A stretch of DNA of 64,000 nt. Source: Wolfiporia cocos (lineage: Eukaryota; Basidiomycota; Agaricomycetes; Polyporales; Phaeolaceae). Made by a program: the position numbers and the translations under genes. The stretch is from positions 5,208,001 to 5,272,000 of the forward strand of contig JACCLO010000001.1 of the NCBI GenBank assembly GCA_029448655.1. The letters are read 5' to 3'. Under the pieces are notes generated by a model, which saw only the letters and a program-made list of their open reading frames with translations, ran no database searches and had not been told where the DNA came from. Positions 1 through 64,000 of this stretch are shown piece after piece; the stretch's first letter is position 1, and the number at the start of each line of letters is the position of its first letter.

Positions 1-935
1 ATAGTTTCCTACGTTTGAAAACGAGTATAAGACTTCTTGTTTGTACAACAAGGTCGAGCTGAGGAGCTTCGACGGTAGGTACATGAGTTTATATACTACA
101 TTGGGTTTTTAGGGGTCAAGTCCGTCCCAGGTGTCACCGCTACTATCTACGCTATAGTACCAAACATTTGATACATATGGAGTGATACATCCAAAACAAT
201 AACGAGGAATGATGATGGCGGTTGAATGCCATCTATCAGCTAGTAAATGATAAACATGAAACGGGGCAGAGTGGAATCTGCCAAAGGTGAAACTCGCCCT
301 ATCCACTAGTACAACCGGGGATGTGCCCAGTATGAATCATGAGTAGCCAGGGAGTTGGTTGCGCAACAAGTCCCTGTATCGTATTCACCCCATGGTGAGT
401 TCTGCCAGCGTTCGAAAAATCAAGATGACCGTAACACTCGGCTGGCAATGATGTCATGATTGAAGATTGAGAAGCTGGAGATAAGATGCATCTGACCGAA
501 CAAATGTCAGCAAGCACCAAGGTACAATTAGATAAGCATTCTAATCTAGACATTTGGGCACCAAACCCAATGTCATCTGCCCGCTGAGTGACACATCCAT
601 CTCAATCACCAGGGCAACAAAAATTTAATATGACTCTACAAAGCTGTCACAGAATATTTGGGGCTTGGAAACCCCAGTGGCACAATATACCATAAGGCAT
701 AACCGCGCAATGGTATAAGCCAAATACCTAAGGGCAAGCGCCCAGCGTGGGAATATGAACTACACATATAGTGAGTCCCAGCTATAACAGCAACGCTGTT
801 ATAGTGGCCCTTTTGGCTAAGGGGTGCTAGACGTATGTCTCCATAGACGCCGGTCTGGGATTGCCGGTAAATCTGTGACAAAAGCTGTAAATACTATATT
901 ACATATGATACAAAAAGTGCGAGTCAAAAATTTGA
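1..935. other. Stretch with no recognised gene
   Basis: Only short open frames on both strands, none with recognisable motifs, codon pattern or intron structure. No LTR ends of the TGTCAC...GTGACA type were found here. It may be decayed host or transposon DNA. Confidence 0.5.
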
Positions 936-1600
936 AGAATGAGCCCACCATCACCGCCGATGTGCATGACAGTGTCGGCACGGTGGCGTGATTAGATAAG
1001 CACACTGCTATCTGAAGGTCAAGGCGCGACAAGGCTGAGCGCTGAGCGTGGGATAACATTCCACGTTTGGAAGGTCAGACGCCCACCAGATGTCATCCGT
1101 CGTCGGGTGGCAGCATTCATCCCATGCGTGGGAGCTACGGAAATATAGTTATTACCATTGAAATCGTAGGACTACATCATTTAGGAAGCGTGAAATAACG
1201 GTGTGATTACATAAAGAATTGAGCCCGCCACCACCACCGTCATGCACGACAGCAGTGGTGGGGTGCTTGTCAGTGGCGTGGGGGCAGCATGGGATGAGCG
1301 CAATAAGATAAGCATGCCATTAACTGGTGCAATGAGACGTAGCGCCAATCATGGGATAACTCTCCACATTTGGAAGGTCAGATGTCTGCCAGATGTCATC
1401 CGTCATCGGGCGGTGGCATCCACCCCATGCGTGGGAGCTACGGAAATATTGTTATTACCATTGGAATCGTAGGGCTATGTTGTCTAGAAAGTGTGAAAGA
1501 ACGGTGTGATTATGTAAAGAATTGAGCACGCCGTTGCCACCGTTGTGCATGACAGCAGTGGCGGGGTGCTTGTCGGTGGTGCGGGGGTGGCAGGGCACTG
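936..1600. repeat. Tandem repeat, about three units of 281-303 bp
   Basis: The phrase CCACGTTTGGAAGGTCAG at 1061 recurs as a near copy at 1364, and the block starting TGAGCCCGCC near 1217 has diverged copies near 937 and 1520. This gives a period of about 303 bp for the last two units and about 281 bp for the first. The units have clearly diverged by substitutions and small indels, so the array is old. No coding function is evident. Confidence 0.75.
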
Positions 1601-1695
1601 GTAGGTGGCGTGGGGAGTGGGTGGGCACATGATCTTCACCCCAGAAGGGCAATTGACTGCGGTGCTACTGGCAGTATGCGGGTAGGACGATAATT

Positions 1696-1745
1696 CAAGC
1701 TTATTAGCTTGGCGCACGCACATGTATGGCAAGCTAATAAGCTTG
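1696..1745. repeat. Perfect 16-bp inverted repeat (hairpin)
   Basis: Arms 1696-1711 and 1730-1745 (CAAGCTTATTAGCTTG and its reverse complement) are separated by an 18-nt loop. Each arm is itself nearly palindromic. It lies just upstream of a gene tail. Whether it acts as RNA or DNA structure is unknown. Confidence 0.7.
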
Positions 1746-1752
1746 ATAATAC

Positions 1753-2189
1753 GTGAGGTTTAGGTGCCCACTACCACACCGTGTCCCGTCATCAGCCGCA
1801 TCCGTCCCACCAGCTGATGGCCCATCCTTGTCAGTTGGGATGATCGCACCGAGTCTACAGCCATCCGCCACCACACCCAAGGACAATGTGCCCCAGGACA
1901 ATATGGAGATGACCCCCACATCCCCAGATGCAGGTTTAGCAGGTGAGTCTTTCGACCCCCTTGCAAACCACGGCTGATACTGATATTTATTGATTCAGTA
2001 TCCAAACCTCATGCTGGACAAAAGCGCAAGGAGCGAGGGGAACAGGGAGACTTGAACCCTGAGCACAAGTGGAAGACTTGGAGTGCAGCACAGGCAGTCC
2101 TTCCTGATGGCATCAATCCTCCATTGGGACTGGACAAGCTGCCTCCTCCTTCAGGAAAGGAGAAGAAGAAGAAGGGCAGCAAGAAATAG
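1753..2189 (+). CDS. 3' end of an unrecognised spliced gene (partial)
   Basis: Two exons can be read. The first is Pro/Ser/Thr-rich and ends at about 1942 before a GTGAGT donor. A 56-nt intron (1943-1998, ending TTCAG) follows. The second exon, in frame across the junction, runs to a TAG at 2187-2189. Its end is rich in Lys (KEKKKKGSKK) after a segment containing WKTWSAAQAVLPDG. The 56-nt intron is the size common in basidiomycetes. No ATG is visible and the upstream frame is unclear, so this may be the truncated 3' end of a larger gene or of a dead transposon gene. I recognise no family. The downstream solo LTR begins 64 bp after the stop. Confidence 0.4.
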
Positions 2190-2253
2190 TCATCGTGGGC
2201 CTGTACCTTGCATGCTATCTGCGCTTGTATCTGTATTTCTCATTGAATGAATG

Positions 2254-2876
2254 TGTCACAAGAATTCCTTTAGTTTTCTACATATTATTCCTATTTTTCT
2301 AGTATTTCTACGAATTATCTACGGTTTCTAGTCCAATAACTAGTCTTGTCAAGGTTCATAACTATACGTTATATACAAGCTGAATGATGGCTGTGTTATC
2401 TCCCAAAAACACATGGTTATCTAATCTCTGTAGATACCATTGAAGTCACAAGTCTAACTCGTTAGCCAATCGGACGTTTCATCCGATGAATGTCAGTATC
2501 CATTAGCTCAGCGGACCGGCGAATGGTCACACCCCTGCTTGCTAATGACATGCGCACTTTACACTACGTGTGCAGCCTACACCGTTTTCCTATATCCCGG
2601 TTTTGATCGGCATATGTATTTATGGTGTATTACTAATGTCCTAAGTCCCTGGGGACTTGTACATACGAATAAGGGTAATTAGATTACATAATAAGACTGT
2701 TAGGGGTCTTATATAACATGTATATATACTACACTTGCTGAGCGCTATTGCCTCAGTTCTATTCATTGCATTCATACTACGAGTTAACCACTCAACGTAT
2801 CCTGCTTAACAACCTGCTTTATCTCTTGCCTAACCAGCAATACCAAGATCTAACAAGTAAGTGTTATCTTGTGTTA
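2254..2876 (+). mobile_element. Solo LTR of the gypsy-dUTPase family
   Basis: It begins TGTCACAAGAATTC and ends TTATCTTGTGTTA, matching the LTRs of the element at 8033-17693 in opposite orientation. A 5-bp target duplication GAATG lies at 2249-2253 and 2877-2881. At 623 bp it is visibly diverged from the 619-bp LTRs of the full-length copy, so it is an older insertion. A GTAAGT lies at 2857-2862, near its 3' end. Confidence 0.9.
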
Positions 2877-3034
2877 GAATGCATGAATGTGGAACGATAT
2901 ATGCCTAGCGTGCACTGAGACTCAGGTGGCATGAGTTAGCATGAGCCAGGGCTAGAGCTATATTGTTATATTGTTATTGTTCTGTATATTGTTATGTAAA
3001 GCACTACGACGTAGTGCAATGTATGACATAGTGT

Positions 3035-3160
3035 ACGATGTAGCTGATAGTGTAGCTAATAGTGTAGCTATAGTGTAGCGCATACACAGCAAGTAGTGTA
3101 GTGTATCACATACAGTGTATAGTATTCAGTGTATAGTATCCAGTGTATACCCAGGCTGTG
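3035..3160. repeat. Short-unit minisatellite
   Basis: Repeated units of the type TAGTGTAGC (about 3035-3085) are followed by three units of CAGTGTATAGTAT (about 3112-3150). The surrounding 2877-3170 holds no gene I can support. Confidence 0.6.
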
Positions 3161-3173
3161 TACTAGCAGTCGA

Positions 3174-3680
3174 CAGGGGACAAAAAGTGGCGATGTGGCA
3201 GTGTTGTTGGAGCAGTCCAATGTTGTAAGGCAGATGTTCATACCTGGAGTGAGGTGGCGTGCAGGGCTGACAAAGTCACGTGACTAAACAACTTCAATAG
3301 AAGTTGTTGTAATGCCACACAAAAGCAGATGGTAAGGGAATTTCAGTCAAAGAAATGTGCATACATGAGTGGGATATTCATACTTGGAGTGAAGCAGTGC
3401 GAAGGGCTGACAAAGTCACGTGATTACGTTGTGCCGCTGCATGCAGGGTCGCTCCAGGTACAAATATCTCCTCACATGCGCACATTACTTTGATTGAAAT
3501 TCTCTTACCGCTTGCTTTCATGTGGTATTACAGATTGATTTCGATTGAAGTTGCTCAGTCATGTGACTATGCTTTAGCACTGCACGCTGCCTCACTCCAG
3601 GTACGAACATCCACCTTACAACATTGGACTGCTTCAACAACACTGCCACATCGCCACTTTTCGTTCCCTGCCATTTGCCA
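3174..3680. mobile_element. Foldback / MITE-like inverted-repeat element
   Basis: The left part (about 3178-3330) is an imperfect reverse complement of the right part (about 3528-3677). For example GTGGCGATGTGGCAGTGTTG on the left pairs with CAACACTGCCACATCGCCAC on the right, and both arms carry a TCACGTGAC/GTCATGTGAC site. The arms are about 150 bp with a centre of about 200 bp. The centre contains a second diverged copy of the 'tggagtga...gggctgacaaagtcacgtga' phrase. No coding capacity. Ends and target duplication are not certain. Confidence 0.65.
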
Positions 3681-4019
3681 CCACCATTCTTACCTTTGCA
3701 CTGATACACTACTAGCCCTTATGCACTACTAACCTTTAACCTTTAACCTTTACACTACTAACCTTTAACCCATAACACGCTAATCCTTAACACAGTCCAG
3801 TCAGCTTGCGAGGCTGTTATCTGAAGATTGCATATATTGATTGACTGCGCTAAGGGATTGGTAAAGGATGTACTGAGCATTCTATGGATTGTAAGAGGTA
3901 TGTGAAGGTTGCAGGGGCTGTGTAGTGAATTGGTGGTCGACGAAGTCTATACGTTGTATGTAATGCACGGATCAAAGTGTCCACTGTGCTTAATCACGGG
4001 TCTCCGAGTTCCGAGTGCT

Positions 4020-4650
4020 TGTCACAAGAAAGTATGTCTCCCCTTTTCTCTCTTAGTTATATGGTGTTTCCCCTAGAATACGGGCCCAAGGGTGCCCCCT
4101 TAAAGCCCTTAAGGCTTCTAGCCACCCTCACGCCCCTTACTGGATGCGTAGGGCCTTAGATACATGGCCAATAGGTAGGCACGTGATCACGACGTGTAGA
4201 CAGGTGACTGCATAGTGGCACCTGACCTACAATGACTAGCGTCCAGCACCTGACAAGATGTCTAGGGACATATGAGTTTGCCAGGTCCCATTACTGGGGC
4301 CTTGGTTACCATCTTACAGCCTAGGCCTTACAGCCAGGCTACACCCCAGTCATGTGCAGCCATTAGGGTGCATTGACCATGTCTTTAGGGTAGGTAGATG
4401 CTCAGTAGCTATGCCTCCCTTATGTACATAAATACCAGGGCTGAGGTCTTAGCACCTCAGTCCTAATATTGTCATTCTAGGGCATAGCGTCCCTCGACAT
4501 CCTCTCTGTGTGTATACCCACTCTGCTTCTTGGTTACCCCTAGAAGGTGGCCTCTGCTACAATGATGTAGCACGCCCTTGTAGTTCTATGCCCTTGCGAG
4601 TAGCAGGGCATATGTTTAAGGTTTCTCTCCAGTCTGTGAGTCTTGTGATA
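4020..4650 (+). mobile_element. Solo LTR (631 bp)
   Basis: It starts TGTCACAAGAAAG and ends TCTTGTGATA, flanked by the 5-bp duplication GTGCT (4015-4019 and 4651-4655). Inside is an AT-rich TATA-like site (ACATAAATA) followed by a dyad with arms CTGAGGT and ACCTCAG, the same promoter layout as the other LTRs in this window. This fixes orientation as plus. It lies at the edge of the X' pseudogene. Confidence 0.8.
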
Positions 4651-4688
4651 GTGCTGAGGCTGGAGCCCATCCTCGTCGTCCTCACTAT
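4651..4688 (-). pseudogene. Acidic C-terminal tail fragment of gene X'
   Basis: This 38-bp strip between two LTRs reads on the minus strand as an acidic stretch (SEDDEDG). It corresponds in position to the acidic tail of gene X near 59049-59150. It joins 5258-6906 once the solo LTR 4689-5257 and one copy of its target duplication are removed. Confidence 0.4.
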
Positions 4689-5257
4689 TGTCACGGATGT
4701 GCCCAGGGGGCCACTGTACGTCCCTCGCTATAGGTTCCACATGCGGCGCTAGGTGTACGCCGCGTCACTGGGCCTCAGCCACCTCCTCGTACGTCTCATT
4801 AGTTTGTTGGTCACCTGACTGCTCTGGTTAGCGCTGTAGGGTAGCGCGCACCTCAGGTATCTCACGCTACGGTCACATGATATATCACATGCCTCGCTAT
4901 GTACTTACTTACCTCAGCCGCTAGGGCGGTGATGCGCACAGGCCATCACTTAAGGGTAGACACATTAGCGTACGCTCTTGCATGTATATAAATACGACGG
5001 ATGAGGACTTACATCCTCATCCTTGAGATTCTCGTCAATGCACACAGTGCCTCTCTTGCTACTTCCCTGCGCGTGCTCTGGCCCGAGGGCCCCTCTTGTC
5101 TCGCTCGACTGTGTGATGCCTCTCTAAGTCGCCTCTAGGAGTCCCTCTTTAGGGTACAGCCGACAAGGTCACCGCTGGCGCGGCGTCGCACACGTCTTGT
5201 AGGGCGTTAGGGATTCCCCCTGAGTCCAGGGTCGCACAGACGAGTAAGTCTGTGACA
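4689..5257 (+). mobile_element. Solo LTR, family A (569 bp)
   Basis: It starts TGTCACGGATGTGCCC and ends GTAAGTCTGTGACA, with the 5-bp duplication ACTAT (4684-4688, 5258-5262). It is the same length and closely similar in sequence to the LTRs of the complete non-autonomous element at 31973-33910. It carries the family-A TATA, dyad and self-primer motif. It is inserted in the C-terminal tail of X'. Confidence 0.9.
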
Positions 5258-6906
5258 ACTATCCTCTTCAGCTGCGACACCCCAGAGTATGATCTGGTCC
5301 CTCCACTGCTTATAGTGTCACATGCTGATCACTAGCCATGGCTGTGTGGTGGTCGCTCCCTCAGGAAGCACGCTCTGTCACCCGGTCTGCCTCTTGCTTA
5401 TCTTCCACATATGGCTCCTACATGTATCCAGCAACCACCACGGCTCTTTGAACAGCCACCACAGACTCGCTTGTACCAACTTCAAATCCTGCCTCAATGT
5501 GATCTGTGTCATCAGCCGCTGGTAGTCATGAAGGTACGTCGCCCTTGGCCAACAATTCAAATCAAGCAAGACCGGATCTCTCTTGGATGGGAAGAATCGG
5601 TTGAATAGGGTGGTCTTGAAGGTGTCCAACACCCTCCACACAGCCCCACAAAGTGGCAGCTCAAACGACCGAAAGACATCAATGTCCACTGCATTAGGCT
5701 TCTCTGCCATCAACGTCACATATGATGGTGTCTCTCTCCAGCGTCCGTTTGGAATGAGCGCAATGATGTCATAGAGCATCTGCTGCCAGATCATCGTTAC
5801 CTGATGATCCATGCTCCCTTGGTCTTGTTCCGCCTTCTCCAAGTCCATGCCCCCATCCTCCAGCTCTCCCTTCTCCAGCGTCATTGGTGGCACTGTTGGC
5901 TGCATTGGAATGTCCTGCTGGTCCAGACCAAAGTTGAAGTCCTCCAGCACCTCTTCCCTGACATGCTCCACCAGGAGGGTCTTCCTCCGACCAATTGTCC
6001 ACGTCAGATATCACACAGGAGGCCTGATAAATCCATAGCAGAAGCCAAACACTGTAATAAGCTGATTCATGTTGGGCATGTTGTACAGATATCCCAAGAC
6101 CTCCTCGTCGACCATCTGGATGGTGCTGAGCCAATAGGTGCGATGGTCTTGCTGGTCTCCCTCTGCCCTTTCCAGGTGGCGAACCATCCGATCCCCACAA
6201 TCCTCTATAATTCCACCCACAAAATACAACCCTTGGCCATTGCCGATGGATGCAAACTCGTCCAGATCTTCATCTGAACCCACGTACGGGTCATCGTTGA
6301 AGCTCCCATCATCCCTGTTCATGTGCAGATACTGCCAATACATCGTCTGTCACATCACCTCCACTTCATGTCACTTTTCTCTCGGATGGTAAATCAGCGC
6401 ATTTAGCATGTAAGCCATTACTGCCTTTAGCACCAGCGACGGCTGCCACAGCCACTGCTCGCTGGGCATGAATTTCATGTTGTGCAGCTCGTAGTTGATG
6501 CCCACAAGCCGCATCATCTTCAGGTCCTTAATAAAAAGAACATTATCAAAGATGATTGTAGTAGAAGGTTATAAGCAGATTATTGTCAGATCACATAAGG
6601 AGATGGCAGATCGTCGCACTTACCAAAACAGGTTCAGCAGGATGCTCAAGATGCTCCTCTGCACAAAGTGGTCCATTACCATGCTAAAAATGGTCAGAAC
6701 CTCACTCAGCAGGATGCACACTTCGAACCGTGCAGTGCTGGTCTGGTTCCGAGAGCGGTCGAACACCTGGCTGAGTGATTGAATGTCATCCAGCAGCCTG
6801 TCTATCTTGCCTGGGAAAAGGTCTGATGCCTTGTGGCGTCAAAATGCACCCCAGTGCAGCTGGTACATCACCATCTTCTCCGTTGTGTATGTACTCATGT
6901 GCACCA
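5258..6906 (-). pseudogene. Gene X' fragment, C-terminal half (paralogue of X at 59-62.6 kb)
   Basis: Read on the minus strand, frames here align with gene X. The segment containing GLYFVGGIIED corresponds to GLCFIAGIVED in X. EVLEDFNFGLD matches the X sequence joined across its LTR insertion. NPSYVTL-type (TPSYVTL), HDYQRLMTQ and MWKISKRQ correspond to NPSYVTL, QRYQRLMTR and MWKARKRQ. Several stops and frame changes break the coding. I know no named family for this protein; it has an acidic stretch and no transmembrane or enzyme motif I recognise. The fragment continues at 7477-8032 and 17694-17936 after removal of a solo LTR and the gypsy element, whose target duplications are intact. X' is therefore one gene broken by at least three insertions. 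It is more decayed than X. Confidence 0.7.
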
Positions 6907-7476
6907 TGTCACAGACTTACTCGTCTGTGCGACCCTGGACTCAGGGGGAATCCCTAACGCCCTACAAGACGTGTGCGAAGCCGCGCCAGCGGTGACCTTG
7001 TCGGCTGTACCAAAGGCGAGTCCCACCTAAGGACTCCTAGAGGCGACGTAGTGAGGCACCACACAGTCGAGCAAGACAAGAGGGGCCCTCGGGCCAGAGC
7101 ACGCGCAGGGAAGTAGTAAGAGAGGCACTTTAGTGCATTGACGAGAATCTCAAGGATGAGGATGTAAGTCCTCATCCGTCGTACTTATACATGTGTAGCT
7201 GGCCAGTAATGGCCGCCCTAAAGTGATGGCCTGTGCGCCGTAACTAAGAGAGCACATGATATATGTAACTACAGTGACGCATGTAACTGTGTGACCATAA
7301 CGTGTGATACCTGAGGCGCGCGCTACCCTACAGCGCTAACCTAACAGTCAGGTGACCAACAAACTAAAGAGACGCACAGGAGGTGGCTGAGGACCAGAGA
7401 CGCGGCGTACGCCTAGCGCCGCATGTGGAACCTATAGCGAGGGAAGTACAGTGGCCCCCTGGGCACATCCGTGACA
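6907..7476 (-). mobile_element. Solo LTR, family A, reverse orientation
   Basis: It is the reverse complement of the family-A LTR: on the plus strand it begins TGTCACAGACTTAC and ends CACATCCGTGACA. The 5-bp duplication CACCA lies at 6902-6906 and 7477-7481. The length is 570 bp. It interrupts gene X'. Confidence 0.9.
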
Positions 7477-8032
7477 CACCACTTTGTCGTTCTTCCCCAC
7501 ACTATGTGGCTCGCAATGAAATCCTGCAAAGTCCACCAGCTGGCAGACCTTGTCGAGGTGGAAGTCATTCCACAATCAAAGCAACCTCTGCAACTTCTGC
7601 CACAGAATGAAAGGCATCGCCAGCCAGAGCAACTTCTCATGCACTTGGGACAGCCACTGCAATACCCGGCCCTCCTCGCTCACCTCGATCCTGACATTGA
7701 TCCAACACTTTGTGGTGTCCATCCGCTCCATGTCGAAGTGCTTCAGCATATCAAAAAGCTGAAGCTGTCACTAATCTATGTCACCAATATGATGTCTCAT
7801 CACGTTGTTCGTCCCGTGAATCTCGTGCACGAAGAAAGCATCCTTAAATTGCCGAATACCGTCTATCAACTGCAACAGCTTCTCTTTGAATTCCTCCAAC
7901 ATCTCCCAGAAAAGGTCATGGGTGGATGGATGGATGGGTGGATGATGCCCTCCACATCCCAGGATTGGATCAGCGCCACACTGTAATCTGGCGGCCAATG
8001 TGCAGCTGCCTCTGGTGTTGTGTCCATCACAG
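7477..8032 (-). pseudogene. Gene X' fragment, middle part
   Basis: Minus-strand reading gives FKDAFFVHEIHGTNN, matching FRDAFFMHEVRGIKN of gene X, and further upstream AAHWPPDYSVAL matching GAHWPVSYAAAY. A (GGAT)n run near 7920-7945 and a frame change break the reading frame between these two blocks. The gypsy element entered at 8032/8033. The reading frame at the target is continuous with 17694 onward (PAV/MDTTPE around the join), showing the site was in an exon. Confidence 0.7.
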
Positions 8033-8651
8033 TAACACAAGATAACACTTACTTGTAATGTTCTTGGTATTGCTGGTTAGGCAAGAGATAAAGCAGGTGT
8101 TAAGCAGGATACGTTGAGTGGTTAACTCGTAGTATGAATGCAATGAATAGAACTGAGGCAATAGCGCTCAGCAAGTCCAGTATATATACATGATAAATAA
8201 GACCCCTAACAGTCTTATTAGATAATACTAGTGTCCGTATTCGTATGTACAAGTCCCCAGGTACCTAAGTACTTAGTAATATACGATAAATAGATATGCC
8301 GATCAAAACCGGTATATAGAAAGGCGGCGTAGGCCGCACGAATGGCGTTTTGCGCTCTTGTCATTACAAAGACGGGGCGTGACCAAAGCCCGGTCCGCTG
8401 ACGTTTGTACGCTGACTGCTTCCGGACGGAACGTCCGATTGGCTAGAACTAGACATGTGACTGATGGTAACTACTAACGATAAGATAAGACCGTCGTTAC
8501 GGGAGATAACGCGGCCATCATTCGGCACGTATGTAACCGTTAACTTATGGACCAGATAAGCTAGTTATTGGTCTAGAAAGTCGTAGATAATTCGTAGAGT
8601 TGCCGGAAAAATAGTAAGAAATATAGGGAAACTAGGAGAATTCTTGTGACA
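8033..8651 (-). repeat. 3' LTR of gypsy element copy 1
   Basis: 619 bp, TAACAC...GTGACA on the plus strand (TGTCAC...GTGTTA in element sense). No difference from the 5' LTR at 17075-17693 was seen in the segments compared by eye. Confidence 0.93.
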
Positions 8652-8664
8652 TTACCCCCCCCTT
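8652..8664 (-). promoter_or_regulatory. Polypurine tract
   Basis: In element sense this is AAGGGGGGGGGTAA directly before TGTCAC of the 3' LTR (nine G). It would prime plus-strand DNA synthesis. The same (G)n-TAA form precedes the 3' LTR of the other LTR elements in this window. Confidence 0.85.
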
Positions 8665-8741
8665 AGATTTCAACGACCCCGTTGAGAGTAGAAATGGTGC
8701 TAGAGCCCATTGAAGGGTTAGACTTTACGATTTTTCCACTT

Positions 8742-11700
8742 TTATCGTCCGGTCGATCCAAAACCTTGTGTACCGCGCTTGGTTGGTTTGTTGAACTGCT
8801 CGTTGTAGGGCCCACTTCCATGTAGGTGAGGTCGAATGTCTTTTTCGAACTTCTCCTTGGTCATGGATTCCTGTATTTCGGGCGTGATCGCTACTTCGCA
8901 AATTAGCTGAGCAATTCTGTCGCCTTTCTTCACTTGGTACGGGTCTCCAGTGAGGTTCATCAACATGACAAAGACTTCTCCGCGGTAGTCATGGTCTATT
9001 ACTCCTGCGAGGACATCGATGCCCTTTTTCGCAAGTCCAGATCTTGGCGCTATCCGACCGTATGTCCCATATGGAACTTTGATACGAATATCGGTGGGAA
9101 CCGAGGCGGATTTCCATGAATTAATTAGGATATCCTGCGCGGCGTATAGATCATAGCCGATCGCATCGGTTGTTCCCCTGGTCGGTAGTTTGCCATTGAC
9201 TCCTACTTCGATTTCTAAGTCTTCGTTGAACTCAACATCGGAATGTACCCATTGCCCTGTAAAGGGGTCGCGCTTGTAGTATACTTTCGGTTGTGTAGGA
9301 TCAACATCGTCTCGATATTGGGGCCAGTCATCGGGCCAGACACATGTGTCCGAATCCCAATCTGGTGAATCAGGGTCGAAGACGGCTATCGTTTGCCGTG
9401 TTCCGCCGAGTCTAGTTGATCGGCGAAGGGGTTGATTTGGGTCGGTACTAAGGGCTGAATATTTTGCCTTGTACTCGTCCAATATCTCCTTAGCGTTAGC
9501 CAGATGTTCCTCGATTTCCCACGTGTCCTCCGCAGGTCCGGTGCCTTTCCAATGGATAAGGTATTCCCACCGGCCGCGTCGGTTACGATGGTCGAGAATG
9601 GCTTCCACTTCCCATTCTTCCGGGTCTTCCATTTCCATTGGCCTGTCGGCCGCTGGGGGATGACTTTTCTGACCTTCGATGGTTGATTCCTTGTACATGA
9701 CCAATTTTGAAGCATGGAACACAGGGTGGTAAGCCCTATATTGTGCATCCATGTACACTTTGAACGTTACCGGTCCCAATTTCTCCGTGATTCGGAATGG
9801 GCCGATGTAGCGAGGGGCTAGACTTCTTTCGGTGTCTTGCCAGCTTCGCACGTCCACGAGTACTTTGTCGCCTACTTTGAAAGGGACGATTTGCTTCTTT
9901 TGGTCATAGTACCAGGACCATCTTTCGGCTGCAATTTTCATTGCCGCCTTAGCTTTCTCTTGCGCAGAGAACCGCGTGTTCGCAATTTCTACTAAGTCTT
10001 TGTTTCGGCTTGGTTCGAAACTGCTTGGTCCTGCAATAGGATGACGACCTAATTCCACCAGGAACGGAGATTCCTTGGTAGTTTCGCTGGCTGCATTATT
10101 GTACGCAAATTCCGCTGTCGGCAGGAACTCCGACCAGTTATCTTTTTGGTACGTGTTAATATAGCACCGTAGATACTGTTCGAGTATTTGATTCACTCGT
10201 TCGGTTTGTCCGTCTGCCTGCGGATGGTACGCAGTAGTCATTGACCTTTGAATTCCCAGCAGGGTGCACCATTCACCAAATAGTTTTGAGGCGAATTGCG
10301 TCCCTCTGTCCGATACTATCTGTTTCGGTAACCCGTGTAAGGGATATACCTTTTGATAGAGTATCGTAGCTAGGTCTTTTGTTGAGAAGGTATTTTCGAT
10401 TGGGAAAAACCTTGCTCTTTTGGTCAACCGATCCACTACGACCATGATCGCGTCATGCATTCCCGATGGGGGTAGCTGAGTAATCAGGTCTATTGTCACC
10501 ACTTCCCACGGGCCTGACGGCACCGGTAAGGGTTGCAGGGGGTTGTACGGCTTCTGCGGGTGGTTCTTCATACGTTGGCATGTGTCACATCTGTCTACGT
10601 ATATTTTGACGTAAACGAACATTCCGGGCCACCAATAGTTGCGGCTTAGCAATTCGTACGTTTTATAGCGTCCGAAATGCCCAGCTGACTTGTGATCGTG
10701 ATGATACTCGACCACTTGCCGTCTGATATCCGCTGGTGTAGCTGGAACGTAGACTTTGCCTCTTCGGAGGAGTAACCCTCCTTCGTAGTTCCATTCTGAT
10801 AGGTCTTTTTTGAATTCACGAGGGCCGGATGAGAGCAGCTCCTTGTAGTCTTTTGTGACCTTGTCGTCTAGCAACGCTTTGCGAATCTCTCGGAGTATCG
10901 ATTCATCTTCCGATTGTGGGGCAGCATGGGAGGTATCAAGAGCCATTGCCATGTACTCTTGCTCGAACCACTCAGGTTTCAGAAGAACCTGGTCGCGATT
11001 ATCGAGATCCACCCCCTCCTCATGGTCTGGCCGCCTGGACAGAGGATCCGCGGTTAGCATTGTTTTGCCAGGTTTGTGCTTCATTTGGAAGTTGAAGCGT
11101 GAGAGGTACAGTGCCCAACGGGCTTGTCGTCTCGTCAGTTTTTGCGCCGTTTTGAAATAGGTCAGGTTTAGATGATCCGACCATATCTCGAATTTTTCAG
11201 GGTGTCCCTCTAGGTAGTGTCGCCACTCCTCTAGAGCCCTGATGACTGCCAACATTTCCTTGTCGTAGATCTCGTAGTTCCTTTCCGGGGCACTTAGCGA
11301 TTTGCTATAGTACGCCACGGGGTGGAATTTTTTATCCGTAGGATCTAACTGAGATAGTACTGCTCCGGTAGCGAAGTCTGATGCATCTGTTTCTACGCGG
11401 AAGGGCTGATCGTGCGACGGAATTCGGAGCACGGGCGCTTTGGTAAATGCTTCCTTTAGGGTTTGGAAGGCATTTTCCTGCTCGGCGTCCCAATGCCAAG
11501 CTTCTGACTTTTTGGTCAGCATGGTGAGTGGTTTGGCTATTTTTGAGAAACCTTCTATGAATCGCCTGTAGAAGTTGGCGAATCCAAGGAAAGCTTGAAC
11601 CTCTTTGACCTTATTAGGTCTAGGCCAGTCCTGAACTCCGGCGTACTTCTTCGGGTCCATCATGATGTTACCGTCGGAAATGATCATTCCTAGGTATTCG

Positions 11701-13169
11701 ATGGAAGACTGTTCGAAAAAGCACTTTTCGGGCTTCGCATACAAGTCCGAGTCCTTCAGGGTTTGTAGAACCCCTTTGGTAAGTCGCCGATGTTCCTCCA
11801 TATCATTCCCGAAAATCAAGATGTCATCTAGGTAGACAACCACCTTGCCGGTTCGAATGAACGGTGCGAGGATAGAATTCATCATCGCTTGGAACGTTGC
11901 GGGGGCATTGCAGAAACCGAAATACATTACCGTTGCCTCGTATAGTCCACGGTGTGTAATAAACGCCGTCTTCCATTCATCACCTTCCTTGATGCGGACA
12001 TTGTTATATCCCCATCTAAGGTCGATTTTGGTGAAGATGGTCGCATGGGACAATTGATCGATGAGATCATCGATCCGAGGTAGCGGATAACGATTTTTTA
12101 CGGTTATTTCGTTTAGCCTCCTGTAATCGACAACCATCCGCAGTCCTCCGTCCTTTTTATGAACGAAGAAGACTGGGGATGCCATCGGACTTTCGGATGG
12201 TCGAATGTAACCCTTCCGTAGTTCGGTGTCTATCCACTCATCCAAGCTATTCCGCTCTTGGGGAGACATTTTGTATGGTTTTACCGGGGGAGGAAGCTGC
12301 GCATCTGGTTCAAGCACTATGGCGTGATCCCAGGGCTTCCGTTCCGGCATCCTCTCTGACGCCTTTTGTGAGAACACCGTTGGCCCATACTCTTGGTATT
12401 GTTCGGGCACTAACGATCTCCATTTTTCAATGTCGATCGGTGGTGTGTTTTCCTCACGGTCGTCTACTTCGTCAAGGTCTTTGTCAAGTACCTCGGCTAC
12501 CAACTGTGTCAGCAGGTTCATTTCCTCGTCGTCAAGGGTTGCCGCCCAAGCGATCAAAGGATTTTCGGGGTCCTCCTCTCCTAATATGTCCATGGGAGTG
12601 TCCCAAATCGAATTTACTTCGATGATTTCCTTTTCTGGGAGTTCAACTGCTTCCTCATCAGAAGGGCGGTTGCCCTTTTTTCTGGCGTAGGGTTGGTCGT
12701 GTGTACAGCGTGCATATTCCATTTCTCCTTTCCTCCAATCAAAGGTAGGATTGTGGAGACGCAACCAGTCATAGCCAAGGATTAGGTCTGGTTCTAGGTG
12801 CATGACCGTCAGACCTATTTTTTCCTTGTGTGTGCCATGTTGCATAAATGCTTTTACTGATTGCGTTAAGCGGCCGGCGACGTTTTCTGTTCCGTCTGCG
12901 TTTGTAACCGTAATAGGAAACGCTAGTTTGTCGGTGACCAGCTTATGTTTATCGACCAATCGTTGTGATATGACCGATATGGTTGCACCGCTGTCGATTA
13001 AAGCCAGAGCCTGCACTTTTTGCCCATATACCCAGAGTGTTACTTCGACACGAAAAGATCGAGCGAAGTCGCGCGCATCGTTGCCAAAAATATGATACAT
13101 TGACTCGAATACACTCTTTACAGCGGGTACGGGACTAAAATTACACGGGAGCACAAGTGGGCAGGTCAT
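8742..13169 (-). CDS. pol: Pol polyprotein: protease, RT, RNase H, integrase, chromodomain, dUTPase
   Basis: About 1475 residues from the ATG at 13169. Approximate order: aspartic protease with ALIDSGAT at 56-63; reverse transcriptase at 300-500 with YLDD at 447-450; RNase H with VETDAS near 593-598; integrase with HX4H-X29-CXXC zinc site (827, 832, 862, 865) and a D-D-35-E core (D895, D955, E991); chromodomain (EWEVEAILDHR ... DTWE) about 1186-1238; then an 80-residue Trp/Asp-rich linker. The last 158 residues are a dUTPase with all five motifs in order: AIGYDLY, PRSGLA, GVIDHDYRG, GDRIAQ and GFGSTGR at the very C-terminus. Chromodomains are known to steer chromovirus integration to chromatin marks. 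dUTPase would lower dUTP during cDNA synthesis. The start codon overlaps the Gag stop (TGATG). The frame is intact. Confidence 0.97.
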   Translation of the reverse strand: MTCPLVLPCNFSPVPAVKSVFESMYHIFGNDARDFARSFRVEVTLWVYGQKVQALALIDSGATISVISQRLVDKHKLVTDKLAFPITVTNADGTENVAGRLTQSVKAFMQHGTHKEKIGLTVMHLEPDLILGYDWLRLHNPTFDWRKGEMEYARCTHDQPYARKKGNRPSDEEAVELPEKEIIEVNSIWDTPMDILGEEDPENPLIAWAATLDDEEMNLLTQLVAEVLDKDLDEVDDREENTPPIDIEKWRSLVPEQYQEYGPTVFSQKASERMPERKPWDHAIVLEPDAQLPPPVKPYKMSPQERNSLDEWIDTELRKGYIRPSESPMASPVFFVHKKDGGLRMVVDYRRLNEITVKNRYPLPRIDDLIDQLSHATIFTKIDLRWGYNNVRIKEGDEWKTAFITHRGLYEATVMYFGFCNAPATFQAMMNSILAPFIRTGKVVVYLDDILIFGNDMEEHRRLTKGVLQTLKDSDLYAKPEKCFFEQSSIEYLGMIISDGNIMMDPKKYAGVQDWPRPNKVKEVQAFLGFANFYRRFIEGFSKIAKPLTMLTKKSEAWHWDAEQENAFQTLKEAFTKAPVLRIPSHDQPFRVETDASDFATGAVLSQLDPTDKKFHPVAYYSKSLSAPERNYEIYDKEMLAVIRALEEWRHYLEGHPEKFEIWSDHLNLTYFKTAQKLTRRQARWALYLSRFNFQMKHKPGKTMLTADPLSRRPDHEEGVDLDNRDQVLLKPEWFEQEYMAMALDTSHAAPQSEDESILREIRKALLDDKVTKDYKELLSSGPREFKKDLSEWNYEGGLLLRRGKVYVPATPADIRRQVVEYHHDHKSAGHFGRYKTYELLSRNYWWPGMFVYVKIYVDRCDTCQRMKNHPQKPYNPLQPLPVPSGPWEVVTIDLITQLPPSGMHDAIMVVVDRLTKRARFFPIENTFSTKDLATILYQKVYPLHGLPKQIVSDRGTQFASKLFGEWCTLLGIQRSMTTAYHPQADGQTERVNQILEQYLRCYINTYQKDNWSEFLPTAEFAYNNAASETTKESPFLVELGRHPIAGPSSFEPSRNKDLVEIANTRFSAQEKAKAAMKIAAERWSWYYDQKKQIVPFKVGDKVLVDVRSWQDTERSLAPRYIGPFRITEKLGPVTFKVYMDAQYRAYHPVFHASKLVMYKESTIEGQKSHPPAADRPMEMEDPEEWEVEAILDHRNRRGRWEYLIHWKGTGPAEDTWEIEEHLANAKEILDEYKAKYSALSTDPNQPLRRSTRLGGTRQTIAVFDPDSPDWDSDTCVWPDDWPQYRDDVDPTQPKVYYKRDPFTGQWVHSDVEFNEDLEIEVGVNGKLPTRGTTDAIGYDLYAAQDILINSWKSASVPTDIRIKVPYGTYGRIAPRSGLAKKGIDVLAGVIDHDYRGEVFVMLMNLTGDPYQVKKGDRIAQLICEVAITPEIQESMTKEKFEKDIRPHLHGSGPYNEQFNKPTKRGTQGFGSTGR

Positions 13170-15406
13170 CACATGTGCTCGGTGGGAAAACCCGAGGCAG
13201 AGCTTCCGTAGATGCCCAGGGTGTTTGCGGAGTCGGCTATCCGCTTGCGAAGCCAGGGCAGATGTGTCCTGATGGAGTCGCCCGACGGTGTAGGCGCAGT
13301 CGAAGTCGAACCAGTCGACTGGGTCTGGACGGGGCTGGTGCTTTCTGCCGATTGCACCGAACTCCCGCTTTGCTCCTCATCGCTGATGCGCGTAGTGGGG
13401 GCCAGAGGAACCACCTCTGGTTGCTTCGGAACGTTGGTCCGGATGGTCCCTACGGTGGCTTGGGGGGACTCATCTTCGTCGTCAGTCACCAGTTCCTGGG
13501 TGCTGACAATTCGGACCTTGTATTTCTTTTTCGGGTCCAATTTCTTCTGGCCCGACTGTTGCGTTCCGCTCGACGAGCCTGTCGGCTTCGTCGTTCCGCT
13601 TCCACTACTGGCCGGCTTGGCTTCCTTCGGCTTGTTCTTAGGGTTCTCCGGACAGTCGCCCCATTTGTGTTGTCCGGGGTGCTTGCGACAGTCCTTCCCG
13701 TAAGAGCCGGTTTCCTTTGCCTTGCCTTTGCCTTTGTCATCAGCCTTGGCAGGCTTTGACGTAGCTTTGTCGGCGGTCTTGCCAGACCCCGACGACTCCT
13801 TCTTCTTTTCTTCCTCAAAGATCTTGCCTTTGAGTTTATCCGGGTATTGCCTCTTGTAGAGGTCAATGGCCATATCGAGGTATACCTCCCAGTCGGTCGG
13901 CATGGTAAAGCCGGGGACCGATTCTAAGGTAGCGAGGGTCTCTCGTACCTTTTCCGGGAGAATCCGTTTGATGTGACTGAACAACGTCTTGTTGTCAGTC
14001 TCGGCCAGGCGAGCCAGGGTCCTGAGCTTCTGTGCCCAAGAAAAGAAGTCCGATTGGAGCTTCTTTTTCCCTTCGTCTCCGAAGTACCCTTCAATCTCCT
14101 TTTCGGCAATCTCCTTGTCCGTCTTCTTGCCGTACACCTTCTCGATCGTTTCCGCAAACGTTTTCCAGGTGTGCCCCGAGGTTTGTCCGGCGGCGATTTT
14201 ATCAACTACCGGCGACATGTATTGGTAGGCCTCGCCCGTAAGCCGTAGCAGGGCTTGGCGAACCTTGTCTTCCTCGAGGGTCACCTTGGCGTCTGCGAAA
14301 TACATGCCCATTTTTTGGATCCACTCTTTCGATGAGATGGAATCCTTGGGGCCCGAGAATTTGGGCGGTTGAGTCGGTTTGGTCTGTTGGAAGTTGACCG
14401 TGGTGGCTGCTGCTGTCGCGGCTGCCGGTGCGTTTTTTAGAGCGGTTAACTCCGCTTCGAGTTGGTCAATTCTATTAATTAGTGCCGTGACCTGGGCACC
14501 GCTGGGTCCCGCGGTTGGGACTGCCGGACGCTTTTGCAGTACTGCGATGTCTTTTTCTATGCGGACGAACCGATTTTCGGAAAGGGTATCCAATTGTTGC
14601 CGCAAACTCTCCGCTTCCTCTAGTGCTTCTATTCTATTTTGAAGCACCTGGTTATGACTCCGAATCTGGTTGGTCTTGTTCCAGACCATCTCCATATTCG
14701 TGTCTACCCGGCTTTTGTATGCCGCGAGGTTGCTGTAGAGGTGGTTCTTGGCTTGGTACAGCGCCTCCCTGTAAGCTTCTTTTCCCACCTGCAGAACTTC
14801 GTCTGGGGCGGCCACTTCCAGAGTGCGCTGCAACCTTCCCATCAATTCGTTCTCGCTTCTTTCCGGCTGCGCGACTATTTCCAGGGTTCCTCTTTCATAG
14901 GAGGGGAGGAGATCGGGGAGCGTCCCAAATAGGGGCTCCGTGTCGACTGGTTCCTCCGGCCGTGGAGTCTCGCTGCCTTCGGGGGTGATGACTGCTCGGC
15001 GTGCGGGTGTTTCCGGGTTGAAGAGCCTGGCGGCTCTCGTGCGTGGCGACGCTTCTTCCTGAGAGTACCAGTGGACGTCACCGTACAGGACTATGAGGTC
15101 CGACAGGGGGATGGCGGTGCAATAGTTGTCCCACCTCCACCACGAGATGTGGTTCCTGGTCGAATCTTCCCCATAGTACTTGATGTACGCCGTGTGATTC
15201 ACGTTCAGGAAAGGGCGCACATGCGCCGGAATTGAGTTGAAGGAGGTTACACTCCCCCTAACTCTGATGCCGAATACGACTCGCAGATAGTCCATCAAGC
15301 ATGTCTGCTCTCCGGGCCATGCATGCTTGCCGACGGCGGGGCGGTAGGCCGTAGCCACCTTGTGGGTGTTGTACAGAGCGCCTTGTACGATCGTGTAAGA
15401 CACCAT
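13169..15406 (-). CDS. gag: Gag-like structural protein
   Basis: The first ATG is at 15406 (MVSYTIVQG), giving 745 residues; the same frame is open for 18 codons further upstream but without an ATG. An N-terminal part of about 210 residues is rich in aromatic residues and then Pro/Glu. A predicted coiled coil follows (VLQNRIEALEEAESLRQ ...; INRIDQLEAELTALKN). The retrotransposon Gag region follows (PPKFSGPKDSISSKEWIQKM to about residue 540). A Lys-rich hinge leads to a variant zinc knuckle, CRKHPGQHKWGDC (C-X2-H-X3-H-X4-C instead of CCHC), near residues 573-585. The C-terminus is Ser/Thr-rich. It should form the particle and bind genomic RNA. It ends in ATGTGATGA, where the stop overlaps the Pol start. 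Confidence 0.88.
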   Translation of the reverse strand: MVSYTIVQGALYNTHKVATAYRPAVGKHAWPGEQTCLMDYLRVVFGIRVRGSVTSFNSIPAHVRPFLNVNHTAYIKYYGEDSTRNHISWWRWDNYCTAIPLSDLIVLYGDVHWYSQEEASPRTRAARLFNPETPARRAVITPEGSETPRPEEPVDTEPLFGTLPDLLPSYERGTLEIVAQPERSENELMGRLQRTLEVAAPDEVLQVGKEAYREALYQAKNHLYSNLAAYKSRVDTNMEMVWNKTNQIRSHNQVLQNRIEALEEAESLRQQLDTLSENRFVRIEKDIAVLQKRPAVPTAGPSGAQVTALINRIDQLEAELTALKNAPAAATAAATTVNFQQTKPTQPPKFSGPKDSISSKEWIQKMGMYFADAKVTLEEDKVRQALLRLTGEAYQYMSPVVDKIAAGQTSGHTWKTFAETIEKVYGKKTDKEIAEKEIEGYFGDEGKKKLQSDFFSWAQKLRTLARLAETDNKTLFSHIKRILPEKVRETLATLESVPGFTMPTDWEVYLDMAIDLYKRQYPDKLKGKIFEEEKKKESSGSGKTADKATSKPAKADDKGKGKAKETGSYGKDCRKHPGQHKWGDCPENPKNKPKEAKPASSGSGTTKPTGSSSGTQQSGQKKLDPKKKYKVRIVSTQELVTDDEDESPQATVGTIRTNVPKQPEVVPLAPTTRISDEEQSGSSVQSAESTSPVQTQSTGSTSTAPTPSGDSIRTHLPWLRKRIADSANTLGIYGSSASGFPTEHM

Positions 15407-15468
15407 TGCTGGACAGTATTCGTCAGCTTGAGTTATTTTCTTCCTTAAACGATAATTCAAGAAAAGAG

Positions 15469-15548
15469 TGCCTTTTCAGGACTTAAATGCCTTTTCAGGA
15501 CTTTTCGCAATCAATGCCATGCACCAAAGAAAATGCCTTTTCAGGACT
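15469..15548 (-). repeat. Three copies of a 15-nt motif between ORF1 and gag
   Basis: AGTCCTGAAAAGGCA (element sense) occurs three times, at 15534-15548, 15488-15502 and 15469-15483 on the plus strand as TGCCTTTTCAGGACT. All three are retained in copy 2 (about 49110-49190). They lie in the 150-nt gap before the gag ATG, so a role in initiation or RNA binding is conceivable but unproven. Confidence 0.8.
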
Positions 15549-15557
15549 TTCTATCTA

Positions 15558-16373
15558 CTACAATTCGGGTTTGCCGAGGTTGAAGTTGAGACCGCTATGT
15601 ACTAAATGTGTCTTTAAGTACGTCACGTGCTGTTTCACGTCTAGATCTCCAAAAACGTGCTCCACCCTCCTGAGATATTTTTCGAGGCGGCGGAGGTCTT
15701 CGTTCTTCATGGAGTCCTGACGGACCCTTTGCTCCAGGTGTGTGGAGAGATCGTCGAAGTCGGTGATGAGGGTGGTGAATTTTGCTATGATGGGGGCCGT
15801 GGTGGTTGCGTCGGGAACCTTCCATAGGCGGAAAAGATTTTTGTGGGCGGCGTTCATCTGTTTGTCGACGTCCAAGAACCAGTCCCACTTTTTCTCCGTG
15901 CAATGGACGTCCCTGGGGTTCGCAAGACCCCGTTTCTCGACCCACTCGGCTGGCATCCTAAGCTCCTCCACTCTCTCTAACAGCGACTTCTTTGGGGGCT
16001 CAATTCGCTCCCGAAGACTCCTCACCATCCTCTCTTCCTCAACCCTCTTCCTGGCTGCCTCGGCGATTAGCTGATCCAGGCTCTGTTTCTGGATCCGAGC
16101 CTCGAGCTTCTCCCTCTGTCGGAGAAGCTTGTCGAGCTTCTTCCGCCTGATGTCGTCGAGGGCAGCCTCGTGGTTGACCCTTCGGATCTCCTCCGGGTCG
16201 GGGTTCGGCTTCTTGTAGAAGACGTCTTTGCCCTTTCGGGACTTTCCTCGCTTTGGGGCTGTGACCGCGGAGATGCGGTCTTCGAGCGATTTAGAGGCGG
16301 CAATATGCCATTCCTCGCGCTCCCCCGTAGCGGCGTTTCTCGGAGTAACCGTGAAACGTGGTGCTTTCGGCAT
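15558..16373 (-). CDS. ORF1, basic coiled-coil protein of unknown role in the gypsy element
   Basis: 271 residues from ATG at 16373 (MPKAPRFTVTPRN). The first third is rich in Lys/Arg (KRGKSRKGKD). A long helical, strongly charged stretch follows (RRKKLDKLLRQREKLEARIQ and onward) and looks like a coiled coil. The last third has KKWDWFLDVDKQMNAAHKN and a charged C-terminal helix. No zinc knuckle, protease or RT motif is seen. It lies upstream of Gag in the same transcript. Copy 2 keeps the frame except for one CGA-to-TGA change, so it has been under coding constraint recently. It might be a nucleic-acid-binding accessory or a split-off Gag domain; I do not recognise a family. Confidence 0.8.
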   Translation of the reverse strand: MPKAPRFTVTPRNAATGEREEWHIAASKSLEDRISAVTAPKRGKSRKGKDVFYKKPNPDPEEIRRVNHEAALDDIRRKKLDKLLRQREKLEARIQKQSLDQLIAEAARKRVEEERMVRSLRERIEPPKKSLLERVEELRMPAEWVEKRGLANPRDVHCTEKKWDWFLDVDKQMNAAHKNLFRLWKVPDATTTAPIIAKFTTLITDFDDLSTHLEQRVRQDSMKNEDLRRLEKYLRRVEHVFGDLDVKQHVTYLKTHLVHSGLNFNLGKPEL

Positions 16374-17061
16374 GACTACGTAAAAAGAAGTCTAAGTAAG
16401 CTATTCTAGTGGAAATCACGCGGTCTTCTGTCGGGGCTTATCGTCGCTTCTTGATGTGTCGTGCGCTTATCCTCCGGCGTCAATGGGCGCTCCGCCCTCG
16501 ACCGGAGTTAGTGTCGGCGACTGGCTGGCGTCTCTCTCACGCTACCAGGTGGGGGATACAGCAGGTCGTCTTCCCTTGACGCCTGGGAGTGCAGGATTTG
16601 GGGTATTACACCCCGCATGTGCCCACGCCTCACTCCAGTTAGGTGGCTGCCAGTGTTTAAACCAAACCCATGCCCTGAGGGACTTAGAGGGCGCCAAGGC
16701 CAGAACTCTATCGTTCTGAAGCCGTATCGGCGGCGGTTCTAGGCAGGGCAACTCGTGCCCACCATCCCAACTCTAAATAGAGTGGCCCCTGTGCGCCTGG
16801 GGATAGGCGAGAAGGTCGTCTCCGGCCCGGTCAAGAAGTTACACCGTTGCCATCGATTCCCAACATGTGGGGAAAGGCTTGGCAGCCAGTCCCCTGGTTC
16901 CGCTTAAGCCTACGGTCCGGCTATTTGCCCGAAGGCGGTGATCCCCCAGAGCCCACTAAGGATACCCCGCTGCCTGGCGGCGAGCAGGGGTGCGCAGACG
17001 GCGACGAAAACCCCTAAGAAGAAAAAATCCCAGACCCCCAAAGGGGGCGGGGGCGAAAGCG
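16374..17061 (-). other. Untranslated leader of the gypsy element
   Basis: About 690 nt between the primer site and the ORF1 ATG without a long frame in the element's sense. It is well conserved in copy 2 (50016-50704), with only scattered substitutions and 1-2 nt indels. It probably carries packaging and dimerisation signals, by analogy with other LTR retroelements. Confidence 0.6.
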
Positions 17062-17073
17062 AGTTCTATTCAT
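17062..17073 (-). promoter_or_regulatory. Self-complementary primer-binding site
   Basis: In element sense ATGAATAGAACT begins one base after the 5' LTR end (LTR starts at 17075). It is the exact reverse complement of AGTTCTATTCAT in the LTR at 17185-17196, which lies 34 nt downstream of the TATA box start. There is no TGG, so tRNA priming is unlikely. This matches the self-priming arrangement known for Tf1. Confidence 0.8.
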
Positions 17074-17074
17074 A

Positions 17075-17693
17075 TAACACAAGATAACACTTACTTGTAA
17101 TGTTCTTGGTATTGCTGGTTAGGCAAGAGATAAAGCAGGTGTTAAGCAGGATACGTTGAGTGGTTAACTCGTAGTATGAATGCAATGAATAGAACTGAGG
17201 CAATAGCGCTCAGCAAGTCCAGTATATATACATGATAAATAAGACCCCTAACAGTCTTATTAGATAATACTAGTGTCCGTATTCGTATGTACAAGTCCCC
17301 AGGTACCTAAGTACTTAGTAATATACGATAAATAGATATGCCGATCAAAACCGGTATATAGAAAGGCGGCGTAGGCCGCACGAATGGCGTTTTGCGCTCT
17401 TGTCATTACAAAGACGGGGCGTGACCAAAGCCCGGTCCGCTGACGTTTGTACGCTGACTGCTTCCGGACGGAACGTCCGATTGGCTAGAACTAGACATGT
17501 GACTGATGGTAACTACTAACGATAAGATAAGACCGTCGTTACGGGAGATAACGCGGCCATCATTCGGCACGTATGTAACCGTTAACTTATGGACCAGATA
17601 AGCTAGTTATTGGTCTAGAAAGTCGTAGATAATTCGTAGAGTTGCCGGAAAAATAGTAAGAAATATAGGGAAACTAGGAGAATTCTTGTGACA
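17075..17693 (-). repeat. 5' LTR of gypsy element copy 1
   Basis: 619 bp with the promoter. In element sense: TGTCACAAGAATTC..., TATA box (17230-17223), a short dyad, the inferred transcript start near 17196, and a U5 of about 120 nt that contains GTAAGT 20 nt before the end TTATCTTGTGTTA. Confidence 0.93.
17185..17230 (-). promoter_or_regulatory. LTR core promoter: TATA box, dyad and inferred start
   Basis: TATATATA (17230 down to 17223) is followed by a 5-bp dyad CTGAG/CTCAG and then AGTTCTATTCAT starting at 17196, 34 nt from the first T of the TATA box. The start is inferred from the TATA distance and from the fact that the complementary primer segment begins exactly there. Confidence 0.65.
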
Positions 17694-17936
17694 CACAGCA
17701 GGCCTCAAGCACATCTTGTAAAAGTATGCAAAGTCCTCTTGCGAGATCAACGGTGGTCAATACGGGCTGTACAGAGCTGGAAAGAAGATCCTTGTCTGTT
17801 GGCAGGTTCTCAACTTGCAGAACATTGTGTTAGGAATCTTGTGCAGTGGAACCTGCTCGTTCAGAACCTGTACAACAACCAGCAATCAATAGAATGGTGG
17901 TGGGGCCGTACGAATGCAACTATGTACCCAAACTGA
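17694..17936 (-). pseudogene. Gene X' fragment, N-terminal part
   Basis: On the minus strand the sequence directly beside the gypsy insertion reads FAYFYKMCLRPAV. This aligns with LATLYNRCVCPAV of gene X and continues in frame into 8032 and below. Upstream of that the reading is degenerate. I could not place the X first exon further right. Confidence 0.55.
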
Positions 17937-17939
17937 GAT

Positions 17940-18371
17940 GGGCACTGTTAAATGCACTGTTATAAGGGCTACCGGGGTTACCTGAGGTTATTTTGCGAGG
18001 GAGCTGTTTATTGTATGATACCTCTTACTTAGAACACATGAATGTGAGAATTTTCCATATATGGAATGGTGTGTTGTATTATGTAGTATTTTGTATTGAA
18101 TTTGTCGCATTTTAAATTGATTTATTGCAAATGATATGAATTTATTTCGGATTAATTGAATTTATGGAGATTAATGTGAACTTATTCAGGCTTATATGAA
18201 TTTATTGTGATTTATGTGAAATTATTTGAATCTATTTGGAGTTATTGCAGGCTGTTGTGACTTATACAGGGATATTTTAAAAAGTTAAGTGTGCTTAAAT
18301 GCGTGGGAACTCGCACCAGGGGCGAGCTGGGGTGGAGGAGAGCATTCGAGTCACGTGACGTGCACTAGGGA
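17940..18371. other. AT-rich low-complexity stretch
   Basis: From about 18090 to 18270 the sequence is a run of degenerate units resembling TGAATTTATT. No gene is supported. Confidence 0.6.
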
Positions 18372-18970
18372 TTATGAGACACTGTAGGGTGTCTAACCCT
18401 GCAGTCTCGCCACTAGGGTGCCACCCCTAGCTAGGGCATGACCCCTACAGCACTACTGCCTTGTTTACTACTGTATCTATTTATCCTGCAGTAGTAGCAC
18501 AATTGTGCGCCCAGCTATCTTGCAATTGGATGTGCCATGTATTCAACCAGCGGTGCCTACACAGCAGCTCACACACTGCGTTCGACCATGTTGGACGTGG
18601 ATGTCCGCTGCTGGGTGGGGTCATGTGTGGCTATGGGTAGATAGACGCTCATCCAGTGGTGGACATCCACATCCAACATGGCCGGATGGACAAGGGTGTC
18701 AAAGTTGATGTCACAAAATATTGAGTCATTCTGCTTCAGCAAGCCAGATATCGTGCATGGATCCTCTCACAGTGAAACTGAAGGGAACACAGGACCAGTA
18801 TGAGTGGGAGGAGGAGGAGTGGAGGCTGCACAGATGGAGATGGGATGAGGACTCAATGAACATTGATGATGATGAGAGCCCTGTTGCCAAGGACTTTACT
18901 GATGAGAGCGGGGACGCCGAGGTGGATTTGGATTTAGTGAAGGTGTTCAAACCGCGAAGCCAACTCTGAC
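18372..18970 (+). pseudogene. Gene Z fragment, copy 3
   Basis: A direct repeat of 28139-28730. It starts TTATGAGACACTGTAGGG, contains a hairpin module (18580-18693), then a coding-like segment with WRWDEDSMNIDDDES and DFTDESGD. Reading stops at a TGA soon after. It is more diverged than the 28-kb copy. The protein is not recognised. Confidence 0.6.
18580..18693. repeat. Hairpin module HP (diverged copy)
   Basis: The left arm TTCGACCATGTTGGACGTGG is matched by the reverse-complementary right arm ending CCAACATGGCCGGATGGAC. It belongs to the family whose best copies are at 35228-35710. Confidence 0.7.
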
Positions 18971-19320
18971 AGGCCAAAACATCTGGCAATGTCGGATGCT
19001 CATGTCCACCACTGGGTGGGTGTCTATTTATCGCAGTAATATACAGGCCAATAGATCACCAAAAAAAATCACAGAAATGCGAAATTATGCAGCAGAAATA
19101 CCTGGATTAGAAGAAATTTTCAAACCGCGAAGCCAACTCTGACAGGCCAAAAAATCCGGCAATGTCGGATGCTCATGTCCACCGCTGAGTGGGCGTCTAT
19201 TATTCAATCCACGAAGCCAACTCTGACAGGCCAAAACATCTGACAATGTCAGATGCTCATGTCCACCATGGGTGGGCATCTATTTATTGCAATCATTTAC
19301 AGGCCAATAGATCGCCAAAA
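18950..19320. repeat. Three direct repeats carrying half a hairpin module
   Basis: The phrase AAGCCAACTCTGACAGGCCA recurs at about 18958, 19130 and 19215, each followed by GTCGGATGCTCATGTCCACC or a near copy. This is the left arm of the HP family without its partner. The first and third units also share a tail with ACAGGCCAATAGATC. Confidence 0.75.
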
Positions 19321-19444
19321 AATCACAAAAATGCGAAATTATGCAGCAAAAATACATGAATAAAACAGAAAATCAAAGCTGCAGAGCCAGATGCGGTAGG
19401 CTCAAAGCCCCAGTCATGTTGGATTCATTGTGCATCCAATATAG

Positions 19445-20053
19445 TGTCACGGTAACCACCGTGCCACCCGCCTCAGCGGGGAACCTCTATATCCGCCTAT
19501 CTTAACCCCTAAAGCCCTCCATCCTCCATAGGCGGAGAACAAGAAGGCACCTCTATTGAGAGGTCCTGCCGTATTGCACAGACTAGCAGGTAAAGGAATA
19601 AAAGACAAGTGGATGCAATGAATAGAGGCCCCCACGCCCAAGTAGGACGCAGCAGGCTTTGTCGACTAGGACCCTGCACGCAAGAGACAAGCAGGCAGAG
19701 GGTATTGAAAGGTTGCCAGGGGACGCGCCTCCAACGACGAGAAGATAAGTTCTGAGGAGTACCTCAGAACGCTACCTAGTATATATACATGTGGACGCAG
19801 ACTCCTATAGCTACAAGACCTGCCCTAATGGCGTGGTCTGTGCACACTGTGACTACGCTGCACATGACTAAGTAACGATCGTGACTCCAGTGACGTACCA
19901 CGTGACCTATGTAAGAGATAAGATATGAGAAGACTTATCTACTTTCCCATGCACGTGCAGTCCCGGGCGGCTAGGTATAACGTAGCGAATATCTGGAGAA
20001 TAAAGGTGAATAATCAATCAGGGAACCCCTTTATTCCGGGATTTCTTGTGACA
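19445..20053 (-). mobile_element. Solo LTR, family E (609 bp)
   Basis: It runs TGTCACGGTAACC...TTCTTGTGACA with the 5-bp duplication TATAG (19440-19444, 20054-20058). The TATA box and the dyad (arms GTTCTGAGG/CCTCAGAAC) read on the minus strand. A reverse-oriented copy sits at 59863-60474 and a split copy at 51869-58588. Confidence 0.9.
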
Positions 20054-20257
20054 TATAGGACACCCATTCATTGCAGAAAATAGAGGCAATTTATTTTGAT
20101 CTTAACCTTCTGCTAGATTCATTTGGTTCTGCTTCATAATTTTGTGTTTCTATGTATCTGTTGGTATAGCAAGTGCACTGTTGGCTGTGTTAAATAGGTC
20201 TCTTGAGTGCATAGTGTACTCAACATGGTCTGATCCATTTGTCTGTTGTGTCCAGTA

Positions 20258-20855
20258 TGACACAGACATACTGTCTGTGGGACTGGCCCATAGCCAGGGT
20301 AGTTTCAATAGCCCTACGCCGTATTCCAAGGTCCATGGCACCTGTGGAGAGACGAGGGTGACAAGCGAGTCTTGATGGCAGTACGCCGGGTGACAAAGCC
20401 GACGTCCCTAGACAAGCGAGCCAAGGACCAGGAGAGGAGTGGCAGCCCACAAGATAGCATGAAAGAGGGTGTCATTACCCTACGTCGAGAATGCTAAACA
20501 TGAGGATGTAAGTCCTCATGCTAGCGCATATATACATGGGGGTGCACCAGTACCTACGGGCCTGTCCTAAGGCACGAGGATCTGTGCACGTAATGCAGAG
20601 AGAAGGTAACATAATGACAAGGCACCAGTAATGGCGCCAAGTCATGTGGCATAGGGGTAGAGACACCAGTAATGGTGCTCTGGCATAACGTGATGGAAGA
20701 CGCCTGTAGGGGCGCTTTCACATAGAGGGTGGTGCCGGTAATGGTGCCCATGCATAAGGTGAGTGATGCTACTGAGGATAGCTACTTACAAGGTGTAGAA
20801 TGGCGTAATAAATCCTATAAAAAGTAGTGGTGACGTCCCAGAATAATCTGTGACA
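20258..20855 (-). mobile_element. Solo LTR (598 bp)
   Basis: It runs TGACACAGACATAC...AATCTGTGACA with the 5-bp duplication CAGTA (20253-20257, 20856-20860). On the minus strand TATATAT is followed by a perfect dyad CATGAGGA/TCCTCATG and then TTTAGCATTCTC, the same layout as families A and B. Confidence 0.88.
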
Positions 20856-20860
20856 CAGTA

Positions 20861-21383
20861 CTGCAATTTCAATCTGCTACAACTTTTGCATTTCTGTGCT
20901 ACACAGTTTTGTATTTTGTCAGTCTATTGCCATGTGAAAGATGCCATTTACTGCAGGAATAGGTGCCCAAGAGCATGTGCACATAATATGCAGCCATGTG
21001 AAATCCCTTTGTTGTGCTGCGTCTGGGTCTGTAATTTTGACCTTTTATTATATACATGTTTTACTGCTGCATGATGCATTGGCATGAAAGGTAGACCATT
21101 TGCAGTGATTAATACTCATCCTACAGTAGGTGCACATGGCATCCAACCATGTTGAATGTATTTGGAGGTTCTATGACACTCTACAATTACAATCTGCAGC
21201 CATACATGTATTTCTTTCGGTACACAATTTCATGTTTTTGTCGGTCTATTGCCGTCTGAATTAGACCTTCCATAGCAGTAAACAGGCATCATAGAGTGGT
21301 TCACAGGGCACTGATAGGTCCCTGATTACATATTATGTAAACAAGATCCAAATATATCAGGCTGAAAGTTGGCACATAGTTTG
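20861..21383. repeat. Degenerate direct duplication
   Basis: Two diverged units of about 300 bp: one with CAATCTGCTACAACTTTTGC and GTCAGTCTATTGCCATGTG, the other with CAATCTGCAGCCATACATG and GTCGGTCTATTGCCGTCTG. No coding function recognised. Confidence 0.55.
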
Positions 21384-21712
21384 TGTCACAGAATATCCAG
21401 GGGGATATCTAACAACCCTCGCTATAGGTTATACGGGCGGCGCTAGGCGTACGCCGCCCCTCTGAGCCTCAGCCACCTCCACGTCAGTCTCTCTAGTTTG
21501 TAGGTCACCTGACTGTTATGGTTAGCGCTGTAGGATAGCGCGCGCCTCAGGTACTCACGTTACGGTCACATTAGGTATCACATGCCTCGCTTATGTAATT
21601 ACTTACCTCAGCTGTTAGGGCGGTGCTGCGCACAGGCCAGTACTTAAGGGTAGACACATAGCGTACAGTTCATGCATGTATATAAGATACGACGAGATGG
21701 GGCTTATTCCCC

Positions 21713-21971
21713 ATCTCTAAGATTCTCGACAACTGAGCCTCTGGCTCCTCTCTTATAATGTGTGTGGTGCGACTCGCCTTAGGGTGCCCTCTACTGCTAG
21801 ACTGGTAGCGATACGACTATGCAAGTATCCTGTACGACGATTTCCTAATTCCGAGGGAATGCCTCTGTCTACGTCGATACTCGCCGTCATCTAGTCGCAA
21901 GGCCTTGGGTTTATCCCCTGCCTATAGCAGGTCGCACAGCCCGTGTAAGTCTGTGTCATAATCTTAGAGAT
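21713..21971 (+). promoter_or_regulatory. Family-B self-primer pair
   Basis: ATCTCTAAGATT in the LTR (21713-21724) lies 34 nt after the start of TATATAAG (21679). AATCTTAGAGAT (21960-21971), starting one base after the LTR end, is its exact reverse complement. The dyad GATGGGG/CCCCATC ends at the start of the primer segment. Confidence 0.8.
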
Positions 21972-22741
21972 ATCTTACCTCCCCCCGTGCGTCCCCGCGC
22001 ATGGGCCGAGGGTTCTCTACCTATAGGTCGCCATGGCAATGCGGCGGGGCAGCCTCTGGTAGAAGCGCCAGAGGTCCGTAGTCTTACGAGCCCCCACGAA
22101 GCATTACACCAGGCAAAGCGACCATAGGGAATGAGAAGTAAGTCCGCCCCCCATCGAACACTGGGTAGCCGGATCGAATGTCCATAAGCCGCGCTCGAGG
22201 GCCCGCCGCCACTCGCCTGACAAGGCAGTGTGCGCGTGGAGGTCTAGTGCAGGACATCCATTATCCTGGGCGGCAGGGGCCAACTCGAAAATCTTTGACT
22301 AGTGGGTATGCGAAGGAACCCGCAAGGGTCTCCAACCCCACACCGACAGTCACGAAGGTTAGACGACAACAACGACAACCGACTACCATACTCGACAGCG
22401 CAAACCACATACCCCGAGGTCGGCGCGTCACGCTCAGCCACGTCGGCGTCAGTCCTAGGAGGCGGAATGCTTGGAACATTACCACAACCTCCGATGGGCC
22501 CGCTCACCTCTGACGAGTCTCATACGCTCACGTCGCGGGATGTAAGGGAAACAGGGAATGCCCGATCCAGTCACCCCAATGCTCTCCTGCAGGCGCGCGT
22601 TCTTCTCTCCTCCATCGGCGGACGGACCGTGCACATGGACGCTCCTCATGAACCACATGAGCCGTGTGTCAAACAAGCAACCAAGGATGCGAGGGTCGTA
22701 GGATATAAGGTAGAACGTTAGGGACAACGTTTTTTAGGAGG

Positions 22742-23331
22742 TGTCACGGTTATACCCTGGGGGGGTACCTGACTCCACTCACGTTAGCTGTATGGGCGGC
22801 GCTAGGCGTACGCCGCTCCGCTACACTAACGCTTTGTCTCACGTTAGTTCTCGAGCATATAGATCACCTGACTGCATCGGTTAGCGCTGTAGGGTAGCGC
22901 GCGCCTCCTCATACGGTCACTCATGGTCACATAGTTACATGTAGCGTTACTTGTCATGTGCCCTGTAGATAATGCGCACAGACCATTACTTTAGGGCTGG
23001 GCTCGTAGTTACTACGCGCACACATGTATATATACGACAAGATGGCGGCCTTACAGTCCCATCTTTAGGATTCTCGTCAATGAGCGTAAAGCTCCTTTCT
23101 TACACTCTGTTTGTGTTGCTGTTGGCCCGGGGCCTCATCTTGTCTGCCTAGTCTGAAGGTCGGCGACTGCGACGGCTGCGGGGCCTTAGGTGGCTGAGCA
23201 CCCTCGGGATGGACTTATGAGTTCACCTAGGGTTGGCCGTATGAGTTCGTCGTGGCCGCTGGCTCACGTCTACACAGGCTTGTGAGGGTTCCCCTGAGTC
23301 CAGGGTCGCACAGACAGGTAAGTCTGTGACA
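22742..23331 (+). mobile_element. Solo LTR nested in the family-B element (590 bp)
   Basis: It runs TGTCACGGTTATACC...GTAAGTCTGTGACA with the 5-bp duplication GGAGG (22737-22741, 23332-23336). It is related to families A and B but distinct. The insertion lies in the polypurine tract of the host element, duplicating part of it. Confidence 0.9.
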
Positions 23332-24657
23332 GGAGGGGGGGTAATGTCACAGAATATCCAGGGGGATATCTAACAACCCTCGCTATAGGTAATACGGGCG
23401 GCGCTAGGCGTACGCCGCCCCTCTGAGCCTCAGCCACCTCCACGTCAGTCTCTCTAGTTTGTAGGTCACCTGACTGTTATGGTTAGCGCTGTAGGATAGC
23501 GCGCGCCTCAGGTACTCACGTTACGGTCACATTAGGTATCACATGCCTCGCTTATGTAATTACTTACCTCAGCTGTTAGGGCGGTGCTGCGCACAGGCCA
23601 GTACTTAAGGGTAGACACATAGCGTACAGTTCATGCATGTATATAAGATACGACGAGATGGGGCTTATTCCCCATCTCTAAGATTCTCGACAACTGAGCC
23701 TCTGGCTCCTCTCTTATAATGTGTGTGGTGCGACTCGCCTTAGGGCGCCCTCTACTGCTAGACTGGTAGCGATACGACTATGCAAGTATCCTGTACGACG
23801 ATTTCCTAATTCCGAGGGAATGCCTCTGTCTACGTCGATACTCGCCGTCATCTAGTCGCAAGGCCTTGGGTTTATCCCCTGCCTATAGCAGGTCGCACAG
23901 CCCGTGTAAGTCTGTGTCAGTTTGGTCATCAATGGCATATGAATTGTGCAAAGTTTCCAAGAAAATGGTGGTGCTGTTTCTGAGAAACGACTGTGTGAAG
24001 TAACAAATAAAGGTGAGTATGTATAAGGCTAACTAGCTCAGATATGGATTGGACTCCCAAGAGGATTAATGTGCAGAATGGCTACAAGAATATGTCTGTG
24101 CAAGGGCTAAGCCATAGGATCAATGGTTGAGTTATTTGAAGGGCATGATTGCTTTCATGAAGATTGGCCAGCATGCATGAATTACTGCAGATAGAGACTA
24201 GCTTTCCAAAGAACAAAGTCAATGATTCACTATCGGGGGTACATACCAATGTGTCTTTGCACAACTTTTTCAAGGCAGCATTGACAATCTTCTCAATCTC
24301 CAAACGTATTGCCGCAGCACTTGTGGATGCTTGACCCATCTCAACATCCACTGCATCCTTGACTTTGGCCTTTGCAGCATTCTTATCAGCAATACACCCA
24401 AGGTGTTGTTTGGTCAGCATGACCACCTGAGAGTACAGAATGTGTACAACATTTTTGAGATGTGTGTGTTGTGCAGTGAAGGCTTCTGAGTCCTCCATGC
24501 CTGTTACACATGTCTCTGTCCTGCCTTGGTCATTTATAACTACATCGCCCCACGTGGGGACAAGGTGGGCCTTCCACACCACCTTGCAATGATGGTTAAT
24601 CTCCTGACACAATGTCACGAGATAAAGAGCAGGGTCTAGTCACACATACAGCCAGTC

Positions 24658-25215
24658 TGACACAGACTCACAGGGTCTGTGGAACTGGCACAGCCAGGAA
24701 TCCCCTATGGCCAAGCATCCAGCTAGGCTAGCGCACCAGTGCTGAGCCTTCAGGTGAGTGTGGATCTTATAAGCCGAGGTAGAATCCCAGACAAGTCAGA
24801 CAAGAGGTAACAAGGTCCAGTGCCGATCAGTGCACATAGAGGAACTGAGAGAAAGGGGCATTCGCCCAATTGTCGAGAATTCCAAAGATGAGGTTGTATG
24901 ACCTCATCTCGTCATAATATATACATGTGCTGTCTGTACTACTGGTCTGCCCTAAACTAGAGGTCTGTGCACCATGCCGCAGACATAACTAAGGGAACTA
25001 CCTAGTAACGCTACATGTAACTAATGTGACCGTCATGTGAGTACGTACAAGCACATGCTACCCCGAGAGCACTATCTACTGAGTCAGGTGACCTTGTCGG
25101 TATCTAGGGTTGACGCAGAGGCAGCTAGAGGAATGGCGTGGATGTAGCTTGATTTGTCCACAGGCAAGAACCTAGCGAGGAATGTCGTTAGAGCCCCACC
25201 AGGTGTTCTGTGACA
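24658..25215 (-). mobile_element. Solo LTR, family G (558 bp)
   Basis: It runs TGACACAGACTCAC...GTTCTGTGACA with the 5-bp duplication CAGTC (24653-24657, 25216-25220). On the minus strand a TATATATT site is followed by a dyad with GATGAGGT/ACCTCATC arms. Confidence 0.88.
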
Positions 25216-25517
25216 CAGTCCAACTCCTTGGTCTTGGCAGTGATCCAGTCATGGAGGACCGCATGTTGATATACACTATGCTTTTAAGTGAGGGTGGCTG
25301 AAGCAGCCATGTGACCAGTTTGGCCATCTGCCACAAACTCAGCTGTGAACTGAAGTGGCAGTGCTATCATCCCTGCAATCTGAGAAGGAAGAGCCCCCTT
25401 GGCCTCGTGCCAGAGCAAATGCTCGACAGTCTTGGACACATGCACCGATTTCTCAATGCCAGTTATAAGGTGGTGGAGCAAGACGAACACCAGATCCTGG
25501 CAGGGAAGCGGCACATG

Positions 25518-26076
25518 TGACACCGACGTATGGTGTCTGTAGGACCTGTGCAGCAGGGGGTGCTTCCAGTGCCTAATAAGCCAGCAAGTTGACTAACCAG
25601 CAGTGAACACAGAGGCTACATGGGCTGATGGTCTCAGCATCTCTCTAGTGTACGTCGACGTAGCGAGTAGGCCCACAGACAAGTAAGACCCGTGGGCCCC
25701 CTGGGGCAGAGCACACACAGAGAGGTGGAGCAAAAGGGGCCAAGCCCAATGTCGAGAATCCTAAAGATGGGGAGTAAGCCTCATCTACTACTAGCTTATA
25801 TAGATGTGGATAGAGCAGAGCGGGTCTACCCTAAAGTGCAGGCCTGTGCACTGTAACTATGAGTGACCGTGATGCAACGCTACATGTAACTAAGAGGTGA
25901 CCATCATATGAGTACCTGGTACGTGCACTATCCTATAGCACTAATCTACTGAGTCAGGTGGTCTATCTAGGGAGTGACGAAGGAGGTAGCATGGTGAAAA
26001 GGGAGCACTGCGTGCACAGCAGTGCCCATACAACCTAGTGAGGGTGTTAGATGTCCCAATGGACCGTTCTGTGACA
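25518..26076 (-). mobile_element. Solo LTR, family G (559 bp)
   Basis: It runs TGACACCGACG...GTTCTGTGACA with the 5-bp duplication ACATG (25513-25517, 26077-26081). It is a relative of 24658-25215. It interrupts gene Y in frame. Confidence 0.88.
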
Positions 26077-26258
26077 ACATGCCTGATTACTTCCTTGAAG
26101 GTAGTGGCGTACGCAATTGTGCCATACCTTGAGTCAGTAAACCCATTGTTTCGTATGGCATCCACAACAGCAGAGCTGATAAGGGAGGATGAGCCTTGTC
26201 GGGCACTGCGAGGGACATGGTGAGTGAATGTGGCAGCAGCAGAGTTGGTATATGCCAT

Positions 26259-26682
26259 CTAGTATGGAATAAGTGTAAATACGACCCATAAAACAAATAC
26301 TGAACAGGACAGAAGGTGTACGATGTGTAGAGATGAGGGGCCCCATGAAGGTTAGGGATGTCATGAGATCAATGCATGAGAGAAGTAAGGAGAGTCAGTG
26401 TTGCTAAAGACTAAACAAGGAGTCATCATTCACCCACCACCATGTGATAGGGGTTTCTCAAGTCCCCATGATTAGTCTTCATCAAGTGCATGATGGGGCA
26501 GGACTTGTATCCCATAGGGTACAGGGGGTCCAGTTCAACCTGTCAGATATCACAAGATCCATCTCTAAGTTAGTTTGGTCCACGATGGAACCTATTGGAC
26601 AAGACAGGAGACCACCAGGCATGAGCCGAAGCCAGACGTGGGTGTTAGACTGCTCTAGCAAGCAGCCAATACTGGGTGTTAG
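26259..26682. other. Host-type sequence upstream of gene Y, no gene called
   Basis: Possibly the promoter or earlier exons of gene Y; frames are short on both strands. Confidence 0.35.
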
Positions 26683-27777
26683 TGACACAGATGGCTCTGT
26701 GGGACTCACCACGCCAGTATCCTTGCGATGAACTAAGGCGACGAGGTGAGGTAGAGGTTATCAGACGCGGTAGTAGGTGGAAGGTTCTTCTACGGCGTAC
26801 GCCGAGAAGAATAGAACTAGAGTTATAGACCGTCAAGGCCCTACTTATATACACATATATAACGGGTCATGTGCTACTGTATAGTACATGCCCGATAAGG
26901 AATGTGGGCTTGGTTGCCAGAAGGGCGACCAAGTGGTATGACTACTCTACAAAGGCCGTGGCCCGCCGGTAATGGCCGGGCCAATGGTAAAATAGAGAGT
27001 GTGTGGTCTCATCGTTAGATGGACATGTGAAGACGGGCGCAGCCCAGGTATAAGGGATGCCGGTTGCCGGATACCGTGAGGTATAATGGCGATTGGCCGG
27101 TCATCGTGTGCTGACCAAGGCGGAACGCCGAGGTCGTAATGCTATTGGGCCAACAGGCACTGTAGCATGTGATATGTCCGGACCGGAGGGTTACCGGAAC
27201 ATATGGCGGTCTTAGCCGTGAGGCGAGGACCGGTGTTTGGGCAACGCCGTGATGGCAGAAGCCCGGGACTTGGAGAACGCCGAGTCCGTGGGATGGCCGA
27301 GAAGGCCGAGCCTATAGCGATATTGCCTTGATGCTAATATAGTGCTATTTGGCCGTGTTGCCATTATTATGCGAAGGCGTGGCGCGCCTGAGGTGTCATT
27401 GTGATCAAGGATCTTATGGCAGTGGGAAGCCGGGAAGGCCGACCCAATAGTACAAGGCCGCGAGGCACTGTTTGTACATGTGGACATTATTATGCGAGCG
27501 TGCCGCGCTCGGCCTATCATTATGATCTACGATCTATGACGTGGCTGGTCTTGCTCTGACGGGCAAGACCTATGACGTATGCTGTAGTGTTGCTATTGGA
27601 CATGGTTGTACCGTAGCATTACGTAAGCTGGTCATGTGGTTGATAAGCCCAGTTAAGAGCTTGTCGTGGTGGCAATGGGAGTTAACCCGTAGATAACTGG
27701 TAGTTAGACGTATAAATCCCAGGTAAATTGCTATAATCGTAGGAAAAATGCTGTAAGCCCCAGATAAATCTGTGACA
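26683..27777 (-). mobile_element. Solo LTR, family F (1095 bp)
   Basis: It runs TGACACAGATGGC...AAATCTGTGACA with the 5-bp duplication GTTAG (26678-26682, 27778-27782). It is the same family and length as the LTRs of the element at 52034-58090, in reverse orientation. Confidence 0.92.
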
Positions 27778-27782
27778 GTTAG

Positions 27783-28138
27783 CATGACCTGATGGCCACC
27801 AATACTGCCCAAGACAATTCCCTTTGGTAATAATGGGTTGGTATATCATGCCTTTGAGGCAGGGCATTAAGCCCGGGCCATGGAGGTGGAATGTAAAAGC
27901 ATAGAGAGCAGAGGACCATGAGGTGATTACTCATGCAATTGGTTTTAACAGGTAAAACCCTAGTTGAGGGTTATGGAGGTTATGGGAGGATGACCCTAGT
28001 TGAGGGTTAATGGAAATAAAACCCTTGGATTAGGGTTATGAATTTGAAATTCCTTATTAGTGGTTTCTGGTCACCCTGTATATGGCTTCATTTGGTGATT
28101 TTGAAGTACATTTCGAAAATCTGTCCCCATGTTAGGGG
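27783..28138. other. No gene recognised; short inverted motifs
   Basis: The stretch 27955-28040 contains repeated ACCCTAGTTGAGGGTTA motifs, which are short palindromes. Nothing else is supported. Confidence 0.45.
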
Positions 28139-28339
28139 TTATGAGACACTGTAGGGTGTCTAACCCTGCAGTCTTGCCACTAGGGTGCCACCCCTAGCTA
28201 GGGCATGACCCCTACAGTACTACTGCCTTGTTCACTACTGTATCTATTTATCCTGAGTAGTAGCACAATTTTGCGCCCAACTATCTTGCAATTGGACGTG
28301 CCGTGCATTCAACCAGCGGTGTCTACATGGCAGCTCACA

Positions 28340-28462
28340 CACTGCGTCCGACCATGTCGGATGCGGATGTCCACTGCTGGGTGGGGTCACGTGCGCCTAT
28401 GGGTGGATAGACGCTCACCCAGCGGTGGACATCCGCGTCCGACATGGCCGGACGGACAAGGG
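28340..28462. repeat. Hairpin module HP in gene Z copy 2
   Basis: The left arm CCGACCATGTCGGATGCGGA is matched in inverted orientation by TCCGCGTCCGACATGGCCGG. The loop contains GTCACGTG. A conserved flank, GACAAGGGTGTCAAAGTCGA, follows. Confidence 0.8.
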
Positions 28463-28804
28463 TGTCAAAGTCGACATCACGAAATATTAAGTCATTCTGC
28501 TTCAGCCAGCCAGATATCATGCTTGGATCCTCTCACTGTGAAACTGAAGGAAATGCAGGACCAGTGCGAGCGGGAGGAGGAGGAGCGGAGGCTGCATGGA
28601 TGGAGATGGGATGAGGACTCGATGGACATTGATGATGATGAGAGCGCTGTTGCCGAGGACTTTACTGATGAGAGCAGGGACGTCGAGGTGGATTTGGATT
28701 TGGTGAAGGCGTTGAAGGTACGTTTTGGATCTCAGATCGTGATGGCATCTGGGCTAGCCTGACAGACTCTACAGGCATGGTGTCACTATCTCCAGAACCT
28801 CCTC

Positions 28805-29448
28805 TGTTACGATCCTTCAGATACACTTGTATATTTTCTTTGACGCCTCACCGTGTAGAGGGACTCAGCATTCGACCGCTTCGTCGGGCGCCTTATTCTA
28901 TTCTATGGATCCCTGCACAACTGGAGACCCTCGGTTTCATGGACAACAGCGTGGCGCTATAGCTAGCTGTAGCCACTCCCCCAAAAGGGCTACAATAACA
29001 GCTTGGCCGTTATCAAGGGTCCAGCTATATGTGCAGTTCATCCTATGCCCATAACTGCTAGTTCCCCGCCGCGTCGGCGTTCTAGCTGATGTCCTGGGTC
29101 TAACTGCAGACCTTCTACATTTCGGCCTTCGTTGCGCTGAACTGCAACGCTTCTCCTTGTTCACCTACAACGTTGGCTCGACGGACTTAATAGTAGCAGT
29201 ACCGAGGACACTACGACCCCAATTACTGAATCGCAGTATGTGACCTGATGTAAACGCTGGTCGAGTTCCTCGGCTTGACCTTGTTGCGATTACCAGTACA
29301 AGGATCTTATACTCATTCTCAAAGGCTTGAGCCCTCAACTTGTATATCGACGCTCTGACTGTGAGGGGTCTGACAACTGGTGCGCTACTCGATACGCTGA
29401 GTAACTCGACTTGGTTACTTCAGCTGAACAGATATTCAATCCGTAACA
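28805..29448. mobile_element. Solo LTR (644 bp) in gene Z copy 2
   Basis: It runs TGTTACGATCC...CCGTAACA with the 5-bp duplication TCCTC (28800-28804, 29449-29453). Its absence from the other Z copy (38.4-39 kb) marks the ends exactly. Orientation is not clear. Confidence 0.85.
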
Positions 29449-29783
29449 TCCTCCAGTCGACCGCACGAAGCGAGTTTTCATGCAGGCGGCAGCCTTGGGG
29501 TCCATCAGCGTACAAGCAATCAAGATCATGACCTGCCTCGTCATTGTCGATACAAACATTCTTCCATCATCTCTCTCTATGTTCGCAACACTTATGTGGT
29601 GGGATTTACCTTGCTTTGTGCGGTTTGGTGCTACGCTGGTCTTTCGCAGCATAATGGGTGGCCTTAATCGACAGCAAAATGCCTGTTTGACTGCGATTTG
29701 CCATTTGCAGCGAGGTCAGATACATGCATGCCGTAGAGCACAGTAATGCATTGAAAAGCAGTGAGCGAGTTGAGATGGGCACG

Positions 29784-30092
29784 GCGTCCGACCATGTCGG
29801 ACGCGGATGTCCATCGGTGGGTGGGCGTCTCGCGCATCACGTGATCTCACTCAGTGGTGGACATCCGCGTCGGACATGGTCGGACGGACAAGGGTGTCGA
29901 GATCGACGTCGCGAACTTTTATGCCGCTCTGCTCCAATCGGCCAGATATTGAGCCGGGGCCTGGTAAGCGAGGCTCGAAAGGCGCGGCACCCAACTATGT
30001 CGGACGCAGATGTCCGCCATTGGATAAGGTCACATGCTGACCTAGGCGCCCACCCAACGGTGGACATCCGCGTCCGACATGGTCGGACGGAC
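29784..30092. repeat. Two hairpin modules HP
   Basis: Copies at about 29784-29898 and 29985-30092. Each has inverted arms CCGACCATGTCGGACGCGGA / TCCGCGTCCGACATGGTCGG (with minor changes) around a 30-40 nt loop. The first is followed by the conserved flank GACAAGGGTGTCGAGATCGA. Confidence 0.82.
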
Positions 30093-31972
30093 AAAGGTGC
30101 CAAAGTCAACGTTGCGAGAAATTCCCATTGACTCGCACACCGTTGCAGATTGACGGGCCAGCAATGCAACAGATAAACAATAATATTTTGGCGACAAGGT
30201 TTTGAAGATAAGATATTAACAATGAGGTTTTAACGATAAGATTTCGACGATATAGCAGATCGATATAACGGGGAATCGACGATCACAAGCGGCAACGCTT
30301 CTTGTGTGGATCTATCAGATGCCTTCTAGAAGTAGAATGTGATAGAGGCGGGGATCATTAGCAGCAGAAGAGAAGCGTGAAGGAGGTGAGGGCATGAGGT
30401 CCAGGGCATGGGGTGATAGGACGGTTCTCGGCGCCTGACAGGAGGGGCAAGACATAAAATGAGGAGGGGGGGAGCAGGGATGCCCCTCAGACCAACCCCC
30501 ACGATGAGCAAAGACAACGGAGGTAACGAAGGTGGCAGAGCTAACGAAACCACCCCCCGCCGAAGGCAGAAGGGGGCTTTTTTGGACCTCTACGTCTCTT
30601 GCAAGGCTCTCGACTACAAGTTCTGGAAATGGGACGAGTTCCAAAACCCAACTCAGACGCTCGGCTGGTTTTATGAAGACAGGGAGACGGCTCCTGAGAT
30701 GTGGAGCGACAACACGGTGAAACAGGTAATGGCATTCATTGACGCTTATGAGATGAAGAACCCGAAGGACCGGGCGCGGTTCATGCACAAGGCGAAGGCG
30801 CCGGGAGACGGCTATACCAACGGACGCGAGGGGTGGCACGAATTCGTCGAGATCACCAAGAAGCAAATCAAGGTGGACAACATGGTGGATCGCGTGCTGG
30901 ACGACCACGGGATTACGCTGGACAGCTTGGTGGAGCAGAGAGGGATGGGCGCGGTAAGCGATTCGGTCATCCACTGGAAGCGGTGCGGAGCGGCTGACAT
31001 GCGGGGCTTGCGACAGCTGCCCAGCCAATTGGACGTCGTCACCACGGTGCACACGATCACGTTCTCCGAAGATATATTCGGCCCTCAATGCATGGGCACG
31101 ACGACGAACGGGCGGCGATGGCTCCGAGAGCCGTTCGCGGCCTTCGCGCATTGGGCGTTCGCGGCGACATGGGAACGGTATAGAAGCAAGCTCCGGCGCA
31201 ACATGAGGCGGTTTGAGGAGCTGAAGGAAAAGTGCAAGACGAGCATGGAAGGTGAGCATGGACATGTAGATGGGGTCGGGTGTTTTGCTGCTGACGACAA
31301 GGACGACGACGGGCAGAGATCGAGAGCGGCAAGACGACGCCGATGCCGGCGGCATTGAAGAAAGTACTCAAGGACATCACAGACCTGATCTCAATCATGA
31401 TGCGGTACAAGGCGGCGGAAGTGGCGACGGTGCGAGATCAGTACCAGACGCGCGTTCAGGAGATGCTGGACTGCCTGGACCCGGTCAAGGCGAAGGCGAG
31501 CAGTAAGTGCACTTTTGACACGACGACGACGACGATGCTGAGGAGATGGAATGCAGCCCTACCACGGCCTCTCCGTATGGCGCTGCGAGCGCTTGCGACG
31601 AAGGACACGGTGATGCAGGTGCAGGGCACCTTGCAGCGGCTGATCTCGGACATGAGCCCCGACTCGGAAGACGACAACGAACAGGTCGAGCTCGACTTCG
31701 ACGCGGCACCCGACATTGAGTGGAGGACCGGCACGGAAGAGTACGAGCACCTGACGTTGGAGCAGGTGGTGGCGGAGCTGGGGCTCCCTGACGGGCGCAT
31801 CCCATTCCTCAACGAGAAGGAAGACCCAGACGGCCGCGACCCCTGGTCAAAGGAAGGGAAGGCGGCGCTGGAAGCGGAGACGGCGCGTCCGTTCAACCCC
31901 CGCTGGCATCAGTATGTCGGCGTGCTCAAGATGATGCACAGCGCGCTGAACGGGAAGCCGACGCTGCTGATG

Positions 31973-33910
31973 TGTCACGGATGTGCCCAGGGGGCCACTG
32001 TACTTCCCTCGCTATAGGTTCCACATGCGGCGCTAGGCGTACGCCGCGTCTCTGGTCCTCAGCCACCTCCTGTGCGTCTCTTTAGTTTGTTGGTCACCTG
32101 ACTGTTTGGTTAGCGCTGTAGGGTAGCGCGCGCCTCAGGTATCACACGTTATGGTCACACTAGTTACATGCGTCACTGTAGTTACATATCATGTGCTCTC
32201 TTAGATAATGCGCGCACAGGCCATTACTTTAGGGCGGCCATTACTGGCCAGCTACACATGTATAAGTACGACGGATGAGGACTTACATCCTCATCCTTGA
32301 GATTCTCGTCAATGCACTTAGTGCCTCTCTTATCATCTGTCTGAGCGTGCTCTGGCCCGAGGGCCCCTCTTGTCTTGCTCGACTGTGTGATGCCTCTCTA
32401 TGTCGCCTCTAGGAGTCCTTAGGGATGGTCACCTTTGGTACAGCCGACAAGGTCACCGCTGGCGCGGCGTTGCACACGTCTTGTAGGGCGTTAGGGAGTC
32501 CCCCTGATGCCAGGGTCGCACAGACTGGTAAGTCTGTGACATAATCTCAAGGATATCTTACCTCCCCTCCGGCGCGAACTGCGTTGGGGCCGAGGGTTCT
32601 CCACGTACAGGGTGCCATGGCAACGCGGCGGGGCAGCCTCTGGTAGAAGCGCCAGAGGTCCGTAGTTTTACGAGCCCCCACGAAGCGTTACACCAGGCGA
32701 AGTACCCGTGCGGAGTGAGCAAGCAAGTCCGCCCCCTTTCGAACGCAAGGTAGAAGGGGTCAACCGACGTAAGCCCCGTTTGAGGACCCGCCGCCGTCAC
32801 CCCTGACAAGGGAATGTACGCGCGTGTGGAGGTCTAGGGCAGTCCGGCCAATTACCTCTGGGCGGCAGGCACAAGTACAAGATCTCATGACCAGTGGGTA
32901 TGCGAAGGAACCCGCAAGGGTCTCCAACCCCACACCGACGGTCTCGAAGGATAGACAACAACATCGACAACCGACTACTATACTCGACTGAGCCAACCAC
33001 ATACCCCGGGGTCGGCGCGTCACGCTTCGCCATGTCGGCGTCAGTCCTAGGACAAGCATGCGCTAACATGACTTACCGATGGGCCCGCTCACCGCTGACA
33101 AGCCTCATTCGCTCACGTCGCGGGATGTAAGGGAAGCAGGGATGGTCACGGTTTGCTCCCAATGCTCTCCTGCAGGCGACGCTCACTTCACTCCTCCACT
33201 GGCGGACGGTCCGTGCACATGGACGCTCCCCACCTTACTTTGCAAAGGATGGGCCGTGTGTTAAACAAGCAACCAAGGATGCGAGGGTCGTAGGATATAA
33301 GGTAGAACGTTAGGGACAACGTTTTTTAGGAGGGGGGGTAATGTCACGGATGTGCCCAGGGGGCCACTGTACTTCCCTCGCTATAGGTTCCACATGCGGC
33401 GCTAGGCGTACGCCGCGTCTCTGGTCCTCAGCCACCTCCTGTGCGTCTCTTTAGTTTGTTGGTCACCTGACTGTTTGGTTAGCGCTGTAGGGTAGCGCGC
33501 GCCTCAGGTATCACACGTTATGGTCACACTAGTTACATGCGTCACTGTAGTTACATATCATGTGCTCTCTTAGATAATGCGCGCACAGGCCATTACTTTA
33601 GGGCGGCCATTACTGGCCAGCTACACATGTATAAGTACGACGGATGAGGACTTACATCCTCATCCTTGAGATTCTCGTCAATGCACTTAGTGCCTCTCTT
33701 ATCATCTGTCTGAGCGTGCTCTGGCCCGAGGGCCCCTCTTGTCTTGCTCGACTGTGTGATGCCTCTCTATGTCGCCTCTAGGAGTCCTTAGGGATGGTCA
33801 CCTTTGGTACAGCCGACAAGGTCACCGCTGGCGCGGCGTTGCACACGTCTTGTAGGGCGTTAGGGAGTCCCCCTGATGCCAGGGTCGCACAGACTGGTAA
33901 GTCTGTGACA
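31973..33910 (+). mobile_element. Non-autonomous LTR element, family A, inside the helicase gene
   Basis: 1938 bp with two 569-bp LTRs (31973-32541, 33342-33910) that look identical, TGTCACGGATGTG...GTAAGTCTGTGACA, and a 5-bp duplication TGATG (31968-31972, 33911-33915). The 800-bp interior has no gag or pol frame. Its polypurine tract is AGGAGGGGGGGTAA. It matches the interior of the family-B element in several blocks. The insertion falls in the codons just before the Walker A motif of the helicase. Confidence 0.95.
32261..32554 (+). promoter_or_regulatory. Family-A TATA, dyad and self-primer pair
   Basis: TATAAG at 32261; dyad arms GATGAGGA/TCCTCATC ending at 32296; ATCCTTGAGATT at 32293-32304; its exact reverse complement AATCTCAAGGAT at 32543-32554, one base after the LTR end. 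Confidence 0.8.
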
Positions 33911-35227
33911 TGATGGACGAGGTCGGGGTCGGCAAGACGCTGCAGGCGATCATGTTCGCCGCGCTGAGGGTCTACTATTGCGAATACTACAAACAGTACA
34001 ACAAGTTCCCCGGGGCGTTCGGTAAGTGCGGGGGGGGGGGGGGGGCGGGGCGTGATTTGGGGCGCGCTGACGGTATGCGCATCATGCAGGCAATCAGGAA
34101 TACACGGAAAATCTCGACAACGCATCCACCATCATCATCTGCCCGCCCAACCTCGTGAATCAGTGGACGGGAGAGATCAAACGATACCTGAAGCACGGTG
34201 AGTTCGACCTCATCCCATACATGGGTCCGCAGGGGTCGCGCGAGACGTTCTGGGCGGAACTGCAAGCCCAATGCAAACACGAGCCTTGCCGCCGCATCTT
34301 CCTCACGACACACACGGTACGTGGGCCCTTTTTATTTACACGTCCATGCTCATCAAAGCTGATCGTCGCGCCGCCGGACGCATCTCACGACAACAGGCCA
34401 TCAAGGCCGACCTGGAGGTCTGTTTCGACGCGTCGAACCCCTACGTGCCGAAAATCATGTCGAGGGTGTTCGCAAGGCACCTCGCCAACACCATACACGG
34501 CCACGTCTTCGGCACCATCATCGTCGACGAGGCGCACGTCGCCCGAAACCCGAAGATGACGTTCGCGGCGATCAACAACCTGCGGCGGATGAGTGGCAGG
34601 ACGGTCATCGCGATGACGGCGACGCCGCTTCTGACGCGTCCTGGGGTGAGCTTGCGTTTCTTTCCTTTCACAGGGGGGCCGAGGGATGACGGCGAAGCGC
34701 ATCTTAGGATCTGTGGAACCTCGGCCACCTGATGGGCGTGGAAGGGTTCGGTGAGGAGAAGCTGGAGGACCTCAAGGCGATGGAGCGGGACCTCTCGTCG
34801 GCGCTGCGTCGGGACCGGCGGAGACTGAAGCAGTCGGAGCAGTCTAACGAAGTGCTGGACCGCATCGCTCACGGACGGAGCGTACATGCAAAATCGGCGT
34901 ACCTCAGCGTGGTGGCCGAGAAGATGGAGACGCTCCGCGACCGGTTCGCAGGCTCGATCGTTCGGCGGACGGTGAACTCTCTGGACTTCAAGGGAGATCT
35001 GATCTCTGGGCTGCCGATGTACCACGAGCACATCATTCAGCGGCCGCTGCTGGAGTGGGAGCAGCCGTTCTTCGACATGGTCGCGCACGATCTCATGGTC
35101 GACGACCACCTCGGGACGGCGAATCAGATCTTTACGGGCAAGGTGAGTGCTTGCTTCATCGACTGTTGGAGTCAGAGATGGGGAGGGAGGCAGAGAAATT
35201 TATCGCAGTTCGATCTTGAACAGCGCG

Positions 35228-35710
35228 GCCGTCCGACCATGTCGGACGCGGACGTCCATCGCTGGGTTGGGTCACATGACGCCTTGGGCGCCCACCCAGC
35301 AGTGGACATCCGCGTCCGACATGGTCGGGCGGCAGCGCTGTCCAAGATCGAGCTTGCCATTTGATGGAGGCAGGCGAATTTTATTATCGCTGCTCGATCT
35401 TGGACAGCGTGGCCGTCCGACCATGTCGGACGCGGCCGTCCACCGCTGGGTGGGGTCACGTGACGTCTTAGACGCCCCACCCAGTGGTGGACATGTGCGT
35501 CCGACATGGTCGGACGGCCGCGCTGTCCAAGATCGAGCAGCGATAAATTCGCCTGCCTCTCTCAAATGGCGCGCTCAATCTTGGACAGCGCTGCCGCCCG
35601 ACCATGTCGGACGCACATGTCCACCGCTGGGTGGGGTGTCTAAGATGTCACATGACCCCACCCAGCGGTGGATGGCCGCGTCCGACATGGTCGGACGGCT
35701 GCACTGTCCA
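35228..35710. repeat. Tandem array of three hairpin modules HP in a helicase intron
   Basis: Copies at about 35228-35340, 35411-35525 and 35590-35710, each with near-perfect 35-45 nt inverted arms (CCGACCATGTCGGACGCG ... CGCGTCCGACATGGTCGG) around a loop with GTCACATGAC or GTCACGTGAC. The spacers also repeat in inverted form (CCAAGATCGAG / CTCGATCTTGG). All lie within the probable 657-nt intron 35143-35799. Confidence 0.88.
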
Positions 35711-37888
35711 AGATCGAGCTGCGAAAAAATTCGCCGCTGCCACATTACGGCTTGCTTCTGGATGCCGTCGACTGGCTGACTGATCCAACCCACCGGCAGA
35801 AATTCTACCTCGGAATCAGGCGAGTGATCACCCATCCGGGGTGTCACTTCCCGCCTCAGATTCCAGGGCCAGGAGCAATGAACCCGTCGTCGAAGATCGA
35901 TTCGCTCATCACTCTGCTCAAGAACCACCTCGGGCGTGACAACGCTCAGCCCATGAAGTTCAACGAAGACTCTCAGCAGCTGGTGATCGACGAGGATCAC
36001 GTCCTGGACGAGCGTGTCGCCGGCCTTTGCCCCGACAAAATCATCGTATACTGCGCGTTCCCGTCCAATATCCCCATGATCGCCCCAGTAAGTGTCGACA
36101 GCAGCCACCCGACGTTAGTCTGACCGCTCCCCGTCGACAGTTTCTCCAGGAACATAACATCGAATATCTGCGGGTCGTCGGTCAAGGAATGAGCGTCAAG
36201 CAGCGGTCGGTCAATCTGGAGTGCTTCCGCAAGAGCGGGGTTGACGGCCCCCGCGTGCTGCTGCTTTCCGGCGTCGGGATGGTCGGCCTCAACATCGCCG
36301 ACGCGAACATCCTCATCATCATGGTACGTCCGTTTTCCTTCTTGAACGTGCTCGCGCGCTGAAGGCGTGACGACAGGACACTCTCTGGTCGGCACAAGAA
36401 GACGGACAGCTGATCGGACGGCTCTGGCGACACCCGCAACCAAAGCGGGTCCACGTCTATCGGCTGATCGCGGCGGGCACCCCGGACGTCTTCCTGAACA
36501 ACATCTCGTTCGAAAAGGGATACATGCACAAGGCGTTCACGGAGGCGAGCTCGACGCTCAGTAAGTGGACTGATACTCATGGGGGCGGCATGACTGATCA
36601 GCCGACTCACACAGGGGAACTCTTCGCACGTGCGAGCGGTCGGGACACCTTCAGCAGCGATGACGAGATCAAGTTCGACGAGGACAGCGGCAAGATCATC
36701 GACCGCGTCGACGATATCATCGGCCCGAAGGCCAAGGGCAAGTCCAGGGCGAAGAGCACCGGTGGAAAGAGGAAGAAGACGGCGGCGACAATGAAGAAGT
36801 CGACGACGGCGACCACGGGGGACACTGCCTCTAGTTCGAAGACCCGCGCGGATGCCGCCGTCGCAGATGCCGGCGCGGACGACAGCAACGAGGAGTTGCT
36901 GCGGGTACCTGAGAAGCGGACGCAGAAGCGGACGCAGAAGAACAAGGCGGTCATCATGTCGGATGACGAAAGCGACCCGTCGGCGAGCGGCACCATGGCC
37001 CTCGACTAGGGCACTGTGCTCGTGAAATCCACCCCGGAGCCTTCGCAGGCCAAGACTCGCCCCGCCCCCCATCCCCGCTACGCGTCAAAGGCCCGGTCGC
37101 AGAGCAAGGAATCGTCCCCGGTGTCGTCGCAGGCATCTCAAGCCCGCTCGTCTGAGGACTCGTCTGAGGACTCGTCTGAGGACGATAGAAGCTCGGCCAC
37201 GGCCAGCAACCGCAACGATGAGTCCCGTCGAGCCACGCCCAAGCCCCAGCCGACCACGCCCTACAACGAAGAGTCTTGCCAATCCACGCCCCGCAACGAC
37301 GAGTCCCGCGAGCAGACGCCCGTCGCTGGGCAGAACGCTGGACTTGAGGACGACGTCGCGGACTTGCCGCCGGACGTCATCGTGACTTCGGACGTGGACG
37401 AACAGTCGATCCAGTCCTCGCACCAAGAGGGCGAGGACATGGGCGCGCTGCCTGAGAGTCTCCTCACGCAATTCCGTAAGTCGCTCGTTTTTCATGGCCG
37501 GACATGTCGCTGACGGACTGGCTGACCGACTGCAGCCGAGGACGTGCTCGACGCTCAGGCGGTGTTCGACAGCATCAGCGCCGGAAGTGACGAGGAAGGC
37601 AACGGCAACGGCGGCGACGACGGCGACCGCGACGATGACCACAACGACCACATCGACACCGGCAACTCTGACAATGGCAGTCACGGCGAGGGCAGCTCGG
37701 GCTCTCCACAGGCCGGCAACAAGCGCTACCGCAAGTCCCTCGACAACGAGGAGAGGAAGAAACGCAAGGCCGAGGGGTGGTTGACGGTCGCGAACGCGAG
37801 GGAGTCGTCGCAGCCGGGATTCTGCGACACCATGCCGACGCCCACCAGGAAGTCTACCCGTCGCGGTGGCCGCAGGGGCGGTGCCTGA

Positions 37889-38205
37889 TCGTGGGTCTTG
37901 CGTACTCTGTATTGTTTTCCGCGCGCGCTCGAAGCGCAAATTGTACTACTACATCGTGATCTGGAAATATGACGCTGGTATTGTCATCGATGCCTTAGGA
38001 GCCGGAAAGTGGTGCGGGCTGTAAAATTAGTGGGCCCGCCGACCGAACGATTGAAACTTGCAAGCGCAAAACTGCCGACGAAGGAAAACACACGAACGTC
38101 GAGATCTTGTAGATTCACTTCAGTTTGATGACCAGAGGGCCAGCTCAACATCCGGCTATTTGGAGCAGAGAGGCATAAAAGCTCGCTAGGTCGACTTTGA
38201 CACCC
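37889..38205. other. Intergenic, no gene recognised
   Basis: Sequence downstream of the helicase stop. Near 38140-38205 it contains the conserved flank of a hairpin module in reverse (GGAGCAGAGAGGCATAAAAG). Nothing else is supported. Confidence 0.4.
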
Positions 38206-38210
38206 TCGTC

Positions 38211-38408
38211 CGTCCGACCATGTTGGACGCGGATGTCCACCACTGAGTGGGCGTCTAGGGAGGATCGCTAAAAAGTTGGCGAGCTCAAAGTCAACAGGCA
38301 TGGGCGACCGGCCATGTCGGACGCGGATGTCCATCGCTGGATGGGCGTCTGGCACATCACATGACCTGACTCAGTGGTGGACATCCGCGTCCGACATGGT
38401 CGGACGCC
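38211..38408. repeat. Hairpin modules HP: one half copy and one full copy
   Basis: A left half (about 38211-38258) is followed by a full inverted copy (about 38306-38408) with arms CCATGTCGGACGCGGATGTCC / GGACATCCGCGTCCGACATGG. The full copy corresponds to the one at 29784-29898 in mirror orientation. Confidence 0.82.
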
Positions 38409-38429
38409 GTGCCCATCTCAACTCGCTCA

Positions 38430-39683
38430 CCACTTTTCCATGCATTATTGTGCTCTACGGCGTGCATGTGTCTGACCTCGCTGCAAACGGCAAATCGCGG
38501 TCAAACAGGCATTTTGCTGTCGATTAAGGCCACCCATTATGCTGCGAAAGACCAGCGTAGCGCCAAACCGCACAAAGCAAGGTAAATCCCACCACATAAG
38601 TGTTGCGAACATAGAGAGAGATGATGGAAGAATGTTTGTATCGACAATGACGAGGCAGGTCATGATCTTGATTGCTTGTACACTGATGGACCCCAAGGCT
38701 GCCGCCTGCATGAAAACTCGCTTCGTGCGATCGACTGGAGGAGGCTCTGGAGATAACGACACCGTGCTTGTAGAGTCTGTCAGGCTAGCCCAGATGCCAT
38801 CACGATCTGAGATCCAAGACATACCTTCAATGCCTTCATCTCGTCCAAATCCCCCTCAACGTCCCCACTCTCATCAGTAAAGTCCTCGGCAACAGCGCTC
38901 TCATCATCATCAATGTCCATCGAGTCCTCATCCCATCTCCGTCCATGCAGTCTCCGCTCCTCCTCCTCCCACTCGCACCGGTCCTCCTCCTGCCACTGTG
39001 CCACCTTCGCTGCCAGTTGAGCATCGAGCGGGTTATGGCAATGCCTCGTGGCACGGCTGCTTGCACAAGCATCAAATGTTAGCACCGAGCTGTTGACCAT
39101 ATTCGCTGTATCGCCACTCACCAGTTCCTGAGATGATACACGAGCGAAACGGTCATTGCAGTGGTAGCAAGGCGTGACAGAAACACATTTCGAACGTGAC
39201 CACCATGATGAGCAGGTGGTAAAGCCCACGCACTAAGTAGCTGGACCCAACATGATAGCCAAGCTGTCGTTGTAGCCCTTTTGGGGGAGTGGCTAATGCC
39301 TCTCGCTGATCAAGCGCATTGGGAAAAACATGGTGTCCGTCAATGCAGCTCGCATTTTCGATGCTTTCGCACGCGCTCAAGCAGCCGTTCTGCAAGGCGT
39401 TCACCCATTCTTGCTCCATGCTCAGCCCGTACATCACCGTCGTACCCACATTCCTGGCCACTGTTGCGCTTACCTTCCTGGCCACCGTCGTGCTTACATT
39501 CCTGGCCACTGCGGTGCTCGAGCACACCATCCCATGGGCAGAGTTTGCCACCTTCCTGACATCATTCTGCGCAGGTGTCTGTTCTCCTTTCAGCAAAACC
39601 TTCTCCTGGACATCACCATCGTAATCTTTTACCGTCAAAACAGCCACTCTGCTGTCAATTACCTGACTCAAAGTCATCATCAC
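38430..39683 (-). pseudogene. Gene Z, copy 1, 3' part
   Basis: On the minus strand, after a segment with CYHCNDRFARVSSQELVSGD, an exon with RRWDEDSMDIDDDESAVAED ends at a GTATGT donor. A 48-nt intron ends CCTGACAG, and the last exon (TSTVSLSPEPPP ... FMQAAALGSISVQAIKIM) ends at a stop near 38445. Further upstream (39683-39230) is an open stretch with three 10-residue repeats of the type TVARNV. The gene is cut at 39696 by a solo LTR; its upstream part appears to continue at 51737-51868 and 58589-58690. The Cys pairs hint at a zinc-binding N-terminus, possibly transposase-like, but I cannot name the family. Confidence 0.5.
39446..39518. repeat. Three-unit 30-bp minisatellite in gene Z
   Basis: CATTCCTGGCCACTG and near copies occur three times with 30-bp spacing, in frame on the minus strand (TVARNV / TVARKV / TVARNV). 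Confidence 0.7.
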
Positions 39684-40709
39684 CGGCCCTGCCCATTGAC
39701 ACAGACTAGACTGTGGGACTCACACTATAACCTTTTAGGCGACTTGAAGGAGTTGCGGAAGGTTGGTGAGGAGACTAGTGGGCGCAAGCAGAGATGTGAT
39801 GTGACTATGCGAATGCAAAGAACAAATCTAAGGCTTATCGTAGCGATAGCCCTACTTATATACATGCGTTGTTTGGTTACCAGTAAGGGAGCCAAACATG
39901 AATGCGGTCTGTGCGCAGACGTAGCTAATATGGCTAAGTCGTAAACTACAGTAGACCATGTGCGCCGGTAATGGCCGCACCAATAAGAAACGGTGTTTGT
40001 AACACAAGATAACACTTACTTGATATGTTCTTGGTATTTGCTGGTTAGGCAAGGGATAAGCAGGTGTTAAGCAGGATACGTTGAGTGGTTAACTCGTAGT
40101 ATGAATGCAATGAATAGAACTGAGGCAATAGCGCTCAGCAAGTCCAGTATATATACATGATAAATAAGACCCCTAACAGTCTAATTAGATAATACTAGTG
40201 TCCGTATTCGTATGTACAAGTCCCCAGATACCTAAGTACTTAGTAATATACGATAAATACATATACCGATCAAAACCGGGATATAGGAAGGCGGCGTAGG
40301 CCGCACGAATGGCGTTTTGCGCTCTTTGTCATTACAAAGACGGGGCGTGACCAAAGCCGGGTCCGCTGACGTTTATACGCTGACTGCTTCCGGACAGAAT
40401 GTCCGATTGGCTAGAACTAGACATGTGACTGATGGTAACTACTAGTGATAAGATAAGACCGTCGTTACGGGAGATAACGCGGCCATCATTCGGCACGTAT
40501 GTAACCGTTAACTTATGAACCAGATAAGCTAGTTATTGGTCTAGAAAGTCGTAGATAATTCGTATAATTGCCGGAAAAATAGTAAGAAATATAGGGAAAC
40601 TAGGAGAATTCTTGTGACATTACCCCCCCCTTAGATTTCAACGACCCCGTTGAGAGTAGAAATGGTGCTAGAGCCCATTGAAGGGTTAGACTTTACGATT
40701 TTTCCATTT

Positions 40710-43700
40710 TTATCGTCCTGTCGATCCAAAACCTTGTGTACCGCGCTTGGTTGGCTTGTTGAACTGCTCGTTGTAGGGCCCACTTCCATGTAGGTGAGGT
40801 CGAATTTCTTTTTCGAACTTCTCCTTGGTCATGGATTCCTGTATTTCGGGCGTGATTGCTACTTCGCAGATTAGCTGAGCAATTCTGTCGCCTTTCTTTA
40901 CTTGGTACGGGTCTCCAGTGAGGTTCATCAACATGACAAAGACTTCTCCGCGGTAGTCATGGTCTATTACACCTGCAAGGACGTCGATGCCCTTTTTCGC
41001 AAGTCCAGACCTTGGCGCTATCCGACCGTATGTCCCATAAGGAACTTTGATACGAATATCTGTGGGGACCGAGGCGGACTTCCATGAATTAATTAGGATA
41101 TCCTGCGCGGTGTATAGATCGTAGCCGATCGCATCGGTTGTTCCCCTGGTCGGTAGTTTGCCATTGACTCCTACTTCGATTTCCATGTCTTCGTTGAACT
41201 CAACATCGGAATGTACCCATTGCCCTGTAAAGGGGTCGCGCTTGTAGTACACTTTCGGTTGTGTAGGATCAACATCGTCTCGATATTGGGGCCAATCATC
41301 GGGCCAGACACACGTGTCTGAGTCCCAATCTGGCGAGTCAGGGTCGAAGACAGCTACAGTCTGCCGTGTTCCGCCGAGTCTAGTTGATCGGCGAAGGGGT
41401 TGATTTGGGTCGGTACTAAGGGCTGAATATTTTGCCTTGTACTCGTCCAGTATCTCCTTAGCGTTAGCCAGGTGTTCCTCGATTTCCCACGTATCCTCCG
41501 CAGGTCCGGTGCCTTTCCAATGGATAAGGTATTCCCACCGGCCGCGTCGGTTACGATGGTCGAGAATGGCTTCCACTTCCCATTCTTCCGGGTCTTCCAT
41601 TTCCATTGGCCTGTCGGCCGCTGGAGGATGACTTTTCTGACCTTCGATGGTTAATTCCTTGTACATAACTAGTTTTGAAGCATGGAACACAGGGTGATAG
41701 GCCCTGTATTGTGCGTCCATGTACACCTTGAACGTTACCGGTCCCAATTTCTCCGTAATTCGGAATGGGCCGATGTAGCGAGGGGCTAGACTTCTTTCGG
41801 TGTCTTGCCAACTTCGCACGTCCACAAGTACTTTGTCGCCCACTTTGAAGGGGACAACTTGCTTCTTTTGGTCATAGTACCAGGACCATCTTTCGGCTGC
41901 AATTTTCATTGCCGCCTTAGCTTTCTCTTGTGCAGAGAACCGTGTGTTCGCAATTTCTACTAAGTCTTTGTTTCGACTTGGTTCGAAACTGCTTGGTCCT
42001 GCAATAGGATGACGACCTAATTCCACCAGGAATGGGGATTCCTTGGTAGTTTCGCTAGCTGCATTATTGTACGCAAATTCCGCTGTTGGCAGGAACTCCG
42101 ACCAGTTATCTTTTTGGTACGTGTTTATGTAGCACCGTAGATACTGTTCGAGTATTTGATTCACTCGTTCGGTTTGTCCATCTGCCTGTGGATGGTACGC
42201 AGTAGTCATCGACCTTTGAATCCCTAGCAGGGTGCACCATTCACCAAATAGTTTTGAGGCGAATTGTGTCCCTCTGTCCGATACTATCTGTTTCGGCAAC
42301 CCATGTAAGGGGTATACCTTTTGATAGAGTATCGTAGCTAGGTCTTTCGTTGAGAAGGTGTTTTCGATTGGGAAAAACCTTGCTCTTTTGGTCAACCGAT
42401 CCACCACGACCATGATCGCGTCATGCATTCCCGATGGGGGTAGCTGAGTAATCAGGTCTATTGTCACCACTTCCCACGGGCCTGACGGCACCGGTAAGGG
42501 TTGCAGGGGGTTGTACGGCTTCTGCGGGTGGTTCTTCATACGTTGGCATGTGTCACATCTGTCTACGTATATTTTGACGTAAACGAACATTCCGGGCCAC
42601 CAATAGTTGCGGCTTAGCAATTCGTACGTTTTATAGCGTCCGAAATGCCCAGCTGACTTGTGATCGTGATGATACTCGACCACTTGCCGTCTGATATCCG
42701 CTGGTGTAGCTGGAACGTAGACTTTGCCTCTTCGGAGGAGTAACCCTCCTTCGTAGTTCCATTCTGATAGGTCTTTTTTGAATTCACGAGGGCCGGATGA
42801 GAGCAGCTCCTTGTAGTCTTTTGTGACCTTGTCGTCTAGCAACGCTTTGCGAATCTCTCGGAGTATCGATTCATCTTTCGATTGTGGGGCAGCATGGGAG
42901 GTATCAAGAGCCATTGCCATGTACTCTTGCTCGAACCACTCAGGTTTCAGAAGAACCTGGTCGCGATTATCGAGATCCACCCCCTCCTCATGGTCTGGCC
43001 GCCTGGACAGAGGATCCGCGGTTAGCATTGTTTTGCCAGGTTTGTGCTTCATTTGGAAGTTGAAGCGTGAGAGGTACAGTGCCCAACGGGCTTGTCGTCT
43101 TGTCAGTTTTTGCGCCGTTTTGAAATAGGTCAGGTTGAGATGATCTGACCATATCTCGAATTTTTCAGGGTGTCCCTCTAGGTAGTGTCTCCACTCCTCT
43201 AGAGCCCTGATGACAGCCAACATTTCCTTGTCGTAGATCTCGTAGTTCCTTTCCGGGGCACTTAGCGACTTGCTATAGTACGCCACGGGGTGGAATTTTT
43301 TATCCGTAGGATCTAACTGAGATAGTACTGCTCCGGTAGCGAAGTCTGATGCATCTGTTTCTACGCGGAAAGGCTGATCGTGCGACGGAATTCGAAGCAC
43401 GGGCGCTTTGGTAAATGCTTCCTTTAGGGTTTGGAAAGCATTTTCCTGCTCGGCGTCCCAATGCCAAGCTTCTGACTTTTTGGTCAGCATGGTGAGTGGT
43501 TTGGCTATTTTTGAGAAGCCTTCTATGAATCGCCTGTAGAAGTTGGCGAATCCAAGGAAAGCTTGAACCCCTTTGACCTTAGTAGGTCTGGGCCAGTCCT
43601 GAACTCCGGCGTACTTCTTCGGATCCATCATGATGTTACCGTCGGAAATGATCATTGTCACGGATGTGCCCAGGGGGCCACTGTACTTCCCTCGCTATAG

Positions 43701-45712
43701 GTTCCACATGCGGCGCTAGGCGTACGCCGCGTCTCTGGTCCTCAGCCACCTCCTGTGCGTCTCTTTAGTTTGTTGGTCACCTGACTGTTAGGTTAGCGCT
43801 GTAGGGTAGCGCGCGCCTCAGGTACTTCACGTTACGGTCACACAGTTACATGCGTCACTGTAGTTACATATATCATGTGCTCTCTTAGTTACGGCGCACA
43901 GGCCATCACTTTAGGGCGGCCATTACTGGCCAACTCTCCATGTATAAGTACGACGGATGAGGACTTACATCCTCATCCTTGAGATTCTCGTCAATGCACT
44001 ATTGTGCCTCTCTTACTACTTCCCTGCGCGTGCTCTGGCCCGAGGGCCCCTCTTGTCTTGCTCGACTGTGTGGTGCCTCACTACGTCGCCTCTAGGAGTC
44101 CTTAGGTGGGGCTCGCCTTTGGTACAGCCGACAAGGTCACCGCTGGCGCGGCGTCGCACACGTCTTGTAGGGCGTTAGGGATTCCCCCTGATGCCAGGGT
44201 CGCACAGACGAGTAAGTCTGTGACAATCATTCCTAGGTATTCGATGGAAGATTGTTCGAAAAAGCACTTTTCGGGCTTCGCATACAAGTCCGAGTCCTTC
44301 AGGGTTTGGAGTACCCCTTTGGTAAGTCGCCGATGTTCCTCCATATCATTCCCGAAAATCAAGATGTCGTCTAGGTAGACAACCACCTTGCCGGTCCGAA
44401 TGAACGGTGCGAGGATAGAGTTCATCATCGCTTGGAACGTTGCGGGGGCATTGCAGAAACCGAAATACATTACCGTTGCCTCGTATAGTCCACGGTGTGT
44501 AATAAACGCCGTCTTCCATTCATCACCTTCCTTGATGCAGACATTATTATATCCCCATCTAAGGTCAATTTTGGTGAAGATGGTTGCATGGGACAATTGA
44601 TCGATTAGGTCATCGATCCGAGGTATCGGATAACGATTTTTTACGGTTATTTCGTTTAGCCTCCTGTAATCGACAACCATCCGCAGTCCTCCATCCTTTT
44701 TATGGACGAAGAAGACCGGGGATGCCATCGGACTTTCGGATGGTCGAATGTAACCCTTCCGTAGTTCGGTGTCTATCCACTCATCCAAGCTGTTACGCTC
44801 TTGGGGAGACATTTTGTATGGTTTTACCGGGGGAGGAAGCTGCGCATCTGGTTCAAGCACTATGGCGTGATCCCAGGGCTTCCGTTCCGGCATCCTCTCT
44901 GACGCCTTTTGTGAGAACACCGTTGGCCCATACTCTTGGTATTGTTCGGGCACTAACGATTTCCATTTTTCAATGTCAATCGATGGTGTGTTTTCCTCAC
45001 GGTCGTCTGCTTCGTCGAGGTCTTTGTCAAGTACCTCGGCTACCAACTGTGTCAGCAGGTTCATTTCCTCGTCGTCAAGGGTTGACACCCAAGCGATCAA
45101 AGGGTTTTCGGGGTCCTCCTCTCCTAGTATGTCCACGGGAGTGTCCCAAATCGAATTTACTTCGATGATTTCCTTTTCTGGGAGTTCAACTGCTTCCTCC
45201 TCAGAAGGGCGGTTACCCTTTTTTCTGGCGTAAGGTTGGTCATGTGTACAGCGTGCATATTCCATTTCTCCTTTCCTCCAATCAAAGGTAGGATTGTGGA
45301 GACGCAACCAGTCATAGCCAAGGATTAGGTCTGGTTCTAGGTGCATGACCGTCAGACCTATTTTTTCCTTGTGTGTGCCATGTTGCATAAATGCTTTTAC
45401 TGATTGCGTTAAGCGGCCGGCGACGTTTTCTGTTCCGTCTGCGTTTGTAACCGTAATGGGAAACGCTAGTTTGTCGGTGACCAGCTTATGTTTATCGACC
45501 AATCGTTGTGATATGACCGATATGGTTGCACCGCTGTCGATTAAAGCCAGAGCCTGCACTTTTTGCCCATATACCCAGAGTGTTACTTCGACACGGAAAG
45601 ATCGAGCGAAGTCGCGCGCATCGTTGCCAAAAATGTGATACATTGACTCGAATACACTCTTTACAGCGGGTACAGGACTAAAATTACATGGGAGCACAAG
45701 TGGGCAAGTCAT
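40710..45712 (-). pseudogene. pol: pol of gypsy copy 2, split by a solo LTR
   Basis: Part 1 (45712 to 44231) carries the start, the protease and the RT up to the region just after YLDD ([10 protein letters not shown]). A family-A LTR (43656-44225) follows, and part 2 (43650 to 40710) continues in frame with the RT thumb, RNase H, integrase, chromodomain and dUTPase. The remaining sequence is almost identical to copy 1, with a few conservative changes, and the five dUTPase motifs are intact. Removal of the LTR and one copy of the duplication ATCAT would leave no other visible break. Confidence 0.92.
43656..44225 (+). mobile_element. Solo LTR, family A, in pol of copy 2
   Basis: It runs TGTCACGGATGTG...GAGTAAGTCTGTGACA, 570 bp, with the 5-bp duplication ATCAT (43651-43655, 44226-44230). 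Comparison with copy 1 at 11680-11690 shows the empty site. Confidence 0.93.
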
Positions 45713-48700
45713 CACATGTGCTCGGTGGGAAAACCCGAGGCAGAGCTTCCATAGATGCCCAGGGTGTTCGCGGAGTCGGCTATCCGCTTGCGAAGCCAGG
45801 GCAGATGTGTCCTGATGGTGACACAGTAAGCCTGTGGGACTCACCAAGTGCCTATATACTTGAGATAAGGCGACTTAGAGAGGTAGACTATACCAGCGCA
45901 GCAGGATGTGAGAGGTTATTCTACGGCGCAAGCCGAGAGAATAATAGAACTAAAGTTATAGGGCGTCAAGCCCCTAGTTATATACATGTTTAAGGGAAGG
46001 TCACGTGCTACTAGCTAGTCGTTACCTTTCCGGGTTATGTGGCTTTGCCAAGTGGCGAAGCTTATCTTATCTACTGTTTATGGACTCTTCATAGAATGGC
46101 CGTGGCAAGGCCCTAATGGCCGAACCAATCGTATGAGAGGGATTTGTGTGTATTATCATATGAATGCGGGCACAGCCCGGGTATATGGGAAGCCGGTTGC
46201 CGGATACCGTGAGGTATAATGGCGATTGGCCGTGCTTCGTTGGATGACCAAGGCGAGGCGCCGAGGTCGTTATGCCATTGGACGGGAAGTACCGTGGCAT
46301 GTGTTACAGCCCGGTCCGGATAGTTACCGGGGCATGTATTGGACTTAGCCGTGAGGCGAGGTCCGGTGTTTGGGCGACGCCGTGATGGCAGAAGCCCGGG
46401 ACTTGGAGAACACCGAGTCCGTGGGAGGCCGAGGAGGCCGTAACCTATAGCGATATTGCCTTGATGCTAATATAGTGCTATTTGGCCGTGTTGCCATTAT
46501 TATGCGAAGGCGTGGCGCGCCTGAGATGCCATTGTGATCAAGGATCTTATGGCGATGAGAAGCCGGGAAGGCCGACCCAATAGTACAAGGCCGCGAGGCA
46601 CTGTTTGTACATGTGGACATTATTATGCGAGCGTGCCGCGCTCGGCCTATCATTATGATCTACGATCTATGACGTGGCTGGTCTTGCTCTGACGGGCGAG
46701 ACCTGTATGACGTATGCTGTGGTGTTGCTATTGGACCGGAAGGTGCCGTAGCGTTACGTAAGCTGGTCATGTGGTTGATAAGCCCAGTTAAGAGCTTGTC
46801 GTGGTGGCAATGGGAGTTAACCCGTAGATAACGTGTAGTTAGACGTATAAATCCCGGATAAATTGCTATAATCATAGGGAAAAATGCTGTAAGCCCCAGA
46901 TAAATCTGTGACAATGGAGTCGCCCGACGGTGTAGGCGCAGTCGAAGTCGAGCCAGTCGACTGGGTCTGGACGGGGCTGGTGCTTTCTGCCGATCGCACT
47001 GGGCTCCCGCTTTTCTTCTCATCGCTGATGCGCGTAGTGGGGGCCAGAGGAACCACCTCTGGTTGTTTCGAAACGTTGGTCCGGATAGTCCCTACGGTGG
47101 CTTGGGGGGACTCGTCTTCGTCGTCAGTCACCAGTTCCTGGGTGCTGACAATTTGGACCTTGTATTTCTTTTTCGGGTCCAATTTCTTCTGGCCCGACTG
47201 TTGTGTTCCGCTCGACGAGCCTGTCGGCTTCGTCGTTCCGCTTCCACTACTGGCCGGCTTGGCTTCCTTCGGCTTGTTCTTAGGGTTCTCAGGACAGTCG
47301 CCCCATTTGTGTTGTCCGGGGTGCTTGCGACAGTCCTTCCCGTAAGAGCCGGTTTCCTTTGCCTTGCCTTTGCCTTTGTCATCAGCCTTGGCAGGCTTTG
47401 ACGTAGCCTTGTCGGCGGTCTTGCCAGACCCCGACGACTCCTTCCTTTTTTCTTCCTCAAAGATCTTGCCTTTGAGCTTATCCGGGTATTGCCTCTTATA
47501 GAGGTCGATGGCCATATCGAGGTATACCTCCCAGTCGGTCGGCATTGTAAAGCCGGGGACCGATTCTAAAGTAGCGAGGGTTTCTCGCACCTTTTCCGGG
47601 AGTATCCGTTTGATGTGGCTGAACAACGTCTTGTTGTCAGTCTCGGCCAGGCGAGCCAGGGTCCTGAGCTTCTGTGCCCAAGAGAAGAAGTCCGATTGGA
47701 GCTTCTTTTTCCCTTCGTCTCCGAAGTACCCTTCAATCTCCTTTTTGGCAATCTCTTTGTCCGTCTTCTTGCCGTACACCTTCTCGATTGTTTCCGCAAA
47801 CGTTTTCCAGGTGTGCCCCGAGGTTTGTCCGGCGGCGATTTTATCAACTACCGGTGACATGTACTGGTAGGCCTCGCCCGTGAGTCGTAGCAGGGCTTGG
47901 CGAACCTTGTCTTCCTCGAGGGTTACCTTGGCGTCTGCGAAATACATGCCCATTTTTTGGATCCACTCTTTCGACGAGATGGAGTCCTTGGGGCCCGAGA
48001 ATTTGGGCGGCTGAGTCGGTTTGGTCTGTTGGAAGTTGACCGTTGTGGCGGCTGCTGTTGCGGCTGCCGGTGCGTTTTTTAGAGCGGTTAACTCCGCTTC
48101 GAGTTGGTCGATTCTATTAATTAGTGCCGTGACCTGGGCACCGCTGGGTCCCGCGGTTGGGACTGCCGGACGCTTTTGCAGTACTGCGATATCTTTTTCT
48201 ATGCGGACGAACCGATTTTCGGAAAGGGTATCCAATTCTTGCCGCAAACTCTCCGCTTCCTCTAGTGCTTCTATTCTATTTTGAAGCACCTGGTTGTGAC
48301 TCCGAATCTGGTTGGTCTTGTTCCAGACTGTCTCCATACTCGTGTCTACCCGGCTTTTGTATGCCGCGAGGTTGCTGTAAAGGTGGTTCTTGGCTTGGTA
48401 CAGCGCCTCCCTGTAAGCTTCTTTTCCCACCTGCAGAACTTCGTCTGAGGCGGCTACTTCCAGAGTGCGCTGCAACCTTCCCATCAATTCGTTTTCGCTT
48501 CTTTCCGGCTGCGCGACTATTTCCAGGGTTCCCCTTTCATAGGAGGGGAGGAGATCGGGGAGCGATCCAAACAGGGGCTCCGTTTCGACTGGTTCCTCCG
48601 GCCGTGGAGTCTCGCTGCCTTCGGGGGTGATGACTGCTCGGCGTGCGGGTGTTTCCGGGTTGAAGAGCCTGGCGGCTCTCGTGCGTGGCGACGCTTCTTC

Positions 48701-49048
48701 CTGGGAGTACCAGTGGACGTCACCGTAGTAGACTATGAGGTCCGCTAGGGAGATGGCGGTACAGTAGTTGTCCCACCTCCACCACGAAATGTGGTTTCTA
48801 GTCGAATCTTCCCCATAGTACTTGATGTACGCCGTATGGTTTACGTTCAGAGAAGGGCGCACATGCGCCGGAATTGAGTTGAAGGAGGTGACACTCCCCC
48901 TAACTCTGATGCCGAATACGACTCGCAGGTAGTCCATCAAGCAGGTTTGCTCTCCGGGCCATGCGTGCTTGCCGACGGCGGGGCGGTAGGCCGTAGTCAC
49001 CTTGTGGGTGTTGTACAAAGCGCCTTTGACGATTGTGTAAGACACCAT
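45713..49048 (-). pseudogene. gag: gag of gypsy copy 2, split by a family-F LTR
   Basis: From the ATG at 49048 the frame matches copy 1 through the coiled coil, Gag core and CRKHPGQHKWGDC knuckle. It is cut after PTPSGDSI by the LTR 45819-46913, which supplies a new out-of-element C-terminus and a stop. The last about 35 codons lie beyond the LTR at 45818-45713. Substitutions relative to copy 1 are few. Confidence 0.88.
45819..46913 (-). mobile_element. Solo LTR, family F (1095 bp), in gag of copy 2
   Basis: It runs TGACACAGTAAGCC...AAATCTGTGACA. The empty site in copy 1 (CCTGATGGAGTCG at about 13270) shows a duplication of ATGG only (left context GATGG, right context ATGGA), that is 4 bp or a 5-bp duplication with one change. 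Confidence 0.88.
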
Positions 49049-49199
49049 TGCTGGACAGTATTCGTCAGCTTGAGTTATTTTCTTCCTTAAACGATAATTC
49101 AAGAAAAAGATGCCTTTTCAGGACTTAAATGCCTTTTCAGGACTTTTCGCAATCAATGCCATGCACCAAAAAAAATGCCTTTTCAGGACTTTCTATCTA

Positions 49200-50015
49200 C
49201 TACAACTGGGGTTTGCCGAGGTCGAAGTTGAGACCGCTATGTACTAGATGGGTTTTTAAGTACGTAACGTGCTGTTTCACGTCTAGGTCTCCAAAAACGT
49301 GCTCCACCCTCCTGAGATATTTTTCGAGGCGGCGGAGATCTTCGTTCTTCATGGAGTCCTGACGGACCCTTTGCTCCAGGTGTGTGGAGAGATCGTCGAA
49401 ATTGGTGATGAGCGTGGTGAATTTTGCTATGATGGGGGCCGTGGTGGTTGCGTCGGGGACTTTCCATAGCCGGAAAAGGTTCTTGTGGGCGGCGTTCATC
49501 TGTTTGTCGACGTCTAAGAACCAGTCCCACTTTTTCTCCGTGCAGTGGACGTCCCTGGGGTTCGCAAGACCCCGTTTTTTGACCCACTCGGCCGGCATCC
49601 TAAGCTCCTCCACTCTCTCCAATAGCGACTTCTTTGGGGGCTCGATTCACTCCCGAAGACTCCTCACCATTCTCTCTTCCTCAACCCTCTTCCTGGCTGC
49701 CTCGGCGATTAGCTGATCCAGGGATTGTTTCTGGATCCGAGCCTCGAGCTTCTCCTTCTGTCGGAGAAGCTTGTTGAGCTTCTTCCGCCTGATGTCGTCG
49801 AGGGCGGCCTCGTGGTTGACCCTTCGGATCTCCTCCGGGTCGGGGTTCGGCTTCTTGTAGAAGACGTCTTTGCCCTTTCGGGACTTTCCTCGCTTTGGGG
49901 CTGTGACCGCGGAAATGCGGTCTTCGAGCGATTTAGAGGCGGCAATGTGCCATTCCTCGCGCTCCCCCGTAGCGGCGTTTCTCGGAGTAACCGTGAAACG
50001 TGGTGCTTTCGGCAT
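49200..50015 (-). pseudogene. ORF1 of gypsy copy 2 with a nonsense change
   Basis: Same frame as the 271-residue ORF1 of copy 1. It is interrupted after MVRSLRE by TGA (49649-49647) where copy 1 has CGA (Arg). Beyond the stop the frame is still open to the normal end. A single C-to-T change explains the loss. Confidence 0.88.
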
Positions 50016-52959
50016 GACTACGTAAAAAGAAGTCTAGGTAAGCTATTCTAGTGGAAATCACGCGGTCTTCTGTCGGGGCTTATCGTCGCTTCTTGATGTG
50101 TCGTGCGCTTATCCTCCGGCGTCAATGGGCGCTCCGCCCTCGACCGGAGTTAGTGTCGGCGACTGGATGGCGTCTCTCTCACGCTACCAGGTGGGGGATA
50201 CAGCAGGTCGTCTTCCCTTGACGCCTGGGAATGCAGGATTTGGGGTATTACACCCCGCATGTGCCCACGCCTCACTCCAGTTAGGTGGCTGCCAGTGTTT
50301 AAACCAAACCCATGCCCTGAGGGACTTAGAGGGCGCCAAGGCCAGAACTCTATCGTTCTGAAGCCGTATCGGCAGCGGTTCTAGGCAGGGCAACTCGTGC
50401 CCACCATCCCAACTCTAAATAGAGTGGCCCCTGTACGCCTGGGGATAGGCGAGAAGGTCGTCTCCGGCCCGGTCAAGACGTTACACCGTTGCCATCGATT
50501 CCCAACATATGGGGAAAGGCTTGACAGCCAGTCCCCGGTTCCACTTAAGCCTACGGTCCGGCTGTTTGCCCGAAGGCGGTGATCCCCCAGAGCCCACTAA
50601 GGATACCCCGCTGCCTGGCGGCGAGCGGGGGTGCGCAGACGGCGACGAAAAAACCCCTAAGAAGAAAAAATCCCAGACCCTCAAAGAGGGCAGGGGCGAA
50701 AGCGAGTTCTATTCATATAACACAAGATAACACTTACTTGATATGTTCTTGGTATTTGCTGGTTAGGCAAGGGATAAGCAGGTGTTAAGCAGGATACGTT
50801 GAGTGGTTAACTCGTAGTATGAATGCAATGAATAGAACTGAGGCAATAGCGCTCAGCAAGTCCAGTATATATACATGATAAATAAGACCCCTAACAGTCT
50901 AATTAGATAATACTAGTGTCCGTATTCGTATGTACAAGTCCCCAGATACCTAAGTACTTAGTAATATACGATAAATACATATACCGATCAAAACCGGGAT
51001 ATAGGAAGGCGGCGTAGGCCGCACGAATGGCGTTTTGCGCTCTTTGTCATTACAAAGACGGGGCGTGACCAAAGCCGGGTCCGCTGACGTTTATACGCTG
51101 ACTGCTTCCGGACAGAATGTCCGATTGGCTAGAACTAGACATGTGACTGATGGTAACTACTAGTGATAAGATAAGACCGTCGTTACGGGAGATAACGCGG
51201 CCATCATTCGGCACGTATGTAACCGTTAACTTATGAACCAGATAAGCTAGTTATTGGTCTAGAAAGTCGTAGATAATTCGTATAATTGCCGGAAAAATAG
51301 TAAGAAATATAGGGAAACTAGGAGAATTCTTGTGACAGTTTGGACCATGGGTCCATGTTGTGGAAGTGGCGTTGCTACGTTAGTAAGCCATGCACATGAT
51401 AACTATATACCGGTATCGGGATATGAGTAATACTAAGGGCATTGGCATGTGATAACGAGCGGGCCGCTTATCCAATTGTACTGACATAGCCCGGTATCGG
51501 GATATGAGTAAGGCGCGTGACACCGGAGGTTAGTCCGCTGAGTCATTGACGCGTACAATCGTGTTATGTACGTGTTGTTATGACAAGTGGACGTATACCA
51601 CGTTGTGTACGTGTTGTTTGGTTGCGTGTACGTGTAGACGGGCGCTTAGCAGCATAAATGTCTACAAGGTCGTAGAAATACCAGATAAATAGGTAAAAAT
51701 ACGGGAAAAATAGTGGCATGTCCCAAATCTGTGACACCCATCATCCCCAGTTACACTATCCTCGTCGTCGATGTTAACATTCTTCTGTCGTCTCCCTCTA
51801 ATCCGTTCAACCAATTATTGCTTGGCTACTTTAGCTAGTTTGAAGCCACAAGTCCACTCCATGCTAATTGACACGGAAACCATCCGTGCCACCCGTCCTA
51901 ACGGGGAACCCCCATATCCGCCCTATCCTATCTCCAATAGCCCCCCACCCTCCATAGGCGGAGAACAAGAGGGCACCTCTATTGAGAGGTCCTGCCGTAT
52001 TGCCTGAGGTACCGACCCATGAGTGTACCGGTATGTCACAGATTTATCTGGGGCTTACAGCATTTTTCCTACGATTATAGCAATTTACCTGGGATTTATA
52101 CGTCTACCTACAAGTTATCTACGGGTTAACTCCCATTGCCACCACGACAAGCTCTTAACTGGGCTTATCACCACATGACTAGCTTACATAACGCTACGGC
52201 ACCTTCCGGTCCAATAGCATAGTATAGCTACGTCATATAGGTCTCGCCCGACAGAGCAAGACCAAGCCACGTCATAGATCGTAGATCATAATGATAGGCC
52301 GAGCGCGGCACGCTCGCATAATAATGTCCACATGTACAAACAGTGCCTCGCGGCCTTGTACTATTGGGTCGGCCTTCCCGGCTTCCCATCGCCATAAGAT
52401 CCTAGATCACAATGGCATCTCAGGCGCGCCACGCCTTCGCATAATAATGGCAACACGGCCAAATAGCACTATATTAGCATCAAGGCAATATCGCTATAGG
52501 CTACGGCCTTCTCGGCCTCTCACGGACTCGGCGTTCCCCAAGTCCCGGGCTTCTGCCATCACGGCGTTGCCCAAACACCGGTCCTCGCCTCACGGCTAAG
52601 ACCACCATATGTTCCGGTAACCTTCCGGTCCGGACATATCACATGCTACGGTGCCTGCTGGCCCAATAGCATTACGACCTCGGCGTTCCGCCTTGGTCAG
52701 CACACGATGACCGGCCAATCGCCATTATACCGCACGGTATCCGGCAACCGGCATCCCTTATACCCGGGCTGCGCCCGTCTTCACATGTCCATCTAACGAT
52801 GAGACCACACGCTCTCTCTTTTACCATTGGCTCGGCCATTACCGGCGGGTCACGGCCTTTGTAGAGTAGTCGTATCACTTGGTCGCCCTTATGGCAACCA
52901 AGCCCACACTCCTTATCGGGCATGCACTATACAGTAGCACATGACCCGTTAAATATATG

Positions 52960-53142
52960 TATATAAGTAGGGCCTTGACGGCCTATAACTTTAGTTCTAT
53001 TCTTCTCGGCGTACGCCGTAGAAGAACCTTCCACCTACTACCGCGTCTGATAACCTCTACCTCACCTCGTCGCCTTAGTTTATCGCAAGGATACTGGCGT
53101 GGTGAGTCCCACAGAGCCATCTGTGTCATAAGAATAGAACTA
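52960..53142 (+). promoter_or_regulatory. Family-F TATA and self-primer pair
   Basis: TATATAAG at 52960; AGTTCTATTCTT at 52993-53004 (33 nt from the TATA start); its reverse complement AAGAATAGAACT at 53130-53141, one base after the LTR end at 53128. The match extends to 13 nt with the preceding T / following A. Confidence 0.8.
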
Positions 53143-55045
53143 CCTACCCCCCTGCGCCTCCTTAACTGGTGGCGCCTGGGTTTTTCCTCCTACAGGTGTC
53201 TGAGATAGCGCAGGGGCCGCTACTCTCCTGCAAAGGGGATGTATGCTCCGTGGTTGTGGATATGGGATACATCGGCGGCGGGCTTAGCGGCCTGCTGCCA
53301 CCCAGTGGGGCGCTGCTTGCCTAATCAGCAGCATGCGTCCTGCGAACCCGGACTCCAGGGTTAAGGAGAGGCGCCGGCTTCCTGACAAGGTTGCTGGTGC
53401 CAGCGGTTGAGACCCGCCTATTGGGAAAAGGGGACCGTCTGCCTGTGTGCGCGCAACCCCCTGTCTTGGCAATCCCTGTTCAGGGACCCAACACTACCAG
53501 TAGGATCCCCATAGGGATATGCGCTTCGGCGTATTCCCTTAGTTGGGTGTGGGAATCTTCCAAAGCCGCCCCCCAGGCGTAAGGGGCCCGCTTGGGATCT
53601 CCTTCGGGGAATCCAAGTGGTGAGGCGGTGAGACTCGCAAGGTCAAGCCGGCCGAGGTCACTCGCGGTAGCCAATAGCGTAAGTCCTACGGGCAGCTCGG
53701 CGTGCGAGCCTGGGTTAAACCGAGTTGGGGCCCCACCGGAAGCATGCGGCGTTGCCCACCATCTTTGATGTGTGGAGCGCTCGTGAATGCGCGATCTTAG
53801 ATCGACGGATGGTTTTTTAGCCCTGATGTGACACCCAGGTGGCTATAGATGGCAAGCCTTACCACTAAAGCGTGGACCGGTCGCGGTGTAATACTGCGAC
53901 CACTTTCCAGCTCATCTCCGCGAGGAAATGGGCTGTGTATCCTATTCCCAACCATGTGACCCAGCCTGTCAAGCGCTGGCAGTCACCGACTCTCTTTCTA
54001 GAAGGAAGTCGCGCGCTTCGATGAAGACACCTGTCGGCTAACTTCCGCGCGGCGTCCTGACAAGGGCGCCCCTAACCATGCCCCCGTTCTTCTTGTGTTA
54101 GACATGACCACTCAGCGTTGATCGCTGATGACGAGCTCTCTTTCAGGTACCCTGGTATCCCAGTCCAAAAGTAGATAAATATGTAGTTTTAGCGGCGGCT
54201 CCTAATAGCTTACTTACCTTGTAAAGTAGCTTAGAAACCGTCCAATAGCATTTGTATTCGCCTCTGGAAATCCTGCGTCACCTGCTGGTTCCCAGGTTAT
54301 CTAGCCTGGTTAAGGTCGCCTATGTACATAAAAGGCAACCTTTACGTCTTACGGGTACACTTAGTCAATCGAAGAACGATACTAGTACCTGTTCCCTTAG
54401 ACGTAGGATCGCGTACGCTTGGCAAATATATGCTTATAACTATCATTACTATGGGAATGCCTAAGTACCAAGTCGATTAGGATTCACATAATCCGTCGGC
54501 GCCCGTTTGACTTCAGTCTTCGCTCCTGAAAAGGGGATTCGGGTTATTGAGCATCTGTCATCTGGTCACATGTCATAAGAACCTTTGAACGGGGGCACCC
54601 CTTCCGGTAATGGAATTCCTGACAAGGAAATTACCATCCGTTTGGGAAGAGACGTCTGACAAGCGTCTATAAATAATTGGGTACAGCGCTGTTTCCACCA
54701 GCCACCCACGTACAAACAGATCGCAACAAGATTACTCCATTGAATCTTGCAATCTGGGTTAGAGGAAAGGAAAACAAGGGACACACGCTATTGATACGCG
54801 TTCCCTTGAAGTGTAGCGGAGGCCGCAAGGCTTCTAGAATCACACTTCATTCGGCATTCTCGCACAATCGCCGAATCCACACCGGTTTCCAACCGGTTCC
54901 CCCCCTGTATTGAAATCGACAATTTCGCACGCCACTCGCAAAATTCGTCACGAGGCTCGCTACCTCACCTTTGATTTCACTTCGATTCAACTTTTCTCTG
55001 TGGGGAGAATAACCGAATTCGAAAAATACACCTTAGCAAATTCAA

Positions 55046-56640
55046 TGCGATCGTCCGCAAAAGGTCTCGAAGAAGCACTCGAAAACTTCCAGAGATAACA
55101 AGGGAGCCCCCCTTATTAGGACAATCAAGCCGATTTGGCAATCGGTTATCATTTATTTGCTTGGTTTACGGAAACCTACGCCGTCGAGACGCGTAATAAA
55201 TAAATCCGGATCTGTATCCTTACGACAAGAAAGGATTACATCTCGTCACTACATCGAATATGGGCCTGGAAAACCCTTCGATTCCGACAAACTAGGGCTT
55301 GGAAACCTTAGTATAAAAATCTGGTCGCATATGCGAGCGACTACTGGATACAGCCTTATATGGATATACGACAAGAATACCTTAGGCCCACATCCACCCA
55401 CCCTTATCTGGGTATAGAGGCGGTTTAACCTCTTTAAAAACCAAAACCATCTGGATAGGTTTGATCGGGAGATCAAACGTGAAAGAGGGGGTGGAAACCC
55501 TAATTTCGCACCTAGGACCTTAACAAGTCCACTATCCCACGCTTACAAATGTACCTTACGGTCATTAAAGCAACAAACGACATGCACTAAGAGGCCTGAT
55601 TACCCTCATTCATGCTCGTACTGTCCTATTCGTATATGGACGATAACCCTGTAATAGGAATATAGTAGCTATCTATCCAATAGCGAAATATATCCTCCCC
55701 CACGATCATCCCAGTTCCCACGCTTACAATGTCATACTCAATCGAAGAACGACTTTAACGACATACAAGCACATTGGAAACTACCGTCATCGCCACCACG
55801 TGACTTTAGCCCTTACGGGATATACCTTTACGAGACAACTCCTGACAAGGATGTATGTTCTCACGGTTACCCAATAAGGCCTCACTACGGCAACGACACT
55901 ACAGTCTAGGGAATACAATCATAAGCATTGACCATAATGCACAATGATTAGTACCTATGCTATGGGGTTTTACACGAGAAGCCTACTCGTTAATAAATAG
56001 TGCATACAACCACGAAGGCACAGCTTCATTCCGGAACTTACGACTCCGAAGAGATCGCTACATTGAAGCAATCTAACTAGGGGACACAACCCCTGTAACA
56101 AATGGGCATTGACAAATGTCACACGCTTAGTACTTGCGATACTAGGGAGGCGACGCCTCATAAACGTTCATAAGGCGACGTCCTTTAATAACCGTTCAAT
56201 CGCATAAGTCGTACAAAGTAGGATTACCCCTGTACAAGCACAAAGCCTAAGACACCCGCCACGCAAATGAAGGAACTTGCAATCCCTTTCACTGCTAGGC
56301 AATAGACGTCGAAAAAGCACCGCTATGCTACATTCAATGGGTACTACGCATAAGCAACATATCCGCCAAAGGGCTCGAAGAGACACTAGAAAATCTCCAG
56401 AGCTAACAGTGAAGCCCTCACTCTAAGGAATATCGCACAATGCTATCCGAAACACGTACAACGACACAATGCACCCTCCAATACGCTTGGCAAGCTATTA
56501 GGAGTACAGATTACTAGTAGACTCAAAGGCACTATATGAGGAACATTTCCATATCGCCTTCTACTACGAGTAACGTCATAAGCAAAAGCAACAATCCGCA
56601 CAAGGTCGCGAAAAGGCACTTGAACACCTTCAGCGATAAC
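55046..56640 (+). repeat. Three diverged copies of a short ORF-like motif in the family-F interior
   Basis: Near 55052-55098, 56362-56406 and 56594-56639 the sequence reads, always to a TAA, SAKGLEEALENFQR, SAKGLEETLENLQS and SAQGREKALEHLQR. A purine-rich AGGGAGCCCC-like tail follows each. The spacing is irregular. They may be remnants of a duplicated 3' coding end. Confidence 0.55.
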
Positions 56641-56709
56641 AGGAGAGCCCCTCCTTCTAGGATCCGCGTGCACAATGACAATACACTCTAGTAATACGAC
56701 TACAATTCC

Positions 56710-56930
56710 CAAACAACGGCATTTGACCTTTCGGTCATCACGCGTTGATAATCGCTAGTAACGGCATTTAGCACTTCGCTATCACGCGTTACAAATCAAT
56801 AAGGAATAAATCGCCTTCCACGCTCAGGCTCCATCCACAAGTCCTGAAACTCCCATTTATCCCTGTTCAATTGACAAAATTGAAGCAGCACCATAACGGC
56901 ATTTGACACATCGTCATCACGCGTTATACC
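56710..56930. repeat. Three copies of an ACGGCATTT ... ATCACGCGTT motif
   Basis: Copies near 56715-56746, 56760-56791 and 56894-56925, just upstream of the polypurine tract of the family-F element. Function unknown. Confidence 0.65.
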
Positions 56931-58588
56931 GCTCTTGGGACGTACATAATGAGGAATAGTTTCATCAGGGACGATGAAACCTAAAGCGGGGGTAATGTCA
57001 CAGATTTATCTGGGGCTTACAGCATTTTTCCTACGATTATAGCAATTTACCTGGGATTTATACGTCTACCTACAAGTTATCTACGGGTTAACTCCCATTG
57101 CCACCACGACAAGCTCTTAACTGGGCTTATCACCACATGACTAGCTTACATAACGCTACGGCACCTTCCGGTCCAATAGCATAGTATAGCTACGTCATAT
57201 AGGTCTCGCCCGACAGAGCAAGACCAAGCCACGTCATAGATCGTAGATCATAATGATAGGCCGAGCGCGGCACGCTCGCATAATAATGTCCACATGTACA
57301 AACAGTGCCTCGCGGCCTTGTACTATTGGGTCGGCCTTCCCGGCTTCCCATCGCCATAAGATCCTAGATCACAATGGCATCTCAGGCGCGCCACGCCTTC
57401 GCATAATAATGGCAACACGGCCAAATAGCACTATATTAGCATCAAGGCAATATCGCTATAGGCTACGGCCTTCTCGGCCTCTCACGGACTCGGCGTTCCC
57501 CAAGTCCCGGGCTTCTGCCATCACGGCGTTGCCCAAACACCGGTCCTCGCCTCACGGCTAAGACCACCATATGTTCCGGTAACCTTCCGGTCCGGACATA
57601 TCACATGCTACGGTGCCTGCTGGCCCAATAGCATTACGACCTCGGCGTTCCGCCTTGGTCAGCACACGATGACCGGCCAATCGCCATTATACCGCACGGT
57701 ATCCGGCAACCGGCATCCCTTATACCCGGGCTGCGCCCGTCTTCACATGTCCATCTAACGATGAGACCACACGCTCTCTCTTTTACCATTGGCTCGGCCA
57801 TTACCGGCGGGTCACGGCCTTTGTAGAGTAGTCGTATCACTTGGTCGCCCTTATGGCAACCAAGCCCACACTCCTTATCGGGCATGCACTATACAGTAGC
57901 ACATGACCCGTTAAATATATGTATATAAGTAGGGCCTTGACGGCCTATAACTTTAGTTCTATTCTTCTCGGCGTACGCCGTAGAAGAACCTTCCACCTAC
58001 TACCGCGTCTGATAACCTCTACCTCACCTCGTCGCCTTAGTTTATCGCAAGGATACTGGCGTGGTGAGTCCCACAGAGCCATCTGTGTCACGGTACGCCC
58101 CCAGACTAGCAAGTAATAGAGAAGAGACAAGGTGGAATGCAATGAATAGGAGCCCCCACGCCCAAGTAGGACGCAGCAGGCTTTGTCGTCAAGGACCCTG
58201 CACGCGAAGACAAGCAGCAGAGGGATAAGAAAGAGGTGACCAGGGGACACGCCCCCTAGGCCAAAATCTTAAGTCTGAGGAGTAGCCTCAGACGTCGCCA
58301 GTATATATACATGTAGGAGACCTCTAGCTAAAGACCTTTTGTCTACCCTAAAGTGACGGTCTGTGCGCATCAGGATCATGTGTCTACAGTAGGTAACTAG
58401 GTAACGCCCATGTGACGAGGTAACTACCGTGACTCTAGATATAACAACGTGACCTGTATAGATAACGAGATAAGATGAAGACTTATCTACCTATGCACGT
58501 GATACCGCCAGCGTCGGTCTAACAAGCCTAAAAATCGGAATAAAAAGCGCAAAAATAAGGGGAAAATCACAAATTATTTCTTGTGACA

Positions 58589-58715
58589 CTAATCCACGCG
58601 ACGGCAACCGATGTCGAGGTCCAATGCACTCCCTTCAACTTCATCGTGAGAGGGCCCAGTTCGATATCTGGCTGTTTAGAGCAGAATGACACAAAGTTTC
58701 ACGACGTCGACTTCT
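58589..58715 (-). pseudogene. Upstream fragment of gene Z
   Basis: Minus-strand sequence with CCAGATATCGAACTGGGCCC and TGAAGTTGAAGGG resembles the start of the Z exon at 28510-28550 (CCAGATATCATGCTTGGATCC). It continues in frame over the CTAAT site into 51868-51737. Too short and decayed for a functional call. Confidence 0.35.
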
Positions 58716-58721
58716 GCACCC

Positions 58722-58930
58722 TCGTCCGTCCAGCTATGTCGGACGCGGACGTCCACCACTGAGTCAGGTCACATGATGCGCTAGACGCCCACCCAGCGGT
58801 GGACATCCGCGTCCGACATGGTCGGTCGCCCGCACCTGTCGACTTTGAGCTTGCCAACTTTTTAGCGGTCCTCCCTAGACGCCCACCCAGCGGTGGACAT
58901 CCGCGTCCGACATGGTCGGTCGCCCACGCC
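58722..58930. repeat. Hairpin modules HP: one full and one half copy
   Basis: A full inverted copy at about 58722-58830 (arms ATGTCGGACGCGGACGTCCA / TGGACATCCGCGTCCGACAT) and a right half at about 58876-58930 with the same CCGCGTCCGACATGGTCGGTC. Confidence 0.8.
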
Positions 58931-59048
58931 TGTCGACTTTGAGCTCGCCAACTTAAACGGTCCGATCGACTGGCCAGCACATGCGCTCTCACCAGATAAT
59001 ACAGGTCCTCGTAATTCAAAATAAAATTCCCTATACCCCCATCTCAGC

Positions 59049-62000
59049 TCAGGCAACCTCCATTCCCCTCTCTTCCTCGTCCTCTTCCTCATCCTCATTC
59101 TCGTCCTCCCGACCGCGATCACGCCCACGACCACGCCCACGACCTCTCCTTTCGTCCTCGTCGCTCGATTCCAGGTCCACCGAACGTGGCAGCAGCGTGA
59201 CCGCGAATCGAGCCGGATTGAAGTACCGCGAGTTCAATAGGATCCACACCCCTCCTCCCGTGTGGTCTTCCGGAAGGATGTGCTGCGTCGTCGTCGTCTG
59301 CCGCTTCCTCGCCTTCCACATCCTCTCCTCGCTCGCATCGGGCACCCACCACAGCGTACTAAATCACTCCCTAAACGCCATCCGGATCCGCTCCGCACCG
59401 TGTCCAGGCTCCAGCCGCGTCATCAACCGCTGGTACCTCTGCAGGTACAGGCACGATCGCCAATTCTGAGAGTTGGCAGGCACCTGATATCCCTTGGGTG
59501 GGAAGAACCGTTCGAAGACCCGGTTCTTCCAGTCCATCGCCCTCTGCGTCACTTTCCAGACCACATGCGTGAACGGCAGCGCGAACGTCTGGAAATGCTT
59601 TGCCTCCACGTGCCGCCGCTCGCGCTTGCTCACTCAACGTCACGTACGACGGGTTGCTCCGTCCTCGCCGGTTCGGGCTCTGGTCCACGATGTCCGACAG
59701 CATCTGAAACCATATCTTCGACACCTGCTTGTCTAGCTCCCGCACCTCCTCCGCCTCCGCGTGTCGTGGGAGAACGACGTTCCTCGCCACCTCCGCCCCA
59801 TCCAACATCATGGGCGCCGTCGTCTGCCGGAACCTGAGGTTCAACCCGTCCAGTCCCATGTTTGTCACAAGAAATCCCGGAATAAAGGGGTTCCCTGATC
59901 AATTATTCACCTTTATTCTCCAGATATTCGCTACGTTATACCTAGCCGCCCGGGACTGCACGTGCATGGGAAAGCAGATAAGTCTTCTCATATCTTATCT
60001 CTTACATAGGTCACGTGGTACGTCACTGGAGTCACGATCGTTACTTAGTCATGTGCAGCGTAGTCACAGTGTGCACAGACCACGCCATTAGGGCAGGTCT
60101 TGTAGCTATAGGAGTCTGCGTCCACATGTATATATACTAGGTAGCGTTCTGAGGTACTCCTCAGAACTTATCTTCTCATCGTTGGGGGCGCGTCCCCTGG
60201 CAACCTTTCAATACACTCTGCCTGCTTGTCTCTTGCGTGCAGGGTCCTAGTCGACAAAGCCTGCTACGTCCTACTTGGGCGTGGGGGCCTCTATTCATTA
60301 CATCCATCTTGTCTTCTATTCCTTTACCTGCTAGTCTGTGCAATACGGCAGGGCTCCTCAACAGGAGCGCCTTCTTGTTCTCCGCCATAGGAGGGTGGGG
60401 GGCTATTGGAGTTAGGGATAGGGCGGATATAGAGGTTCCCCGCTGGGGCGGGTGGCACGGTGGTTACCGTGACAATGTTCAACACAGGCAGCTCGTCCCT
60501 CCTCAAGTGCTCGATGTCCGTCGTCACCGGTCGCGGATTGTTTGTCCGAGTCGGGTTCCCCGAACGTGGCTGGCGTGAGAACCCTGTCGCCACCCCGAAG
60601 ACGGTGGCGAAGTCTTCGGTCGACGAGACCCGGTAGAGCCACAGCAAGTGGCTGGGCGGCAGCTCGCTCTCCCGCACCTTGCTCAGCCGGTACGTCCGTT
60701 GGTCCTCCACGATCCCGGCAATGAAGCACAGCCCCTGCCGGTTGCGGATGGGCACATAGTGCTCCAGTTCGTCCACCTCATCCTCGAAATCCTCGTCGTC
60801 GTCGTCGTCGTCGTCGTCGCCGCGAGTAGGGTCCTCGTCCGCGCGACAGTACAGAGCTGAACTCTTGACCAGCGTCAGCTCCTCCTCCCTCTCGCCGGCC
60901 CGGTAGATGAGCGCGTTGAGCATGTACGTGGCTATCGCACCCAACCTCAGGTTCGGGGTCCACATCTGGTGGGCGCGCGGCGCTGAGCTGATGTTGTGGG
61001 CCAAGTACAGAAGGCCCGACAGCCTCAAAAACTTGAAGTCCCTGTCGGCGGACCGGCACGGACAAGAGCCCATCGGTCAGCGCAGCCCACCACGTCGAGA
61101 GGTTGAGAGAATCTCACCACCAGAGAGTCGGCGTAATACTGAAGATGCCCAGGTCGATGAGCTCACGTGGAAAATGAAGGAGCGTCGCGTCCGCGATGTC
61201 GAGCGGAACCCTCAGCTCAAATCGCGCCGTGCCCTCCTGTGGCTCCATGTTACGGCGTGGGTCCCCCTGACAGGCCATGAACATCTGGCTCATCTTCTCC
61301 ATGTCGCTGAGCAGGACAGCGATTTTCTCCAGGAACAGGTCGGACGGGCCGTGTCGGCGGAAGACCCCCGAGTGCATCTGGTAGGTCGTCGACTTGTCCG
61401 TCGTGTAGCAGTTGATGTACACGACCCCGTCCTCCCATCCCAGCCGCAGCGGCTCGCTCCGGAATCCCGCAAACTCGGTCAGCTGAGAGACCTGATCGCA
61501 CCAAAAGTGTTTGCCTCCCATGTGTCGCCCGAGGCGCCTCTCCGGCGCTTGCGGGAGCGCGAATCGGAGCAGGCGCTCGTGAACGTACCTTGTCCACTGA
61601 AGCACCCGCCCTCCCTCGCTCACCTCGATGCCGACGTCGACGAACCAGTCCCGTCGGTCGATGCGCCCCACGTCAATGATCTCGAGCTGCTCATCCAGCA
61701 CGATCATCGCCTGCACCGGATCGTCGATCGCGTGCCAGCTGGCGTTCTTGATGCCCCGCACCTCGTGCATGAAGAACGCATCCCTGAACTCCGGGATCCG
61801 GTTCATCTCCCCCATCATCTCGATGGCGAAAGCCTCGAGGTATTCCCAGGGGATGTCCCGGCTGCTGAAGTGGAGCTGCCCGTTCCTCCCCTGGCACTGG
61901 GTATACGCCGCGGCATAGCTGACCGGCCAATGGGCACCGGACTCCGGCACGATGGCGAGGACGGCGGGACAGACGCACCGGTTGTAGAGCGTCGCGAGAA

Positions 62001-62599
62001 GCTCGCTGTCGACCGGATTCACCTCGTGAGACTTGTACAGTCTGGGGAAAAAAAAGCCGCGTCTGCTGCCGATGGCCCACCTTGCAGAACCCGACATTGG
62101 GGATCTTGTGCACCTCCACGTGGGTCAGCACACCCTACACGGGACCGGAGGGGGACCGGGCAATAAGAAACGGCGGAAAATAACAAGCAACGTCGCCGGT
62201 CAGCACCGAGCGGTCCCATCCAAGATGCTCGCTCACCCCAATATCGATTGGCCTCTTGAGATGGACGGTCGTGGTCAGCGTGTCCTTGAAGCTGGGCACG
62301 GGAAACACCGCGGCAGGGACCTTGAAAGGCAGGTCCCGGGAGAAGCCGATGACGGAATCGAAGTCCCTGTGCACTTGCGGGTTGTGGCAGCGACTCAGGC
62401 CCTCACACACGTACATTGGATTGAGGAAGATCCGCTGAGTCTGTCCGCTCTCAGCATCCCTCCAGCGTCCCGCGAGGCAGTAGTCGAGGAACGCCTTTTC
62501 ACCGTCCCTTCGCAGAATGTCACGAGCGGTGTCGACGAAGCTGGCCAAGTGGATGTTCGCCATGGGCAAGGCTTCGTCGGGAAAACCGTAGACCTCCAT
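59049..62599 (-). pseudogene. Gene X, unrecognised protein of about 900 residues, interrupted
   Basis: ATG at 62599 (MEVYGFPDEALPMANIHL). Introns can be placed near 62236-62135, 62080-62042 and 61139-61042. Exon 1 ends TVHLKRPIDIG; the long exon 3 has FRDAFFMHEVRG and DVGRIDRRDWFVDVG; exon 4 has an Asp/Glu run and GLCFIAGIVEDQRTYRLSKV. A solo LTR (59863-60474) splits LPVLN from GLDGLNLRF; the reading is collinear across it with the paralogue X'. Later, a 1-nt shift near 59635 and an in-frame TGA near 59381 break the frame before a tail with RGRGRGRGRDRG and acidic residues ending at 59049. No domain, signal peptide or membrane segment is recognised; the tail suggests nucleic-acid or chromatin contact. 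It is convergent with the SNF2 helicase. Confidence 0.7.
59863..60474 (+). mobile_element. Solo LTR, family E (612 bp), in gene X
   Basis: It runs TGTCACAAGAAATCC...GGTTACCGTGACA with the 5-bp duplication ATGTT (59858-59862, 60475-60479). TATATATA at 60129 and the dyad GTTCTGAGG/CCTCAGAAC (60146-60167) read on the plus strand, opposite to gene X. Confidence 0.92.
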
Positions 62600-64000
62600 G
62601 GCAATAGAAGAGAGTGCACTTTCAGCAAAGGCAGCCGTGAAGACACACTCAGAATGGGCAGTAAACAGGGCAGGGGGCAGACAATCTGGCGGGCTCAAGC
62701 CCTCCAGACGGCATAAATGGCGAGGGAGACGGAAGGGCAAGTGGAAGCCATCAGATACTGATTGAGACCATGCGGGGACTGCGTCGGCTCGCAGCTCGCA
62801 TCAGCAACCATTCAATGAAGGTCGCATCATCCCGCCTCGGTGAGGCCCGTCAAGGCCGATCAAGGCTGGTTTGGCGAGCCGTCACCATGCAGGGAACAGG
62901 ATCAGGGATCAGGGTCATCAGGGCGATCGATGTCAGGGACATCCACATCAGGGCATCCACATGCAGTTAGGTGGTCAGTAAGGCCCAGGGCACCAAAAGT
63001 GGCATGGAAGGATGCCACCGGTGCGGCTGCAGGCCAGAGACAGATGCCGCATACCCGCCGGCCCAGCAAACCAAACGGCGGCGGTGTTGCACCAACACCG
63101 AGGCTCAAGTTGAAGATCTCATCGTTCAAGCGAATCTGAAACTGGACAGGCACGTTTCCGCTTCAAACTCTGCAGAGGTCGGCCAGATCACCCCGAAGCA
63201 TCCATCACGGCATCTGGGCAAGGCCATTCATATGCGCTCTAACAATCCTCTCGACCATGCTCCACCCCAAGAATCTGTCCTGAACAGCATAAGCCCAGGA
63301 CAAGAAAGGTGGGCAAGCAAGGGCCATACCATGTCAAGCAGGAAAAGCAAGATGAGAGGCATCAGGGACGGAAGGAGAGTGGACAGAGAAAGCCGGAGAG
63401 GAGAAAGAGGAAGGAAAATGGTTTGGGCGTCTATTAGGGCGCCTAAATTCCCTATATGGTAAATCAATAGCCTTATATGGGCAATGGATGTCAATAATCA
63501 CTTGCAAATGGGTTTGGCCACCAACAAAGCAGATCCGGCCACCATGGACCTACCAAAGCGCTGCATAGCAAGGCTATCCCATTCACATACCACCACAGCA
63601 AATTGACCGACCAGGGTTCATTCCCAAGGTCCAGATACCCAACAAACTGAATTTTAGAGCTCCAAGATGGTCGGTCAGCACTTAAAGCATGTACACGAGA
63701 AGCAAAATAATGACGGGAACAAGGCAACGATATGCTGGACACGCCTCTGAGCACAGACAAAGACATTGGATCTATGGGCAGGCATCACAGATATCTTGAG
63801 CAGCAAGCACCAGGCTCTGATTTGCAAAGGTCCCATCTGTAAATAACACGGCTTGTAGAACCAGAGCATCTAATTGTCAAGAAGCACCACAGAGGCAAAA
63901 GCAATTCTATCGGAACAAAGGTCAGATCCAACAGGTTGCACGTCTTGAAAACAGCAGAATAGATCATACCCGAGGCACCTAAAAAGCATCAGAGAGATCG
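62600..64000. other. Upstream of gene X; no gene recognised
   Basis: Short frames only. A small cluster of ATCAGGG units lies near 62900-62960. Near 63430-63480 there are two close TTCCCTATATGG/CCTTATATGG motifs. The 5' regulatory region of gene X should lie here. Confidence 0.5.

Follow-up and report, generated by a model that had tools for sequence, protein, structure and literature searches.

Families A and B, two short LTR elements in a 64,000-nucleotide stretch of a Wolfiporia cocos contig (hereafter the window), each carry within the LTR a 12-nt segment that is fully complementary to 12 nt just past the LTR, raising the question of whether such elements prime reverse transcription with their own RNA and what keeps the two segments matched. 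A sequence-only reading of this locus had taken the matched changes between the two families as strong evidence of selected pairing, and had proposed that both elements move in trans.

Primer and primer binding site in families A and B

The two segments, here termed self-primers, differ between A and B at three positions (4, 5 and 7), and each difference is matched in the primer binding site (PBS), which begins one base past the LTR end, after a single T following 21958 in B and 32541 in A (Table 1). TATA starts 34 nt before the segment in B and 32 nt before it in A. Chance complementarity is ruled out by the excess of matches in a window search allowing at most one mismatch (3 and 6 matches for B and A, compared to 0.16 and 0.36 expected), together with the shuffled and permuted controls described below. 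The two LTRs are identical in A and, in B, 575 nt long and 99.7% identical to each other. As the sequence-only reading had held, neither element appears to encode proteins: a coding role was rejected given that no listed interior ORF exceeds 139 aa and that a Pfam search of five of the ten listed A and B interior ORFs returned no match at E<=1.

Table 1 Positions of repeat elements and of proposed pairing segments within the window
Feature	Position	Strand	Details
Family B TRIM-like element	21384..23919	+	LTRs 21384-21958 and 23345-23919; TSD GTTTG
Family B U3 arm GAGATGGGG	21694..21702	+	predicted pairing with CCCC and R nt 1-5; covariation
Family B self-primer ATCTCTAAGATT	21713..21724	+	R nt 1-12 from the presumed RNA 5′ end; second copy 23674-23685, in 3′ LTR
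Family B R16-19 GACA	21728..21731	+	putative partner, LTR-end TGTC 21954-21957 (second duplex)
Family B PBS AATCTTAGAGAT	21960..21971	+	complement of ATCTCTAAGATT
Family B PPT/3′ LTR junction GGGGTAATGTCAC	23338..23350	+	
Family C solo LTR inside B interior	22742..23331	+	TSD GGAGG; boundaries and TSD by eye
Family C solo LTR primer ATCTTTAGGATT	23061-23072		
Family A TRIM-like element (L026)	31973..33910	+	LTRs 31973-32541 and 33342-33910; TSD TGATG
Family A U3 arm GGATGAGGA	32273..32281	+	predicted pairing with TCCTC and R nt 1-4
Family A self-primer ATCCTTGAGATT	32293..32304	+	second copy 33662-33673
Family A R16-19 GTCA	32308..32311	+	putative partner, LTR-end TGAC 32537-32540
Family A PBS AATCTCAAGGAT	32543..32554	+	complement of ATCCTTGAGATT
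Family A PPT/3′ LTR junction	33335..33347	+	
auto1 pol ORF	8742..13376	-	protease, RT, RNase H, integrase, chromodomain, C-terminal dUTPase
auto1 self-primer AGTTCTATTCAT	17185..17196	-	PBS 17062-17073 (-)
Second auto1 copy, self-primer	50828..50839	-	PBS 50705-50716 (-)
Family V element	52034-58090	+	identical 1095-nt LTRs; TSD CGGTA
Family V self-primer AGTTCTATTCTT	52993..53004	+	PBS AAGAATAGAACT at 53130-53141

Pairing across the genome and a proposed mechanism

We compared primers with binding sites genome-wide, locating the primer of TRIM-like 5′ ends via TATA and a short motif and leaving the PBS unconsulted, with a pattern that leaves no freedom at base 1 (A) or in the bases that follow the primer and admits only T or G at base 2. 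Among the 77 distinct spans with a readable primer, 75 showed an exact 12/12 complement, representing 8 primer types, at a TATA-to-primer distance of 32 nt (19 copies), 33 nt (42), 34 nt (9) or 35 nt (7). For elements with exact 5-bp TSDs (27 non-autonomous and one autonomous), and for copies of the auto2, T, U, auto1 and V families, the primer was instead searched through the PBS; all 28 TSD-bearing elements had an exact complement 26–38 nt after TATA. Non-complementary segments between intact LTRs and TSDs, the observation that would have told against the pairing, were found neither among these 28 nor in L158 and L159. Own primer/PBS pairs are likewise present in auto1 and T, both autonomous, and in auto2 and U. 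The genome has at least 15 primer types, chromodomain-dUTPase autonomous families among them, in three element classes, compared to the two families of the original comparison.

Across 30 distinct rows, the primer/PBS covariation score was 0.371, compared to 0.145 after shuffling (0/500), with seven pairs changed on both sides, while further pair types were not in excess in the same test (11 vs 10.5 shuffled, 240/500). For 12 primer types, matched primers and sites gave a hybridization energy of -14.1 kcal/mol as opposed to -4.5 kcal/mol when permuted (0/100000, a count that cannot be read as a probability because the families are related), and computed, unconstrained leader folds paired the primer with the PBS in 12/12 types tried. 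Beside the primer, R16-19 and the LTR end also covary: their variable base is matched in 73/77 spans, and all four pairs can form in 72/77 with G·U allowed.

Copies with imperfect pairs all lie outside the 28-element set. L064 and L065, with two mismatches, are two copies, in a duplicated stretch, of an old mosaic element whose two LTRs have different primers and whose PBS fits neither; they were accordingly rejected as counterexamples. So was L070, which lies in L157, a chimera that joins a 5′ LTR from family E to a 3′ LTR from family C and whose PBS fits the 3′ LTR primer (chimera L157 and mosaic L155 have no matching LTRs). Trans-priming from another family's primer, considered on account of L070 and L064/L065, is unneeded for the chimera. 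The remaining cases are in family U (a mismatch in L168, a G·U in L171), family T (a mismatch in L173), family V (a bulge or mismatches in L177 and L178), auto2 (PBS deleted in L147) and auto1, where L174–L176 have a G·U at primer nt 2 in two independent insertions, one being the duplicated site of L174 and L176 and the other that of L175.

We consider it probable (about 0.86 for the explanation as a whole, self-priming and proteins in trans included) that families A and B belong, as non-autonomous LTR retrotransposons, to a self-priming Ty3/gypsy superfamily. Transcripts would begin with the A of the 12-nt LTR segment, a start placed by its distance from TATA, and their first 11–13 nt would pair back with the PBS that follows the LTR. 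By analogy to Tf1, RNase H would then free the folded RNA end, which would prime minus-strand DNA, with a second short duplex between R16-19 and the LTR end presumably adjoining the primer:PBS helix. Proteins may be supplied in trans by autonomous chromodomain-dUTPase elements, as suggested by features common to both element classes: TGTCAC ends, TSDs of 5 bp and the GGGGTAATGTCAC PPT/LTR junction, which has 1188 genome copies (compared to 0 for a reversed control) and occurs in either class within the window. Movement in trans, as the sequence-only reading had it, is on this evidence plausible. Pfam places a chromodomain in auto1 Pol (Chromo PF00385, E 3e-13; SH3_Tf2-1 PF24626, E 2e-12); the T-family ORF was judged by eye.

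Copying and selection as possible causes of the match

Strong support exists for both self-priming and the covariation of primer and site, but to equate compensatory change with selected pairing is too strong. Because the primer RNA itself templates the plus-strand PBS, a matching change in the PBS is expected even without selection. The match may be kept for two reasons, a need for pairing and the copying of primer into PBS, and we give even odds to the stricter alternative in which the PBS simply follows the primer through reverse transcription each round and pairing strength is barely selected. Among these 77 TRIM-like 5′ ends, none has G·U as its sole deviation from Watson-Crick pairing, as copying predicts, although RNA priming should tolerate G·U. 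R and PBS also change jointly, and the U5 that separates them has a phylogeny of its own; the tree of this intervening segment, poorly resolved (26/70 inner branches open) and built on 75 rows, matching ones only, calls for at least 12 primer-type changes. Within family U, L172 and L170 differ at one primer base; the PBS of L172 shows a matching change whereas its U3 arm, upstream of the primer, shows none, as copying would have it, since the arm is not copyable by the plus-strand PBS route. Copying does not, however, account for everything: the nt-2 G·U shared by two independent auto1 insertions implies that this PBS base was not overwritten, and the second duplex and the U3 arm also covary, with no copying route recognised for either. 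Judged from the sequences, the G·U pairs of autonomous families (L171; L174–L176) show that copying would be incomplete.

A U3 arm predicted to fold over the primer

Directly upstream of the presumed start, a U3 arm is predicted to fold over the primer in 12/14 types tested, in each case lying between TATA and the start and spanning the latter; among these 14 types, the predicted hairpins of T and V leave the primer uncovered. Computed hairpin energies are -16.5 kcal/mol for B (z -4.2) and -15.9 kcal/mol for A (z -5.6), and matched arms gave -13.9 compared to -8.9 when permuted (0/100000, again among related families and so not a probability). In computed folds, R1-5 is less open in the LTR context than at the RNA 5′ end in 11/12 types.

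A self-priming RNA would hold two primer copies, as would read-through RNAs and plus-strand DNA. Our tentative proposal is that the U3 arm may act as a lock closing primer copies away from the RNA 5′ end: the hairpin would form in any context that places U3 upstream (3′ LTR, read-through RNA, plus-strand DNA), and only the genuine 5′ end would prime. Equally speculative is its extension, that the U3 boundary might serve as a built-in sensor of the genuine RNA end, which covariation among all three segments (arm, primer and PBS) would preserve. The arm thus suggests how an RNA with a primer at both ends would use only the 5′ copy. In a rival reading, just as uncertain, the arm would be part of a palindromic promoter in the DNA surrounding the start, which would suit an arm that spans the start and that at the 5′ LTR is present as DNA only; yet arm sequence varies widely among families while complementarity stays, a pattern for which a sequence-specific factor offers no explanation, and the bulged stems suit a folded strand. 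Matching between primer and PBS is a familiar device; the covarying U3 lid looks new, and no description of a primer-covarying U3 arm was noticed among the papers listed in searches of the open-licence literature.

Relation to known elements

Dimerisation proceeds through paired leader segments in some retroelements, and the complementarity might likewise serve RNA dimerisation or packaging with a tRNA as primer, but this is very improbable given that a PBS right after the LTR, a primer 32–35 nt from TATA (TRIM-like copies) and changes between families that do not extend beyond the 11–13 nt of primer and PBS all fit priming. One genome here offers a dense natural series of primer/PBS pairs, in which simple counts can test how copying and selection are balanced and what self-priming requires in length, wobble and flanking duplexes.

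TRIM and LARD elements possess a PBS and PPT, and classical TRIMs have very short LTRs and total length. The elements described here share LTRs, PPT, TSDs and lack of coding capacity with TRIMs but are self-primed and, with LTRs of about 470–610 nt and 1.6–2.5 kb overall, larger than the classical size, hence our name TRIM-like. In the portions of the literature available to us, TRIM and LARD are defined by a short non-autonomous interior between two terminal direct repeats (PMC6934838), and the text on bivalve TRIMs puts forward no clear priming mechanism. Other basidiomycete Ty3/gypsy elements carry a dUTPase, as in Postia PosPlaTy3 and Phanerochaete, once at the Pol C-terminus, although the accessible part of that report discusses self-priming for a spikemoss element alone (PMC2864245).

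The closest likeness is to the Tf1/sushi chromoviruses (Tf1, Tf2, Tosmo1-3, Tcry1, Tj1), which, in the excerpts consulted, combine an RNA-5′-end primer, a PBS past the 5′ LTR and a chromodomain Pol, the Tf1 primer being the first 11 nt of its own RNA (PMC7175516; PMC4600332). Their defining PBS, complementary to the element's own RNA 5′ end, is found here at the DNA level. In contrast to that group, this genome holds at least 15 primer types, many of them in non-autonomous elements, and adds a C-terminal dUTPase and the primer-covarying arm, which goes unmentioned in the Tf1/sushi text examined. Available text on Tf1/sushi also describes a "pretzel" in which sequences flanking the PBS form additional duplexes with the LTR (PMC10085805); the covarying R16-19 and LTR end would form a second duplex of this kind. 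GTRAG with CTTAC is conceivable as a further one, its PBS side having been fixed beforehand by the search pattern. Separately, a CTTAC hairpin loop could kiss GTAAG near the LTR end.

Matched primer and PBS pairs in the window

The 64-kb window holds one autonomous family (auto1), two complete TRIM-like families (A and B) and one large non-autonomous family (V), each with its own matched pair of self-primer (R nt 1–12, inside the LTR) and PBS just past the 5′ LTR. The A and B pairs occur as the sequence-only reading had described them: the PBS lies one base from the LTR end in both, the primer begins 34 nt (B) or 32 nt (A) after the start of TATA, and the two primers differ at three positions, each matched in the PBS. 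Their interiors likewise appear non-coding, with every listed ORF ≤139 aa and no Pfam match at E≤1 for the five of ten listed interior ORFs that were scored; no ORF ≥150 aa is listed between 49.2 and 58.9 kb, the region holding family V. The auto1 Pol includes RT, RNase H, integrase, chromodomain and Tf2-type SH3, with a dUTPase at its C-terminus, and an ORF of self-primed family T (locus L031) looks by eye like integrase, chromodomain and dUTPase, the last C-terminal as in auto1. Among the named relatives of the dUTPase region are Phlebia brevispora (47%), Ceratocystis platani (54%) and a sturgeon entry flagged as contamination (61%), a set that is taxonomically inconsistent. PMC2864245 describes LTR elements with a dUTPase from basidiomycetes and from an ascomycete; the host here is probably a fungus, perhaps a basidiomycete. 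Element A splits a gene directly before a GVGKT-like motif, and its insertion is recent, since its LTRs are identical. The minus-strand element at locus L058 is a candidate for an even smaller self-primed one.

Features of the window, by position where available, and of locus L058 (own coordinates)
Feature	Position	Strand	Details
L058	841–1764 of locus L058	minus	923 nt, 257-nt LTRs; PPT common to other families; ATAACAGCTCA at LTR/interior junction, complement TGAGCTGTTAT in 3′ LTR
auto1, two copies		minus	pair AGTTCTATTCAT with ATGAATAGAACT
auto1 pol ORF	8742–13376		C-terminal dUTPase after chromodomain, Pfam E 1e-33 in window copy
65–80-nt repeats	18557–58954	both orientations	scattered, around TCCGACCATGTCGGACGCGGATGTCCACCGCTGGGTGGG
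Family B element		plus	2.5 kb, TSD GTTTG; a solo LTR from a third family is nested inside
Family B self-primer	21713–21724	plus	ATCTCTAAGATT
Family B PBS	21960–21971	plus	AATCTTAGAGAT
LTR-like sequence, primer	24878–24889	minus	ATCTTTGGAATT
LTR-like sequence, primer	25757–25768	minus	ATCTTTAGGATT
Gene split by element A	30420–35364		downstream part SNF2-type helicase-like by eye
Family A element	31973–33910	plus	1.94 kb, identical LTRs, TSD TGATG
Family A self-primer	32293–32304	plus	ATCCTTGAGATT
GTAAGT near LTR end	32528–32533	plus	splice-donor-like
Family A PBS	32543–32554	plus	AATCTCAAGGAT
Family V	52034–58090		large non-autonomous; identical 1095-nt LTRs, TSD CGGTA; pair AGTTCTATTCTT with AAGAATAGAACT

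Genome-wide complementarity and imperfect copies

The assembly searched (64.4 Mb, 76 contigs) contains 1188 copies of the PPT/LTR junction GGGGTAATGTCAC (reversed control, 0), and a pattern fixing the LTR end and the sequence 3′ of the PBS while leaving the 12 PBS bases free matched 134 times (control, 0). The 100 of these 134 matches that were listed, with at least four of the other 34 (L005, L012, L016, L030), gave 111 rows, or 82 distinct spans. Primers, located through TATA and a short motif independently of the PBS, were readable in 77 spans, and the genome-wide check of complementarity proposed in the sequence-only reading returned an exact 12/12 complement in 75 of these, representing eight primer types. 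The two non-exact spans are L070 and L064/L065 (counted once). Among the five spans without a pattern-found primer, L011 is L001 seen in truncated form, L063 is apparently broken by an insert and not scorable, and L009, L010 and L115 match their PBS on direct reading; L036, which escaped the pattern through a change 3′ of the PBS, adds the exact pair ATCTCTTAGATT with AATCTAAGAGAT.

A separate LTR-pair route yielded 34 distinct pairs, 28 with an exact 5-bp TSD, and in all 28 an exact complement of the PBS lies 26–38 nt after TATA. The other six include L007 (matched, without TSD) and L058 (a small element of another kind); L009, L010, L036 and the window's family V fell outside the 28 because the script misplaced their LTR ends. 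In L158 and L159, too, an exact pair goes with a 5-bp TSD, and no element with intact LTRs, a TSD and a non-complementary PBS was found among the 28 and these two.

Other self-primed families show their own pairs: 11 nt matched in 8/8 copies of T and 13–14 nt in 5/6 of auto2 (copies with a recognisable 5′ end), six of eight copies exact in U, and an exact pair in the TRIM-like family G. Eight further auto1 places comprise four exact pairs, three with a G·U pair at primer nt 2 (L174–L176; L174 and L176 are one duplicated site with a common flank, L175 a separate insertion) and L182, left unscored because a T-family LTR end adjoins the remainder of its R region, an arrangement suggesting that it entered the self-primer itself. 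Several of the exceptions were picked for an unusual PBS and so form a non-random sample, outside the TSD-checked set. Other imperfect copies are U copies L168 (C·A mismatch) and L171 (G·U pair), T copy L173 (G·G mismatch; picked for its variant PBS), V copies L177 and L178 (imperfect pairs) and auto2 copy L147 (PBS deleted); L179 is not a member of these families. L064/L065 represent an old mosaic element present twice; its LTRs differ in primer, and neither primer fits the PBS. L070, considered as a non-complementary copy, is instead a chimera: its 5′ LTR belongs to family E and its 3′ LTR, which the PBS fits, to family C.

Covariation, self-priming and copying

Across 30 distinct rows, 98.6% of cells were paired (87.2% shuffled), both sides had changed at seven pairs and the covariation score was 0.371 (0.145 shuffled), each with 0/500 shuffles as high; the count of further pair types was not above shuffled in these rows (240/500). 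Pairing was lost when the partner was shifted by 1–3 columns, and duplex energy for one representative of each of 12 primer types averaged −14.1 kcal/mol matched versus −4.5 permuted (0/100000 as low). A FastTree tree of U5, between primer and PBS, implies at least 12 primer-type changes, with 26/70 inner branches poorly supported and, the tree being confined to the 75 matching rows, the PBS match of each change built in. Kinship among rows inflates all of these counts.

Tf1 pairs its first 11 nt with the PBS, and RNase H cuts after nt 11 (PMC7175516); by analogy Tf1-like self-priming would explain the positions, lengths and covariation observed here. By the logic of this pathway, the plus-strand PBS would itself be copied from the primer. 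Because such copying is expected, covariation is partly built in; the covariation noted from sequence alone stands, but its reading as strong evidence of selected pairing goes too far. We give about even odds to copying, not selection, keeping the PBS matched to the primer. Copying fits the finding that none of the 77 TRIM-like spans departs by G·U alone, and also U copy L172, an exact pair in which a single difference is present in both primer and PBS and the U3 arm lacks a matching change, whereas the G·U pair common to independent auto1 insertions indicates that copying is incomplete. By its title, Atwood-Moore 2006 reports a self primer that is not removed; other titles in the reference lists are Levin 1995 and 1996, Lin and Levin 1997 and 1998, Butler 2001 and Persson 2016.

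The second duplex and the U3 arm

The case for selected pairing is strongest where no copying route is known, in the second duplex and in the U3 arm. Unconstrained leader folds paired primer with PBS in 12/12 types tried (computed probability 0.96–0.975 in nine), and in TRIM-like elements the next helix joins R16–19 to the LTR end: GAC accompanies an end in ...GTGTCA, GTC one in ...GTGACA. Its variable base is matched in 73/77 spans (misses: L070, L129, L133, L134), and all four pairs are complete in 72/77 with G·U allowed, L064 failing at another base. A similar duplex is one of the two extra ones that accompany primer:PBS pairing in the Tf1 'pretzel' described in PMC10085805. GTAAGT near the LTR end, present in many families, could also pair with CTTACC 3′ of the PBS.

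In 12/14 primer types tested, a stretch downstream of TATA and upstream of the inferred start (the U3 arm) folds onto the pre-start nucleotides and the first primer nucleotides, with hairpin z-scores of −2.2 to −5.9 against dinucleotide shuffles; in T and V the hairpin stops short of the primer (z −0.8 and −1.6). Arm sequences vary by family and keep their complementarity (−13.9 kcal/mol matched versus −8.9 permuted, 0/100000; 12 types, U and V left out). In 11/12 types, all but T, primer nt 1–5 are predicted to be more open at an RNA 5′ end than within the LTR. From this anatomy we tentatively suggest that the arm might lock primer copies lying away from an RNA 5′ end, a hypothesis we consider rather unlikely; its main rival, in which the arm is a DNA-level promoter palindrome, is likewise doubtful. 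A literature search, mostly of titles and abstract starts, turned up neither a self-primed TRIM nor a U3 arm covarying with a self-primer; the sources used also included PMC4600332, PMC6934838 and PMC6317226. The two further LTR-like sequences on the minus strand of the window have the same hairpin layout.
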